A stretch of 42,656 nt of DNA, taken from IMG/VR virus record IMGVR_UViG_3300022934_000050, positions 1-42,656 of that record. The stretch is one strand, 5' to 3'. Position numbers and translations under genes: made by a program. This document shows, in pieces, positions 1-42,656 of the stretch; within the stretch, counting starts at the first letter, position 1, and every line of letters begins with the position of its first letter. The notes below the pieces were generated by a model, which was given only the letters and a program-made list of their open reading frames with translations, was not told the origin of the DNA and searched no databases. This DNA comes from a virus.

Positions 1-54
1 GTCGATGCGTTTAAAAACTTTTACGGTGCCTTGAACTGGGTGGAGATACGATAA
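1..54 (+). CDS. C-terminal end of small fibre-like peptide gene (continues from the right end)
   Basis: The first 17 codons are open and end in TAA at 52-54, giving a tail VDAFKNFYGALNWVEIR. They are in frame with the gene opened by ATG at 42567, so joining the two ends gives a 48-codon gene without a stop. The sequence largely repeats the last 42 bases of the window (same first 12 and last 20 bases, with a different middle). It is therefore either a real tandem 16-residue repeat or a strain variant of one site left by assembly. The stop overlaps the next ATG by one base (TAATG), which supports real translation here. Function is unknown. Confidence 0.5.
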   Translation, partial: VDAFKNFYGALNWVEIR

Positions 55-521
55 TGAGAGCAGCAATAGACCTACTTTTTGTCCATGCAACCGCATTACT
101 CGGACTGGTCACAGTTGCATTACTGCTTGGATGCGCCCGACGTGAGCGCCCTTACGCCTGGGAGTCGAACACGATCATCCACCCAGACGGGACACGGGAA
201 GAGACCCGCACCATCAACCGAAATGCAATCATCTCCGCCAGTGGCTACAAGCTTGAACTCGACAAGTTCCACGTCGATGAGCGATTCGAAGAGGGTGATT
301 CCAACGGACCAGGAGACGCTCACTATGCGGTCAATTCGGACGGCGCAAAAGCATCTCCAGAATCTCAAGCTCTGAAAGCATTTCAAGAAGGGCTTGGGCT
401 TGGTGCTCAGTTCTACGGGCTCCGACCTCAACCCGAACCTCAGTTGAGCGAAGACGAGTTGACCGATGTGAAGCTGCTCTTGGAGGAGCTACGCAAACAG
501 CGAAATCGATTGGAAGAATAA
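54..521 (+). CDS. putative phage lipoprotein, 155 aa
   Basis: The protein starts with a hydrophobic signal segment (about residues 5-26) ending in a lipobox-like LLLGC, with Cys27 as the probable lipidation site. The rest is soluble and charged, ending in a Glu/Lys/Arg-rich helix (ELTDVKLLLEELRKQR). It would be exported and anchored in a membrane. The start is fixed by a one-base TAATG overlap with the preceding frame, and the stop overlaps the next gene by one base, so the two are translationally coupled. Together with the following membrane/coiled-coil gene it could be an outer/inner spanin pair of a lysis cassette. This is inference from topology only, and 155 aa is long for an Rz1-like protein. 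A virion-associated lipoprotein is the alternative. Confidence 0.65.
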   Translation: MRAAIDLLFVHATALLGLVTVALLLGCARRERPYAWESNTIIHPDGTREETRTINRNAIISASGYKLELDKFHVDERFEEGDSNGPGDAHYAVNSDGAKASPESQALKAFQEGLGLGAQFYGLRPQPEPQLSEDELTDVKLLLEELRKQRNRLEE

Positions 522-793
522 TGCCTGAACCCGTTAAATCAGTTCTTGAATCTCTAGCCAAGTCCGCGCCTTCGCTGACAGGCTACGTGTTGCTCACCAG
601 CCTGTTCCTTTGGCACATTAATTCCATGGCAAATCGAGACGACTTAGTCGCGAAGCAGAGGATCGATGCGTGCCACAACATCAAGGAGACATCGAACAAG
701 GTCATGGAAGATCTGCGAGAGGCAATGCAGCTACAGGCCATCGCCTTTAATGAATTGAGCGTACGCTTGGAACAGTCGATGAAGGATGACTAA
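521..793 (+). CDS. small membrane protein with C-terminal coiled coil, 90 aa
   Basis: One transmembrane segment (about residues 18-34, LTGYVLLTSLFLWHI) is followed by a charged alpha-helical region likely to form a coiled coil (residues 45-90). No family was recognised. Short phage proteins with one N-terminal anchor and a periplasmic coiled coil are typical of inner-membrane spanins and some holins. The adjacent lipoprotein gene makes a lysis role plausible (inference). The start ATG shares a base with the stop of the lipoprotein gene, and its own stop overlaps the next ATG by 8 bases. The rightward genes here form a tightly packed operon. No endolysin is recognisable nearby. Confidence 0.65.
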   Translation: MPEPVKSVLESLAKSAPSLTGYVLLTSLFLWHINSMANRDDLVAKQRIDACHNIKETSNKVMEDLREAMQLQAIAFNELSVRLEQSMKDD

Positions 794-1802
794 ACCAATA
801 CTGACTTTCCGAGCCAGGCTAGATGGAAAGTCTAGCTACTTCTTTCACGCGGTCAACATTTTGCGGTGGTTTGACCGCGAGCACTTTTGCCAGGTCTTGC
901 CCGTGGTGATCGAGCCCGGCGCCATCCCTAAGCCCTTGGCCGAGATGATAGTCCACCGGGACCAGCCGACAAATAAAGAAGTTGTAATCCATGACCCGAC
1001 GTTCGATCCGGTTGGGGAGTCGGACAAAAAGGTTTGTTTCGTTACCATGTGGGAGACTACCCGGCTCCCTGAACCCGCCGTCAAAAACCTAAACAAGGCG
1101 GAAGTGGTTGTGGTACCCTCGAAGTGGCAAGCGGAAGTCTTTTCGGCTCAGGGGGTGACGGCTCCTATTCGGGTTGTCCCCATGGGTGTAGATCCGAAAC
1201 GCTTTCCCTTCCAATACCGTGAGCATCGGGGGCCTTTCGTTTTTGGGTCCGCGGGGAATTTAGCAGTAGGAGGTTGCCGTAAGAACATGCCGGGAGTCAT
1301 CCAAGCGTTCCAAAAAGCCGATATTCCGAACTCGAAGCTGGTCATTAAGACCTACCCCGACGATGTCTTGCCGGAGATCGAAGACTCTAGGATTGAATTC
1401 CAGCAGGTTTTCTTGAGCTCTGCGGAGATCTCTAGCTTTTATGGTCGCATTGATTGCTTCGTTTCCGCGACCCGGGGCGAGGGCTGGGGCTTGATGCAAC
1501 ACGAGGCGATGCTTTCCGGCGTTCCGGTCGTTTCGCCAGCTTTCGGCGGGATCTCGGAGTTTTTTGACGCCTCTGTCGGATACCCGGTTGACTACCGGAC
1601 CGTCGAATCTGGTAAGCATTACGAAAACTGCGGCCATTGGGCCGAACCTTCGACAGAGAGCCTCATTAAAGGGATGAAGGCCGCGGTTGGTTTTGAGATG
1701 CACGCCCAGGTCCGAGCGGCCCGGGAACGCGTTGAGGGGCTCACCTGGGGGCATTCAAACACCCTCCTGTTGGAAGTATTAAGGGAGTTCGCCTATGTCT
1801 GA
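786..1802 (+). CDS. glycosyltransferase family 4 (GT-B fold), 338 aa
   Basis: The protein matches group 1/GT4 glycosyltransferases, which transfer a sugar from a nucleotide-sugar donor. Visible marks are a Rossmann-type N-terminal half with VVVPSKWQAEVF and VVPMGVDPKRF (residues about 105-140), a conserved FVFGSAGNL segment opening the C-terminal domain, and the donor-binding GEGWGLMQHEAMLSGVPVV block with the EX7E motif near residue 235. No membrane segment or signal is seen. The gene overlaps both neighbours by 8 bases. It sits between putative lysis/lipoprotein genes and the tail nozzle gene, so it is probably expressed late. It may glycosylate a virion protein or a host surface glycan (inference). 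It could act with the second glycosyltransferase at 30481-31797. Confidence 0.88.
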   Translation: MTKPILTFRARLDGKSSYFFHAVNILRWFDREHFCQVLPVVIEPGAIPKPLAEMIVHRDQPTNKEVVIHDPTFDPVGESDKKVCFVTMWETTRLPEPAVKNLNKAEVVVVPSKWQAEVFSAQGVTAPIRVVPMGVDPKRFPFQYREHRGPFVFGSAGNLAVGGCRKNMPGVIQAFQKADIPNSKLVIKTYPDDVLPEIEDSRIEFQQVFLSSAEISSFYGRIDCFVSATRGEGWGLMQHEAMLSGVPVVSPAFGGISEFFDASVGYPVDYRTVESGKHYENCGHWAEPSTESLIKGMKAAVGFEMHAQVRAARERVEGLTWGHSNTLLLEVLREFAYV

Positions 1803-4002
1803 CCAGGAGCATCCAGGCCGTTTTGATGAGGTCATTTCCGCCGACGGTGACCAAGGGTTCATGGGCGTTGACATGCGGACACCTCCGCAGAACTTGCCCC
1901 CCGGGATGGTTAGCTTTGCGGAAAACTGTCGTTTTAGGTTCGGCTCTGTTGAACCTCGGCGCGGGACCCAGGCTCTGACGTGGACTTCCCTTCTCGGCAT
2001 CGAGTTTCCAATCACCTTTCCGATCAATTGGAACACCCCTATCTCGACTGGCGCCCCCGTCGGCGTGGGTTTATGGGCTGACCCCAACGGAGATGAGTGG
2101 CAGTTGATAGCGGCCGTGTCTACGGCCTTTACTTTAGATGACGGGGGCGGCCGTGTTTTAGTTTGGGCAATCAAGCCCGGGAACAATATTCGGGCGGTTC
2201 CTGTTTTGGCCGACATCTCTTCAACGGAGGGAGAAGTATGGTTCGAGTCATGTTTTAATGTGGTGACGCTTCACCGCGGGCCCGGCGCCGATCCCTTAGT
2301 GATGACTAATATTGACGAGGGGTTTAAGCCGATCACGCTATCTGAGGGGGGCTCGGGCACGGTCCCGATTCCTCGGTCCCGCAACGCGACCTTTTTTCAA
2401 AATCGGTTGCTCGTCCCGCATCGACCTGAGAACACCGTGAAGGCGGACAACGTCGCGGTCTCGGACGTTTTGGACTATACACGCTACCTGGAGCAGATAA
2501 ATGATTTCCGCATAAACCAGGGGGACTCAGATGAGATCGTGCGGGTGGTCCCGTTCAACGAGCAGTCGGTAGTCGTTTTTAAAGATAGCAGTATCTATGC
2601 TGTCAGTGGTTTGGTCGGGGATTACACCACAAACGCTCGGCTTGATTTAGTGACAGATGAGTTTGGCTTAGTGGGGCAACGGAGCGTGGCGACCGTGGGC
2701 CCTGATCTCGTCTTCCTGTCAACGCGGGGAGTGACGACCTTAAGGCAGACCGAACTCAACAAAACGCAAGGGGTCTCGACGCCTTTGTCTGAGCCAATCC
2801 AGCCCCTCATTGACCGGATTAATTGGCAGGTTGCCAAGACAACAGCCTCGGCCGCCTACTTCCGAGATAGATACTACTTGTCGGTTCCCATCGACGGCAG
2901 CTCAGAGAACAATGCTGTTTTGGTCTACGACTTCTTGAACCGGGCTTGGTCGGGTTACGATACCGGGGAGACAATCAAGATTAAATACTTACAAGTGGGA
3001 GACTTTCACGGGGTCCAGCAGCTCTTTGCTTATTCTAACACGGGGGACATTAGTGTTTACGAGTATGCGGAAGAAGACCACGTCCGAACGGTTCCGGCTG
3101 AGTTCACCGCTGAGATATTCATCCAGAGTCAGCCGTCCGACGGGGAGACGCTCCAAATAAATTCGGGGGACGTGATTCGAGCAACTCAGACTTTGCTTCT
3201 TAAAGACGGGGACGGGAACACTTTGACCGATGAAAGCGGAAACCAACTCTATACTCCGCTCGATTATAACTTAAAAGATCCGGCCCAGGCTCAAGAAAAC
3301 CTGTGGGGCGTGGGGGATTACGGAGCGGCTCCTTGTGAAGAGGCCGCAGAGAACCTTTACCAAGGATTAACTACGGCGCCCGAGAACGACACAGACCCTT
3401 GGGAGGATTTCACGACCACCGTGGAACGAGTCGGGTGCGGGGTTAAACTCACCGACAGTGGGCCCATCCTGGTTCAAACCGACTCGCCCGGGATTAAGGT
3501 GATCTCAACGCCCGCCATAACCTTTGCCCCCACGCCTATCCAAACTTGTTTCGTCACCCGGGGGTATGGCTACGAGGCGGGCAACCGGAAAAGGTCCACG
3601 CGGGTCCAGCTCTACCTAGAGACATGGGCCGCAGCCTACGAAGTGTTCTCTCTAGCTGATGGGGTCAATGAAGAAGTCCAACTGATTGAAGCCGCAGATA
3701 CTTCCAAGAGCCGTGTTCAATATCTCACGGTGGATCAAGACGACTGGGATACTTCTAATGTGAACGACGACCACGGGCTTCCCAACCGGGAGGATTACTC
3801 TGTAACGCTACCCACGGCGGGGATGGAACTGGGAGGGGGCGTGGTTCTTGATAAGTATCAGGCTTACACGCACAAACTACATATCAATCGACAAGGGGCT
3901 TTTTTCCGCGTAAAGTTTTGCCTGACATCTGGTCGAGCGAAAGTTTACGCCGTCACATCGGGGAACATTCGTTTCGAGAGGAGATTTGGAGAGCATGGCT
4001 GA
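1795..4002 (+). CDS. tail nozzle / DNA-stabilisation-like structural protein, 735 aa
   Basis: This is a large soluble beta-rich protein. The region around residues 230-380 (IVRVVPFNEQSVVVFKDSS, then GLVGQRSVATVGPDLVFLS, then YFRDRYYLSVPI and VLVYDFLNRAWSGY) has the blade-like pattern seen in podovirus tail nozzle or packaged-DNA stabilisation proteins of P22 gp10 / T7 gp12 type. The C-terminal third has more beta repeats, possibly fibre-docking. It starts at ATG 1795, overlapping the glycosyltransferase stop by 8 bases, and is followed by fibre-like proteins, as expected for a tail-hub component. Assignment rests on sequence pattern and gene order. A different tail-hub role is possible. Confidence 0.7.
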   Translation: MSDQEHPGRFDEVISADGDQGFMGVDMRTPPQNLPPGMVSFAENCRFRFGSVEPRRGTQALTWTSLLGIEFPITFPINWNTPISTGAPVGVGLWADPNGDEWQLIAAVSTAFTLDDGGGRVLVWAIKPGNNIRAVPVLADISSTEGEVWFESCFNVVTLHRGPGADPLVMTNIDEGFKPITLSEGGSGTVPIPRSRNATFFQNRLLVPHRPENTVKADNVAVSDVLDYTRYLEQINDFRINQGDSDEIVRVVPFNEQSVVVFKDSSIYAVSGLVGDYTTNARLDLVTDEFGLVGQRSVATVGPDLVFLSTRGVTTLRQTELNKTQGVSTPLSEPIQPLIDRINWQVAKTTASAAYFRDRYYLSVPIDGSSENNAVLVYDFLNRAWSGYDTGETIKIKYLQVGDFHGVQQLFAYSNTGDISVYEYAEEDHVRTVPAEFTAEIFIQSQPSDGETLQINSGDVIRATQTLLLKDGDGNTLTDESGNQLYTPLDYNLKDPAQAQENLWGVGDYGAAPCEEAAENLYQGLTTAPENDTDPWEDFTTTVERVGCGVKLTDSGPILVQTDSPGIKVISTPAITFAPTPIQTCFVTRGYGYEAGNRKRSTRVQLYLETWAAAYEVFSLADGVNEEVQLIEAADTSKSRVQYLTVDQDDWDTSNVNDDHGLPNREDYSVTLPTAGMELGGGVVLDKYQAYTHKLHINRQGAFFRVKFCLTSGRAKVYAVTSGNIRFERRFGEHG

Positions 4003-4780
4003 ACAATTTGAAGAAGGAATAGGTTACACGGTCGGGTCTAGCTTAACCCAGCAGCAGTTCCGCGACCTTTTGCTGAACCTTCAGCGGAAGCAAGGAACCA
4101 TACTTCGCAACTTTCAAGACGACTTGACATCTAGCTTTGGGATGTTCGCAATTGACGCGAACGGGGATCCTATAAGCCGTTCAATAGAGTCGGAAGATGC
4201 TTCGTTGAGTGTCACGGACGGCTCGGGCCTTTCAGGCAATCCAACGATTGGACTCGGAACGCCTGGCTTACTTCGAGAGCATCTAGCAACCGACTGGGAA
4301 GACGTCACCTCAAACGGGGCTACCTTGACCCCGTCTAAATATGTCCACTTCTTAAAGATCTTCACCGGGACTCCGAGCGTGACCATTGGGCCCCCGACTG
4401 GCGGGAAGCTTTGCGAAAAAGTCCTGATCAACAACGGCGGGGTTTCGATCACGGTTGTCGAGGACACGGCAAACACCTTTGCCGAATTCCAATCGATCAC
4501 CTTGGGGGTGGGGGATTCCGCAATCCTTTATTCGAATGCAGCTTTGCGTTGGTATTTGGGAGCGACAAACTTTCTCGGAGGAAAAGAGAACGCCTCTTCA
4601 GGATCTCTAATCGTTGGGAATCGATATGAAATCCTGAAGTTCGAAACCGGGGACGACTTCACATCCGTGGGGGCCAATGCCAATGCTGACTGGGAAATTT
4701 TCACGGCCACGGGGGATTCTCCGACCTGGTCTAACTCATCAATCCTGAAAAACTTAGGCGCGGGCTGCGTCAATCTCTAG
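3995..4780 (+). CDS. putative tail or appendage structural protein, 261 aa
   Basis: The N-terminal 45 residues are helical and charged. The remainder is rich in Gly, Ser, Thr and beta-branched residues with short repeats (SLSVTDGSGLSGNPTIGLG; VGNRYEILKFETGDDFTSVGA), typical of phage fibre or spike components. The segment beginning GSLIVGNRYEI resembles a small beta domain common in tail fibres. ATG 3995 is preferred over the upstream TTG at 3986 because it has a purine-rich stretch (GAGAGGAGA) a few bases upstream. It overlaps the preceding stop by 8 bases, the same overlap used by two genes just upstream. Function beyond structural is unknown. Confidence 0.65.
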   Translation: MAEQFEEGIGYTVGSSLTQQQFRDLLLNLQRKQGTILRNFQDDLTSSFGMFAIDANGDPISRSIESEDASLSVTDGSGLSGNPTIGLGTPGLLREHLATDWEDVTSNGATLTPSKYVHFLKIFTGTPSVTIGPPTGGKLCEKVLINNGGVSITVVEDTANTFAEFQSITLGVGDSAILYSNAALRWYLGATNFLGGKENASSGSLIVGNRYEILKFETGDDFTSVGANANADWEIFTATGDSPTWSNSSILKNLGAGCVNL

Positions 4781-4786
4781 AGTGTT

Positions 4787-5794
4787 ATGGCTTACACCGC
4801 GACAGTCGAGGCCGGGAAGTCTTTTTCGGCGGGTGAAAAAGTCACCTACTCGGGCCTGAACCTATTGGGTCTTCCAACAATAACCATCACCGGGGCTCTG
4901 TCGGCTGATGAGATCCCAGCGGGTATAATCACGGAAGTGAAGCTGGCTGATGAAGCGGTCACTCAAATCAAGCTGAAAGACAGGCTCATCAATTTAGCCA
5001 AGCTTGAGCTCGGGGACCCGGGAACTCTCTTGTATTGGGACGCGGGCGGGGAGCCCCAGCGGCTTTCTCCCGGGAACGCGGGTGACAAACTTGTCATTGA
5101 AAACGTGGGGGGAAAGCTTCTCCCGCGTTGGGCCGCGCCGAGTGAAATCGCCGATATTGAGGTCTCGCAAATCACCGCAGGAAGTGAAGGCTATCACCTA
5201 GTATCGAGAAGCGGGACCTCCGTTTGGGAAGCCCAGCCAACGATCCCAACTCTATCACTCGCCTGGACGTCGCACACAACGCACTTTAATGAGAAGTTGT
5301 ATAGTGACGGAAGTTTTACGGTCGCGGGAACAGAGACACCTACTGTGGAAACCGCTCCAAGCGACGGACTAGACGGGGGAGGCGCCCAGCCCGTGGACAC
5401 TTTAGACACTTGGTCAGCGGGCCTATGGGGGACTTCAGCTTATAAGTATGCTGACTTCACGATAAACCAAACCAAGATTGAAACGGCCCTTGGTAGTACA
5501 ATCAGCTCGTTTGATTCAGATGTATCTGAACTTCTAATATACGCCCAGCTTAAGATCGATTCCGACGGGGCGAATGTCGCGGCAGCGCTTTACTTTGATT
5601 CCAACCTGTCAACTTGGGTTCCCCTCGCCCTGATCGGTCAAGGGACCACCGCAAACACTGCGGGACAAGCTACCCAAGTACAAGCGACCGTTCCTCGAAC
5701 CGAGACGGGACAAATCAAGCTACGGCTTTTGCTCGATACCTCGGCCGGGTTGAGCACTGGTTTTTCAGCATTCAAAATCCTGGCTCATCGATGA
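4787..5794 (+). CDS. putative tail fibre protein, 335 aa
   Basis: The sequence is dominated by beta-strand and Gly/Thr/Ser-rich segments with a repetitive N-terminal part (ITEVKLADEAVTQIKLKDR, TAGSEGYHLVSRSGTSVWEA). The C-terminal 170 residues look like a compact beta-sandwich, perhaps carbohydrate-binding (ETALGSTISSFDSDVSELLIYAQLKI and following). No enzymatic motif is visible. The phrase 'GDPGTLLYWDAGGEPQRLSPG' type linker is common in phage fibres. It follows the nozzle-like and appendage genes and overlaps the next gene by ATGA, so a receptor-binding or fibre-shaft role is likely (inference from context). Confidence 0.65.
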   Translation: MAYTATVEAGKSFSAGEKVTYSGLNLLGLPTITITGALSADEIPAGIITEVKLADEAVTQIKLKDRLINLAKLELGDPGTLLYWDAGGEPQRLSPGNAGDKLVIENVGGKLLPRWAAPSEIADIEVSQITAGSEGYHLVSRSGTSVWEAQPTIPTLSLAWTSHTTHFNEKLYSDGSFTVAGTETPTVETAPSDGLDGGGAQPVDTLDTWSAGLWGTSAYKYADFTINQTKIETALGSTISSFDSDVSELLIYAQLKIDSDGANVAAALYFDSNLSTWVPLALIGQGTTANTAGQATQVQATVPRTETGQIKLRLLLDTSAGLSTGFSAFKILAHR

Positions 5795-6198
5795 TCAGTG
5801 ACGCCCTAATTGACTTTATCATCTCGAATCGAGGCCGTGCGGCTGAGATGAATGATGCGTTCCTGCGTCAATACGTTAGCTTTCACTGGCTCTTTGGGTA
5901 TCTCAAGGTGGTCGAAGAAGGGGGAGCCATCACGGGCTTTGCGGTAGGTCGGCGGGCCAATACCGAGCCGACCTCCCGCAGCTTTACTTGGGATGAGAAC
6001 AAGTATTCAGCCGACGGGAAATATTTTATCATCGGGGACCTGATCGCAACAACGACAACGGCCCGAAAGAAACTAGCTCAATACTTCTTGGATCGATGGC
6101 CGGATGTTTCACAAGTATACGGGCACGACCGGCGGGGGAATGTTAAAAGACTCTCCCGTCGATTTATTGAAAGGTTAAGATCATGGGAACAAGTGTAA
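5791..6198 (+). CDS. small GNAT-like fold protein, 135 aa
   Basis: ATG 5791 overlaps the fibre stop (ATGA), making it a better start than upstream codons inside the fibre gene. The pattern of alternating strands and helices resembles a GNAT N-acetyltransferase fold: FGYLKVVEEGGAITGFAVGRR, then YFIIGDLIATTTTARKKLAQYF, then VSQVYGHDRRGNVKRLSRRF. Small acetyltransferase-like proteins are often encoded beside podovirus internal virion protein genes. The classical acetyl-CoA pyrophosphate loop is not clear, so activity is uncertain. It overlaps the next gene by 16 bases and is part of the same operon as the ejection proteins. Confidence 0.55.
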   Translation: MISDALIDFIISNRGRAAEMNDAFLRQYVSFHWLFGYLKVVEEGGAITGFAVGRRANTEPTSRSFTWDENKYSADGKYFIIGDLIATTTTARKKLAQYFLDRWPDVSQVYGHDRRGNVKRLSRRFIERLRSWEQV

Positions 6199-7256
6199 AA
6201 GCCCCGCCCCCTCGCGATTACTACAAGGAGACCGCTGAAACGCTTCAGGCTCAAATTGATTTAAAGCCTCAACAATTTGCCAGTGAGCAACGGTTTCGCC
6301 CGCAGTTTGCGGAACTTGACCTGTCGATTTTGGACCAAATGCTAACGGGGTCGAAGACTCAGCGCGGCATGACCGATATTTATAAGCAGGTCATGCCCGC
6401 CCTGTCGGAAGCTGACGCGGCGGGCGCCCGGGTCCGCCGAGAGCGAGACATTGAGGACCTCGAAGAGTTGGCCCCCCGATTCAGGGAAGCGGTCGATAAA
6501 GCGAATCCTGAAAACGCCCGCTTGATGGCGGCCTTGAACGAGGCAGCACTTGCCCAAGTCGAAGCGGGGGCGGGGCTTGATCCTAGCCTACAGCGGTCAG
6601 TCTCACAGTCCGCCCGGGGAGCCCAAGCGGCTAGGGGGTTCGGGTTTGGCTTAAGTGACACGGCCCAGGAGGCGCTTTTCTCCGGCATGGCTGGGGAACA
6701 GCTTAGGCAGTCTCGAATGGCTTCAGCGGGGCAGGTAGCGGGCTTAAACGCGGCCCAAAGGGTCGATCCGGCCATGGCTGTTCTTGGGCGCCAGGGAATT
6801 TCGCTCAACAACGCCGCCATGATTGCCGGGCAAGCGCAGGGCTTGAACCCGGGAGCGATCTTTAATCCAGAGAGCGCTTACGCTCAAGACGTCTACAGCT
6901 CTAACCAAAACGCCATTGCCGCGGCCAACATCGCCTCGGCAAACGCCAAGGCCGGAATGATTGGCGGGGCCTTGGGGGCCGTGGGAAGTATCGGGGGCGG
7001 GATGGCATCGAGGGGAAAGGGATTTTTCTGTTGGGTCGCCCGAGAAGTATACGGGGAGACGAATCCTGAATGGCTTGTGTTCCGGCATTGGATGTTGACA
7101 GAAGCCCCGGCCTGGTTCCAAAAGCTCTACGCCCGCTATGGGGAAGCCTTCGCCAAATGGTTGGCCCCCCGGCCTCGTGTGAAAGCGCTTGTTAAAGCGT
7201 GGATGGACCGCAAAGTTAAGAAGTATCAAGCAGAGGGATTGATCAATGCCTTATAA
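6183..7256 (+). CDS. internal virion / ejection protein with C-terminal Cys-Trp domain, 357 aa
   Basis: Residues 1-260 are helical with Ala/Gln/Arg-rich heptads and a Gly/Ala-rich hydrophobic stretch (IGGALGAVGSIGGGMAS, about residues 257-273) that could insert in a membrane. The C-terminal 75 residues begin with FFCWVAREVYGETNPEW and contain aromatic and basic residues ending in a WMDRKVKK helix. I recall this C-terminal block from many podovirus internal or DNA-ejection proteins (family knowledge; no search run). It precedes two further large internal-type proteins and overlaps the next gene by 11 bases. A role in forming the trans-envelope conduit during DNA entry is inferred. Confidence 0.72.
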   Translation: MGTSVKAPPPRDYYKETAETLQAQIDLKPQQFASEQRFRPQFAELDLSILDQMLTGSKTQRGMTDIYKQVMPALSEADAAGARVRRERDIEDLEELAPRFREAVDKANPENARLMAALNEAALAQVEAGAGLDPSLQRSVSQSARGAQAARGFGFGLSDTAQEALFSGMAGEQLRQSRMASAGQVAGLNAAQRVDPAMAVLGRQGISLNNAAMIAGQAQGLNPGAIFNPESAYAQDVYSSNQNAIAAANIASANAKAGMIGGALGAVGSIGGGMASRGKGFFCWVAREVYGETNPEWLVFRHWMLTEAPAWFQKLYARYGEAFAKWLAPRPRVKALVKAWMDRKVKKYQAEGLINAL

Positions 7257-8424
7257 CCCAGGAATCCAGTATCAGGGAGGACAGCTTTTATCCCAGGGAC
7301 TTCAACAGTTTGGGGCGGGCATCGGTAAAGGCTTGGAGAAACGCGCCGAACGGCAAGAGGAGCTAAAAAAGAATAATAAGGCCGCCAAAGGAATGCGGAT
7401 GGCCATGGATGCATTGGGCATCGCAACCAAAGACGAGCTAGAAGCGCTTGATTTTGAGGGGCTCAAATCTATGGTAGGGCTCGCCCCCCTACTTGTAGGA
7501 CAACCCCTGCGGGAGATTCAAAACCGGGCAGCCGCGAAAGAAGAAGAGCGGGACGAGGCAGCGGCTGAGGCCTTTGGCGGCGCGATGGAACAGCCCCGTA
7601 AAAAACGAGCGGCGTACTTGGAGGAGAACGCGGGGGGATTTGGACCAGAACGCCTCCAACAAATGATCGCTGCCGCGGGCGCCGCTAGCAAATCTGAGGA
7701 CGAGCGCAACTATCTCCAGGCTCAAATTGGTAAACTAGACGCGGACGCGAAGTCGACCTTGGCGAAAAACCTCGCTGATCATCAAGCGCTCATCGACAAA
7801 GCCCAAGGGCTCGATGACGAATCCAAAAAGGCGGCCGCAGCATCTGCCAAAGATATTTGGACCGATCCGGCCGTTCGAGAGTGGAACTTGTCCCGGTCGG
7901 CTTACGAGAATCTAGTGGCTAACCTAGAGAGCCCGTCCACCGGGGTCTCGGACCTGTCCCACATCTTCACGTTCATGAAGTCACTTGACCCAGCAAGTGC
8001 CGTTCGGGGTGGAGAATTTGAGTTGGCCGAGGGATCATCGGGCGCACTCAAGAATATGTTGAGTAAAGCTAAGGGCCTCGTTTCAGGTGAGCGCTTATCT
8101 AATGATCAACGCGCTTACATGGTCGAAGAAGCGGAAAAAGCGGTTGCCGCAAAGCGTAAATCAGCAGACACCGCGTATAACTTCTACTTGGACTCTGCCA
8201 TCCGCCGGGGGATCAGTAGGGACCTGTTCCCGTCGAGCCTAGATGTCACCCAGCCTCCCGCCCAGCCTCCCGCCCAGCCGGAGAACGACCCAACTTCTAC
8301 GATTCCGATTCTAAGGTCTCAAGAGGCAGCAATTGAATACGTTAATAGAACGGGCAAGATGGGCAGCTATACAGACGAGAACGGCGAAGAAAAAATAATA
8401 GGGCCCGACAAGAAGACTCCATAA
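7246..8424 (+). CDS. putative internal virion protein, 392 aa
   Basis: A mostly alpha-helical, Ala/Glu/Lys-rich protein. The segment HIFTFMKSLDPASAVRGGEFELA (about residues 240-262) resembles a motif that recurs in phage internal core or ejection proteins (variants of DPGSVVREGE). The C-terminal part has a PPAQPPAQP repeat from two copies of a 12-base DNA repeat near 8252-8275, followed by a short tail domain (ILRSQEAAIEYVNRTGKMG). The start ATG overlaps the preceding stop by 11 bases. It lies between two other putative ejection proteins, so it probably belongs to the same internal core. Confidence 0.7.
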   Translation: MPYNPGIQYQGGQLLSQGLQQFGAGIGKGLEKRAERQEELKKNNKAAKGMRMAMDALGIATKDELEALDFEGLKSMVGLAPLLVGQPLREIQNRAAAKEEERDEAAAEAFGGAMEQPRKKRAAYLEENAGGFGPERLQQMIAAAGAASKSEDERNYLQAQIGKLDADAKSTLAKNLADHQALIDKAQGLDDESKKAAAASAKDIWTDPAVREWNLSRSAYENLVANLESPSTGVSDLSHIFTFMKSLDPASAVRGGEFELAEGSSGALKNMLSKAKGLVSGERLSNDQRAYMVEEAEKAVAAKRKSADTAYNFYLDSAIRRGISRDLFPSSLDVTQPPAQPPAQPENDPTSTIPILRSQEAAIEYVNRTGKMGSYTDENGEEKIIGPDKKTP

Positions 8425-8426
8425 GT

Positions 8427-11400
8427 ATGGCTACACCACTTCCCCCAGGATTACGGTTTGTTGATCCCTCCGAAATAGCGGGCGGCGGAAATGAACCGAA
8501 CGAGGAAAGCGAAGCCCCTTCTCTCCCAAAGGGGCTTCGCTTTATTGACCCGGCCGAGTTGTCGGCGTATCTGCCGACTGACGAAACCACGGCCCCTCCT
8601 CAATCCACCAGGGACCCCATCGCGGACGTAAGCAGTATTGCCGACAAAATGGCGAACCCTAACTATAAACCGTCGTTTGCGGAGTGGAAAAGGTATCGCG
8701 AATCTGAAGACGTTATTCCCGAAAACGGGGATTCTCTTTCGGAAAGGTTTTCGGGGATAATAGGGGAAACATTGGGCTATGTGAAAAACCTAGCCCGGGC
8801 CACTGCGGGAGAGATCGGAGAAACTACGATCAACGCTTCTCAGGGAGACTGGGCGGGAGCCGCAGAAAACCTTGAAACCCTTCTTACTTCTTACACTGAA
8901 GCGATGCTGCGAGGGACGATGGATCTAGGCATAATGTCTCGGTCAATCCACGAGGCCTACGGCCGGGGCAAAACTAAGAAGCCCGCGATTCAAGGGTTCC
9001 TTGGGGCCGACAGCTTAACAAAGATTGACCCCGCCGAGCTTGAGCAACTGAAAGAAAAGAAGCTCCGAACGCAATACGATTTAGAGATGGTCAACCGACA
9101 AGTTCAGGCCATCCGCGAAGCCGCACGAAGCGGGGACACGAATCTCTTGGAGTTCCTTTCAGGAAACGCCCCCATTGATTCAATCAATAACGACATTGGC
9201 GAGGGGGGCTCATACTTCTTGGACTTCCCGTCGTTGGTTTCAGGGGGCGCGGCCATGGCCCCGAAACTGTTAAACCGTGCCGCGTCCCGGGTATTGCAGG
9301 AAGGCGCGGAGGCGACGTTAAAAGGCACGACCCGAGCGGGGGCCGTGGCTGAGGAGTTATTAGAGGAAGCCCGACAAAGACCGCTCATAAGTGCGCTCTC
9401 GGCGGGCGCCGCGTCTGCCAAAATGCCGGACGTGGCGGCCGCGGCTGCAACAAGTGCCGCTACTGTTAAAACCCTCCATGAAGTCGCGGAGGCCGCCGCG
9501 GGCGTTGCATCCGGCCTCAAAAAACAACCCTCTGACGTCGGCATTTTTGAAAGGTTCGCAGGAGATGCCGCCAACGAATTGTGGAAACGCCGGATTGCCC
9601 AGGGCCTAACCAACCTGGGCGCAGATCGGCTAGCCCGTCCAGTCGGAACCCTGGCGGCCGGGGCTGGGTTAGGCGGCGGTGTTGGAGCGGCTTTCGGCGG
9701 GCTCGCTGGCGGGCTCGAAGGAATGGTTGAGGGATTAGCCGAGGGCATAGTCACGGGCGGCGCCTCTGCAAGCGCTATCGGGGCCGGGCGAGGACTCACG
9801 GGAGTGTCTCGGAAGGCGATGGAAGACAACGACATAAATTCTCTGAGAGCCGCAATTGCGGCTGACCCACTCGCGCCATCAGCTAAGTTTGATAAACTTG
9901 ACCGAGCAACCCAGTTGCAAATGGCGACCGTGGCCGCAGCAAATCCCGAGGTGCAAATCCGTTTTGTCCCTGAAGAGACGTTGAAAGCCCAGCTACTTAG
10001 CGACCAACAGCACGGGCAAGCGTTCTATGACCCTCGTTCCAAAAGTATCTGGGTGAATGCCGATTCCCCGAACTTGAAACAAGACTTCATGCATGAGGTC
10101 GGGGAAGCTTTGTGGGCCTCTCCCGCGATCAACAAGGCCGACATGGCCCAAGAATTTGAGCGTCTTTACGGACGACAAGGGCTGCGTGAGTTAGGCCGGG
10201 AGCTTATCCGAAAAGACACAAAGCACGGGGTCACGGGCAAGATGCTTTCGGACGAATCAGTAGAAGCACTTCTAGACCAAAAACTTTTAGCCGAGCCCGA
10301 GTTCATCCTTCGAGAAGTCTTTGCCGAGACATTCATGGACCTGACCGTGGACCAAGCTTTCTCTAAAGTTCGGCGGGGCCGGGGCTTTGGAAACACTCTC
10401 GACCGTTATTCTTTTGAGTCCCCCTTACTCCGCGCAGGGATCAAGGCCAAAGCCGACATCCTGTCTCGGCTCGGGTTTGACGTGTCGGACACAGGCGACC
10501 TGCGGTTGACTGAGAGAGACACTCAATTCGGAGATGTTCGGTTAAAGAACGATTTCCGCCTACGAAAAGCTGTTCGGAAGTATATGGCCGACGTGAAGAA
10601 CTATTACGGGGACGAGGCCAAGGCATTGAAAAGACATTCGGGGGGATCTCGCGTGGCTCTACAAGATTTGGCCAAGGCCCCGTATGCCGGGTGGGTTGCC
10701 CGGGCGGACGGCAGCTTTGAAAACGATTTTGCTGTTCTGAAAAACGGAATCGTCACGGCTAAGGACGGGGCTGAAATAGACGCGGCATTGAAAAAGCGGC
10801 AAGCGGACCTTTCCTCAGTCATTGGGCAAACGATAACAGGCGACCCACGCACGCGCTTGGGAGATGGTCAACAAGTCATCGACCTAGCGGGACCGCTCAA
10901 GGACCCTTCAGACCCGGCCCTCGGTCTGCGGCTCGACTCAAGCGGTAAACGGGTCTTCATCTCGGGTTCGGTTTTGCCAGAGCAGATATTTAATTTGTCA
11001 TCCCTTTCGGTGGAGGCTCGAAGCAACTTGCGAGATCTACAAGTAGCCATCAACACAGGAGACGTTTTCTCGGGTTGGTACCAGGCGATAGGAACGAGCC
11101 GTGGGAAAGAATTGAGTTGGCGGCGGAGCACTCAGAAAAACTTAGGAGACCTCCGCGTGTCTCAAAAGCAGTTCAAGCCGTTCGCGTTCTCTTTGTCCAA
11201 AGAGGGGAACTTGTCAACTACCGTTCTTGATGTAGGCGCCGCCTTCGAGAAAATGCGGCGTTGGAAAAACAATGGGAAGCTCAACGACTTGTGGGGAGGG
11301 AACCTGAGAGCCTTTCGGGAAGATCTGTTCCAATACCTGGACAACCACGGGCACGGCCTACCGGGGGATTCTAGCATAGGCGCGGCCAAACGCGATCAGA

Positions 11401-13700
11401 TCAACGCTTTTTTCGGGGCTGCAAGTAACAATACGCCGAATAAAATGTTCACCGAAACGATGAACACGGGGGAACCCGGCGGGGGCGGGTTGATTAGGTC
11501 ACTCCGTATAGATCGGCTGCACTCGATCAGGAGCACGCCCGCTAAGAATTGGCACTTTGACTACGAAAAGCAACGAATGAACCTGCGGCGGAAGCCTGAG
11601 AAAGAGTCCGCCAACACGCAGCGCGGGAAAACTACCCTTCCGACTTACGCCAAATTCAAGAAAACCGTCCTCGATAAGGACTCAAAGCGGGCCGTCTCGG
11701 TTCTTGATTTGGGCGCTGGTCAGGGCCACGGCTCGGCGGGGATGCGGGGCGCAGCGGTAACGAACGACGGCACAGACCTTTCGATCTTTGGTAAACCAGG
11801 TAAGAATCGCCGGACCATCAAGACTATGGAGCCTTTCCCTTACGGAAGTAAGGGTACCAACCCATCTAACTGGCAAGACGGTAAGCGCCCCGACTTCCTG
11901 ACTCATGAAGAAGTAACCGGGCAGTTTGACTACGTCTCGTCATTCAGCGTTTTGAATGTCTTGCGCGAGCCGTTGCGAAAGCAACTCTACAGCACCGCGG
12001 GCAGGTCTCTGAAAATGGGGGGCGAAGCTCATCTCACCGCTAGATCGGATATTTCCGCTACGAACAAAAAGCCCGGGGCCAAGGAAGGCTGGATGGTCAA
12101 GCAACAGGACGGGTCTTGGGCTTTTCAGATCGGCCTGTCGGCTGACCAAATGATTGCGGAAGCTAAAGAAGTATTGGGGGGAACTGATTACAGCTTTGAA
12201 AAAGGAAAGGACCTCAGCGGCTCCTACATCGTAATCAAGCGTACAAGAGCCAACGCTTCCTACGCCCCGCCAACCAAGCCGACTTTGACCGCGAAAAAGG
12301 CCACGGCCAAACGGCCAGGCGCAACGGTTACGCGAATTAGCAAGGTCAAAACTTGGGACGGCCAGGCCCGAACGTCCGACACGGGCGCCCCTCGATTCAA
12401 ATCACCCATTCAAGAATCTGCCACAGGGTTTGATGTGTTTATTGCGGGCAAACCTAAAGACTCCCGGTCCCGGGTATATACCAAGCCTAACATTGAGCGG
12501 GGGCTCGCCTCGTTAGATAACGCCTTGAAGAAAGTCGCACGGGACCCAGTCCGCATGGCCTCTCCGACGGGCTACCTTGAATTCATGGCTGACGCGGGCA
12601 TTGGCGGCAACGTGTTGGCCCCGCCCTCGATGCTTTCATTGATTTTGAAAAACCCCGCCGCTTACGTTGACCTTGTCACAGGAGGCTACCACGGGTCTCG
12701 AACGGCCCCGGGAACGCGTCAATCAGCGCTTGAGGGGCTAGATTCCACTCTAAAAATGCGGGAGGTTATCGGGGACGCGCCCCCACCGTTCGTCGCAGCT
12801 TTGCACCATCTTTGGGGGGTGTTATCCCGCCGACTTGCTCCCGTAGATCAAGAAGGACTGTGGCTTCGATTGGTCAACCACAAGCCCATCTTGGACGCGA
12901 TCCAATCGTCCATAGACGGGAACTACACCCTGAGTTCGAAAGAGTGGTCCTCATTAGTTTCGGCCGCCCGGGCCGCGAGTGAGAGTAGCGCGGGCAAGCT
13001 TGGCAACGGCGGGACCTCGAACGCCAACGCCATGCACAACCCTCTGAGACGCCTCAATGGAGATTGGGAGAAGTATGCGGACATCTATTCCGCCGACAAA
13101 TCTTCAGGCGACTCGGGCCGAGCCTATTGGAAACTTGTTACAGACGTGGGCGCCTTAGAAATTAAAAACAAAGTACAGCGTTTTGTGGGCCTGACTTTCG
13201 GGACCCCGGGCCTGATCATGGATCGCTGGAAGTTTGTTGAAATGCATCTCCCCACGTTGATGAAACGCTACCGGGTCAACCAACCCGGGGACCTGTTTCA
13301 GTATTCCGAGCAAAACGTCCCCTCTGACCCGTCCGGCATCTACGGGACTTTTGGGGACATCGACAACGCTGCCTCGGCCTTCTCAACCGCTTTTTACGAG
13401 GGGACTGAGATGGCCTTGGAACAAGCCATCGCAAACAGCCCCGAGCTACAGCAATTGTTGGGAGCCCATGCCAACGTGGGAGGCCTACATTGGATGGGCT
13501 GGAACGCGATTAAAAATGAAGCGGTGGGTCATTCAAGTTTGAACCTCACGCACGACCTGGTAAAATCGTTGGGTCGCGATAACATTACCGCGGACACTAT
13601 CCACCAGCATATCCAAAATGGAACCTATTACACAGAGGGAAACCAAGGAAACCAGCGACGACGACTCACCATTGATCGGGGGCGTGTTTACTCCGAGTAA
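8427..13700 (+). CDS. giant polyvalent internal virion protein, 1757 aa
   Basis: This is by far the largest gene, in the usual place for a podovirus ejection protein carrying several domains. The N-terminus has two copies of a LPxGLRFxDPxE(I/L) peptide (residues about 5-45). Gly/Ala-rich, probably membrane-active segments follow (about 270-470). Near residue 556 MHEVGEALW resembles a zinc-peptidase HExxH helix but has Glu where the second His should be, so it may be degenerate. Residues about 1090-1200 contain SVLDLGAGQGHG and a downstream FDYVSSFSVLNVL, the pattern of a SAM-dependent methyltransferase domain. The C-terminal 400 residues are unassigned and helical. Such multi-domain proteins are injected into the host with the genome (family knowledge). 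Activity of each domain is unproven. Confidence 0.75.
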   Translation: MATPLPPGLRFVDPSEIAGGGNEPNEESEAPSLPKGLRFIDPAELSAYLPTDETTAPPQSTRDPIADVSSIADKMANPNYKPSFAEWKRYRESEDVIPENGDSLSERFSGIIGETLGYVKNLARATAGEIGETTINASQGDWAGAAENLETLLTSYTEAMLRGTMDLGIMSRSIHEAYGRGKTKKPAIQGFLGADSLTKIDPAELEQLKEKKLRTQYDLEMVNRQVQAIREAARSGDTNLLEFLSGNAPIDSINNDIGEGGSYFLDFPSLVSGGAAMAPKLLNRAASRVLQEGAEATLKGTTRAGAVAEELLEEARQRPLISALSAGAASAKMPDVAAAAATSAATVKTLHEVAEAAAGVASGLKKQPSDVGIFERFAGDAANELWKRRIAQGLTNLGADRLARPVGTLAAGAGLGGGVGAAFGGLAGGLEGMVEGLAEGIVTGGASASAIGAGRGLTGVSRKAMEDNDINSLRAAIAADPLAPSAKFDKLDRATQLQMATVAAANPEVQIRFVPEETLKAQLLSDQQHGQAFYDPRSKSIWVNADSPNLKQDFMHEVGEALWASPAINKADMAQEFERLYGRQGLRELGRELIRKDTKHGVTGKMLSDESVEALLDQKLLAEPEFILREVFAETFMDLTVDQAFSKVRRGRGFGNTLDRYSFESPLLRAGIKAKADILSRLGFDVSDTGDLRLTERDTQFGDVRLKNDFRLRKAVRKYMADVKNYYGDEAKALKRHSGGSRVALQDLAKAPYAGWVARADGSFENDFAVLKNGIVTAKDGAEIDAALKKRQADLSSVIGQTITGDPRTRLGDGQQVIDLAGPLKDPSDPALGLRLDSSGKRVFISGSVLPEQIFNLSSLSVEARSNLRDLQVAINTGDVFSGWYQAIGTSRGKELSWRRSTQKNLGDLRVSQKQFKPFAFSLSKEGNLSTTVLDVGAAFEKMRRWKNNGKLNDLWGGNLRAFREDLFQYLDNHGHGLPGDSSIGAAKRDQINAFFGAASNNTPNKMFTETMNTGEPGGGGLIRSLRIDRLHSIRSTPAKNWHFDYEKQRMNLRRKPEKESANTQRGKTTLPTYAKFKKTVLDKDSKRAVSVLDLGAGQGHGSAGMRGAAVTNDGTDLSIFGKPGKNRRTIKTMEPFPYGSKGTNPSNWQDGKRPDFLTHEEVTGQFDYVSSFSVLNVLREPLRKQLYSTAGRSLKMGGEAHLTARSDISATNKKPGAKEGWMVKQQDGSWAFQIGLSADQMIAEAKEVLGGTDYSFEKGKDLSGSYIVIKRTRANASYAPPTKPTLTAKKATAKRPGATVTRISKVKTWDGQARTSDTGAPRFKSPIQESATGFDVFIAGKPKDSRSRVYTKPNIERGLASLDNALKKVARDPVRMASPTGYLEFMADAGIGGNVLAPPSMLSLILKNPAAYVDLVTGGYHGSRTAPGTRQSALEGLDSTLKMREVIGDAPPPFVAALHHLWGVLSRRLAPVDQEGLWLRLVNHKPILDAIQSSIDGNYTLSSKEWSSLVSAARAASESSAGKLGNGGTSNANAMHNPLRRLNGDWEKYADIYSADKSSGDSGRAYWKLVTDVGALEIKNKVQRFVGLTFGTPGLIMDRWKFVEMHLPTLMKRYRVNQPGDLFQYSEQNVPSDPSGIYGTFGDIDNAASAFSTAFYEGTEMALEQAIANSPELQQLLGAHANVGGLHWMGWNAIKNEAVGHSSLNLTHDLVKSLGRDNITADTIHQHIQNGTYYTEGNQGNQRRRLTIDRGRVYSE

Positions 13701-14043
13701 CGGCTCGACCGGATGGCCCGGGGGCGGGGGCGAGGACGACGACTGGGACGAGATCGATGAGAGCGACAACGCCGACAACGACCCACCAGAAACGCCCCAG
13801 GAACGCGCCGCCAAAATGGAAAACTTCCGTCTTTGGAACCTTTGGCAACGCGTCAAACCCAAGGTAATCGATTTTCAAGAGCTCGGGAGAACCGGGGAAA
13901 AGGCCATCATCTCCGACGGCCGGACGGCCATGCGAGCATCTCAGCGGGAACGATGGCGGGTATTTTCGCCGGAAGGGAAGCTGATTCAAACGCTCGCTGA
14001 CCTTTCCGAAATTTCAAAAATGCCGAAAGACTTTAAGGGTTGA
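13684..14043 (+). CDS. small acidic-linker protein of unknown function, 119 aa
   Basis: This is the last gene of the rightward operon. It has a Gly-rich and strongly acidic N-terminal section (GGGGEDDDWDEIDESDNADND) and a basic C-terminal domain with two Trp residues and FSPEGKLIQTLADLSEIS. GTG 13684 is chosen because a GGGG-containing stretch lies just upstream and the overlap with the preceding stop is 17 bases. An in-frame ATG at 13618 would overlap by 83 bases and lacks a visible ribosome site. No family was recognised. It ends about 110 bases before the terminator at 14154. Confidence 0.55.
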   Translation: MFTPSNGSTGWPGGGGEDDDWDEIDESDNADNDPPETPQERAAKMENFRLWNLWQRVKPKVIDFQELGRTGEKAIISDGRTAMRASQRERWRVFSPEGKLIQTLADLSEISKMPKDFKG

Positions 14044-14102
14044 TCCGGCGAGCTTGAGGGGTTACCTTAAAGCTGTTCCACGTTCGGCGGAACCACTCGG
14101 AA

Positions 14103-14120
14103 CGCTGCACTGAGGCAGCG
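14103..14120. other. short hairpin in the convergence region
   Basis: CGCTGC and GCAGCG form a 6-bp stem around a 6-base loop (ACTGAG). It has no following T-run. It lies between the last rightward gene and the strong terminator and may protect or pause the rightward transcript. Confidence 0.4.
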
Positions 14121-14153
14121 TCTGAGAGTCGGATTGGATACGCAAGAAAACAG

Positions 14154-14186
14154 AAGCCGCAGGAGCGTTACACCTGCGGCTTTTTT
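14154..14186. terminator. intrinsic, probably bidirectional terminator between convergent operons
   Basis: A perfect 10-bp stem (AAGCCGCAGG at 14154-14163 with CCTGCGGCTT at 14173-14182) encloses a 9-base loop and is followed by a T-run through 14186. On the other strand the hairpin is followed by a T-rich stretch (CTGTTTTC), so it may stop both the rightward late operon and the leftward replication operon, whose last gene ends at 14188. Confidence 0.85.
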
Positions 14187-14187
14187 G

Positions 14188-14439
14188 TTATCTATACGCA
14201 ATCTCGATCACGCTTTCTTCTTCTTCAGGTGGATCGTCCCGAGCGTTGACTTGATCAAGGACGGCCTTTTGAAAATCTTGCATTGCGTGGACTAGTTTTA
14301 TGTCGAGTTCCCCCGCCAGCTCGAATTCGGAGGCAATCGCACGCCATGCGTAATGTCTCACAATCTCCTCATGCAGTTGGTATCTGTCGCACAACGCGGC
14401 CAACACCTCCGACGGCTCAGGTCTTTTTTCAGTAGTCAT
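14188..14439 (-). CDS. small hypothetical protein, 83 aa
   Basis: This is the last gene of the leftward operon, ending two bases from the terminator. It is predicted mostly alpha-helical and acidic at the C-terminus (DDPPEEEESVIEI). No motif or family was recognised. The start ATG at 14439 is preceded by AAAAGT, the same weak leader type seen before other leftward genes. It follows the primase/helicase gene after 9 bases, so it is likely co-transcribed and could be a replication accessory factor (context only). Confidence 0.6.
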   Translation of the reverse strand: MTTEKRPEPSEVLAALCDRYQLHEEIVRHYAWRAIASEFELAGELDIKLVHAMQDFQKAVLDQVNARDDPPEEEESVIEIAYR

Positions 14440-14448
14440 ACTTTTATT

Positions 14449-16539
14449 CTAACGGATTATGGTTTTCGATACAGAAATTGTTGCATCTAGCAGACTCAAG
14501 GGAAGAGTCCATTTCCGGCCCTGGTTAGTTCGGTTGGCGCGGATCGGGTAGCCTTGGTCTCGCAGCTTGCCTAACTGTATCCCAAGCCAATGCGCGGCAT
14601 TACCGGACTTGGGAAGTAACACTCCCGCATCACAAAATTCTTGGTTTGCTGCCAAGACGATTTCAGAAGTTGTCCCTACATAGTCTCGCTCTGGCATCGC
14701 CTTCAGGAGTTGGCGCACAAATTCCAGTGCCAGGGTACTTGCGGAATTGACTTCTGAATGCTCTGTGACTTCTGGGTTGTGGTAGGCCTGGACCCCGAAC
14801 CGGACACTTTTTAAATCGGCCGGGATCTGCCAGTCATACAGATACTTCGCGAAAGCGGGAAGGGCCCCGAGTACTTCTACTTCTGAAGGCATCTGCTTGG
14901 GAACCCGCATCCGCAAAAACGAGATCTTTTCCTTGTTCGAAGCATTCAACGACGGCAGCGCAAACGATGACTCGGAATCTAGGTTGCAAGTGATCATGAT
15001 CCGCCCGGCCCAGGGTACGGAAACCGCCGGGCGCCCCTTGGCCTCGAAGACATGGTCTCTGTTCGCCACATACCGTTTCAAAATATTCCCGACCGCGTTA
15101 TGCTCTGGCCCAGTCAGCGGTGGTGGGTCGTCAGCAACCCAGGCGTAGTAAGCCTGCGCGTGAGAGTTGAACCTCGCTTGCTTGAAGAAAATGTCTGTCG
15201 AATCGATGCTGCCGCCGAATAGTTTACCAAACACTTTAGTGGCCAAAAAAGTCTTCCCGGCGCCTGTGCCCCCGGCGATTACGACCATGGGCCCTTGTTG
15301 AACCCTTTTCTGGACGGCTGATTGATACGCTGACGCCATCCACGAGCAAAACCAGTCGAATTGTTCACGGTCAACAAGAGAATCTTTTAACCAATCGATA
15401 ATGGCTGACGGGTCCCCCTCTTGCATAGGAGTGAGCTTCAGGGTAGAAGTATTTAGCACTATAGATTCCCCTATTTCATGAACCCCGGGCCGACAATGGA
15501 CCAAAGGCGCCCCCCCGGTAATGCGGTTGGTTTGGTTGACCTCGTCAATGATGCGGGCTTGATCTGCCCGAGCGATGCCGTGCGTATTAGTGAGCCAGGT
15601 TCGGAAGATCTCCATCGAGTTGTGGGTCCAGTGTCCCCGGCGGTTTTGGTAGTAGAAGAACTTCCCATCAAAGTAGACTTGAGAAATGACGTCCGCTTCT
15701 CGTCCCTCTGCCAGTTCCTTGGCCTTCTCTTCCCCCAAGAGCCCGGGATGGTTCCAGGGATAAAAAGTCGTGTCCACAAACGAGAAAATGCCGTCGTTGT
15801 CTATGATCCCCGAGGTCGGGTTCTCTTTACCTTCCCAAAATATATTGGTACGCCCCCCTAATTCAAAGGGCCTATCTTGAAGCTCTGGATACTTCTCAAT
15901 CAAAGCGCTTTGGACTTTGTCTAAGCTAATCTTCAAAACGGACTCCCTCGGCTGAATTACGTGTTCCCAAATGCGAAGCGCGTAGGGCTTGGATTCAACA
16001 ACCTCCCCGGTCAAAACGGGCTCTCGGCCGCTCCAGGTGTAGTATTTAGCGTAATCCTCAAGAGCGGTTACGTCCAACCGGAGGCGCCCGCTAAATAGGT
16101 CCTTGGCTCCTCCCCGTTGCCCGATCAGGTTTAGGTGCTTGGCGATAGACGCGAGCGCTTGCTTGACGTAGGACGGCTCAACACTGAGGGGTGTGTCAAA
16201 TAGCCATATGGCGTGGACCCCGCCGCTCTGGGAGGGGAGAACGATTGTCGGCCGGGTTGTCCATTTAGCCCGCTTTAGCCTCCGGTCGTCGAAACAATCG
16301 CTTCCCGGCTCGTCCGGTTCGTAGTCCGCCAGCAGCCCTAGAATTTTTGCCGGAGGGTTCGTCGATGATACCCGGCAGCCCTCGGTCTGCCCCACCAACG
16401 TGGAATACAAAAGCCACTCTGTATCGGGCTTTTGGAGGAGAGCTCTTAGCTCAGCTTTAGATTCCGCGGGCTTACTTTGCCCGGGAGTAAACGCGGGCGT
16501 GAAGGTGGTTGAGTCAACAAAGTTCTTGATTGCTTTCAT
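14449..16539 (-). CDS. primase-polymerase-like / SF3-type helicase protein, 696 aa
   Basis: The C-terminal part carries a P-loop GGTGAGKT (residues about 423-430), a Walker B-like YAWVADDPPP and an RIMITCN sensor segment, the arrangement of superfamily 3 / VapE-type phage helicases. The N-terminal 200 residues contain ILGLLADYEPDE and SQSGGVHAIWLF, resembling the acidic and SGxH motifs of archaeo-eukaryotic-type primases (AEP). A two-domain primase-helicase that opens and primes the phage origin is therefore likely. It overlaps the DNA polymerase gene by 4 bases (ATGA), indicating coupled translation. The primase assignment is less certain than the helicase. Confidence 0.8.
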   Translation of the reverse strand: MKAIKNFVDSTTFTPAFTPGQSKPAESKAELRALLQKPDTEWLLYSTLVGQTEGCRVSSTNPPAKILGLLADYEPDEPGSDCFDDRRLKRAKWTTRPTIVLPSQSGGVHAIWLFDTPLSVEPSYVKQALASIAKHLNLIGQRGGAKDLFSGRLRLDVTALEDYAKYYTWSGREPVLTGEVVESKPYALRIWEHVIQPRESVLKISLDKVQSALIEKYPELQDRPFELGGRTNIFWEGKENPTSGIIDNDGIFSFVDTTFYPWNHPGLLGEEKAKELAEGREADVISQVYFDGKFFYYQNRRGHWTHNSMEIFRTWLTNTHGIARADQARIIDEVNQTNRITGGAPLVHCRPGVHEIGESIVLNTSTLKLTPMQEGDPSAIIDWLKDSLVDREQFDWFCSWMASAYQSAVQKRVQQGPMVVIAGGTGAGKTFLATKVFGKLFGGSIDSTDIFFKQARFNSHAQAYYAWVADDPPPLTGPEHNAVGNILKRYVANRDHVFEAKGRPAVSVPWAGRIMITCNLDSESSFALPSLNASNKEKISFLRMRVPKQMPSEVEVLGALPAFAKYLYDWQIPADLKSVRFGVQAYHNPEVTEHSEVNSASTLALEFVRQLLKAMPERDYVGTTSEIVLAANQEFCDAGVLLPKSGNAAHWLGIQLGKLRDQGYPIRANRTNQGRKWTLPLSLLDATISVSKTIIR

Positions 16540-18278
16540 TTTGTGTAAAAATCAGACAGTTGCGCCTCCGCTCCGAGCGGACAGTCAAGCCACGTTGGAG
16601 ATTGAGCCATAAGTGCTTCTACTTCTCGGGGGTCTGTGCCGGGGTCTACTTCTAAGACGGCCTCATCGTGGACGTGTAGCACAACAGGGAGCCCGGCAGA
16701 CTCCAACCTAAGAATTGCCTCTGCCATAACGTCGCGGGCGATAGCTTGGACAACATTTTCTGTAAGTATCCCGCCGTATAATCCGCGGGGCGGTAGGCCC
16801 CGAACAGGACTCGCGACCAGGTTTTGACGGCGCGGGCCATGCGCCCCTAGCTCGTGATATACTAAATCGCGGCCGGACGGCAGACCAATAGAGGCCTCGA
16901 CCTTGCCCGCGACCATTTCCGCGCCAATGTAGCGCTCAATGCCTCTCCAGTATCGCGTGATCTTTGGGTTTGCCCGGCGGAAGTCAGACACAATATTGTG
17001 GCTCTCAGCATCGCTCAAGTCCCAACCCGCCCAGAGCCGGGCTATCTCTCGAAACTTACTCCAACCGCAACCATACCCCAAACCCAGAACGCGCATCTTG
17101 GCGAGCTTGTACTTCTCAGGGTCCTCCTCTTTGAGCTTTCCCCCGGTCCAGCCCATGGTAGCGCGGGCGTGGGCTTCGTAGGGGCTCTGACCGCTCCGAA
17201 CGGCGCCCAAGAAGTCCTGGTCGTCTACTAACCAGGCGAGAACCCGGGCCTCGATCTGGGAGAGGTCAACGATGCACAACCGCTTCCCTTCCCGGGGAAT
17301 AAAAAACTTCCGCATGTCTATTCCGATCAACTCTCCCGCGGGCATGTTTTGAAAGTTAAACCCGCCTTCCCCCGACCAGCGGCCTGTGTGTGCTCCAAAA
17401 TATTTTAGCTGTGTCCCAAGGGTGCTATCCCGTCGAGTGAATCTCTGGAGCGTGTCGAGTTGCTTATATAAGCGGTTCGCTCTGCGGTAGTCTGCCATCA
17501 GCTTGATTGGCTCGCAGTGCGCCGAATACTTCTCTTCCCACGCTTGATATTCCGCGGAACTCAAGGACGTGGACTTGGGCATGGGGATTCCAGAAGTAGC
17601 TAGGTGCTCTTGGAGTTTTTTAAGACTCAAGGGCTTGTCTTCGCTGGGCGCCCATGGGATCGCTTTGAAAATTGACTCCCGCTTGTCGGCCAGGGTTTCC
17701 TTGGCTTTCAAGACCGCGGTCTTGTCAATTCGGATTCCCCGGTTGGCCATCGTTCGAGTGTGCAATGAAAGGCATCTCTCCTTCTCAGGCCAATGCCGAG
17801 CTTCTTTCTCCCAAATCTCCAAGCACACTTTTGAATCATCAACCGCATACTTCTTCAACTCCTCATCTTTACCAGCGTTGACCGCGTCAATCCAACGCTT
17901 GCCCTTCATCCAATTCCGCATGGCCTTCGAGACCGGCTTATCTAATAAATAAGTTGCCGCCGCGTCCAAAGAGCGCTTGCAACCTCTGAACGCCGCCAAG
18001 TCGGCACTACAATGCCATCGACCCAACGGCCCAGGGAGCCCGAGTTGGGCGTGGACCGTTGAGTCGAATAGTGCGTTGTGACTGACCCAGTCGCTATCAA
18101 CTATTTCCGCCCATGGGGCCTTGGAAGGGGGCCCGACATACTCAAGCCCGGGCCCGACCACCGAGACGAGGTAGGCTTCCCAGTGCTCATCGTCCGCGCA
18201 GTAATTCCACGGGCCCTGATTACGTATCGAGCATTGGTCGTCGTAGTAGGTTTCATAGTCAATAGCGTAGGTCTTCAT
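16536..18278 (-). CDS. polA: DNA polymerase family A with 3'-5' exonuclease, 580 aa
   Basis: Replicative phage polymerase. The N-terminus has the proofreading exonuclease motifs: D7/E9 in AIDYETYY, D72 in SHNALFDS and Y144/D148 in YAVDDS. The polymerase domain has motif A (D338 in CIVDLSQIEARV), motif B (K394 to Y402) and motif C (H537-D538 in HVHDEAV). The residue equivalent to E. coli Phe762 is Leu398 (codon CTG at 17085-17087). Leu at this site is a recognised marker class in environmental phage polymerases. No 5'-3' exonuclease domain is present, as in other phage enzymes. The start ATG at 18278 follows AGGAAGT. Confidence 0.95.
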   Translation of the reverse strand: MKTYAIDYETYYDDQCSIRNQGPWNYCADDEHWEAYLVSVVGPGLEYVGPPSKAPWAEIVDSDWVSHNALFDSTVHAQLGLPGPLGRWHCSADLAAFRGCKRSLDAAATYLLDKPVSKAMRNWMKGKRWIDAVNAGKDEELKKYAVDDSKVCLEIWEKEARHWPEKERCLSLHTRTMANRGIRIDKTAVLKAKETLADKRESIFKAIPWAPSEDKPLSLKKLQEHLATSGIPMPKSTSLSSAEYQAWEEKYSAHCEPIKLMADYRRANRLYKQLDTLQRFTRRDSTLGTQLKYFGAHTGRWSGEGGFNFQNMPAGELIGIDMRKFFIPREGKRLCIVDLSQIEARVLAWLVDDQDFLGAVRSGQSPYEAHARATMGWTGGKLKEEDPEKYKLAKMRVLGLGYGCGWSKFREIARLWAGWDLSDAESHNIVSDFRRANPKITRYWRGIERYIGAEMVAGKVEASIGLPSGRDLVYHELGAHGPRRQNLVASPVRGLPPRGLYGGILTENVVQAIARDVMAEAILRLESAGLPVVLHVHDEAVLEVDPGTDPREVEALMAQSPTWLDCPLGAEAQLSDFYTK

Positions 18279-18283
18279 ACTTC

Positions 18284-18973
18284 CTAGATCAGGGAGGTCA
18301 GGATTTCCAAGGTCGCGGCATCATGCAAAGGCAGTTGCCTGACGAGCGGTTTGTAGAACTTATTCGTACCCTTCGTCGCCTTGATTGCCGAGAGTCGCCA
18401 CGGCGCCGCGAAGCAACGGTCACGCAGAGTGGTCCGCAGGGCCCCTGCGAGAACCCGTCCAGCGCTTTGATGGGCCGCCCGGGTGGTCAACCATTTAGCA
18501 ACCGCATAATAACGGCCGTCCCCGCCATCTACGAACCCGCCAAGGTCCCCGTTGACTGACAGAGCGACTGTGAAGTCACCGTAGGACTGAGCGTCCGGCC
18601 TCTCGTTATTGGGTCCCCAGGTGAACCGATTCATGCCGTCATCCGCCGCTGCGTCTTTTGTCGGCCAACGGCGTGGCATCCCCTCCCCAAAGTCAAGTTC
18701 CTCCATCCAGCCAAACTCTGCCGCCAAGACGGTTACTTCTAAATCGTGTTCCGCTCCAAACTGAACCTGACGGTTGTAGACAAAGGTCCCGGGCTCGAAG
18801 GTCTCACACAATTCACCGACCCGCTGCACCAAGTTAAGATACGGGATCTTAATCATGTCGGCAGTGATCTCTCCTTGGATCTGTCCCAGCAGGGTGGGCT
18901 CCCCTTGGATAGCCAACCCGGCTTCCTCATTTAAACCTTCATTAGTTGCTAGTTCTTTTGCTTTCTTAGACAT
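18284..18973 (-). CDS. putative phage single-stranded DNA-binding protein, 229 aa
   Basis: This protein of about 230 residues lies between a RecB-like nuclease and DNA polymerase A. In other phages with the polA / RecB-like (DUF2800) / SNF2 / VRR-type nuclease module, a DUF2815-type ssDNA-binding protein occupies this place. Visible features are a beta-rich core (GTFVYNRQVQFGAEHDLEVTVLAAEFGW) with many aromatic residues and a Gly-rich loop (GDLGGFVDGGDGRYY). No acidic C-terminal tail typical of bacterial SSB is present. The call is mainly from context, with modest sequence support. Confidence 0.5.
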   Translation of the reverse strand: MSKKAKELATNEGLNEEAGLAIQGEPTLLGQIQGEITADMIKIPYLNLVQRVGELCETFEPGTFVYNRQVQFGAEHDLEVTVLAAEFGWMEELDFGEGMPRRWPTKDAAADDGMNRFTWGPNNERPDAQSYGDFTVALSVNGDLGGFVDGGDGRYYAVAKWLTTRAAHQSAGRVLAGALRTTLRDRCFAAPWRLSAIKATKGTNKFYKPLVRQLPLHDAATLEILTSLI

Positions 18974-19005
18974 AAGTATGTATCTTTCTTTCTTTTGTGT
19001 AGTGG

Positions 19006-20103
19006 CTATTTCGCCTTTTTGAGATATATGCGTGTTGTCCCGTCCGTGAGTATCTCGTTCTCGCGGAGGAAATTAATGAACTCAGTTTCAACGGCCCCCT
19101 TGTGGCCCCTCGGGGCGGTAGACCGGGCCAAGTCAATTAAAGATTGTCTGTGCGGTTTCAACGCCTTGAAGAGCTCGTTCTCCGAGATCCCCTCAGCTTC
19201 CGCCCATGTCCTCAATGAGGCCACGGCCGTCTCCGAGAACTTAGAATCGGCTTGCGTAACGAGCTGGTATCCCTCGGGAACTGGCGCCCCGTCCGCCAAC
19301 ACTTGGTCTGTAACGGCCGCTCGAATAGCGCTCGCCCAAGCACCCGCAAGTCCGGCTACTTCGAGTAACTGGGGGGCGTTTTTGGGATCAATGCGGTCAG
19401 GGTGAATCTCGAGAGGTAGCTTTTCAAACCGGGCAGGGTCATATCGACGCGTGACGCCTAAGAACTTCGTTTTCGAAACCGGGCAGACATCTAATCGACC
19501 GCAGAACAAGCACGTATCTTTGGCAGGAGCGTAGATCTTGTGTTCCTCGAAAGATCGGGCATCGTCCAAAATAGCCCTGATCTCGTTCAGCATGTTCTCG
19601 TAATCCTCGGCCCGGTTATATGTGTGCGTAGTGACCTCGTCCCGGGGTGGTTGAAGTATGTGTACTTTGATCTTGTTGACCTCGGGGTGCGCCTGAAACG
19701 CTCCGAGAGCGTAGGCCCTCAGTTGGAGATTCTCCGGCGCGGGATCAACGGCCCAGGCCCCGAACTTCCAGTCCATAAGGTGCAAGGTCCCGTCAGCGCT
19801 CAAGATCAGCAGGTCCGCGGTGCCATAGATTAGCTGCTTCCCGCCATCAACCACCTCAAGCTTGATCTCTTCAAAAACCTGCGTGGCTTCCGCCCGGTAG
19901 GGCTCAACATACGCCCGCACTTCATCGACCCACGACTCTTCGCGTTCCGACAACTGACTGTCGTTGCCAGTCTCAACTGCCTCGTGGCAAATGCTGCCCC
20001 GGGTCGCGGCCTCGTTTGTTTTCCCGCTTGGCAAGAAGCAAGGCGAGACTTGAAATTTCTTTAGGGAGCTTGGGCTCCTCTTTGCGTGTTTAATTGGGGG
20101 CAT
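19006..20103 (-). CDS. RecB-like PD-(D/E)XK nuclease (DUF2800-like), 365 aa
   Basis: The core shows the RecB-family nuclease pattern: RGSICHEAVETG (N-terminal His/Glu helix), GTADLLI and LHLMDWKFG (the D...DxK active-site strands, residues about 115-135), then the QLRAYALG helix. A CLFCGRLDVC segment with a further Cys could bind an iron-sulfur cluster or zinc, as in related Cas4/RecB-like nucleases. It probably processes DNA ends in replication or recombination. It starts at ATG 20103, preceded by AGGAAGT, and lies beside the SSB-like and polymerase genes. Confidence 0.8.
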   Translation of the reverse strand: MPPIKHAKRSPSSLKKFQVSPCFLPSGKTNEAATRGSICHEAVETGNDSQLSEREESWVDEVRAYVEPYRAEATQVFEEIKLEVVDGGKQLIYGTADLLILSADGTLHLMDWKFGAWAVDPAPENLQLRAYALGAFQAHPEVNKIKVHILQPPRDEVTTHTYNRAEDYENMLNEIRAILDDARSFEEHKIYAPAKDTCLFCGRLDVCPVSKTKFLGVTRRYDPARFEKLPLEIHPDRIDPKNAPQLLEVAGLAGAWASAIRAAVTDQVLADGAPVPEGYQLVTQADSKFSETAVASLRTWAEAEGISENELFKALKPHRQSLIDLARSTAPRGHKGAVETEFINFLRENEILTDGTTRIYLKKAK

Positions 20104-20108
20104 ACTTC

Positions 20109-20306
20109 CTAGTTTCTATAATGTGGGCCAAAAGTGTCCGTTAAAAGTTGATCCGCGCCTTCTTGCTCTATCCCGAGCATCTCTCTTACGGCGGTTTGCA
20201 TGTCTTGGCAAAGCTCCTGCTCGGAAACGCTCCCGGCGCCCTCAAAGTAAGATTCAACCTTCAAGGACCCGTCAACTTGCTCTGCTATATCAAAAGTGAT
20301 TTTCAT
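20109..20306 (-). CDS. small hypothetical protein, 65 aa
   Basis: This short acidic protein starts with a beta hairpin (MKITFDIAEQVDGSLKVESYF) followed by helices (EQELCQDMQTAVREML). Its ATG overlaps the helicase stop (ATGA) and it ends five bases before the RecB-like nuclease start, so it is firmly placed in the replication operon. No family was recognised. Small proteins at this site may modulate the adjacent helicase or nuclease (context only). Confidence 0.65.
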   Translation of the reverse strand: MKITFDIAEQVDGSLKVESYFEGAGSVSEQELCQDMQTAVREMLGIEQEGADQLLTDTFGPHYRN

Positions 20307-21523
20307 CCCTCGTTCAAAATCTCAATGTGTTTGATTTTCTTCTCTGCCTTCTTCTGGACCCGGGTCTCAATATCTCCACAAGTAAGAATACGTTGTAAAG
20401 AATACCCGCCCCCCGCTCGGTGGACCCGGCCTAGGGCTTGTAGATGCTGATCCCCTGACCAGGTCGGGGAGTGGAGCGCTAACCTTGGCCGGGCCCCATG
20501 TAGGCTGAGTCCGACCCCGCCCGCGGCGACCTGCACCAAGACAACACCTAATCGGTCCCCGCGAAAGTCTTCCGCGAACTGGTCCCGTTTCGATGTGGTC
20601 CGGCCTGAGTATTCCTCGGCTCGGATTCCCCGCTCGTGTAAGGCCGACGCCAGCGCGTCTATCGAGTCTGAGAAATTAAGAAAGACGGCCACTGCGTTTC
20701 CTTCAATCACCCCGTCCTCGACCGCGTCTACGATATACGCGACCTTGACCAGCTCGGCTTCCTGCCGGGCTCGGAGGATCTCAACCACAGGCAACGACTG
20801 CCCCCGGGGCAAGGCATCCAATCGGGCCTCTAAGTCCGACCAGATTTTGACTAGTTGACTCCCAAAATCAATCGGGTCGTTTTGAATGAGCGTTTCGGGA
20901 AACTCAGGAATATCCCGCCGCCGCAACCGGCTCATATAGGGGCTCAATTCGCCGTGGATCTCCTCAATGACCTCCTCCCCGCCAACGAACTTTAGCCCGC
21001 CAAACTGCCCGGGCTTGCACCCATTCCGCAGGCACCAACGGTAATGCGCCCCCGGCCGGTCGAACAATCCATACCTCAAACCTAAACTTTTCATCTCGAC
21101 CGGGTTCGACGCCGCCGTAGCTGACAGGGACAGGGTCGGGATGGCCACAGATGTGGCTAGGAGCTTGCTTGTCCTAGACTTGGGGGACTTACACCGCTGG
21201 ACCTCATCAAATATCAGGAGGGCCGTTGGTGGAAGCTCCCAGCGTCCCGGCCACAGGGGATGGCGCCCCGACCGTAGGGCCTCATAATTGACAACGATGG
21301 GCTCATCCCGCCATTGGCGATCGGCTAAATATTTCCGCCAGGCCGGGAGGACGGGTTTAGGGGCTACCACCACGGGATGGCGCCCTAAACGGTGGGCTAG
21401 ATCGACCGCACAGAGCGTTTTACCCGTGCCCGTGTCGCTCGTATCCAAAGCGCATCCAAAACGCCTCAGAGAGGCCTCCAGGCGCTCTGTATGGGCTACC
21501 TGCGCGGGGTATAGCTTAAACAC
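20303..21523 (-). CDS. SNF2-like superfamily 2 helicase/ATPase, 406 aa
   Basis: Helicase motifs in order: Q-like LYPAQVAH, motif I TSDTGTGKT, motif II DEVQ (in LLIFDEVQRCKS), motif III SATAA, motif V VQVAAGGVGLSL and motif VI QALGRVHRAG. This is the DEAD-like SNF2 type found in phage replication modules, probably a DNA translocase or remodelling helicase. The GTG at 21523 is preferred because AAAGGGGG lies just upstream and it overlaps the nuclease stop by 8 bases. A TTG at 21547 would lengthen it by eight residues. ATGA overlap with the next small gene. Confidence 0.88.
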   Translation of the reverse strand: MFKLYPAQVAHTERLEASLRRFGCALDTSDTGTGKTLCAVDLAHRLGRHPVVVAPKPVLPAWRKYLADRQWRDEPIVVNYEALRSGRHPLWPGRWELPPTALLIFDEVQRCKSPKSRTSKLLATSVAIPTLSLSATAASNPVEMKSLGLRYGLFDRPGAHYRWCLRNGCKPGQFGGLKFVGGEEVIEEIHGELSPYMSRLRRRDIPEFPETLIQNDPIDFGSQLVKIWSDLEARLDALPRGQSLPVVEILRARQEAELVKVAYIVDAVEDGVIEGNAVAVFLNFSDSIDALASALHERGIRAEEYSGRTTSKRDQFAEDFRGDRLGVVLVQVAAGGVGLSLHGARPRLALHSPTWSGDQHLQALGRVHRAGGGYSLQRILTCGDIETRVQKKAEKKIKHIEILNEG

Positions 21524-21992
21524 GGAGCCCCCTTTTGTTGTCTGCAATGGCTGCGTAAAGCGCGATCAGGTCCTCAGCGGGCAGGATCGCGAGCCAGGGG
21601 CGGTTCGAGGCCCGATGGAACACTACAGGCCGCTTGCCCGCCGCTTCCGCGTCCCGGGCGGCCTGGTTGACCCAGTCATAGACCGCTTTAGTGCCGCTCT
21701 CAACACGCTTTACCTCGGGCGAGACATCCAGCCGATCAAAGGCCGCCGCTCGCACGTCCGCGGCCTCACCCGTAATCCCGCAATGTTGAGCCGTCCGGTG
21801 AGCGTCCGCGAAAAGTTCAGATCGCGCCTTAAGCCAGTCGCAAAACTCACGCTCACCGCGGGCCCCCTTGGCTCGGGAGTTGATCCGCTTCTTTTGTCGC
21901 TTCGCGGCAATCTTGGATTTGGCCGCCTTGTCCTTATCGGCCCGGGCTTTCTGCCCGAGCGCTTCGTCCAGTTTCTCGCCTAGCGGGTTCAT
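21516..21992 (-). CDS. Holliday-junction-resolvase-like PD-(D/E)XK nuclease, 158 aa
   Basis: The basic N-terminal helix (KDKAAKSKIAAKRQKKRINS) leads to AKGARGEREFCDWL, the conserved Glu-bearing helix of Hjc-like phage nucleases. This is followed by ADVRA and SPEVKRVES (the D...ExK active-site strands), then WVNQAARDAEAAGKRPVVFHR and a final strand. It probably cleaves branched DNA in replication or packaging. ATG 21992 is chosen because it overlaps the preceding 38-aa gene by ATGA. The frame is open further upstream, but that part reads through the small gene. Confidence 0.8.
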   Translation of the reverse strand: MNPLGEKLDEALGQKARADKDKAAKSKIAAKRQKKRINSRAKGARGEREFCDWLKARSELFADAHRTAQHCGITGEAADVRAAAFDRLDVSPEVKRVESGTKAVYDWVNQAARDAEAAGKRPVVFHRASNRPWLAILPAEDLIALYAAIADNKRGLRV

Positions 21993-22105
21993 AGGTTCCT
22001 TAAAAAGTCTTTTAATTCCTCGACCGCGGAGTAGATGACCCAGCAAGTAACAAAACTTCCCAGCAATACGCTGACGGGCGTGAGTAGTAATATCAAAGTA
22101 TTCAT
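21989..22105 (-). CDS. 38-aa single-pass membrane peptide
   Basis: This small gene fits exactly between the dNMP kinase and the nuclease. Its ATG overlaps the kinase stop (ATGA) and its TGA overlaps the nuclease ATG (ATGA). The peptide begins MNTLILLLTPVSVLLGSFVT and continues hydrophobically to about residue 26, then ends in a charged amphipathic helix (EELKDFLRNL). It is a predicted inner-membrane microprotein of unknown function. Exact double overlap is the main evidence that it is translated. Confidence 0.7.
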   Translation of the reverse strand: MNTLILLLTPVSVLLGSFVTCWVIYSAVEELKDFLRNL

Positions 22106-22617
22106 GTGGTTAAATCGTGCGCAATCGCTTCCGCATACTTCTTAAGCTCTTCGAGTGAACCGTTGTTATCAATCTCAAGATCAGGGACGATGTCATCGAC
22201 AAGCACCTCGGACTCGTGGTCGTCAACCAAGCCAGTCTCTCGATTGATTTTGATGACCGTGGCGTCAAACTCTTCGCGAAGGCGCGCGGCCTCGAAAGGA
22301 AAACGTACGTCGGTCACGACCGGAAGCATTTTGAACTGCCCGTCTCGTCGGATCTGCTCAACCAAAGAATCAACCCAGTAACTTTGCCCGAGACCGAGCT
22401 TGGCCACAGTTCCGATTTCCTGGTAAAGCTTTCTCAAGGCTTCTTTGCCATGGATCTCCAGAGTCTCTTCAACCCCTGGAAGCATCAAGGCATCGAGCTT
22501 GATACCGTCCGCGAAGGCGAACCTTTTGAATCGGCTCGACTGGGCGTGCAGAAGGCGGAAGAGGGTATCTTTGCCGCTTTGTTTTTTGCCCACTAGGGCG
22601 ATCAATTTTCTTTTCAT
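22102..22617 (-). CDS. deoxynucleoside monophosphate kinase, 171 aa
   Basis: P-loop kinase with GKKQSGKDT at the N-terminus (residues 10-18), followed by FAFADGIK, LYQEIGTVAKLGLGQSYWVDSL and VVTDVRFPFEAARLREEF. This order matches phage dNMP kinases such as T4 gene 1, which phosphorylate dNMPs to supply dNTPs for phage replication. The length is typical for compact phage versions. It lies in the replication operon, five bases downstream of the cysteine peptidase gene and overlapping the membrane peptide gene. Confidence 0.85.
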   Translation of the reverse strand: MKRKLIALVGKKQSGKDTLFRLLHAQSSRFKRFAFADGIKLDALMLPGVEETLEIHGKEALRKLYQEIGTVAKLGLGQSYWVDSLVEQIRRDGQFKMLPVVTDVRFPFEAARLREEFDATVIKINRETGLVDDHESEVLVDDIVPDLEIDNNGSLEELKKYAEAIAHDLTT

Positions 22618-22621
22618 ATCT

Positions 22622-23473
22622 TCAGTCCATCGTGATTCCGTATGATTCAGTCAAGAACAACTTGGCATAGCGCCACGACACCCAGAGGTGCCCATACTCG
22701 CCCCAGCGTCTACCCCAGGAATTGCGAAGTAGGACTCCTTCATCTGAGTAGCCGACAACGCAAACCGCGTGGCCGTAGGAAGTCTTCTTACTCGTGTCAT
22801 CGAGAACGCCCGTCCTCTTGTTCGCTCTGACGAACGCCTCATTGACGTTGAGGCGAGTCAGAACAGGACCATGGTGGTAAATCCACCAGCGCATCCCCGC
22901 CTCATTGAACTGGCTTTCGCCTTCGACCCAAGGACTGACCGCATGATACGACTTGATCTTCCAGTCAGATGCCGCCTTCAAGACCTTATCGGTCTTTTCG
23001 TAGATCAACTCGCCGAATGGAAGGACGGTTCGCGAGACACAACCCCACTTGCGGCAGACATCCAAGACAGTCTTGAGGTAGGTGCCGTCCCACATGAGCA
23101 TTGTTGAAGGATGAAGCGTATAGCCGTCCATCTCCTTCGATGCTTGCCAAAGCCACTGTTCGCTGGGCTTATTCCGAGTAGCGCTACTTCGAGTGGCTTT
23201 ACCCGACATGACCAAGTGATACCGGAGAACTGATGCCATCGCGAAGCCGACGCAACTGCCGGTCTGTCCTTGAGATTCAACCTCTCTGGCAAACCAACTG
23301 TTGTAGCCAGCGTTGCCATAGACAGTATACTTACTTGGAAGTTCGCTGACTTGGTTCTTCCTGAATCCCGCCCTCCGAATCGACCAGTCGCGTTCTCGCT
23401 CAGGTGACGGCTTGACGTTGAATTGTTGCTCGCGTGACACGCGCCTTGGTGCTCGTCTTTTTGCTTTTTTCAT
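22622..23473 (-). CDS. papain-like (C1A) cysteine peptidase, 283 aa
   Basis: The catalytic motifs of clan CA peptidases are all visible: Gln and Cys in QGQTGSCVGFAMASVLRYH (about residues 69-87), His in SYGHAVCVVGYS and Asn in VLLRNSWGRRWGEYGHLWVSW. The N-terminus is short and very basic (KKAKRRAPRRVSREQQF), and no signal peptide or long pro-domain is seen, so it probably acts in the cytoplasm of the infected cell. Phage-borne C1A peptidases are uncommon. Its place among early replication genes argues against capsid maturation and suggests cleavage of a host protein (inference). The start ATG follows three bases after the coiled-coil gene. Confidence 0.85.
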   Translation of the reverse strand: MKKAKRRAPRRVSREQQFNVKPSPERERDWSIRRAGFRKNQVSELPSKYTVYGNAGYNSWFAREVESQGQTGSCVGFAMASVLRYHLVMSGKATRSSATRNKPSEQWLWQASKEMDGYTLHPSTMLMWDGTYLKTVLDVCRKWGCVSRTVLPFGELIYEKTDKVLKAASDWKIKSYHAVSPWVEGESQFNEAGMRWWIYHHGPVLTRLNVNEAFVRANKRTGVLDDTSKKTSYGHAVCVVGYSDEGVLLRNSWGRRWGEYGHLWVSWRYAKLFLTESYGITMD

Positions 23474-23475
23474 TC

Positions 23476-23766
23476 TTAAGCCCTCTTTTCCATGATCTCT
23501 TCAAGGCGGCTTTCAGCCTCCTCTTTCTCCTCGGTCAGTGCTTGGATCTTACCCTCAAGCTCCTCAATCAGGTTGTCGCGGTCCTCAACCGCGCACGCCC
23601 ACTCAAGCCATAGGTCACGGATCTCCGTGTTGATGCCCTCTTCAAGCTTCTCTGCCCGTCTCTCTAATTCTATAAATGTTTTCATACTTCTTTCTTGTTC
23701 AGCGTATATAGCCGACCGTTGTCGGTCGTTCTCTTCGATTTGTTCTGGCGTTGGTGCGTGGTTCAT
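23476..23766 (-). CDS. coiled-coil protein, 96 aa
   Basis: Almost the whole sequence is predicted helix with heptad-like Leu/Ile spacing and very high Glu/Lys/Arg content (LIEELEGKIQALTEEKEEAES and neighbours). ATG 23766 overlaps the stop of the upstream zinc-finger-like gene (ATGA) and is preferred to a TTG six bases upstream. An internal ATG at 23685 is preceded directly by AGAAGT, so a 69-aa shorter form is possible. No family was recognised. It sits directly before the cysteine peptidase gene and might be its partner or substrate adaptor (speculative). Confidence 0.65.
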   Translation of the reverse strand: MNHAPTPEQIEENDRQRSAIYAEQERSMKTFIELERRAEKLEEGINTEIRDLWLEWACAVEDRDNLIEELEGKIQALTEEKEEAESRLEEIMEKRA

Positions 23767-23909
23767 TCGCAATCACTGCAAACAGGTCTGCCTGTGTCTG
23801 ATGACTCACCACACACGTCGCACATCTCCCCGAATCCATCACAGAAGCCACAGACTGTCAGTGGGTTATCAGGATGGTTTCCTGTTCCATCACAATTTTC
23901 ACATTTCAT
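23763..23909 (-). CDS. 48-aa zinc-finger-like protein (DnaJ-type Cys repeats)
   Basis: This short gene fits exactly between the methyltransferase and coiled-coil genes, with ATGA overlaps on both sides. It has eight Cys in four CxxC pairs: CENCDGTG, CGFCDGFG, CDVC and CSDC. The CxxCxGxG pattern is that of the DnaJ cysteine-rich zinc-binding domain in miniature. It probably binds two zinc ions and could act as a protein-interaction or nucleic-acid adaptor. Homologues would be hard to detect because of length. Confidence 0.75.
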   Translation of the reverse strand: MKCENCDGTGNHPDNPLTVCGFCDGFGEMCDVCGESSDTGRPVCSDCE

Positions 23910-24799
23910 AATTGTTCCCTCAATATCGACCATGCTGCTGCAACCACTGCTGGGACTTGCCCGTTTCCAATGGCTTTAAGTCTGTGTGACCGATGGGCCA
24001 CCCCATTAGCCACTCGACCCAGTTCGGGTTCAATGTCCCACGCCCAGCTTGATTTACCACATGCTCGTTCAACAAAGCTTTCCCGGTCTCGACTCTTTTG
24101 GCGGTCGATGCCGTTGCTCTGGTTGTAGGGCGGGCGTCTGTTGCCCTCGGCGTCGGAAACTTCTCCGCGTCGTTCGCTCGGCCCGTTGGCCATAACCAGT
24201 CGTGGTGAACCTGGTCGCGCAACGTGATGCGGCCCCCTTTTGCGACTAGCCGCTCCATCGATTCGCGATTTCGAATCCCGCCGCCCCCCGTCCCGTCCGA
24301 TGCCAGAGGAGTGCGCCAGAATCCAGATGCGGTCTCGTTTATGAGGGGCTCCGACATGGCGAGCTCCAAGCACTCCCCACGTCGCATCGTACCCCATCTC
24401 CAGGAGATCTTGCAAAACGACATTAAGTCCGCGACTGCGAAGGAGCGGGGAGTTTTCGATGAGCGCGAACCGGGGGCGGCACTCCCAGATAACGCGAGCC
24501 ATCTCTGACCAAAGCCCCGATCTTGACCCCTCAATACCTTGCCCTTTCCCGGCGGCGGAGATGTCTTGGCAGGGAAACCCGCCCGAAACGACGTCAACAA
24601 TTCCTCTCCAAGGTCTGCCGTCAAAGGTTTTGACATCGTCCCAAATTGGGAACGGGTCGAAGGTTCCATCGTCCTGTCGATCACAAAGTATTCGACGGCA
24701 GTAGGGTTCAATTTCGACGGCGCACACTGTTCGCCATCCGAGGAGTTTTCCCCCGAGTATTCCTCCACCAGCGCCCGCGAATAAAGCCAGCTCATTCAC
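23906..24799 (-). CDS. dcm: DNA (cytosine-5) methyltransferase, 297 aa
   Basis: C5 methylase motifs in order: motif I LFAGAGGGILGGKLLG (SAM binding), CAVEIEPYC (II), VDVVSGGFPCQDISAAGKG with catalytic Cys (IV), FALIENSP (VI), GARHVGAPHKRDRIWIL (VIII) and a C-terminal RLKAIGNGQVPAVVAAAW (X). It would methylate cytosine in phage DNA, giving protection from host restriction or marking DNA. The GTG start at 24799 lies a few bases after an AAGGAA ribosome site. The coding sequence is also almost fully open in another frame on the same strand (see 23920-24795). The target-recognition region is short, as in related phage enzymes. Confidence 0.9.
   Translation of the reverse strand: MNELALFAGAGGGILGGKLLGWRTVCAVEIEPYCRRILCDRQDDGTFDPFPIWDDVKTFDGRPWRGIVDVVSGGFPCQDISAAGKGQGIEGSRSGLWSEMARVIWECRPRFALIENSPLLRSRGLNVVLQDLLEMGYDATWGVLGARHVGAPHKRDRIWILAHSSGIGRDGGRRDSKSRIDGAASRKRGPHHVARPGSPRLVMANGPSERRGEVSDAEGNRRPPYNQSNGIDRQKSRDRESFVERACGKSSWAWDIEPELGRVANGVAHRSHRLKAIGNGQVPAVVAAAWSILREQL
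23920..24795 (-). CDS. overprinted gene inside the methyltransferase, 291 aa
   Basis: This frame on the same strand runs 291 codons almost entirely inside the methyltransferase gene. Its ATG lies four bases downstream of the methyltransferase GTG, using the same ribosome site. Its sequence does not look like random shadow. It begins MSWLYSRALVEEYSGEN, has WRWGTMRRGECLEL and ETASGFWRTPLASDGTGGG, then repeated P-T-P-R-A-T-D, and ends LNPNWVEWLMGWPIGHTDL. From memory this matches a recurring phage/bacterial family annotated as hypothetical or methyltransferase-associated, with that same start and end. No catalytic motif is recognisable. Function unknown; translation is likely but not shown. Confidence 0.55.
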   Translation of the reverse strand: MSWLYSRALVEEYSGENSSDGEQCAPSKLNPTAVEYFVIDRTMEPSTRSQFGTMSKPLTADLGEELLTSFRAGFPAKTSPPPGKGKVLRGQDRGFGQRWLALSGSAAPGSRSSKTPRSFAVADLMSFCKISWRWGTMRRGECLELAMSEPLINETASGFWRTPLASDGTGGGGIRNRESMERLVAKGGRITLRDQVHHDWLWPTGRANDAEKFPTPRATDARPTTRATASTAKRVETGKALLNEHVVNQAGRGTLNPNWVEWLMGWPIGHTDLKPLETGKSQQWLQQHGRY

Positions 24800-24835
24800 C
24801 TGTTCCTTATACTTGTTGTTGTTTATGTTTTCGGT

Positions 24836-25270
24836 CTAATAAAAGTCCCCTCGAATCAGGCTCCAGGCCCTTACAAATCGAAACGCCCAGCGGCGAAGCC
24901 ATCGAGGTCGAACGCCACGTTCTCTCAAGATTCGGAAGAACAGTCGGTCAGCGTCCCGGCGGGTAAAATAGCGCTCACCGAGGTAGTGCCAGCCGACCAC
25001 CGAGTTAACCGACCGGTAACTATCGACAGTGACTTCGCCGCCTACCTCAATCAGGTAGTCGTGAACGAGCGGAGCGACCAGGCCGAGTCTGCCTCGCCCC
25101 CAAGGCAAAAACCAAGGGATGCTCGCGCCATCGAAGGTGAAGCCGCGAGGGATCGTGAATCGATAGCGAGACATCCCGTGGCTCCATTGAAATGGATATG
25201 GCTCATCCAAGTGCCATGCGGTGCGCCCGCCGTGGAGAGGAAGTATTGAGACTGATGGTGTTGGGTTCAT
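24836..25270 (-). CDS. DUF1353 family protein, 144 aa
   Basis: The block FTIPRGFTFDGASIPWFLPWG (residues about 38-58), then LVAPLVHDYLIEVGG and RRDADRLFFRILRERGV is the signature of DUF1353 (PF07087), a phage/bacterial family of unknown function with conserved His-Asp and Asp residues. ATG 25270 is used because it overlaps the stop of the upstream 44-aa gene (TAATG) and follows AGGA. The frame is open a further 16 codons upstream inside that gene. DUF1353 genes often lie near phage lysis or tail genes. Here it is in the early operon after a membrane peptide. Confidence 0.8.
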   Translation of the reverse strand: MNPTPSVSILPLHGGRTAWHLDEPYPFQWSHGMSRYRFTIPRGFTFDGASIPWFLPWGRGRLGLVAPLVHDYLIEVGGEVTVDSYRSVNSVVGWHYLGERYFTRRDADRLFFRILRERGVRPRWLRRWAFRFVRAWSLIRGDFY

Positions 25271-25404
25271 TACTGGTCCTGCCGCGTCTCGTTGCCGAGC
25301 AGCAGCTCCAGAACCCAACAGAGGGCCCCGATAACTGCCATGAGCTTGAGAAGGGCCCCGGCGCCGTAAAGCGCCAGGGCGATGAGTTCTTCTAGAGGAG
25401 TCAT
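25270..25404 (-). CDS. 44-aa single-pass membrane peptide
   Basis: ATG 25404 follows AAAAGT and the stop overlaps the next gene by one base (TAATG). The peptide has an acidic start (MTPLEELIALALYGAGALLK), one hydrophobic span to about residue 35 and a polar tail (GNETRQDQ). The frame is open upstream to 25617 but that part overlaps the DUF932-like gene and lacks protein-like features. A small holin-like or host-membrane-targeting role is possible. Nothing more can be said from sequence. Confidence 0.6.
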   Translation of the reverse strand: MTPLEELIALALYGAGALLKLMAVIGALCWVLELLLGNETRQDQ

Positions 25405-25408
25405 ACTT

Positions 25409-26158
25409 TTAAGCCGAGAAGGAGATTGCGTGGTCAAACGTGGCTTGTAGGGCCATGGTGCGTTCCGGCGCCACGGCCAAGGAGTTGCTTTTACCGACCT
25501 CAGTAAAAGCGTTAAACAGTGACCACGCGTTCCGGTCTCGGAATTCGGGGTGCCGCGGGTCACGGTATTCTTTGATGACCTGCCCAAGCTGCGAGGCCGT
25601 GCAGGCGCCCCGCTCAAATGAGCGGACCATCAGGTCGTTTGCCTGCCCTCGGCTCAACCCAAAGTCCTTGTAAGTATCAAACCGCCGATCCTGGACTTCC
25701 AAGGCGCCCGGGGCCTTAGCGACGGCCTCTCGAACAAGCTGCGGGAGTGCTCCCTCAACGTGGGCCGTATGTTTCCGCGAGATCTTGATCTCGCCCATGA
25801 AAGAAAGGTTGTCGCAGACAAACACCTGCGAGCCGAGGACGAGCCCGGCCGAAACGCTCTTATCGTGAGAGTTTCGCACGCCAACGATGGTCTCGTAGTC
25901 GTCACGATCCCCGCAGGGACCCGCGGGCCGACTGTAGGAGAGGAGCCCGAAATATCGGTTCCCCTCATGGCTCAGGCCGTGGGCAGCGTCTTTCAAATTA
26001 AACCCAAGTCGGGTCATCTCAGCCCCGACGAGGCTGAGAACCTCCGAGTGAGGGACCGGGACATGAGAGTGGGTCCTGTTGGGTGTTTGGACGTTCAAAA
26101 CGTCGTCGTAGCTCGCGTGGTGGGCTCCGCAGTGGAGTATCAGATTGTCTTTGATCAT
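25409..26158 (-). CDS. DUF932-like phage protein, 249 aa
   Basis: The core IVGVRNSHDKSVSAGLVLGSQVFVCDNLSF (residues about 90-120) is characteristic of DUF932 / phage-plasmid-like proteins, which are common in mobile elements and of unknown biochemical role. The flanking regions are consistent in length (about 250-330 aa in the family). It is the second gene of the leftward operon. Its ATG at 26158 follows AGGAATAAAATT, a leader duplicated before the first gene (26430-26455), so the two genes share a translation-initiation region. Confidence 0.75.
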   Translation of the reverse strand: MIKDNLILHCGAHHASYDDVLNVQTPNRTHSHVPVPHSEVLSLVGAEMTRLGFNLKDAAHGLSHEGNRYFGLLSYSRPAGPCGDRDDYETIVGVRNSHDKSVSAGLVLGSQVFVCDNLSFMGEIKISRKHTAHVEGALPQLVREAVAKAPGALEVQDRRFDTYKDFGLSRGQANDLMVRSFERGACTASQLGQVIKEYRDPRHPEFRDRNAWSLFNAFTEVGKSNSLAVAPERTMALQATFDHAISFSA

Positions 26159-26181
26159 AATTTTATTCCTAAGTTCGGATT
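26156..26181 (-). repeat. leader repeat copy 1 (before DUF932-like gene)
   Basis: 25 of 26 bases are identical to 26430-26455, each including a leftward ATG and the AGGAATAAAATT ribosome-site region. This is a duplicated translation-initiation leader. Immediately beyond it lie two TTCAGGG units (26181-26194). Confidence 0.8.
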
Positions 26182-26201
26182 TCAGGGTTCAGGGTTCGGA
26201 G
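26181..26201. repeat. short TTCAGGG repeat (2 units plus degenerate third)
   Basis: TTCAGGG TTCAGGG TTCGGAG. It is the same 7-base unit as the long array at 27057-27161, placed 860 bases away between the first two leftward genes. Confidence 0.75.
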
Positions 26202-26432
26202 TTACTTGGAGGACGGGTCAATGTGGTAGTCAACCCAGCAGAAGCGGGTTGAGTCCCATGCGGGACGGTAGACCACGTATCCAGTGCCGTAGCGGCCCTT
26301 GTAAGTTTTGCGGATCCCTTCAGGGTTTTTGCGGGAAACGTAGCCCCGGCAACGGGCTGAGTGGGAGAGGGGATAGTTGGTTTCCTCGGGCAAAAAGAAG
26401 GGCGAGTCCCCTACAGACGAAGCATTCAGCAT
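26202..26432 (-). CDS. first gene of the leftward operon, small basic protein, 76 aa
   Basis: This is a short protein rich in Tyr, Arg and Pro (RKNPEGIRKTYKGRYGTGYV and VDYHIDPSSK), without recognised motif. It starts with ATG 26432 after the same AGGAATAAAATT leader as the DUF932-like gene, which argues that it is a real gene and the first one expressed leftward. Small, basic, first-expressed phage proteins are often host-takeover or regulatory factors (general knowledge; not shown here). Confidence 0.6.
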   Translation of the reverse strand: MLNASSVGDSPFFLPEETNYPLSHSARCRGYVSRKNPEGIRKTYKGRYGTGYVVYRPAWDSTRFCWVDYHIDPSSK

Positions 26433-26455
26433 AATTTTATTCCTAAGATCGGATT
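26430..26455 (-). repeat. leader repeat copy 2 (before first leftward gene)
   Basis: Second copy of the leader described at 26156-26181. The only difference is one T/A change after the shared CCTAAG. A duplicated leader can give two early proteins the same expression level. Confidence 0.8.
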
Positions 26456-26504
26456 CCCGAGAGCGGCTCGGCCCGGTCAGTGGGTTAATCCCTCCGACAT
26501 CAAT

Positions 26505-26532
26505 AGACTACCACAATTCGGGGGCTCTGCAA
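26505..26532 (-). promoter_or_regulatory. candidate sigma70-like promoter for the leftward operon
   Basis: Read leftward, TTGCAG (26532-26527) is followed after 16 bases by TAGTCT (26510-26505), preceded by an extended TGG. The match to consensus is moderate. It lies about 70 bases upstream of the first leftward ATG, and the inverted AGAAGTA pair is just upstream of its -35 box. Confidence 0.4.
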
Positions 26533-26554
26533 CAGTTATTCTCAAAATATTTTT

Positions 26555-26583
26555 AGAAGTAGCTTCGAAAGAGGCTTACTTCT
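26555..26583. promoter_or_regulatory. inverted pair of the genome-wide AGAAGTA word
   Basis: AGAAGTAGC (26555-26563) faces GCTTACTTCT (26574-26583) around ten bases, an inverted repeat with one bulged base. It is the only closely spaced inverted pair of this word seen in the window, and it lies upstream of the candidate leftward promoter. It could be an operator or activator site (inference). Confidence 0.5.
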
Positions 26584-26673
26584 GAGGTCCAATCTGAGGT
26601 CCAAATTGGATTTTAGACCCACACTCGCGGCCCGAGATAATGGCACATTTCTCTGAATCCATGGACCTCGATT

Positions 26674-26702
26674 CCCTTAGAAGGGCTAAGGGTTTCCCTT
26701 AG
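26674..26702. repeat. CCCTTAG inverted repeat plus third copy
   Basis: CCCTTAG (26674-26680), a 5-base loop AAGGG, then CTAAGGG (26686-26692) form a 7-bp stem. Another CCCTTAG follows at 26696-26702. Probably a protein-binding or structured site in the divergent control region. Confidence 0.6.
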
Positions 26703-26779
26703 ATCGAGCCTGATTGAGCCTCGGTCGAGCCCGGGTCAAGGCGCTGTCGGGGCCGTTTTGGGCTTCAGATGGGCTTCGA

Positions 26780-26805
26780 GTGACTGCTTAACAGTCACGA
26801 GTGAC
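26780..26805. repeat. GTGACTG/CAGTCAC inverted repeat (AACAGTCAC family)
   Basis: GTGACTG (26780-26786) and CAGTCAC (26792-26798) form a 7-bp stem with loop CTTAA, followed by GAGTGAC. The 9-base word AACAGTCAC (26790-26798) recurs twice in tandem at 26971-26988. Operator-like. Confidence 0.6.
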
Positions 26806-26854
26806 ACCCCTCGAAAAGTCAACGATGGCCCCGAAAACAAAGGCCCAAACCCCG

Positions 26855-26943
26855 TTTTGTGTTAATATTTATTCTTTTATTAATATGTATATAATAATAG
26901 GGAAAAGTAAAAGTACTAATATTGAGTTTTGTAATTGTTAAAG
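26855..26943. other. AT-rich tract (possible DNA-unwinding element)
   Basis: About 90 bases almost only A and T (GTTAATATTTATTC, TTAATATGTATATAATAATA and similar) within a GC-rich genome. It sits between inverted repeats on one side and the repeat array on the other, the arrangement expected at a replication origin. It may equally hold promoter elements. Confidence 0.6.
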
Positions 26944-26970
26944 AGTAAGGATTGGCCAACCACCGACACT

Positions 26971-26988
26971 AACAGTCACAACAGTCAC
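26971..26988 (+). repeat. tandem AACAGTCAC repeat
   Basis: Two perfect tandem copies of AACAGTCAC. A third copy lies at 26790-26798, so the AT-rich tract is flanked on both sides by the same word. Confidence 0.7.
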
Positions 26989-27008
26989 TCGGGGTTTCTG
27001 GGTCCCGG

Positions 27009-27057
27009 GTCCGCTCGGGGCTCTTGGTCCCTGGTTCGCTTGGGGCTCTTGGTCCCT
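27009..27057 (+). repeat. two 24-base direct repeats
   Basis: 27009-27032 and 27034-27057 share 22 of 24 bases (core GGGGCTCTTGGTCCCT), spaced by one base and running directly into the TTCAGGG array. Confidence 0.75.
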
Positions 27058-27161
27058 TCAGGGTTCAGGGTTCGGGGTTCAGGGTTCAGGGTTCAGGGTT
27101 CAGGGTTCAGGGTTCAGGGTTCAGGGTTCAGGGTTCAGGGTTCAGGGTTCAGGGTTCAGGG
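27057..27161 (+). repeat. TTCAGGG tandem array, 15 units (telomere-like, iteron-like)
   Basis: Fifteen head-to-tail 7-base units, all TTCAGGG except the third (TTCGGGG). It is G-rich on one strand and resembles telomere-type repeats in form. The array lies 110 bases from the AT-rich tract and 70 bases before the triple helix-turn-helix gene. It may be an iteron array bound by an initiator. A reading frame through it is open only because 7 x 3 bases repeat as 7 residues. Confidence 0.9.
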
Positions 27162-27183
27162 TGAAAACCCAGTTTTACCTAGA

Positions 27184-27212
27184 TTGAACAAGATTGACTT
27201 AGATTTAACAAG
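27184..27212 (+). promoter_or_regulatory. 29-bp conserved intergenic element, copy 1
   Basis: 28 of 29 bases match the reverse complement of 36461-36489. Internally it has two similar halves (TTGAACAAGATT and TTTAACAAG) around GACTTAG, i.e. a direct repeat spaced about two helix turns apart. It overlaps the candidate promoter before the first rightward gene. Confidence 0.75.
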
Positions 27213-27222
27213 TTTGCATACT
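27194..27222 (+). promoter_or_regulatory. candidate promoter for the rightward operon
   Basis: TTGACT (27194-27199), exact 17-base spacing, CATACT (27217-27222). The predicted start of transcription is at about 27229, essentially at the ATG of the next gene (27230), and no ribosome site is visible. The mRNA could be leaderless, or the real start may lie further inside the gene. Confidence 0.55.
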
Positions 27223-27229
27223 GCGGCCC

Positions 27230-28222
27230 ATGAAGATGAAGCCTCCCCGCACTGGAGCGCATAAACCTGCCCCCGTGAAGGCCTCAGAGCCCTCAATTCC
27301 GGTGAGCTCGGAAATCGCCTCAGAAGCCCCTGTGGCCGCGCTTCTTTCTGAGGGGCTAAATCATACCCCCCAAGCCCAAAACGCAGCCACAGAGCCCGCT
27401 AGGGACCTTAAACGCGGATCTGACGGGAGATACCGAGATGAGAAGGGCCACGCGGTGCCTTTTGAGGAGGCCGAGCCTGAAAAGTATGCTCAGATTGTGG
27501 AGTTGATGCGGCAGGGCCACAATAATCAGGAGTTAACGGCCGCGGTCGAGGGGCTCAAGATCGGCACCATAAGTCGGATTCGACGTAAGGAGGGGATTCC
27601 TGCCCCGGGCAACCTGGGGCGCAATTTACCCCAAAAGCTGGAGCAAAGTTCCCCTGAAGAGTTCCAGCAAGTCGTTGAACTTCTGAAAGACGGCAAGACG
27701 CACAAAGAGATCACCGCCGAGATGGGGGTCTGCGGCAAAGTCATTTCTCGGATCTATCACACTTACAAGCAAGAGTATGGCTTCCCAGACCACAAGACCA
27801 TGACCATCGAAGAGCGGGACCCTGAGAAGTTCAATCAGATCTGCATGGCGTTCACCGCGGGATACACTCCCGAAATGATCAGCGAGCGGTTTAAGATATC
27901 TGCGGACACGGCCCGGCGCATACGCGCCACTCATGGCCATAAGTTTCCCGAATGGCAGACCGCAGCGGCTTGTTCTCTCAAGCATCTCTCGCTCCAATTG
28001 GCCCGCTCTCTGAGCGAGGATGTGGAGCAAGATAGACTCTCTCCCAACTCGAAGGCCTTTGCCATCTCTGTGATGGCAGAAAAATCCATGTTGTTGCAGG
28101 GACAGGCCACATCGATCACTGAGACCGTCAATTCGTCCCGTGTTACCACCGTCAATGATGCCCTTAAATCTTTGGATGTCATTGATGCTGAGGTAGTTAC
28201 AGAGGAAAAAATCGAGAACTAA
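27230..28222 (+). CDS. triple helix-turn-helix DNA-binding protein (small terminase candidate), 330 aa
   Basis: After a Pro/Ala-rich N-terminal linker (1-65), three related units of about 45 residues follow: PEKYAQIVELMRQGH...ISRIRRKEG, PEEFQQVVELLKDGK...ISRIYHTYKQ and PEKFNQICMAFTAGY...ARRIRATHG. Each has a helix-turn-helix pattern (about residues 80-220). The C-terminal 100 residues are helical with a V(N/T)TV..ALKSLDVIDAEVV tail. HTH plus an oligomerising helix fits small terminase subunits, but the gene is about 4 kb from the large terminase and next to the repeat array, so an origin-binding or regulatory protein is equally possible. It is the first rightward gene. Confidence 0.7.
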   Translation: MKMKPPRTGAHKPAPVKASEPSIPVSSEIASEAPVAALLSEGLNHTPQAQNAATEPARDLKRGSDGRYRDEKGHAVPFEEAEPEKYAQIVELMRQGHNNQELTAAVEGLKIGTISRIRRKEGIPAPGNLGRNLPQKLEQSSPEEFQQVVELLKDGKTHKEITAEMGVCGKVISRIYHTYKQEYGFPDHKTMTIEERDPEKFNQICMAFTAGYTPEMISERFKISADTARRIRATHGHKFPEWQTAAACSLKHLSLQLARSLSEDVEQDRLSPNSKAFAISVMAEKSMLLQGQATSITETVNSSRVTTVNDALKSLDVIDAEVVTEEKIEN

Positions 28223-28465
28223 ATATAACAGATATTGTGCGAAGATGCCCTTTTACTTCTATTGCAAAGTTCTCTGTATCAGGGAGTTGTGACGACGTTT
28301 GAAAAACCCTAAACTCGAGCCGTTTGCAATTAGGACGTAAATTTGGGGGGATCAGGCCCCGGCGAAGGGTGGTCGGACCCCGGGGGGGCGGGGGGTCAAC
28401 TCGGGAGATTCCGCGAAAGTTGAACGCATTGGGGCGAAGAAAAAATTTTTTCAGTAGGCTTACTT
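28223..28465. other. non-coding gap with G-rich and palindromic elements
   Basis: No convincing gene is seen in these 243 bases. They contain four G-runs (six G at 28345-28350, GGG, seven G at 28382-28388, six G at 28390-28395), enough for a G-quadruplex. A GACCCC/GGGGTC hairpin lies at 28376-28397 and a perfect 14-base palindrome GAAAAAATTTTTTC at 28439-28452. One TACTTCT word is at 28254. The site might be a packaging signal or a control site for the cassette that follows (inference). Confidence 0.5.
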
Positions 28466-28687
28466 ATGGACAAAAAATCCAAATCAAAAAAACCCACTAC
28501 TTCTACTCGAGTTTTCCTGCGGAACCCGCAAGAACGACGGCCAGAGCTTTGGCTAACCTCGAACGGATATTGCGTGGTCCCCTCGGGGACGGCCCCGCAC
28601 GCTGAACTAGTGGACCGAGAAGTATATGTCCGCCCTAGAAAAGATGATCCCCGGGTAGCTTGGGAATTTGTATCCTTCGTCGAATGA
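28466..28687 (+). CDS. small basic protein, 73 aa
   Basis: A Lys/Ser/Thr-rich N-terminus (MDKKSKSKKPTTSTRV) leads to a small beta-rich domain (FLRNPQERRPELWLTSNGYCV, then EVYVRPRKDDPRVAWEFVSFVE). The stop overlaps the radical SAM start (ATGA), so it is the first gene of the glycan/sulfate cassette. It may be the protein partner or substrate of the following enzymes, since peptide-modifying radical SAM enzymes are often preceded by a short substrate gene. This is a hypothesis; no leader-peptide motif is recognised. Confidence 0.6.
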   Translation: MDKKSKSKKPTTSTRVFLRNPQERRPELWLTSNGYCVVPSGTAPHAELVDREVYVRPRKDDPRVAWEFVSFVE

Positions 28688-29874
28688 CCTCAAATTTCAC
28701 AACGCCGTGGTTGGACATCATTTATCAAGCCCAGCCTACTTGTAAAACGGTAGAGCTTCGCGTGGGGCCGTTTCTACATCGATTTTCTCCCCAACAGGGG
28801 GGGCATCGGTTGGAATGCGTGACCCTTCCCCGAACTGGGAAATTTGAGTGGAGCTTGAAAGCGGACGGGCCCTTGGAGATTGTGTCCCTGAACTGCCGAC
28901 CCAGTAAGGGAGAATTTCACCCACTGGTCCACAACCCCGGGGCGTTGGCTCAGTCAAAGAGCCTCGCTGAGTTCTCCCCCGTCACGGTCCAGTGGTTTGT
29001 CACTTGGAAGTGCAACTACAAGTGCGAATACTGCTGGCAGGAAACCGTGGCGGACGTTTACCGAAAGCACGGGCACGCGGACGTCTCAGCGGAGCGTTGG
29101 GTTGAGGCGATTGGGGGCTTGGCCCCTTCCAAGATCTCGTTGACTGGCGGGGAACCAACCGTTCACCCTCAGATCTTGGAATTGGTCTCGGGGCTCGGGG
29201 CGATTGCTCCCGTATACATTACTTCTAACTTGGGAAAGAGCTTTGATGTGGACGGTTGGATCTCCCGGGTATCTCCCGAGCGCTTAGAGTCCTTGATGCT
29301 ATCCTTTCACCCTACCCAGGTATCTTGGGAAGATTTTGAGGCTAAATGGCGCCGTTTGTCGGGGCATTATTCGGGGAAAAAAGTGGGCATCGAGTTGGTG
29401 CAGTATCCTAAGAACGTGCCCTATACTGAGCGAGTGCTGCGCCTGGCGGACGAGTTAGGGACCCGGTCGCGAAATATCGACCCGTATCACGAGCAGCCCC
29501 CGACAAAAAGGGAGGCCCCCGGGGACGGTCCATGTGACATCAGCCCTGACTTTCGGACCCAAGAAAAGCCAGAGCTATCCGAGAGGCCAGAGACCGCGCC
29601 TCGGTATTGCTTGGCAGGGATGCGGCGGGTCAACATTGATCCCTTGGGGGACGTCTACACCTGTATGTCTGCCGTGGACCGATCAAAACTGTGGGGCCAA
29701 AACGCCTTGGGGCATTACAAGCCCTTGGGCAACATACTAGAGCCCGGGTTTAAATTGAACGATGAGCCAACGCTTTGCTGGGAGACTTTCCGGTGCTCGG
29801 GGTGTGATGTCCACGAGGTCGCAAGTAGTTGGGTTGATCACGGGTCGAACTTAAAACTACCCTTACCAGAATGA
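28684..29874 (+). CDS. radical SAM enzyme with SPASM-like C-terminal Cys cluster, 396 aa
   Basis: The radical SAM motif CNYKCEYC (Cx3Cx2C, residues about 112-119) is followed by ISLTGGEPTVHP, the SAM-binding GGE segment. Near the C-terminus CLAGMRRVNIDPLGDVYTC and CWETFRCSGC carry extra Cys residues as in SPASM/twitch domains that hold auxiliary iron-sulfur clusters. The first 95 residues form an unassigned beta-rich domain. Such enzymes modify peptides or small molecules by radical chemistry. ATG 28684 overlaps the previous stop (ATGA), preferred over an upstream start at 28660. It is coupled to a sulfotransferase gene (ATGA). A radical SAM enzyme is unusual between phage packaging genes. 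Confidence 0.88.
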   Translation: MTSNFTTPWLDIIYQAQPTCKTVELRVGPFLHRFSPQQGGHRLECVTLPRTGKFEWSLKADGPLEIVSLNCRPSKGEFHPLVHNPGALAQSKSLAEFSPVTVQWFVTWKCNYKCEYCWQETVADVYRKHGHADVSAERWVEAIGGLAPSKISLTGGEPTVHPQILELVSGLGAIAPVYITSNLGKSFDVDGWISRVSPERLESLMLSFHPTQVSWEDFEAKWRRLSGHYSGKKVGIELVQYPKNVPYTERVLRLADELGTRSRNIDPYHEQPPTKREAPGDGPCDISPDFRTQEKPELSERPETAPRYCLAGMRRVNIDPLGDVYTCMSAVDRSKLWGQNALGHYKPLGNILEPGFKLNDEPTLCWETFRCSGCDVHEVASSWVDHGSNLKLPLPE

Positions 29875-30488
29875 GCTACGACTTTGAAACGGGGACCTTG
29901 TTTATTCAAATTCCCAAGACCGGTTGCATGGCCATAAACCAGTCGCGAAGGTCACCGTATACTTCTGGGGAGATCAACCATTTTGTTTTGGCTCATTGGG
30001 AAAAACTCTTGGGGAAATCCCCTGAGCGAGTGTTCGCGGTATGGCGGGACCCTATCGAGCGCTTTAGATCGGCCTACGCGTTCCAGTCAACGAAACCGAA
30101 AGGGTTTTATTCGGGAGTGACGGGCGAGCGAGTGGCCCCGTTGTTATTTGAGCAACGAGAGATCGCTTTAGGCGGGACCGTGACCGATTGGATTGAATGG
30201 CTATTGGAAGACAAAAGCCCGCGCAATCGTTTTGGCGATAACGCCTTGTATTGGCCCCAGAAACATTTCCTCGAAGGAGAAGCTAAAGTAGAGCTACTTC
30301 GATTTGAGAAACTCGACGAAGAGTATCCCCGGCTTGTTCGAGAACTTGGACTAGACCGATACCGGTTACCGCTCCACAAGATAAACGTGACGGGGCACCC
30401 TAAACCGATCCTGACGGCGCGGGATGAAGCGCTTTTGCGGGAGATTTACGCGGAAGACTTTGAGCCCCAAGAGTTTTACTATGATTGA
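29871..30488 (+). CDS. sulfotransferase family protein, 205 aa
   Basis: The 5'-phosphosulfate-binding motif IQIPKTGCMAI (residues about 11-21) and the 3'-phosphate-binding motif FAVWRDPIERFRSAY (about 55-69) are the hallmarks of PAPS-dependent sulfotransferases. The compact length fits the Sulfotransfer_2 type that acts on carbohydrates. A downstream helix FLEGEAKVELLRFEKLDEEYPR is also typical. It would transfer sulfate from host PAPS to a sugar or protein. It is coupled by overlaps to the radical SAM gene upstream (4 bases) and the glycosyltransferase downstream (8 bases), so the three proteins are probably made together and act in one modification route. Confidence 0.85.
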   Translation: MSYDFETGTLFIQIPKTGCMAINQSRRSPYTSGEINHFVLAHWEKLLGKSPERVFAVWRDPIERFRSAYAFQSTKPKGFYSGVTGERVAPLLFEQREIALGGTVTDWIEWLLEDKSPRNRFGDNALYWPQKHFLEGEAKVELLRFEKLDEEYPRLVRELGLDRYRLPLHKINVTGHPKPILTARDEALLREIYAEDFEPQEFYYD

Positions 30489-31797
30489 GAAGAAGATTGT
30501 TTTTGCTTTTGGGGAATTGAACGATCAACCGTTGCCCGCGGAGTTCGAAAAGAACTTGAACGATTTCAAGCGCTTACATCCCGGCTGGAAAGTGGACCTC
30601 TTGTCCGTTGACGACGGGCCGGAAGAGTTCAAAGAAGTATTCCACTATTCAAAGATCTTGTGGGCGCAGTTGATTCGGTTTTACCATGTTTATGAGTATG
30701 GGGGCTTCTACGCTGACTTGGACATTGATTTTTTCAAGCCTCTCCCGTGCCCGGGGGACTCGGATCTTGTGATCGCTATCGAGCTACATAAGTCAGCGAC
30801 AGATGCCTTTTTTGGAGCTACCCCAAAGCATCCGGTGATAAAGACGGTCCTAGACCGCGTGAAAAAGTGGTCGTTCGGGAAGCTACGGCGGAAAGAGACC
30901 CTTCGTTCCATCGGGGTCCTTGACAAGGCGAGCGTTGGCGTGTTTACGAACACCATACTTGAGATGACGTCTTTAGACCTCACCTACGATAAGCAAGTTC
31001 ACATGTCAGAAAAAGAGTTCGGCGGGGTGCTCCATCCAGAGCAAGGTGTAGGGATACTTCCTTTTGAGGCGTTGTGCCGACACAGTAAAGACAACTGGTT
31101 CGGGCATCACAGGTGCTTTGGAACCTGGCGCCCCAAAGAAGCGGATGGGACGGTTGACATGGCCGAGGATTCTTTTTTGCCAGTCAACACGTTCGCCAGG
31201 ACAAGCCAATTTGGACAAGATGAATTTGCTTGGCGTCTTCTGGGCCAGATAAGTGAGGGGACCTTCTTGGACATAGGCGCGGGGTTCCCGGTCCAGTGGT
31301 CAAATTCCTGCGCGTTGGAACGCCTTGGGTGGTCGGGGCGATGTATCGACCGACAAGGGGACGTGGGCGCGTGGAACGCGGAGCGAAAAACGCCTTTGAC
31401 CGTCGCGGACGCGACACAGATTGACTACGGCGCCTTGATTGAGGGACTGCCCCCGGTGATCGATTACTTGAGTTTAGACGTTGACGATGCCACGACCGCG
31501 GCGTTGGAGCGGTTACTCGATACCGTTCAAAACCACCGGTTTCGCGTGATAACGATTGAGCACGACCGTTACCGTTTAGGGGACGGCCCGCGGGACCAGC
31601 AAAGACGGCTATTGATGGGGGCGGGATATCAATTGGTCGGGGCCGATATGTTCCCGAACCTGAAACACCAGGGAATTGTGTGGGAGGATTGGTATGTTGA
31701 CCCGGGGCTAGTTGATATTGGCGTGTGCTCTACTTTTTTTGGGATGCGGAATGTCAACCGAATTTTAGAAGTATTAAGGAAACAACAGCGTGTCTAA
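30481..31797 (+). CDS. glycosyltransferase fused to FkbM-like methyltransferase, 438 aa
   Basis: ATG 30481 overlaps the sulfotransferase stop. The N-terminal half has FYHVYEYGGFYADLDIDFF with the DxD sugar-donor motif (about residues 68-85), the signature of Gly_transf_sug (GT32-like, capsule/mannosyl type) enzymes. The C-terminal half starts SQFGQDEFAWRLL and has FLDIGAGFPVQWSNS (SAM-binding glycine loop), DYLSLDVDD and RVITIEHDRYR, the order seen in FkbM-type methyltransferases that methylate sugar hydroxyls. A single protein adding a sugar and methylating it is thus inferred. No membrane segment is seen. It is part of the cassette with radical SAM and sulfotransferase. Confidence 0.85.
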   Translation: MIEKKIVFAFGELNDQPLPAEFEKNLNDFKRLHPGWKVDLLSVDDGPEEFKEVFHYSKILWAQLIRFYHVYEYGGFYADLDIDFFKPLPCPGDSDLVIAIELHKSATDAFFGATPKHPVIKTVLDRVKKWSFGKLRRKETLRSIGVLDKASVGVFTNTILEMTSLDLTYDKQVHMSEKEFGGVLHPEQGVGILPFEALCRHSKDNWFGHHRCFGTWRPKEADGTVDMAEDSFLPVNTFARTSQFGQDEFAWRLLGQISEGTFLDIGAGFPVQWSNSCALERLGWSGRCIDRQGDVGAWNAERKTPLTVADATQIDYGALIEGLPPVIDYLSLDVDDATTAALERLLDTVQNHRFRVITIEHDRYRLGDGPRDQQRRLLMGAGYQLVGADMFPNLKHQGIVWEDWYVDPGLVDIGVCSTFFGMRNVNRILEVLRKQQRV

Positions 31798-32032
31798 GTT
31801 ACCAAAGCCTATTCCGGCGCGGGCCCTTTTGATGGGAAAGACTCCCGGGATTTATGTTGGGCTTGTTACCGACAAGGGAAAGACCGTTAGCATGTTCCAC
31901 AGAGAAATCGAGCCCGGGGTGTATGTCAAAAAACCCCGAAAAATATCCAACAAGAACTTCTACTTCTTAGATGGGCCTAATGCTAACAAAATCAATCCGA
32001 AAGACATTATATTCCGAGAAGAGGAAACTTAA
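31790..32032 (+). CDS. small hypothetical protein, 80 aa
   Basis: Basic protein with beta-rich character (GKTPGIYVGLVTDKGKTVSMF, EIEPGVYVKKPRKISNKNFYF). It starts with GTG overlapping the preceding stop by 8 bases, an overlap length used repeatedly in this operon. No family was recognised. It separates the sugar/sulfate cassette from the large terminase region. It could be a small partner of the cassette enzymes or belong to packaging. Confidence 0.6.
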   Translation: MSKLPKPIPARALLMGKTPGIYVGLVTDKGKTVSMFHREIEPGVYVKKPRKISNKNFYFLDGPNANKINPKDIIFREEET

Positions 32033-32231
32033 ACAGCGCCTTGCCGTGGGGGACTTGTTCACGTTATCAGAGGAGCCTTTGGAAGAGAGGCTTCGTCGGG
32101 TTGTCCACGCGATCAATAAGCGAAACCGCGGGGATGATTTGACTGAGGAGGAACTGGAGGGGCTTAGGTCTTGGGCATGTGAGCAAGCGGGGATTGATTT
32201 AACTGACTCTGTAAGTATAGAGGACTTGTAG
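31971..32231 (+). CDS. small helical protein upstream of terminase, 86 aa
   Basis: The C-terminal 65 residues look protein-like and mostly helical (EEPLEERLRRVVHAINKRN, LTEEELEGLRSWACEQAGIDL). The start is uncertain. ATG 31971 overlaps the previous gene by 62 bases, whereas an in-frame GTG at 32046 gives a 61-aa product without overlap but also without a clear ribosome site. Its stop shares one base with the terminase GTG at 32231, supporting coupled expression. Function unknown; a packaging accessory role is possible from position. Confidence 0.55.
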   Translation: MGLMLTKSIRKTLYSEKRKLKQRLAVGDLFTLSEEPLEERLRRVVHAINKRNRGDDLTEEELEGLRSWACEQAGIDLTDSVSIEDL

Positions 32232-33928
32232 TGGGAGAAGAGACTCAGAAAAGCGACGTGAATCAGGAGATCGCGGCCTTTGCCGCGGAGGTGAAGGCGC
32301 GTTCACCACATCCGGTATTGAACACGCCCACGCGGGAGCAGATGGAGAAGCTGTTGAAGCTCAAGGGCGCGGAAGCCGTCCGAGATCTTTTGCGGGAGTG
32401 GGTCCAAGCGGCCCAGAACATGATCGACTACCCGTTGAAGTATGGATACGAGCCGCAAAATTGGAAAGACGCTGATAGATTGCTCGAGAGCGCTAAAGTG
32501 CTTTTCATGGGCGGGGGCAATCGTGCAGGAAAGACGAGATACTGCGCCAAAAAGATCATGGAATGGGCTTTGCAGAAACCCAATTCTCGTTGGCTCTGTA
32601 TGCATGAATCGAACGATTCGTCCATTGCCGTGCAACAGAAAAATATTTACGAGATGGTCCCTCCTGAGTTTCGCAACTTGAAACGGAGTCGGATCGTCGC
32701 GATGCACTACACTCAGAAGAACGGGTTCGCAGATAACACGCTGGTATTGCCGAACGGCGCACAAATTTTCTTTCGAAACTTCACTCAAAAGATTGAGATT
32801 ATCCAGGGGGATGAGTTCGACGGGGCCTGGCTTGATGAGTGCTTTCCACTCTCTTGGCTTAACGAAGTATCGTTCCGTCTACTCACGCGGAAAGGACAAC
32901 TACTTCTGTCAGTGACTCCGATCCTGGGGTATACCCCAGCGCTTGCTGAGGTCCTTGATGGGCTGACCATTGACGAGTGGCGGGACGCGGAGCTTTTGTC
33001 GGAGAACGTGAACGTGCCGGGAGGAGAGAAGGGCAAAATGCCTTATATCGGGTCGGGCTCAAAAGGAACGCGGGCGATCTTTTTTCACTCGGACATGAAC
33101 AAGTTCAGTCCGTGGGACGAGATGAAAAGGGAGTTGGAGGGGAGGACGAAAGAGGACATCATGATCCGAGCCTATGGCTGGGTCCAGCAGTTGTCGGTCG
33201 GGAACTTCCCCAAGTTCGGGAGCCATAATATAGCGGACCCCGACGACATTCCGAAAGAAGGGACCAACTACATGATCTTGGACCCCGCGGGCGCCCGCAA
33301 CTGGTATATGCTTTGGGCGCGGGTCTGCCCCGATGGGTTGGTCTGGGTTTACCGCGAATGGCCCGACTTTAAAACTATGGGGGAATGGGCCTTACCGGAC
33401 AAGGTCAAGCTGGACGGGAAACGGGGCCCCGCTCAGACGAACGGTGCGGGCCGCGGGGTGCTTGCTTATCGCCGATTGATAGAAAAACTGGAGCGGGGAG
33501 AAGAAGTATTCAAGCGGGGAATTGATCCCCGGGCGGGTAAGGCCGCTAGCGCGGCTCTGAAAGCTCGGGCCGAGAGTTTGATAAACACTTTGAAGAGCCC
33601 GTTGAAAAACGATCTCGGAGAGGTCCTCGAGCCCGGGCTCCTGTTTACCCCGGCGCCGGGATCGCACATTGAAGAGGGCCTGACGGCCATCAATAACCTG
33701 CTTGATTTTAACGCTGACGAGCCGTGGTCTTTTTACAATCAGCCGCGGTTGCGGATCTCAAAAGAATGCCGGAACCTCACCTGGTGTATGTCGAATTGGC
33801 AAAACGCGGACCCCGCGGACCATTCAGCCTCTAAAGATCCCGTAGACGCGTTGCGCTACCTAGCATTGATGCAACCGGTTTACGTGGACCGGAAGAAGAG
33901 TTTCTCGACTCGGGGAGGGAGTTATTGA
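32231..33928 (+). CDS. terL: terminase large subunit, 565 aa
   Basis: ATPase-nuclease that packages DNA into the procapsid through the portal. The Walker A-type P-loop GGGNRAGKT is at residues 94-102, Walker B DGAWLDE at about 197-203 and a coupling SVTPI strand at about residue 227. The C-terminal nuclease half begins YMILDPAGARNWYMLWARV, containing a conserved Asp, and ends with SASKDPVDALRYL, typical of large terminases. It uses a GTG start directly after the preceding stop. The gene is followed by a small HTH protein and the portal, the usual packaging order. Other cues give no clear headful or cos class. Confidence 0.92.
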   Translation: MGEETQKSDVNQEIAAFAAEVKARSPHPVLNTPTREQMEKLLKLKGAEAVRDLLREWVQAAQNMIDYPLKYGYEPQNWKDADRLLESAKVLFMGGGNRAGKTRYCAKKIMEWALQKPNSRWLCMHESNDSSIAVQQKNIYEMVPPEFRNLKRSRIVAMHYTQKNGFADNTLVLPNGAQIFFRNFTQKIEIIQGDEFDGAWLDECFPLSWLNEVSFRLLTRKGQLLLSVTPILGYTPALAEVLDGLTIDEWRDAELLSENVNVPGGEKGKMPYIGSGSKGTRAIFFHSDMNKFSPWDEMKRELEGRTKEDIMIRAYGWVQQLSVGNFPKFGSHNIADPDDIPKEGTNYMILDPAGARNWYMLWARVCPDGLVWVYREWPDFKTMGEWALPDKVKLDGKRGPAQTNGAGRGVLAYRRLIEKLERGEEVFKRGIDPRAGKAASAALKARAESLINTLKSPLKNDLGEVLEPGLLFTPAPGSHIEEGLTAINNLLDFNADEPWSFYNQPRLRISKECRNLTWCMSNWQNADPADHSASKDPVDALRYLALMQPVYVDRKKSFSTRGGSY

Positions 33929-34132
33929 ATGACTATTGAAGATTACGAACAGCTTCCCGAGTTGTTGCCCACAAATAAATTCCTAGAAGTGACGGGGCTT
34001 ACGGCCTACACTCTAAGACAACTCTTAGAAGTGGAGGTGCTTTCTTGTTTACAAGCGGGCAGACGAAAGAAACGGCTTTTTCACAAGCGAAACTTACTTC
34101 TTTTGGACCTCCTAGACGACGATGAAAGATAA
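33929..34132 (+). CDS. small MerR/excisionase-like helix-turn-helix protein, 67 aa
   Basis: LLPTNKFLEVTGLTAYTLRQLLEVEVLSCLQAG followed by a basic RRKKRLFHKRNLLLLDLL has the pattern of the winged-helix DNA-binding domain of MerR-like and excisionase proteins. It lies between large terminase and portal, with a start just one base after the terminase stop and an 11-base overlap into the portal gene, so it is co-expressed late. A small terminase or late regulator role is possible. No integrase is present that would make it a recombination-directionality factor. Confidence 0.7.
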   Translation: MTIEDYEQLPELLPTNKFLEVTGLTAYTLRQLLEVEVLSCLQAGRRKKRLFHKRNLLLLDLLDDDER

Positions 34133-36212
34133 AAGACCTTCACTAGACCGGGCCACTGAGATCACGCAAGAGGTCTTGGACGAGCTGCGCTCTGAATACG
34201 CCTCTTCGATTAACGAGGACGGCTTTGCGGGTAAAGTCGCGAGAGCAGATGAGGCACGCCTTGCGATTTGGTCCGGTCAGTCAGAAGACGGTCGGAAGCA
34301 TGAGGCGGACCTCGGCGGGGCCTTACCGTTCCCGTTTGAAGGAGCCGCGGATGTTCGGGTCCGGCTTGTGGACGACATCTGCCAGTATCTAGTGGACGGC
34401 TACATCCTATCTTGGACCCGGGGTTCTTTGGGCATCGAGGGAGGCGCCGAGCGGGCCGAGGAATTGGGAGCAATTCGGAAGTATCTACACTACGTTATTT
34501 TCTCATGGATGTATTCGGACTTGTTAACTGAATTCGAGCTGCACGTTAACAACGCCGTAAACTATGGCTGGGGCGTTCTCCAGTTCAACTGGGACAAACG
34601 CCAATCTTTCCGCCCCAAGCGCGTCACCGTAGAAATGCTCAGGGGCTTTCCCGAGTTTCAGGACCTCGACCCCAGCTTGCTGGAAGACAAACGGGAGATG
34701 GTTCTCGAATTCTTAAGGGTGACGTTCGGGTTGAGAAGTAAGGAGGCAAAGCGGATTGTTGAAGACCTTATTCGGGACGGGGAGACCACCGTCCCGGTCG
34801 AAGAGACCGTGAGAGACAAGCCATGTGTTACTGCTTTGAGGCCTTACCGAGATATTGTGTTTCCGTCCGACACGGCCGACCTACAGGATGCCCGAGTCAT
34901 ATTCCGCCGGGAGTTTATGTCGGAGGCGGAACTAAGAGCCATCGCGGCCGTGGACGGGTGGTCGATGGACTGGGTGGAACACGCCGTGAAGACGACTAAA
35001 GGGCTAGCCGCGAACCCTGAGAAGCTGGACGTGCGAACTACCGACTTTGACTTCTGGGGAGATGGGGTCTTAGACGAGCGCATCGAAGTCATATGGGGCT
35101 ACCACCGGGCAGTGAAGAACGGAGTGACCGGGATTTACTTGACGGTCTTCTCTCCTCATTTCCAGAGCATCTCTGGAAAACAGGGCCCGTGTTACGCCAT
35201 CAGTTCCTTGGTCACCGGGGCAGACGACAAGTATCCGTTCCGATTATTCCGCTTGGAAAACATCCGACGGCCGATCGTTGAATCCCGGGGCGTGCCCGAG
35301 ATCGCCCGAACCTGGGAATATGAGGTCGCCTCGCAATTGAATGCGACAATTGATAGATCCACCTTCGACACTTTCCCGCCGTTCGAGGCCCCCTTGGAAT
35401 ATGGGGACCAGTTAAAGATCGAGCCCGGCGCGATACTTTCGACGTATAACCGGGGAGACTTAGGGTTCGTAGACCCGCCACGGCGAGAGCCTTCTAATGC
35501 GTTCAATTTGATTCGAGCGCTTGATTTGCGGGTTGATCGATACTTTGGGCGGGACAATCCCGAAATCCCGGTAGATCTCACGCTAGCGCGAAAGCAACGG
35601 TTCATCGCTCGCTGGCTCGCCCACCTACAGGACGTTATCAAGGCGATCTGGGAGCAGTGCCGTCTGTTTGAATCAGACGAGCGGTTTGCCCAAATTATTG
35701 AGGTCCCCGGGGCCCGGGTCCCTCGGGGAGAACACGCGCCCGCGATCCACGTTGATTTTGACGTGAAAACGATGAACTCGGAGTTGACCTTGAAGAGCCT
35801 TGAGGCTCTGGCCCAAACAATCGCGCCCCTTGACGCGAACCAAGTGATCGACCGCTCTGAGGCCGTCCGCTTAGGCCTACAGTATTTAGACCCAGCGCTC
35901 GCCCGTCGGTTGGCCATGTCGAACGCCACGGCATCAGAAAAGGTATTTGATGAAGTCCGAAAGGAAGTCGCCATGATGGCCTTGGGCAACGAGCCGATGT
36001 TGAAAGAGGAAGACCCGGCAGCAGGGACGAAGCTTCAGGCTTTGGAGCAAGTCGTGGCCCAGAACCCGTTGTATCAACAAGCGCTCAACCAGGAAGGGGA
36101 CCAATCACGGTTCACCGAACTACTTCTCAAATACCAGAAGCACCTTCAGTTTCAAGTTCAACAGCACCAAGTCAACCCGCAGATTGGAAGGACGGGCGTA
36201 GCCCCCGCGTAA
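34122..36212 (+). CDS. portal protein, 696 aa
   Basis: It follows the large terminase and precedes the scaffold and capsid genes. The sequence has a typical portal N-terminus (LDELRSEYASSINEDGFAGK, then LPFPFEGAADVRVRLVDDIC) and long helical regions with NNAVNYGWGVLQFNW near residue 150. The C-terminus is Gln-rich, FQVQQHQVNPQIGRTG, as in many portals. The length is within the podovirus range. It forms the dodecameric channel at the capsid vertex through which DNA enters and leaves. Assignment is from position and pattern. Confidence 0.85.
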   Translation: MKDKRPSLDRATEITQEVLDELRSEYASSINEDGFAGKVARADEARLAIWSGQSEDGRKHEADLGGALPFPFEGAADVRVRLVDDICQYLVDGYILSWTRGSLGIEGGAERAEELGAIRKYLHYVIFSWMYSDLLTEFELHVNNAVNYGWGVLQFNWDKRQSFRPKRVTVEMLRGFPEFQDLDPSLLEDKREMVLEFLRVTFGLRSKEAKRIVEDLIRDGETTVPVEETVRDKPCVTALRPYRDIVFPSDTADLQDARVIFRREFMSEAELRAIAAVDGWSMDWVEHAVKTTKGLAANPEKLDVRTTDFDFWGDGVLDERIEVIWGYHRAVKNGVTGIYLTVFSPHFQSISGKQGPCYAISSLVTGADDKYPFRLFRLENIRRPIVESRGVPEIARTWEYEVASQLNATIDRSTFDTFPPFEAPLEYGDQLKIEPGAILSTYNRGDLGFVDPPRREPSNAFNLIRALDLRVDRYFGRDNPEIPVDLTLARKQRFIARWLAHLQDVIKAIWEQCRLFESDERFAQIIEVPGARVPRGEHAPAIHVDFDVKTMNSELTLKSLEALAQTIAPLDANQVIDRSEAVRLGLQYLDPALARRLAMSNATASEKVFDEVRKEVAMMALGNEPMLKEEDPAAGTKLQALEQVVAQNPLYQQALNQEGDQSRFTELLLKYQKHLQFQVQQHQVNPQIGRTGVAPA

Positions 36213-36216
36213 TTGT

Positions 36217-36459
36217 ATGAGTGATAAAGCGCAATCTCTTAAGCCCTTGAGGGAGGCCATGGCGGCGGAACCGCATTCTCTGACTCGGGAGGCTCTCAAA
36301 GATTTGTTGGAATCAACGCTCAGGGCCGAGTGCCGGGCCTGTTGTAGGGCGGAAGCGGCCGACCGGGACTTGTATGCTGGAAGTATTGGAGTGCTGCGGC
36401 GAATCTTAGACGCTCTTGAGAAATGCGCGGAGGAGTCAAAGGTGATTAAACTAGGGTAA
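36217..36459 (+). CDS. small helical Cys-rich protein, 80 aa
   Basis: Helical and charged, with CRACCRAEAADRD in the middle and CAEE near the end (four Cys in total). No family was recognised. It lies five bases after the portal stop and before a 124-base gap containing the second copy of the 29-bp element. A head-assembly accessory role is possible from position. Confidence 0.6.
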   Translation: MSDKAQSLKPLREAMAAEPHSLTREALKDLLESTLRAECRACCRAEAADRDLYAGSIGVLRRILDALEKCAEESKVIKLG

Positions 36460-36460
36460 T

Positions 36461-36489
36461 CTTGTTAAAACTAAGTCAATCTTGTTCAA
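36461..36489 (-). promoter_or_regulatory. 29-bp conserved intergenic element, copy 2 (inverted)
   Basis: Reverse-complement match to 27184-27212 with one mismatch (28/29). It lies in the only sizeable gap of the structural operon, directly before the scaffold and capsid genes. On the rightward strand it reads as AATCTTGTT twice, about 20 bases apart. It may bind a phage regulator controlling capsid expression (inference). Confidence 0.75.
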
Positions 36490-36583
36490 ACCGGGTTTTT
36501 ACTTGTTTTCATTCTAAGACTCCCTGATACTTTTTATTCATTCATAGGGTCACCCTATGCTGCTTACTGACAAAGCCTAAAAT

Positions 36584-37591
36584 ATGTCTGATCAAATCGA
36601 AGGCCCTTCAGAGCCTCAATCTGAAAAAACGGCGGAAAGTCTCTTCCAAGACCTGGCCGCGGGCGCAATCGAACAGATGCGGCCGCCAGTGGAACCGGAA
36701 GTGGACCCTGAATTGGACGGGGATACAGAGAGCGATCCCCTTGACGTTGACGATACTGAAGAAGCGGCGGGTATCGAAGACGGTGGGGGCGAGGACTCAA
36801 GCGAAGCTCCTCCCGGGTTTGAGGAGGAAGAAGTCCAGAGTAAGGGCCAAGAAACCGTCTCTAAGAAAGTGTTCGACAAGCGTATTGGGAAAGCGACCAA
36901 GCGGATTCGTGGACTCGAACGAGAACTTGAGGAGTTACGAGCTCAAGCGAGCTCTCGCCCGGCGCCTTTGCCGGACGGGACTAATCCTGTGGCCGTAGCG
37001 ACCACAAGCGCACAGTTGGAAGAATTCGCTCAACAAGCGGACGTGTTAGCTGATCAAGTGAACCGCTTGCGTATCGAAGTGAAGCGGGACCCTGAAGCGG
37101 TCACGCGGACCTTGGAAGCGCAAGGGATCACAACGGATGATCCAGAGTTGTGGTTGGAAGAGCAGTCATTGCATCTGAATACCATTACTTCTAGGACGAT
37201 CCCAGCACGGCGCGGGTTTGTAGAAGAGCGAGAGAAGCAATTGCGTGAGGCGAACACTAAGTATCCCTGGTTGACAAGTTCGACCGATCCGAAAGCGCAA
37301 TGGGTAAAAGATTTCAAGAAGAAATACCCTCAAGCGGAAGTTGTCGTTCCCGAGCTAGATCTGATCTTGGCCCGGGCAATGGTAGGATGGCACGCGGAGG
37401 CCAAGTCAACGGTTGCAAAACAACCTACGACCCAGGCGTCTCGCCCCAGGTCTGCCAAGGCAGCGCGGAAAACGGATTCGAACTTGTTGTCAGAAGGAGC
37501 CCGACTTGCCCGAGAACAGGGCAATGCTAGGCCCTTCTTTGAAGCACAAGCCGCTGATTTGATTAACCGGTCAGGGTTACTGAAACGCTGA
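36584..37591 (+). CDS. putative scaffold / head-assembly protein, 335 aa
   Basis: The N-terminal 90 residues are extremely acidic (PEVDPELDGDTESDPLDVDD, GIEDGGGEDSSEAP). The middle is coiled coil (RIGKATKRIRGLERELEELRA, residues about 102-122; ADVLADQVNRLRIEV), and the C-terminus is basic. This arrangement and the position just before the major capsid gene are typical of phage scaffolding proteins, which nucleate capsid assembly and then leave. It is preceded by a 124-base gap, so it may have its own promoter. Confidence 0.75.
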   Translation: MSDQIEGPSEPQSEKTAESLFQDLAAGAIEQMRPPVEPEVDPELDGDTESDPLDVDDTEEAAGIEDGGGEDSSEAPPGFEEEEVQSKGQETVSKKVFDKRIGKATKRIRGLERELEELRAQASSRPAPLPDGTNPVAVATTSAQLEEFAQQADVLADQVNRLRIEVKRDPEAVTRTLEAQGITTDDPELWLEEQSLHLNTITSRTIPARRGFVEEREKQLREANTKYPWLTSSTDPKAQWVKDFKKKYPQAEVVVPELDLILARAMVGWHAEAKSTVAKQPTTQASRPRSAKAARKTDSNLLSEGARLAREQGNARPFFEAQAADLINRSGLLKR

Positions 37592-37616
37592 CCAAAACCT
37601 AGAAAGATTTTAACTT

Positions 37617-38657
37617 ATGGGCGCTAATGTAGCAGCAACAGATGGAGGTCTAGTGGCCGTCCCTCAAACAGGGGCACGCGAGGACCTATTGGACTTGATG
37701 AGTGTGGTTGACGTGAAACGGACTCCGTTTCTGTCGATGGTCTCCCGGGGAGAACCACCTCGTAACAGTAAGATTACTTGGAACGTGGACGCTTACGCGG
37801 ACCCACGAGAGGATGCCATCGTCGATGGTACTGACGTGGATGCTTCAGACTACGAAGACCATTCCACCAACCGGGCTCAGATCGAGATGTATCTCCACAT
37901 CCAACGCCGAACGGCGCGCGTCGGGCGTCTAGCCAGTCGAGTTATGGACGTGGCGGGGATTCAGGGTGAGGTCGCAAACGCTCTCGAAAAGAAAACAATT
38001 GAGCTTCGACGCGATATGGAGCGGGTCTGTCTCTCCGACAACGAGTGTGTTCTTGGGACTACCTCTGTGGCGCCAGAGACCCGGGGACTTGGGAAATGGA
38101 TTCAGAACGGTGCTCAAGCGGTTCTTGAGGTCCCAGCGGCTTACCGGACCCCAACCGCTCAAACCATCACCACCGCCATGGCTGACTTTGCCGAGTCAGA
38201 CCTTCAGGACTTGCTCCAAGCCATTTGGGACGAGACCGGCGGCGATGCTGATTTGAGGGCCTTCTGTGGTTCCGATTGGAAACGCCAATTCACCGACATG
38301 CTCACCAAGGAGAAGTCCGCAGAAGGGACCACTACTTCTACGCCATATTACGGCAACCGGGTGTTCAACCTGGGGGCCGGGAGTGACCGAATTAAGAACT
38401 CGATCACGATCTTGGGCGGAGACTTTGGTGAGATTGAGGCCATTCCTTGCCCCTTCATTGGTATGTCAGGAGCCAGCACGGTTGATAAAGACCGCGCATA
38501 CTTCTTGGACATGGACAAGATCAAGCTGAAGGTCGCATGGGACCCAACGCCGGAATACTTCGAAGACCGCGGCGGTGGTCCTCGATTCATGCTGGAAGCG
38601 GCCTATGCCTTGGCCGTAACTAACCCTCTCGGATTAGGAAAACACGTTCCAGCGTAA
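37617..38657 (+). CDS. major capsid protein (SU10 / DUF5309-like), 346 aa
   Basis: The sequence fits HK97-fold capsid proteins of the SU10/DUF5309 type. The start LLDLMSVVDVKRTPFLSMVSRGEP is the conserved N-terminal segment, followed by STNRAQIEMYLHIQRRTARVGR and a central domain with KKTIELRRDMERVCLSD. The C-terminal PTPEYFEDRGGGPRFMLEAAYALAVTNP is also typical. The length matches the family and the gene follows the scaffold. It would form the icosahedral shell. No protease or decoration gene is evident. Confidence 0.9.
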   Translation: MGANVAATDGGLVAVPQTGAREDLLDLMSVVDVKRTPFLSMVSRGEPPRNSKITWNVDAYADPREDAIVDGTDVDASDYEDHSTNRAQIEMYLHIQRRTARVGRLASRVMDVAGIQGEVANALEKKTIELRRDMERVCLSDNECVLGTTSVAPETRGLGKWIQNGAQAVLEVPAAYRTPTAQTITTAMADFAESDLQDLLQAIWDETGGDADLRAFCGSDWKRQFTDMLTKEKSAEGTTTSTPYYGNRVFNLGAGSDRIKNSITILGGDFGEIEAIPCPFIGMSGASTVDKDRAYFLDMDKIKLKVAWDPTPEYFEDRGGGPRFMLEAAYALAVTNPLGLGKHVPA

Positions 38658-39004
38658 TGTCTCAGATCCTTGGTGTTAGTCGAGAGAACCTCGGTTCGGC
38701 GGTGTTTGACCATATGGAACGCGAGTTCCGGTTGGGTTTCGCCAAGAAACGATTTGAAGCGCTCAAGAACCAGCGGTTGTTGGCGTATCAAAACCATAAC
38801 ACTGAGAGAAAAGCGATTGACGGGGTCGGGTGTGTAGAACTCGAACTCGACCCCGAAATATATTTCAACTGGGTCCATCGCGAAGGCCGGGACTTTTGGA
38901 AAGACCGAAAAAACCGGGACTGGATTAAGAAGAAGTATCCGCAGACCGCGGTGAAAAGTGCCGGGACAAAGACGCAGGTCGGCTGGGGTGCTCCCTGTCA
39001 ATGA
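38657..39004 (+). CDS. conserved-looking head protein, 115 aa
   Basis: Basic protein with many aromatic residues (YFNWVHREGRDFWKDRKNRDW near the C-terminus). It starts by a TAATG overlap with the capsid gene and ends by an ATGA overlap with the next gene. Proteins of this type following SU10-like capsids may be head-stabilising or minor head components. No family was recalled. Function is inferred from position only. Confidence 0.6.
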   Translation: MSQILGVSRENLGSAVFDHMEREFRLGFAKKRFEALKNQRLLAYQNHNTERKAIDGVGCVELELDPEIYFNWVHREGRDFWKDRKNRDWIKKKYPQTAVKSAGTKTQVGWGAPCQ

Positions 39005-39711
39005 ACGCAGTTCGTTACAAGTACATCTTGGGGGGCGTGAAGGACTTAATTGGGCTAGCCTCGGTTGAGACAATCACGCAACGGAACCTCATCCGCGGGC
39101 TTGTTTCGCGGCGCCTCTCGTATATTTGGGGGAACACTGCCTGGCCATCCATCACAAAGTGGGAAGAGCGGGCCGTTACCGATGACGCGGTGAATGGGGA
39201 CTACGTCCCATTGACTGAGGCCGGGAAGGACTCCATCGATGCGGTGTTTGCGGTTCGGGACAAGAACCCTCTTGTTAATATAGACTCAGTCAATTTGGAG
39301 TGGGCGTTGAACCATTTAGGCGTGACGGTGCCGGACGGGTATTCGGACTTGTGGTTGTATTATCGGAAGACCCGACCACGACTTGTTGGGGACGCTTACA
39401 GTGCCACTACTTCCTATTCGATTGGGGACCAAGTCTACGACCCGACTGAAGGAGATTTTTTTAATTGTGTGGCGGCTTCCACCGGAGACGCGGTCACTGA
39501 CACCAATTTCTGGGAGCGGGTTGAGATCCCGGTTGAGTTCGAAGAATTTTTGGTGAACGGCGCTTTTGCCGATTACCTACGGAACGACGGGCAAGAAGAC
39601 AAGTCGGTGAGAGTGGCGGAGGCCCCGGCTCAAAAAGCGTTGAAACATGCTCTCTATGTTTTGAAGCAATCGCAGGGGCAGCAGACGCGGCCCCGCGTAA
39701 ACACTTATTGA
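39001..39711 (+). CDS. putative head-tail adaptor with extra Trp-rich segment, 236 aa
   Basis: The N-terminal 130 residues are helical and could be an adaptor that binds the portal, as expected right after the capsid genes in podoviruses. A segment of about 45 residues (YSATTSYSIGDQVYDPTEGD to DTNFWERVEIP, residues about 130-175) looks like a small carbohydrate-binding module of the chitin-binding type embedded in the protein. The C-terminus is helical again (AEAPAQKALKHALYVLKQ). The insertion of such a module in an adaptor is notable. Confidence 0.6.
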   Translation: MNAVRYKYILGGVKDLIGLASVETITQRNLIRGLVSRRLSYIWGNTAWPSITKWEERAVTDDAVNGDYVPLTEAGKDSIDAVFAVRDKNPLVNIDSVNLEWALNHLGVTVPDGYSDLWLYYRKTRPRLVGDAYSATTSYSIGDQVYDPTEGDFFNCVAASTGDAVTDTNFWERVEIPVEFEEFLVNGAFADYLRNDGQEDKSVRVAEAPAQKALKHALYVLKQSQGQQTRPRVNTY

Positions 39712-39713
39712 TT

Positions 39714-40040
39714 ATGGCCGGAGGACTAAACATTGTCGGGAAAATTTTCAAGGCCGTTGGCCCTGCATCCAAGCAGAGTTTCAGGGTCGCGGACGACGGG
39801 GACCATATGCCCGGGACTGGGCAGCGGTTGACCACGGGGCAGACTTCCGATTCGGGGCGTTACGCGTGGGTATCGGCAAACCTTGACTCTACCTATACTC
39901 TCACCCTGAGCGCTTCTGAGATTCGAGGTAGCGTGTCAGCTATCCCGATCAAAGCAGGGGCTTGGCAACGTGTCCCCGGGTCTACTGCGGTCGCATGTGT
40001 CGCGGGAGACGTTATCGCTTGGGACGCCCGCGAGGTTTAA
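39714..40040 (+). CDS. small structural protein, 108 aa
   Basis: Beta-rich protein with YAWVSANLDSTYTLTLSASEI and a compact C-terminal AVACVAGDVIAWDAREV. It looks like a small virion or fibre-joining component. ATG 39714 is preferred to a TTG at 39708, which overlaps the preceding stop. The downstream gene follows after four bases. No family was recognised. Confidence 0.6.
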   Translation: MAGGLNIVGKIFKAVGPASKQSFRVADDGDHMPGTGQRLTTGQTSDSGRYAWVSANLDSTYTLTLSASEIRGSVSAIPIKAGAWQRVPGSTAVACVAGDVIAWDAREV

Positions 40041-40044
40041 TAGC

Positions 40045-40254
40045 ATGTTTTTCTTCCAACCAGCCTTCAGTGGAGGAGCGGTCGGCCCGTATAATATGGG
40101 CGAGTACTTGGTGGATGAAAATGAAAATTGCCTCACGACATCCGATGGAGTTTTTTTGATTTCATCAAACATCGTCTCTCTGTTAGCCGACGACAACGGC
40201 CGAACTTTAATTAATGAATCTGCTGAGTGTTTGCTCGCAGTCTTTGAGGAATAA
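40045..40254 (+). CDS. small hypothetical protein, 69 aa
   Basis: The sequence from MFFFQPAFSGGAVGPYNMGE to the end is compact and acidic (LADDNGRTLINESAECLLAVFEE), with no recognised motif. ATG 40045 avoids overlap with the upstream gene. An open frame extends upstream to 39970 inside that gene but has no good start context. It ends two bases before the fibre gene, so it is part of the structural operon. Confidence 0.55.
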   Translation: MFFFQPAFSGGAVGPYNMGEYLVDENENCLTTSDGVFLISSNIVSLLADDNGRTLINESAECLLAVFEE

Positions 40255-40256
40255 AT

Positions 40257-41807
40257 ATGGCTACTTCTACAATTCGACCTTCCGCCGTGGGCACGGTGAC
40301 CGCTTTCCGAGCGGGGGACCTTATTTTGCTCCCTAACGCAACCAGTGGGCTGCGGGTGATAACTAAGGAGAACTTCAACACAGAGCTTGCCGCCCTGTCA
40401 CGGGCGACCCCGAACGACGGCCTGGCAACTTTGAATTCCAGCGGCAAGCATGACATTGCCCAAGTGAACTATACTTCTTTGGACTTCCAAGGGACGTCTA
40501 CTGTTGCCGGGCTCCCGGCCCCGGGGACTCTGGCATCGGGACAATTCTATATCGTAACCGACACGGGAACCAACCACAGTGAGACCTGGACCCAAGCCGG
40601 GGAGATGGCGATTTCTGATGGGACGAGCTACTATGTTGGTCCTGTAGGTATTACTACTGTTGCACAGGGTGGGACTGGTTCAGGAACTGCCGCTGGTGCG
40701 CGGACGAATCTCGATGTGATGCAAGTTGCCGATGTCAACGATCGATCCCTCAGTAAGGCAGCCATTAATGGTCTTAGCCTTGATGGGGTCGATGACCTAA
40801 TAACTCTGACCCCTCACGCCATCACTACAAACGATTTCTCCTGGTCCGGGATTATTCGGGTTGATACGGAGCCCTCAATCAATGATATGGTCGCGCAGAC
40901 CAGAGGTTCAGGAGGTGTCGGGGTCTCGGTGTACTTCACATCAGCCTACCGACTTGTCGCGAAGTTGAATGATGGGGCCGGGAATGTTGATACTATCACA
41001 AGCGGGTCTACTTACGCCGTGTCCGGGAAAGCCTACCACTGGGCCGTGACTGTTGACCGTGATGGTGCCTTTAACATGTATGTCAACGGCGAAGTGGCAG
41101 CGACGACCACCACCACTGCTGTTGATACTGGCCTGGATACTGGTAACGATATTGTCCTCGGGAGCCGTAATGGAGCAGAGTTCTTTGAGGGGGTTATGTA
41201 TTCCTTCGTTGCATGGGACAAGGCCCTAAGCGCAAGCGAAGTAGCAGAGCTTGTTGCGAACGGAAATCAAGTTCCCCTAGCAGATCAATGGAGCGGCGCT
41301 GTCGCTTCCTACCAGTCACGCAATATCGAGTCTGATACCTGGCTGGACGAGAGCAGCAATGATTCCAATGGGGACATAGCAGGAGCGACTCGACTTTTTG
41401 AGCCAAAGGCACAAGTATCCGGGACTTTTACACCAACACTTTATTTCGGTGGGGTCTTACAATCGCCGGGTGTAGCTTCTGGATTTTGGCACAAGGATTC
41501 GGTGAACCCTAAGATTGTCCACATCACAATCAGGATCGAATCTCCCGCCGCCGTTTCTGACTCCGGCAACGCCGTGATTCAGGGACTTCCTTTTAATTCA
41601 GTGAACGATTCAACGAAGCGGTTTTGCTTCTCCGCAATCATGTTCAACGCTTTGGCATTAACGTCAAGCGTGTCAGCGTTAGTGCTCGCCAATACTGACG
41701 ACATTAACTTGTATGACACTGGAGCGACCGGGGCTGTCGCGCTTACAAACTCCAATTTTACAACCTCAACACTCTTGACGATCAACGGCTTTTACGAAAT
41801 CGAATAA
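40257..41807 (+). CDS. tail fibre or appendage with LamG-like domain, 516 aa
   Basis: The N-terminal 150 residues have phage-fibre character (PNATSGLRVITKENFNTELA, and ITTVAQGGTGSGTAAGARTNL, a motif repeatedly seen at fibre-to-tail joins). Residues about 165-340 form a concanavalin-like (LamG) beta-sandwich: LDGVDDLITLTPHAI, FSWSGIIRV, YHWAVTVDRDGAFNMYVNGE and FEGVMYSFVAWDKALSASEV. LamG domains bind glycans, so this is a good receptor-binding candidate. The C-terminal 160 residues form another beta domain. Confidence 0.8.
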   Translation: MATSTIRPSAVGTVTAFRAGDLILLPNATSGLRVITKENFNTELAALSRATPNDGLATLNSSGKHDIAQVNYTSLDFQGTSTVAGLPAPGTLASGQFYIVTDTGTNHSETWTQAGEMAISDGTSYYVGPVGITTVAQGGTGSGTAAGARTNLDVMQVADVNDRSLSKAAINGLSLDGVDDLITLTPHAITTNDFSWSGIIRVDTEPSINDMVAQTRGSGGVGVSVYFTSAYRLVAKLNDGAGNVDTITSGSTYAVSGKAYHWAVTVDRDGAFNMYVNGEVAATTTTTAVDTGLDTGNDIVLGSRNGAEFFEGVMYSFVAWDKALSASEVAELVANGNQVPLADQWSGAVASYQSRNIESDTWLDESSNDSNGDIAGATRLFEPKAQVSGTFTPTLYFGGVLQSPGVASGFWHKDSVNPKIVHITIRIESPAAVSDSGNAVIQGLPFNSVNDSTKRFCFSAIMFNALALTSSVSALVLANTDDINLYDTGATGAVALTNSNFTTSTLLTINGFYEIE

Positions 41808-41812
41808 AGACT

Positions 41813-42142
41813 ATGGCTACCAAAACACAATACGTAATAGGACTTCTCAACTCGGTTGAGGCTCAAGCGGTAAACCGGGCAGCAGGCAATGCCCTTCAGG
41901 ACGCACTCGCTCCGATCAAGGCGCGGATGGAGAACAAGAAAGCTTTGGGTCTCAATCCGACAGCCGAGAAAGCACCGGCGGTGATTGCAAGCGTGCGAGC
42001 GGCAATCGCGGCTTACGAAGCCAAGCAGATCATCTCGACTCCGACTGATGAGGAGATCCTGGCGGGACTTGCTGCGGCTGAAGAAGCCACTCCAACTGAG
42101 CTTGGCGGATCGACAGAGCCAGAACCACCCAGTGAGGAATAG
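41813..42142 (+). CDS. small Ala/Glu-rich helical protein, 109 aa
   Basis: Predicted nearly all helix (NSVEAQAVNRAAGNALQDALA, EKAPAVIASVRAAIAAYEAK) with an acidic Pro/Glu tail (STEPEPPSEE). No family was recognised. It lies five bases after the LamG fibre gene and two bases before the next fibre-like gene, and may be a trimerisation or chaperone partner for fibre assembly (inference from position). Confidence 0.6.
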   Translation: MATKTQYVIGLLNSVEAQAVNRAAGNALQDALAPIKARMENKKALGLNPTAEKAPAVIASVRAAIAAYEAKQIISTPTDEEILAGLAAAEEATPTELGGSTEPEPPSEE

Positions 42143-42144
42143 TT

Positions 42145-42570
42145 GTGGCTTGTGAGACAAGCACAACTTTGTTCGGCCTACCTCAGACCACTTCTGTGTC
42201 TCTGGGGACTGACCGTTTACTGTTGTTTACGGCCTCGACGAACGAGGGAATTCTTGTATCTGACTTTATCACTCAGATTGGAGTCTCGCCCGTTGCCGTT
42301 GCGAGTGTCTCAACCACGCAAGCACTGACAACGGATGATCGTTACTTCTTAGCCGATGCAAGCGGGGGCAGCATCACACTGACCCTGCCAGCAGCTAGTG
42401 GGAATTCCGGTTATGCTTGCACGATCAAGAAAGTTGATTCGACTGCTAGCGTTGTCACAATCGATGGGAGCGGAGCTGAAACGATGGATGGCGAACTGAC
42501 TCAAGAGATCGACGTGCAATATACTTCTATTTCTTTGGTCTGTGATGGAAGCAACTGGTTTATTTTATGA
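42145..42570 (+). CDS. fibre-type beta protein, 141 aa
   Basis: It uses a GTG start two bases after the preceding stop. The C-terminal half contains DRYFLADASGGSITLTLPAA, YACTIKKVDSTASVVTIDG and SISLVCDGSNWFIL, a repeated fold common in fibre and base-plate appendage tips. The N-terminal half (LLLFTASTNEGILVSDFITQ) is likewise beta-rich. It is probably a distal or joining element of the fibre network. The stop overlaps the next ATG (ATGA). Confidence 0.7.
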   Translation: MACETSTTLFGLPQTTSVSLGTDRLLLFTASTNEGILVSDFITQIGVSPVAVASVSTTQALTTDDRYFLADASGGSITLTLPAASGNSGYACTIKKVDSTASVVTIDGSGAETMDGELTQEIDVQYTSISLVCDGSNWFIL

Positions 42571-42656
42571 GCTATTTTCCTCAAACGAACATCGGATTTG
42601 CTGATACATCCGCAGTCGATGCGTTTGGCAAACTCACCTTGAACTGGGTGGAGATA
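42567..42656 (+). CDS. N-terminal part of small fibre-like peptide gene (continues at position 1)
   Basis: ATG 42567 overlaps the previous stop. Thirty codons are open to the window end: MSYFPQTNIGFADTSAVDAF followed by GKLTLNWVEI. The motif SAVDAFGKL is frequent near the N-termini of phage appendage proteins (variants of DAFGRLRV). Joined to positions 1-54 the gene would encode 48 residues, or 31 if the first 48 bases are a variant duplicate of the end. Its shortness is odd for that motif, which normally begins a long protein. Confidence 0.6.
   Translation, partial: MSYFPQTNIGFADTSAVDAFGKLTLNWVEI

Follow-up and report, generated by a model that had tools for sequence, protein, structure and literature searches.

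A modular radical SAM, sulfotransferase and glycosyltransferase-methyltransferase cassette ahead of the phage large terminase gene, with a probable role in glycan tailoring

Glycan modification by phages is known. In marine pelagimyophages, cassettes of glycosyltransferase and radical SAM genes are located in the host-recognition region (PMC7029224). Mycobacteriophages have virion glycosylation clusters whose glycosyltransferases modify virion proteins (Freeman et al. 2023, cited in PMC10955285 and PMC12363180). A prophage of this host group also carries a glycosyltransferase/methyltransferase cluster. At the enzyme level, the radical SAM core of BtrN (PMC9012708) and SpeY is followed by the four cysteines of a Twitch domain. 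Herein, the window, a stretch of 42,656 nucleotides covering positions 1 to 42,656 of IMG/VR virus record IMGVR_UViG_3300022934_000050, was analyzed. An initial sequence-only reading described a cassette for which it knew of no phage system with the same set of genes. The literature search agrees with regard to the set, while glycosyltransferase and radical SAM cassettes had already been reported in marine phages (PMC7029224). With a probability of roughly 0.7, the genes are a tailed-phage cassette for glycan tailoring that is modular and acts in the cytosol.

The cassette consists of four tightly overlapping genes (28466-31797) ahead of the large terminase gene (terL), and all ORFs were confirmed at the positions given in Table 1. 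If the ATG codons at 28684 and 30481 are taken as starts, the 73-aa and the radical SAM genes share 4 bp, the radical SAM and the sulfotransferase genes 4 bp, and the sulfotransferase and the glycosyltransferase-methyltransferase genes 8 bp, as in the 4-8 bases originally described. The last cassette gene overlaps the following 80-aa ORF by another 8 bp. Two small ORFs separate the cassette from terL, which corrects the earlier description. The upstream border is formed by an HTH protein whose C-terminal half is related to ORFs located 1.1-2.5 kb upstream of terL in three other loci (L055, L061, L065). The cassette is absent from the relative phage C75C1, and about 50 loci with related terminases, compared together with their upstream regions, yielded no cassette homologues, in line with the proposal that the cassette was inserted before terL. 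The window genome is podovirus-sized, and the cassette sits among the late packaging genes.

Table 1 Features of the cassette, its borders and a distal glycosyltransferase gene within the window.
Feature	Coordinates	Strand	Basis or remark
GT4-type glycosyltransferase (phrog_2170)	786..1802	+	phrog_2170 E 6.9e-26
HTH protein, probable terminase small subunit-like	27230..28222	+	HTH_23 E 2.5e-9; upstream border of variable region
73-aa basic protein	28466..28687	+	4-bp overlap with radical SAM gene
Radical SAM enzyme, N-terminal all-beta domain, C-terminal Twitch-type cysteines	28684..29874	+	Pfam Radical_SAM, family alignment, cysteine spacing, AF2 model, Foldseek
PAPS-type sulfotransferase (Sulfotransfer_2 / phrog_3347)	29871..30488	+	PHROG match, PAPS motifs
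Fusion of glycosyltransferase (Gly_transf_sug) and FkbM-like methyltransferase (from about residue 236)	30481..31797	+	Pfam, alignments
80-aa protein, cassette-terL gap	31790..32032	+	conserved in L280
86-aa ORF preceding terL	31971..32231	+	ORF listing
Terminase large subunit, downstream border	32231..33928	+	Terminase_6N E 1.6e-7

The same locus was found with exchanged enzymes in another viral sequence, L280. The gene order is that of the window, with a radical SAM gene, one intervening gene, a glycosyltransferase gene, a small protein gene and terL. The identities to the window proteins are 55% for the radical SAM enzyme, 51% for the glycosyltransferase and 61% for the terL protein (the terL protein of L009 reaches 69%). 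The 80-aa protein of the window aligns to the L280 ORF at 2305-2595 with a local score of 88, compared with at most 44 for the shuffles. In L280 the sulfotransferase is replaced by another gene and the methyltransferase domain is absent. A constant locus order, combined with a different gene in place of the sulfotransferase and no methyltransferase domain, supports the assignment of the locus as a modular, putative glycan-tailoring cassette. The conserved L280 order also led to the rejection of the idea that the cassette arose by chance. A 282-aa protein of L280 resembles a fucosyltransferase by eye (GLGSQ, RDTD, EDIYLM); no library or PDB search backs this likeness, and the protein was left without an assigned function. 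By tblastn in the named phages, neither the 80-aa protein nor the L280 glycosyltransferase found a match.

The radical SAM assignment is clear from Pfam Radical_SAM (PF04055; E 2.6e-7, 31.4 bits against a cut-off of 29.5) and from the motifs C110-x3-C114-x2-C117 (CX3CX2C) and GGEP at residue 155. Twitch enzymes are defined by the first four SPASM cysteines, CX9-15GX4C-gap-CX2C, and one auxiliary cluster (PMC6231123). The full SPASM motif contains seven cysteines, CX9-15GX4C-gap-CX2CX5CX3C-gap-C. The phage enzyme contains C309-x12-G322-x4-C327 followed by C371-x2-C374, four cysteines that are invariant in the alignment of the ten viral members and whose spacing agrees with the Twitch motif. A fifth invariant C-terminal cysteine is located at C365 (C365-x5-C371-x2-C374). 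With five conserved C-terminal cysteines and a Pfam SPASM E value of 0.19, the full SPASM motif is absent. The original call of a radical SAM/SPASM enzyme therefore holds for radical SAM but not for SPASM, and from its cysteine pattern the enzyme is best described as Twitch.

The AF2 model of the enzyme is of moderate confidence (pLDDT 72.5, pTM 0.68) and places seven strands in an all-beta N-terminal domain with no RRE-like helix bundle. In Foldseek, the PDB search placed SpeY first, with BlsE and AbmM also among the top matches; solved radical SAM enzymes gave low TM-scores (0.24-0.45). SpeY is a Twitch dehydrogenase, and BlsE and AbmM take part in making sugar-containing antibiotics. The Twitch cysteines and these matches favor the glycan-tailoring reading, against which the moderate model confidence and the low TM-scores have to be weighed. 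The radical SAM core also scores E 3.4e-10 with the NCBIfam model viperin_w_prok, and solved viperins were matched in the profile search, which would fit a viperin-like or other nucleotide-modifying enzyme to which the sugar genes are unrelated. However, the score of 39.5 bits is far from the cut-off of 180 and the match is confined to the first part of the core, while the ten members share an additional N-terminal domain as well as the Twitch cysteines and are consistently accompanied by carbohydrate genes. A viperin-like function is therefore very improbable.

The 73-aa protein showed no Pfam, PHROG or NCBIfam match and no relative in any locus fetched for comparison. Because no relative is detectable, its coding status depends on the 4-bp overlap, by which the gene may belong to the cassette. 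Its position directly upstream of, and overlapping, the radical SAM gene had raised the idea of a RiPP pathway, in which the 73-aa precursor is cross-linked by the radical SAM enzyme and sulfated or glycosylated by the others. The peptide enzymes SkfB, anSME and PqqE near the top of the fold matches, together with SuiB, agree with this idea. The other family members, however, carry a sulfotransferase, GT29, another glycosyltransferase or an unrelated small protein upstream, rather than a conserved adjacent precursor. In addition, the N-terminal domain as modeled differs from the RRE topology (PMC6231123), and all NCBIfam RiPP-maturase models scored far below their cut-offs. Maturation of the small protein as a modified peptide is thus unlikely.

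Besides the window, nine virus lineages and a single bacterial MAG were found to carry a member of the radical SAM family. No close relative was present in 50,697 named phage genomes, where tblastn returned distant radical SAM matches for the window enzyme and none for the L174 enzyme. Plasmids yielded distant radical SAM enzymes, e.g. PqqE and mycofactocin maturase. A first genome-contig scan and single-protein scans of viral contigs with the radical SAM and glycosyltransferase-methyltransferase proteins returned nothing, and relatives were found only with profile queries built from relatives. Judged from these searches, the family appears to be undescribed, and nearly all members known so far come from phages.

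Each of the ten viral members has a predicted carbohydrate gene as its direct neighbor or with a single gene in between. The neighbors are a sulfotransferase and a mannosyltransferase-like glycosyltransferase in L174/L286; a CMP-sugar synthetase, a GT29 sialyltransferase, a CAP59 glycosyltransferase and GT4 in L181; a PF03407 transferase in L093, L094 and L179; GT9, GT4 and a GDP-mannose dehydratase in L284; and a CAP59 glycosyltransferase, GT4, UDP-glucose dehydrogenase and methyltransferase in L287, to which L288 was assigned by the same gene order. In two distant branches, the window and L174, the radical SAM gene and a sulfotransferase gene of the same PHROG lie side by side. Several relatives sit in large glycan-rich genomes, where sugar neighbors are partly expected. 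Sugar modification, as first proposed, is strongly supported by these ten neighborhoods, whereas the DNA-linked target proposed with it found no specific support. Phage glycosyltransferases can modify phage DNA (PMC7029224). In a DNA hypermodification reading, the cassette enzymes would add groups to a modified base in the phage DNA. However, no base-hypermodification gene is present in the cassette or in the counterparts in its relatives, polysaccharide and nucleotide-sugar genes are, and the late-operon location does not suggest such a role, which leaves DNA hypermodification with hardly any probability.

The sulfotransferase matches phrog_3347 (E 9.8e-8) and retains intact PAPS-site motifs, IPKTG at residue 14 (5'-PSB) and RDPIERFRS at residue 59 (3'-PB). 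These data back the PAPS-type call as sulfotransferase-like, with Pfam Sulfotransfer_2 (E 0.0097, 16.5 bits) below its cut-off of 22. In L174, the radical SAM gene is flanked by a sulfotransferase gene whose product is 29-30% identical to the window protein and scores above the Pfam cut-off. Both match phrog_3347, which is annotated by similarity as Galactose-3-O-sulfotransferase. The fold model was too poor for use (pLDDT 54.7), and tblastn found no match in the named phages.

The glycosyltransferase half of the fusion protein passes the Gly_transf_sug cut-off (PF04488; E 2.8e-5, 25.1 bits against 23), and its DXD motif, D79-L-D81, is conserved in the L280 glycosyltransferase. FkbM Methyltransf_21 (PF05050; E 0.0049, 17.4 bits) is below its cut-off of 22.7; over the length of the domain, the second half shares 30-40% identity with phage FkbM domains, which backs the FkbM-like call. 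Distant FkbM matches were the only ones found by tblastn in named phages, and the FkbM-domain relatives (L196-L275) have no linked sulfotransferase or radical SAM gene of this family. The distal GT4 gene belongs to phrog_2170, which also occurs in the radical SAM clusters of L174, L181, L284 and L287, and is possibly a second part of the same pathway.

No hydrophobic segment at transmembrane level was detected in the four cassette proteins or GT4, which indicates that the cassette enzymes are probably cytosolic. In the proposed pathway, the glycosyltransferase would move a sugar from a host nucleotide-sugar onto an acceptor glycan or protein. Afterwards or beforehand, the Twitch enzyme would alter a sugar by hydrogen abstraction, most likely through two-electron oxidation or epimerization, by analogy with sugar-acting Twitch/SPASM enzymes. 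The FkbM domain would O-methylate, and the sulfotransferase would use PAPS to add sulfate. This would yield a capped, charged sugar, carried by the virion (about 45%) or by a host surface glycan (about 40%), and its display may alter adsorption, superinfection or recognition.

Within the glycan-tailoring reading, the target might be the LPS or surface polysaccharide of the host rather than the virion, with serotype conversion serving to prevent superinfection. Related cassettes are located near a phage integrase gene (phrog_1) in L093 and L094, and serotype-converting phages carry their modification cassette near the integrase. The glycosyltransferases of marine T4-like phages have been interpreted in this way (PMC7029224). 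On the other side, the window cassette is grouped with late packaging genes, and the four cassette proteins and GT4 include neither the membrane-bound glycosyltransferase nor the flippase of gtr-type seroconversion. Host-surface modification is thus a reasonable possibility, at somewhat less than even odds.

With regard to significance, the literature search found no report of radical SAM chemistry and sulfation in one compact cassette. A family with members in ten viral lineages and one bacterial MAG but none in the named phage genomes suggests sugar chemistry that is still unexplored. We consider it close to an even bet that a largely virus-restricted radical SAM family does radical chemistry on sugars, giving phage glycans with an oxidized or epimerized sugar and sulfate and methyl caps, from a plug-in locus beside the terminase at which related phages exchange their tailoring enzymes. 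If the cassette acts on virions, phage particles would be able to carry sulfated, methylated sugars; if it acts on hosts, it would be a new way of changing the cell surface during infection.

Among the known systems, the pelagimyophages (PMC7029224) likewise encode glycosyltransferases, and radical SAM gene cassettes occur in the same variable region; a change of host O-chains has been proposed as their role. They are large T4-like myophages with no sulfotransferase reported, while the present cassette is compact and lies before terL in a podovirus-sized genome. For the mycobacteriophage clusters, the summaries in PMC10955285 and PMC12363180 report no radical SAM enzyme or sulfotransferase. 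BtrN and SpeY are antibiotic biosynthesis enzymes with no full-length sequence homology to the phage family, which is distinguished from them by its extra N-terminal beta domain and its fifth invariant cysteine.

The four overlapping genes before the large terminase gene (terL) are best explained as a modular cassette for glycan tailoring that includes an enzyme of an undescribed and largely viral radical SAM family. All four ORFs are real in the window, with overlaps of 4, 4, 8, and 8 bases, the last with the 80-aa ORF downstream. The third-position codon G+C of the three cassette enzymes was 0.57-0.66, similar to the remaining genome, so the cassette is not obviously a recent foreign block. 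The first enzyme had been read from sequence as radical SAM/SPASM; its Radical_SAM match was above the Pfam cut-off, but the SPASM match was not significant. The predicted sulfotransferase scored below the Pfam cut-off and matched phrog_3347 (E 9.8e-8), with both PAPS motifs intact. In the glycosyltransferase-methyltransferase fusion (GT-MT), Gly_transf_sug was above the Pfam cut-off, the DXD motif was intact, and the C-terminal half aligned with phage FkbM domains at 30-40%. No membrane segment was found in any cassette protein.

The window spans a 42,656-base IMG/VR virus record. Its rightward virion genes run off the end and resume at the start, so it is probably an almost complete genome whose two ends fall between virion genes. 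The related phage C75C1 has no glycosyltransferase annotated ahead of its head-closure-like gene.

Features of the window
Feature	Position	Observation
GT4 gene	786-1802	overlaps head-closure-like gene (1795-4002) by 8 bases
1,757-aa protein	8427-13700	weak Methyltransf_23 match, residues 1078-1184, E 0.002, below cut-off
Replication genes	14.4-26 kb	leftward; DNA polymerase, exonuclease, helicase
31-nt direct repeat	26151-26181 / 26425-26455	90%; between divergent operons
25-bp repeat	26988-27057	between divergent operons
Heptamer TTCAGGG	27057-27162	15 head-to-tail copies; between divergent operons, just 5' of HTH gene
39-nt inverted repeat	27177-27215 / 36458-36496	87% complementary; before HTH gene / between portal and scaffold genes; shorter internal repeats within each copy
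Packaging and virion genes	27.2 kb to end	rightward, continuing from record start
HTH gene	27230-28222	upstream border
Intergenic stretch	28223-28465	243 bp before 73-aa ORF; very G-rich run (GGGGGGGCGGGGGG)
Cassette	28466-31797 (+)	four genes
GT-MT gene	30481-31797	
80-aa ORF	31790-32032	
terL	32231-33928	
Tail-fibre-like protein	40257-41807	concanavalin A-like lectin domain (Laminin_G_3, E 2.5e-19)

The locus also occurs in another phage. Its 4.2-kb contig, L280, encodes a radical SAM enzyme (C-terminal 230 aa), a 282-aa gene, a glycosyltransferase, a small ORF, and terL. The glycosyltransferase (254 aa, without methyltransferase) is 51% identical to that of the window and terL 61%; the small ORF is related to the 80-aa protein (score 88; 500 shuffles, ≤44). 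The 282-aa gene is a relative, 37-39% identical, of a gene adjoining radical SAM in the viral locus L093. Thus the radical SAM-glycosyltransferase-terL order was kept, but the sulfotransferase was replaced and the methyltransferase was absent; this indicates exchange of the tailoring enzymes within a conserved locus that retains its gene order and core enzymes. The cassette was absent from C75C1 and about 50 terminase relatives. Because relatives of the HTH gene also sit 1.1-2.5 kb 5' of terL in three loci (L055, L061, L065), the interval between the two genes is a variable region.

The profile search returned two full-length relatives of the radical SAM enzyme (45% and 43%, N-terminal domain included), and profiles built from these two reached further members. 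Ten distinct viral members were identified (the window, L280, L093, L094, L179, L174, L181, L284, L287, and L288), together with a distant copy in one bacterial MAG (L175). The supposed bacterial loci L173 and L174, filed as GTDB MAG contigs of a Rhodospirillaceae bacterium and a SAR202 bacterium, are in fact contigs of viruses that were binned into MAGs. Over the stretches they share with IMG/VR records, L173 matches L179 at 100% and L174 matches L286 at 99.99% (11.2 kb). A scan of 284 genomes from the phylum of L175 and 301 from that of L174 matched only the genomes of L175 and L174. No close relative is encoded in named phage records. L284, L287, and L288 carry an additional N-terminal ~120-145 aa ahead of the shared beta domain. 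Another viral contig (L169:571-9213) has several different radical SAM genes, outside this family, and a sulfotransferase gene (571-1203).

A predicted carbohydrate gene adjoins the radical SAM gene, or lies one gene off, in 10 of 10 viral members. The GT4 proteins of L174, L181, L284, and L287 and the separate GT4 of the window all match phrog_2170. The window and L174 sulfotransferases share phrog_3347, and their radical SAM genes lie on distant branches. The neighbourhood on its own is suggestive and short of statistical proof, because several member genomes are glycan-rich.

Predicted carbohydrate-related neighbours of the radical SAM gene
Member	Neighbours
Window	sulfotransferase, GT-MT
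L280	glycosyltransferase
L174	sulfotransferase, mannosyltransferase-like glycosyltransferase, UDP-sugar dehydrogenase, GT4
L181	CMP-sugar synthetase, GT29 sialyltransferase, CAP59 glycosyltransferase, GT4
L093, L094	nucleotide-sugar transferase PF03407
L179	PF03407 transferase, assigned by 48% identity to L093 gene
L284	GT9, GT4, GDP-mannose dehydratase
L287	CAP59-like glycosyltransferase, methyltransferase, GT4, UDP-glucose dehydrogenase
L288	gene order common with L287

Residues conserved in all or nearly all members of the family alignment include C110, C114, C117, C309, G322, C327, C365, C371, and C374; the first three are absent from L280 only since its contig begins inside the gene. The C-terminal cysteine arrangement starts C-x12-G-x4-C, and the BtrN spacing is presumably nearly equal. 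The predicted model (pLDDT 72.5, pTM 0.68) has a seven-strand all-beta N-terminal domain followed by the radical SAM core. Foldseek against the PDB placed the Twitch dehydrogenase SpeY at the top, then SkfB, anSME, PqqE, BlsE, SuiB, MoaA, and AbmM, with low TM-scores. These matches are compatible with a Twitch enzyme (the first four SPASM cysteines) and make no choice between sugar and peptide substrates. The modelled N-terminal domain lacks the helix bundle of the RRE of RiPP maturases (PMC6231123). The 73-aa protein had no matches in Pfam, PHROG, NCBIfam, or the fetched loci. Maturation of this small protein into a modified peptide, proposed in the sequence-only reading, is therefore unlikely.

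The most likely role of the cassette is to tailor a sugar cap. The glycosyltransferase would transfer the sugar, the Twitch enzyme would perform radical oxidation or epimerisation, the FkbM domain would O-methylate, and the sulfotransferase would sulfate. The cassette lies in the late operon of the window, which favours virion proteins as acceptors; related genes near an integrase (phrog_1) in L093 and L094 favour a change of the host surface.

Phage, radical SAM, and sulfotransferase were not found together in such a cluster in the literature searched. Virion glycosylation in mycobacteriophages is cited in PMC10955285 and PMC12363180. Among marine T4-like genomes, one has 12 radical SAM genes (PMC5332604). 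In pelagimyophages the host-recognition region has glycosyltransferases as well as cassettes of radical SAM genes, which were read as O-chain modification (PMC7029224).
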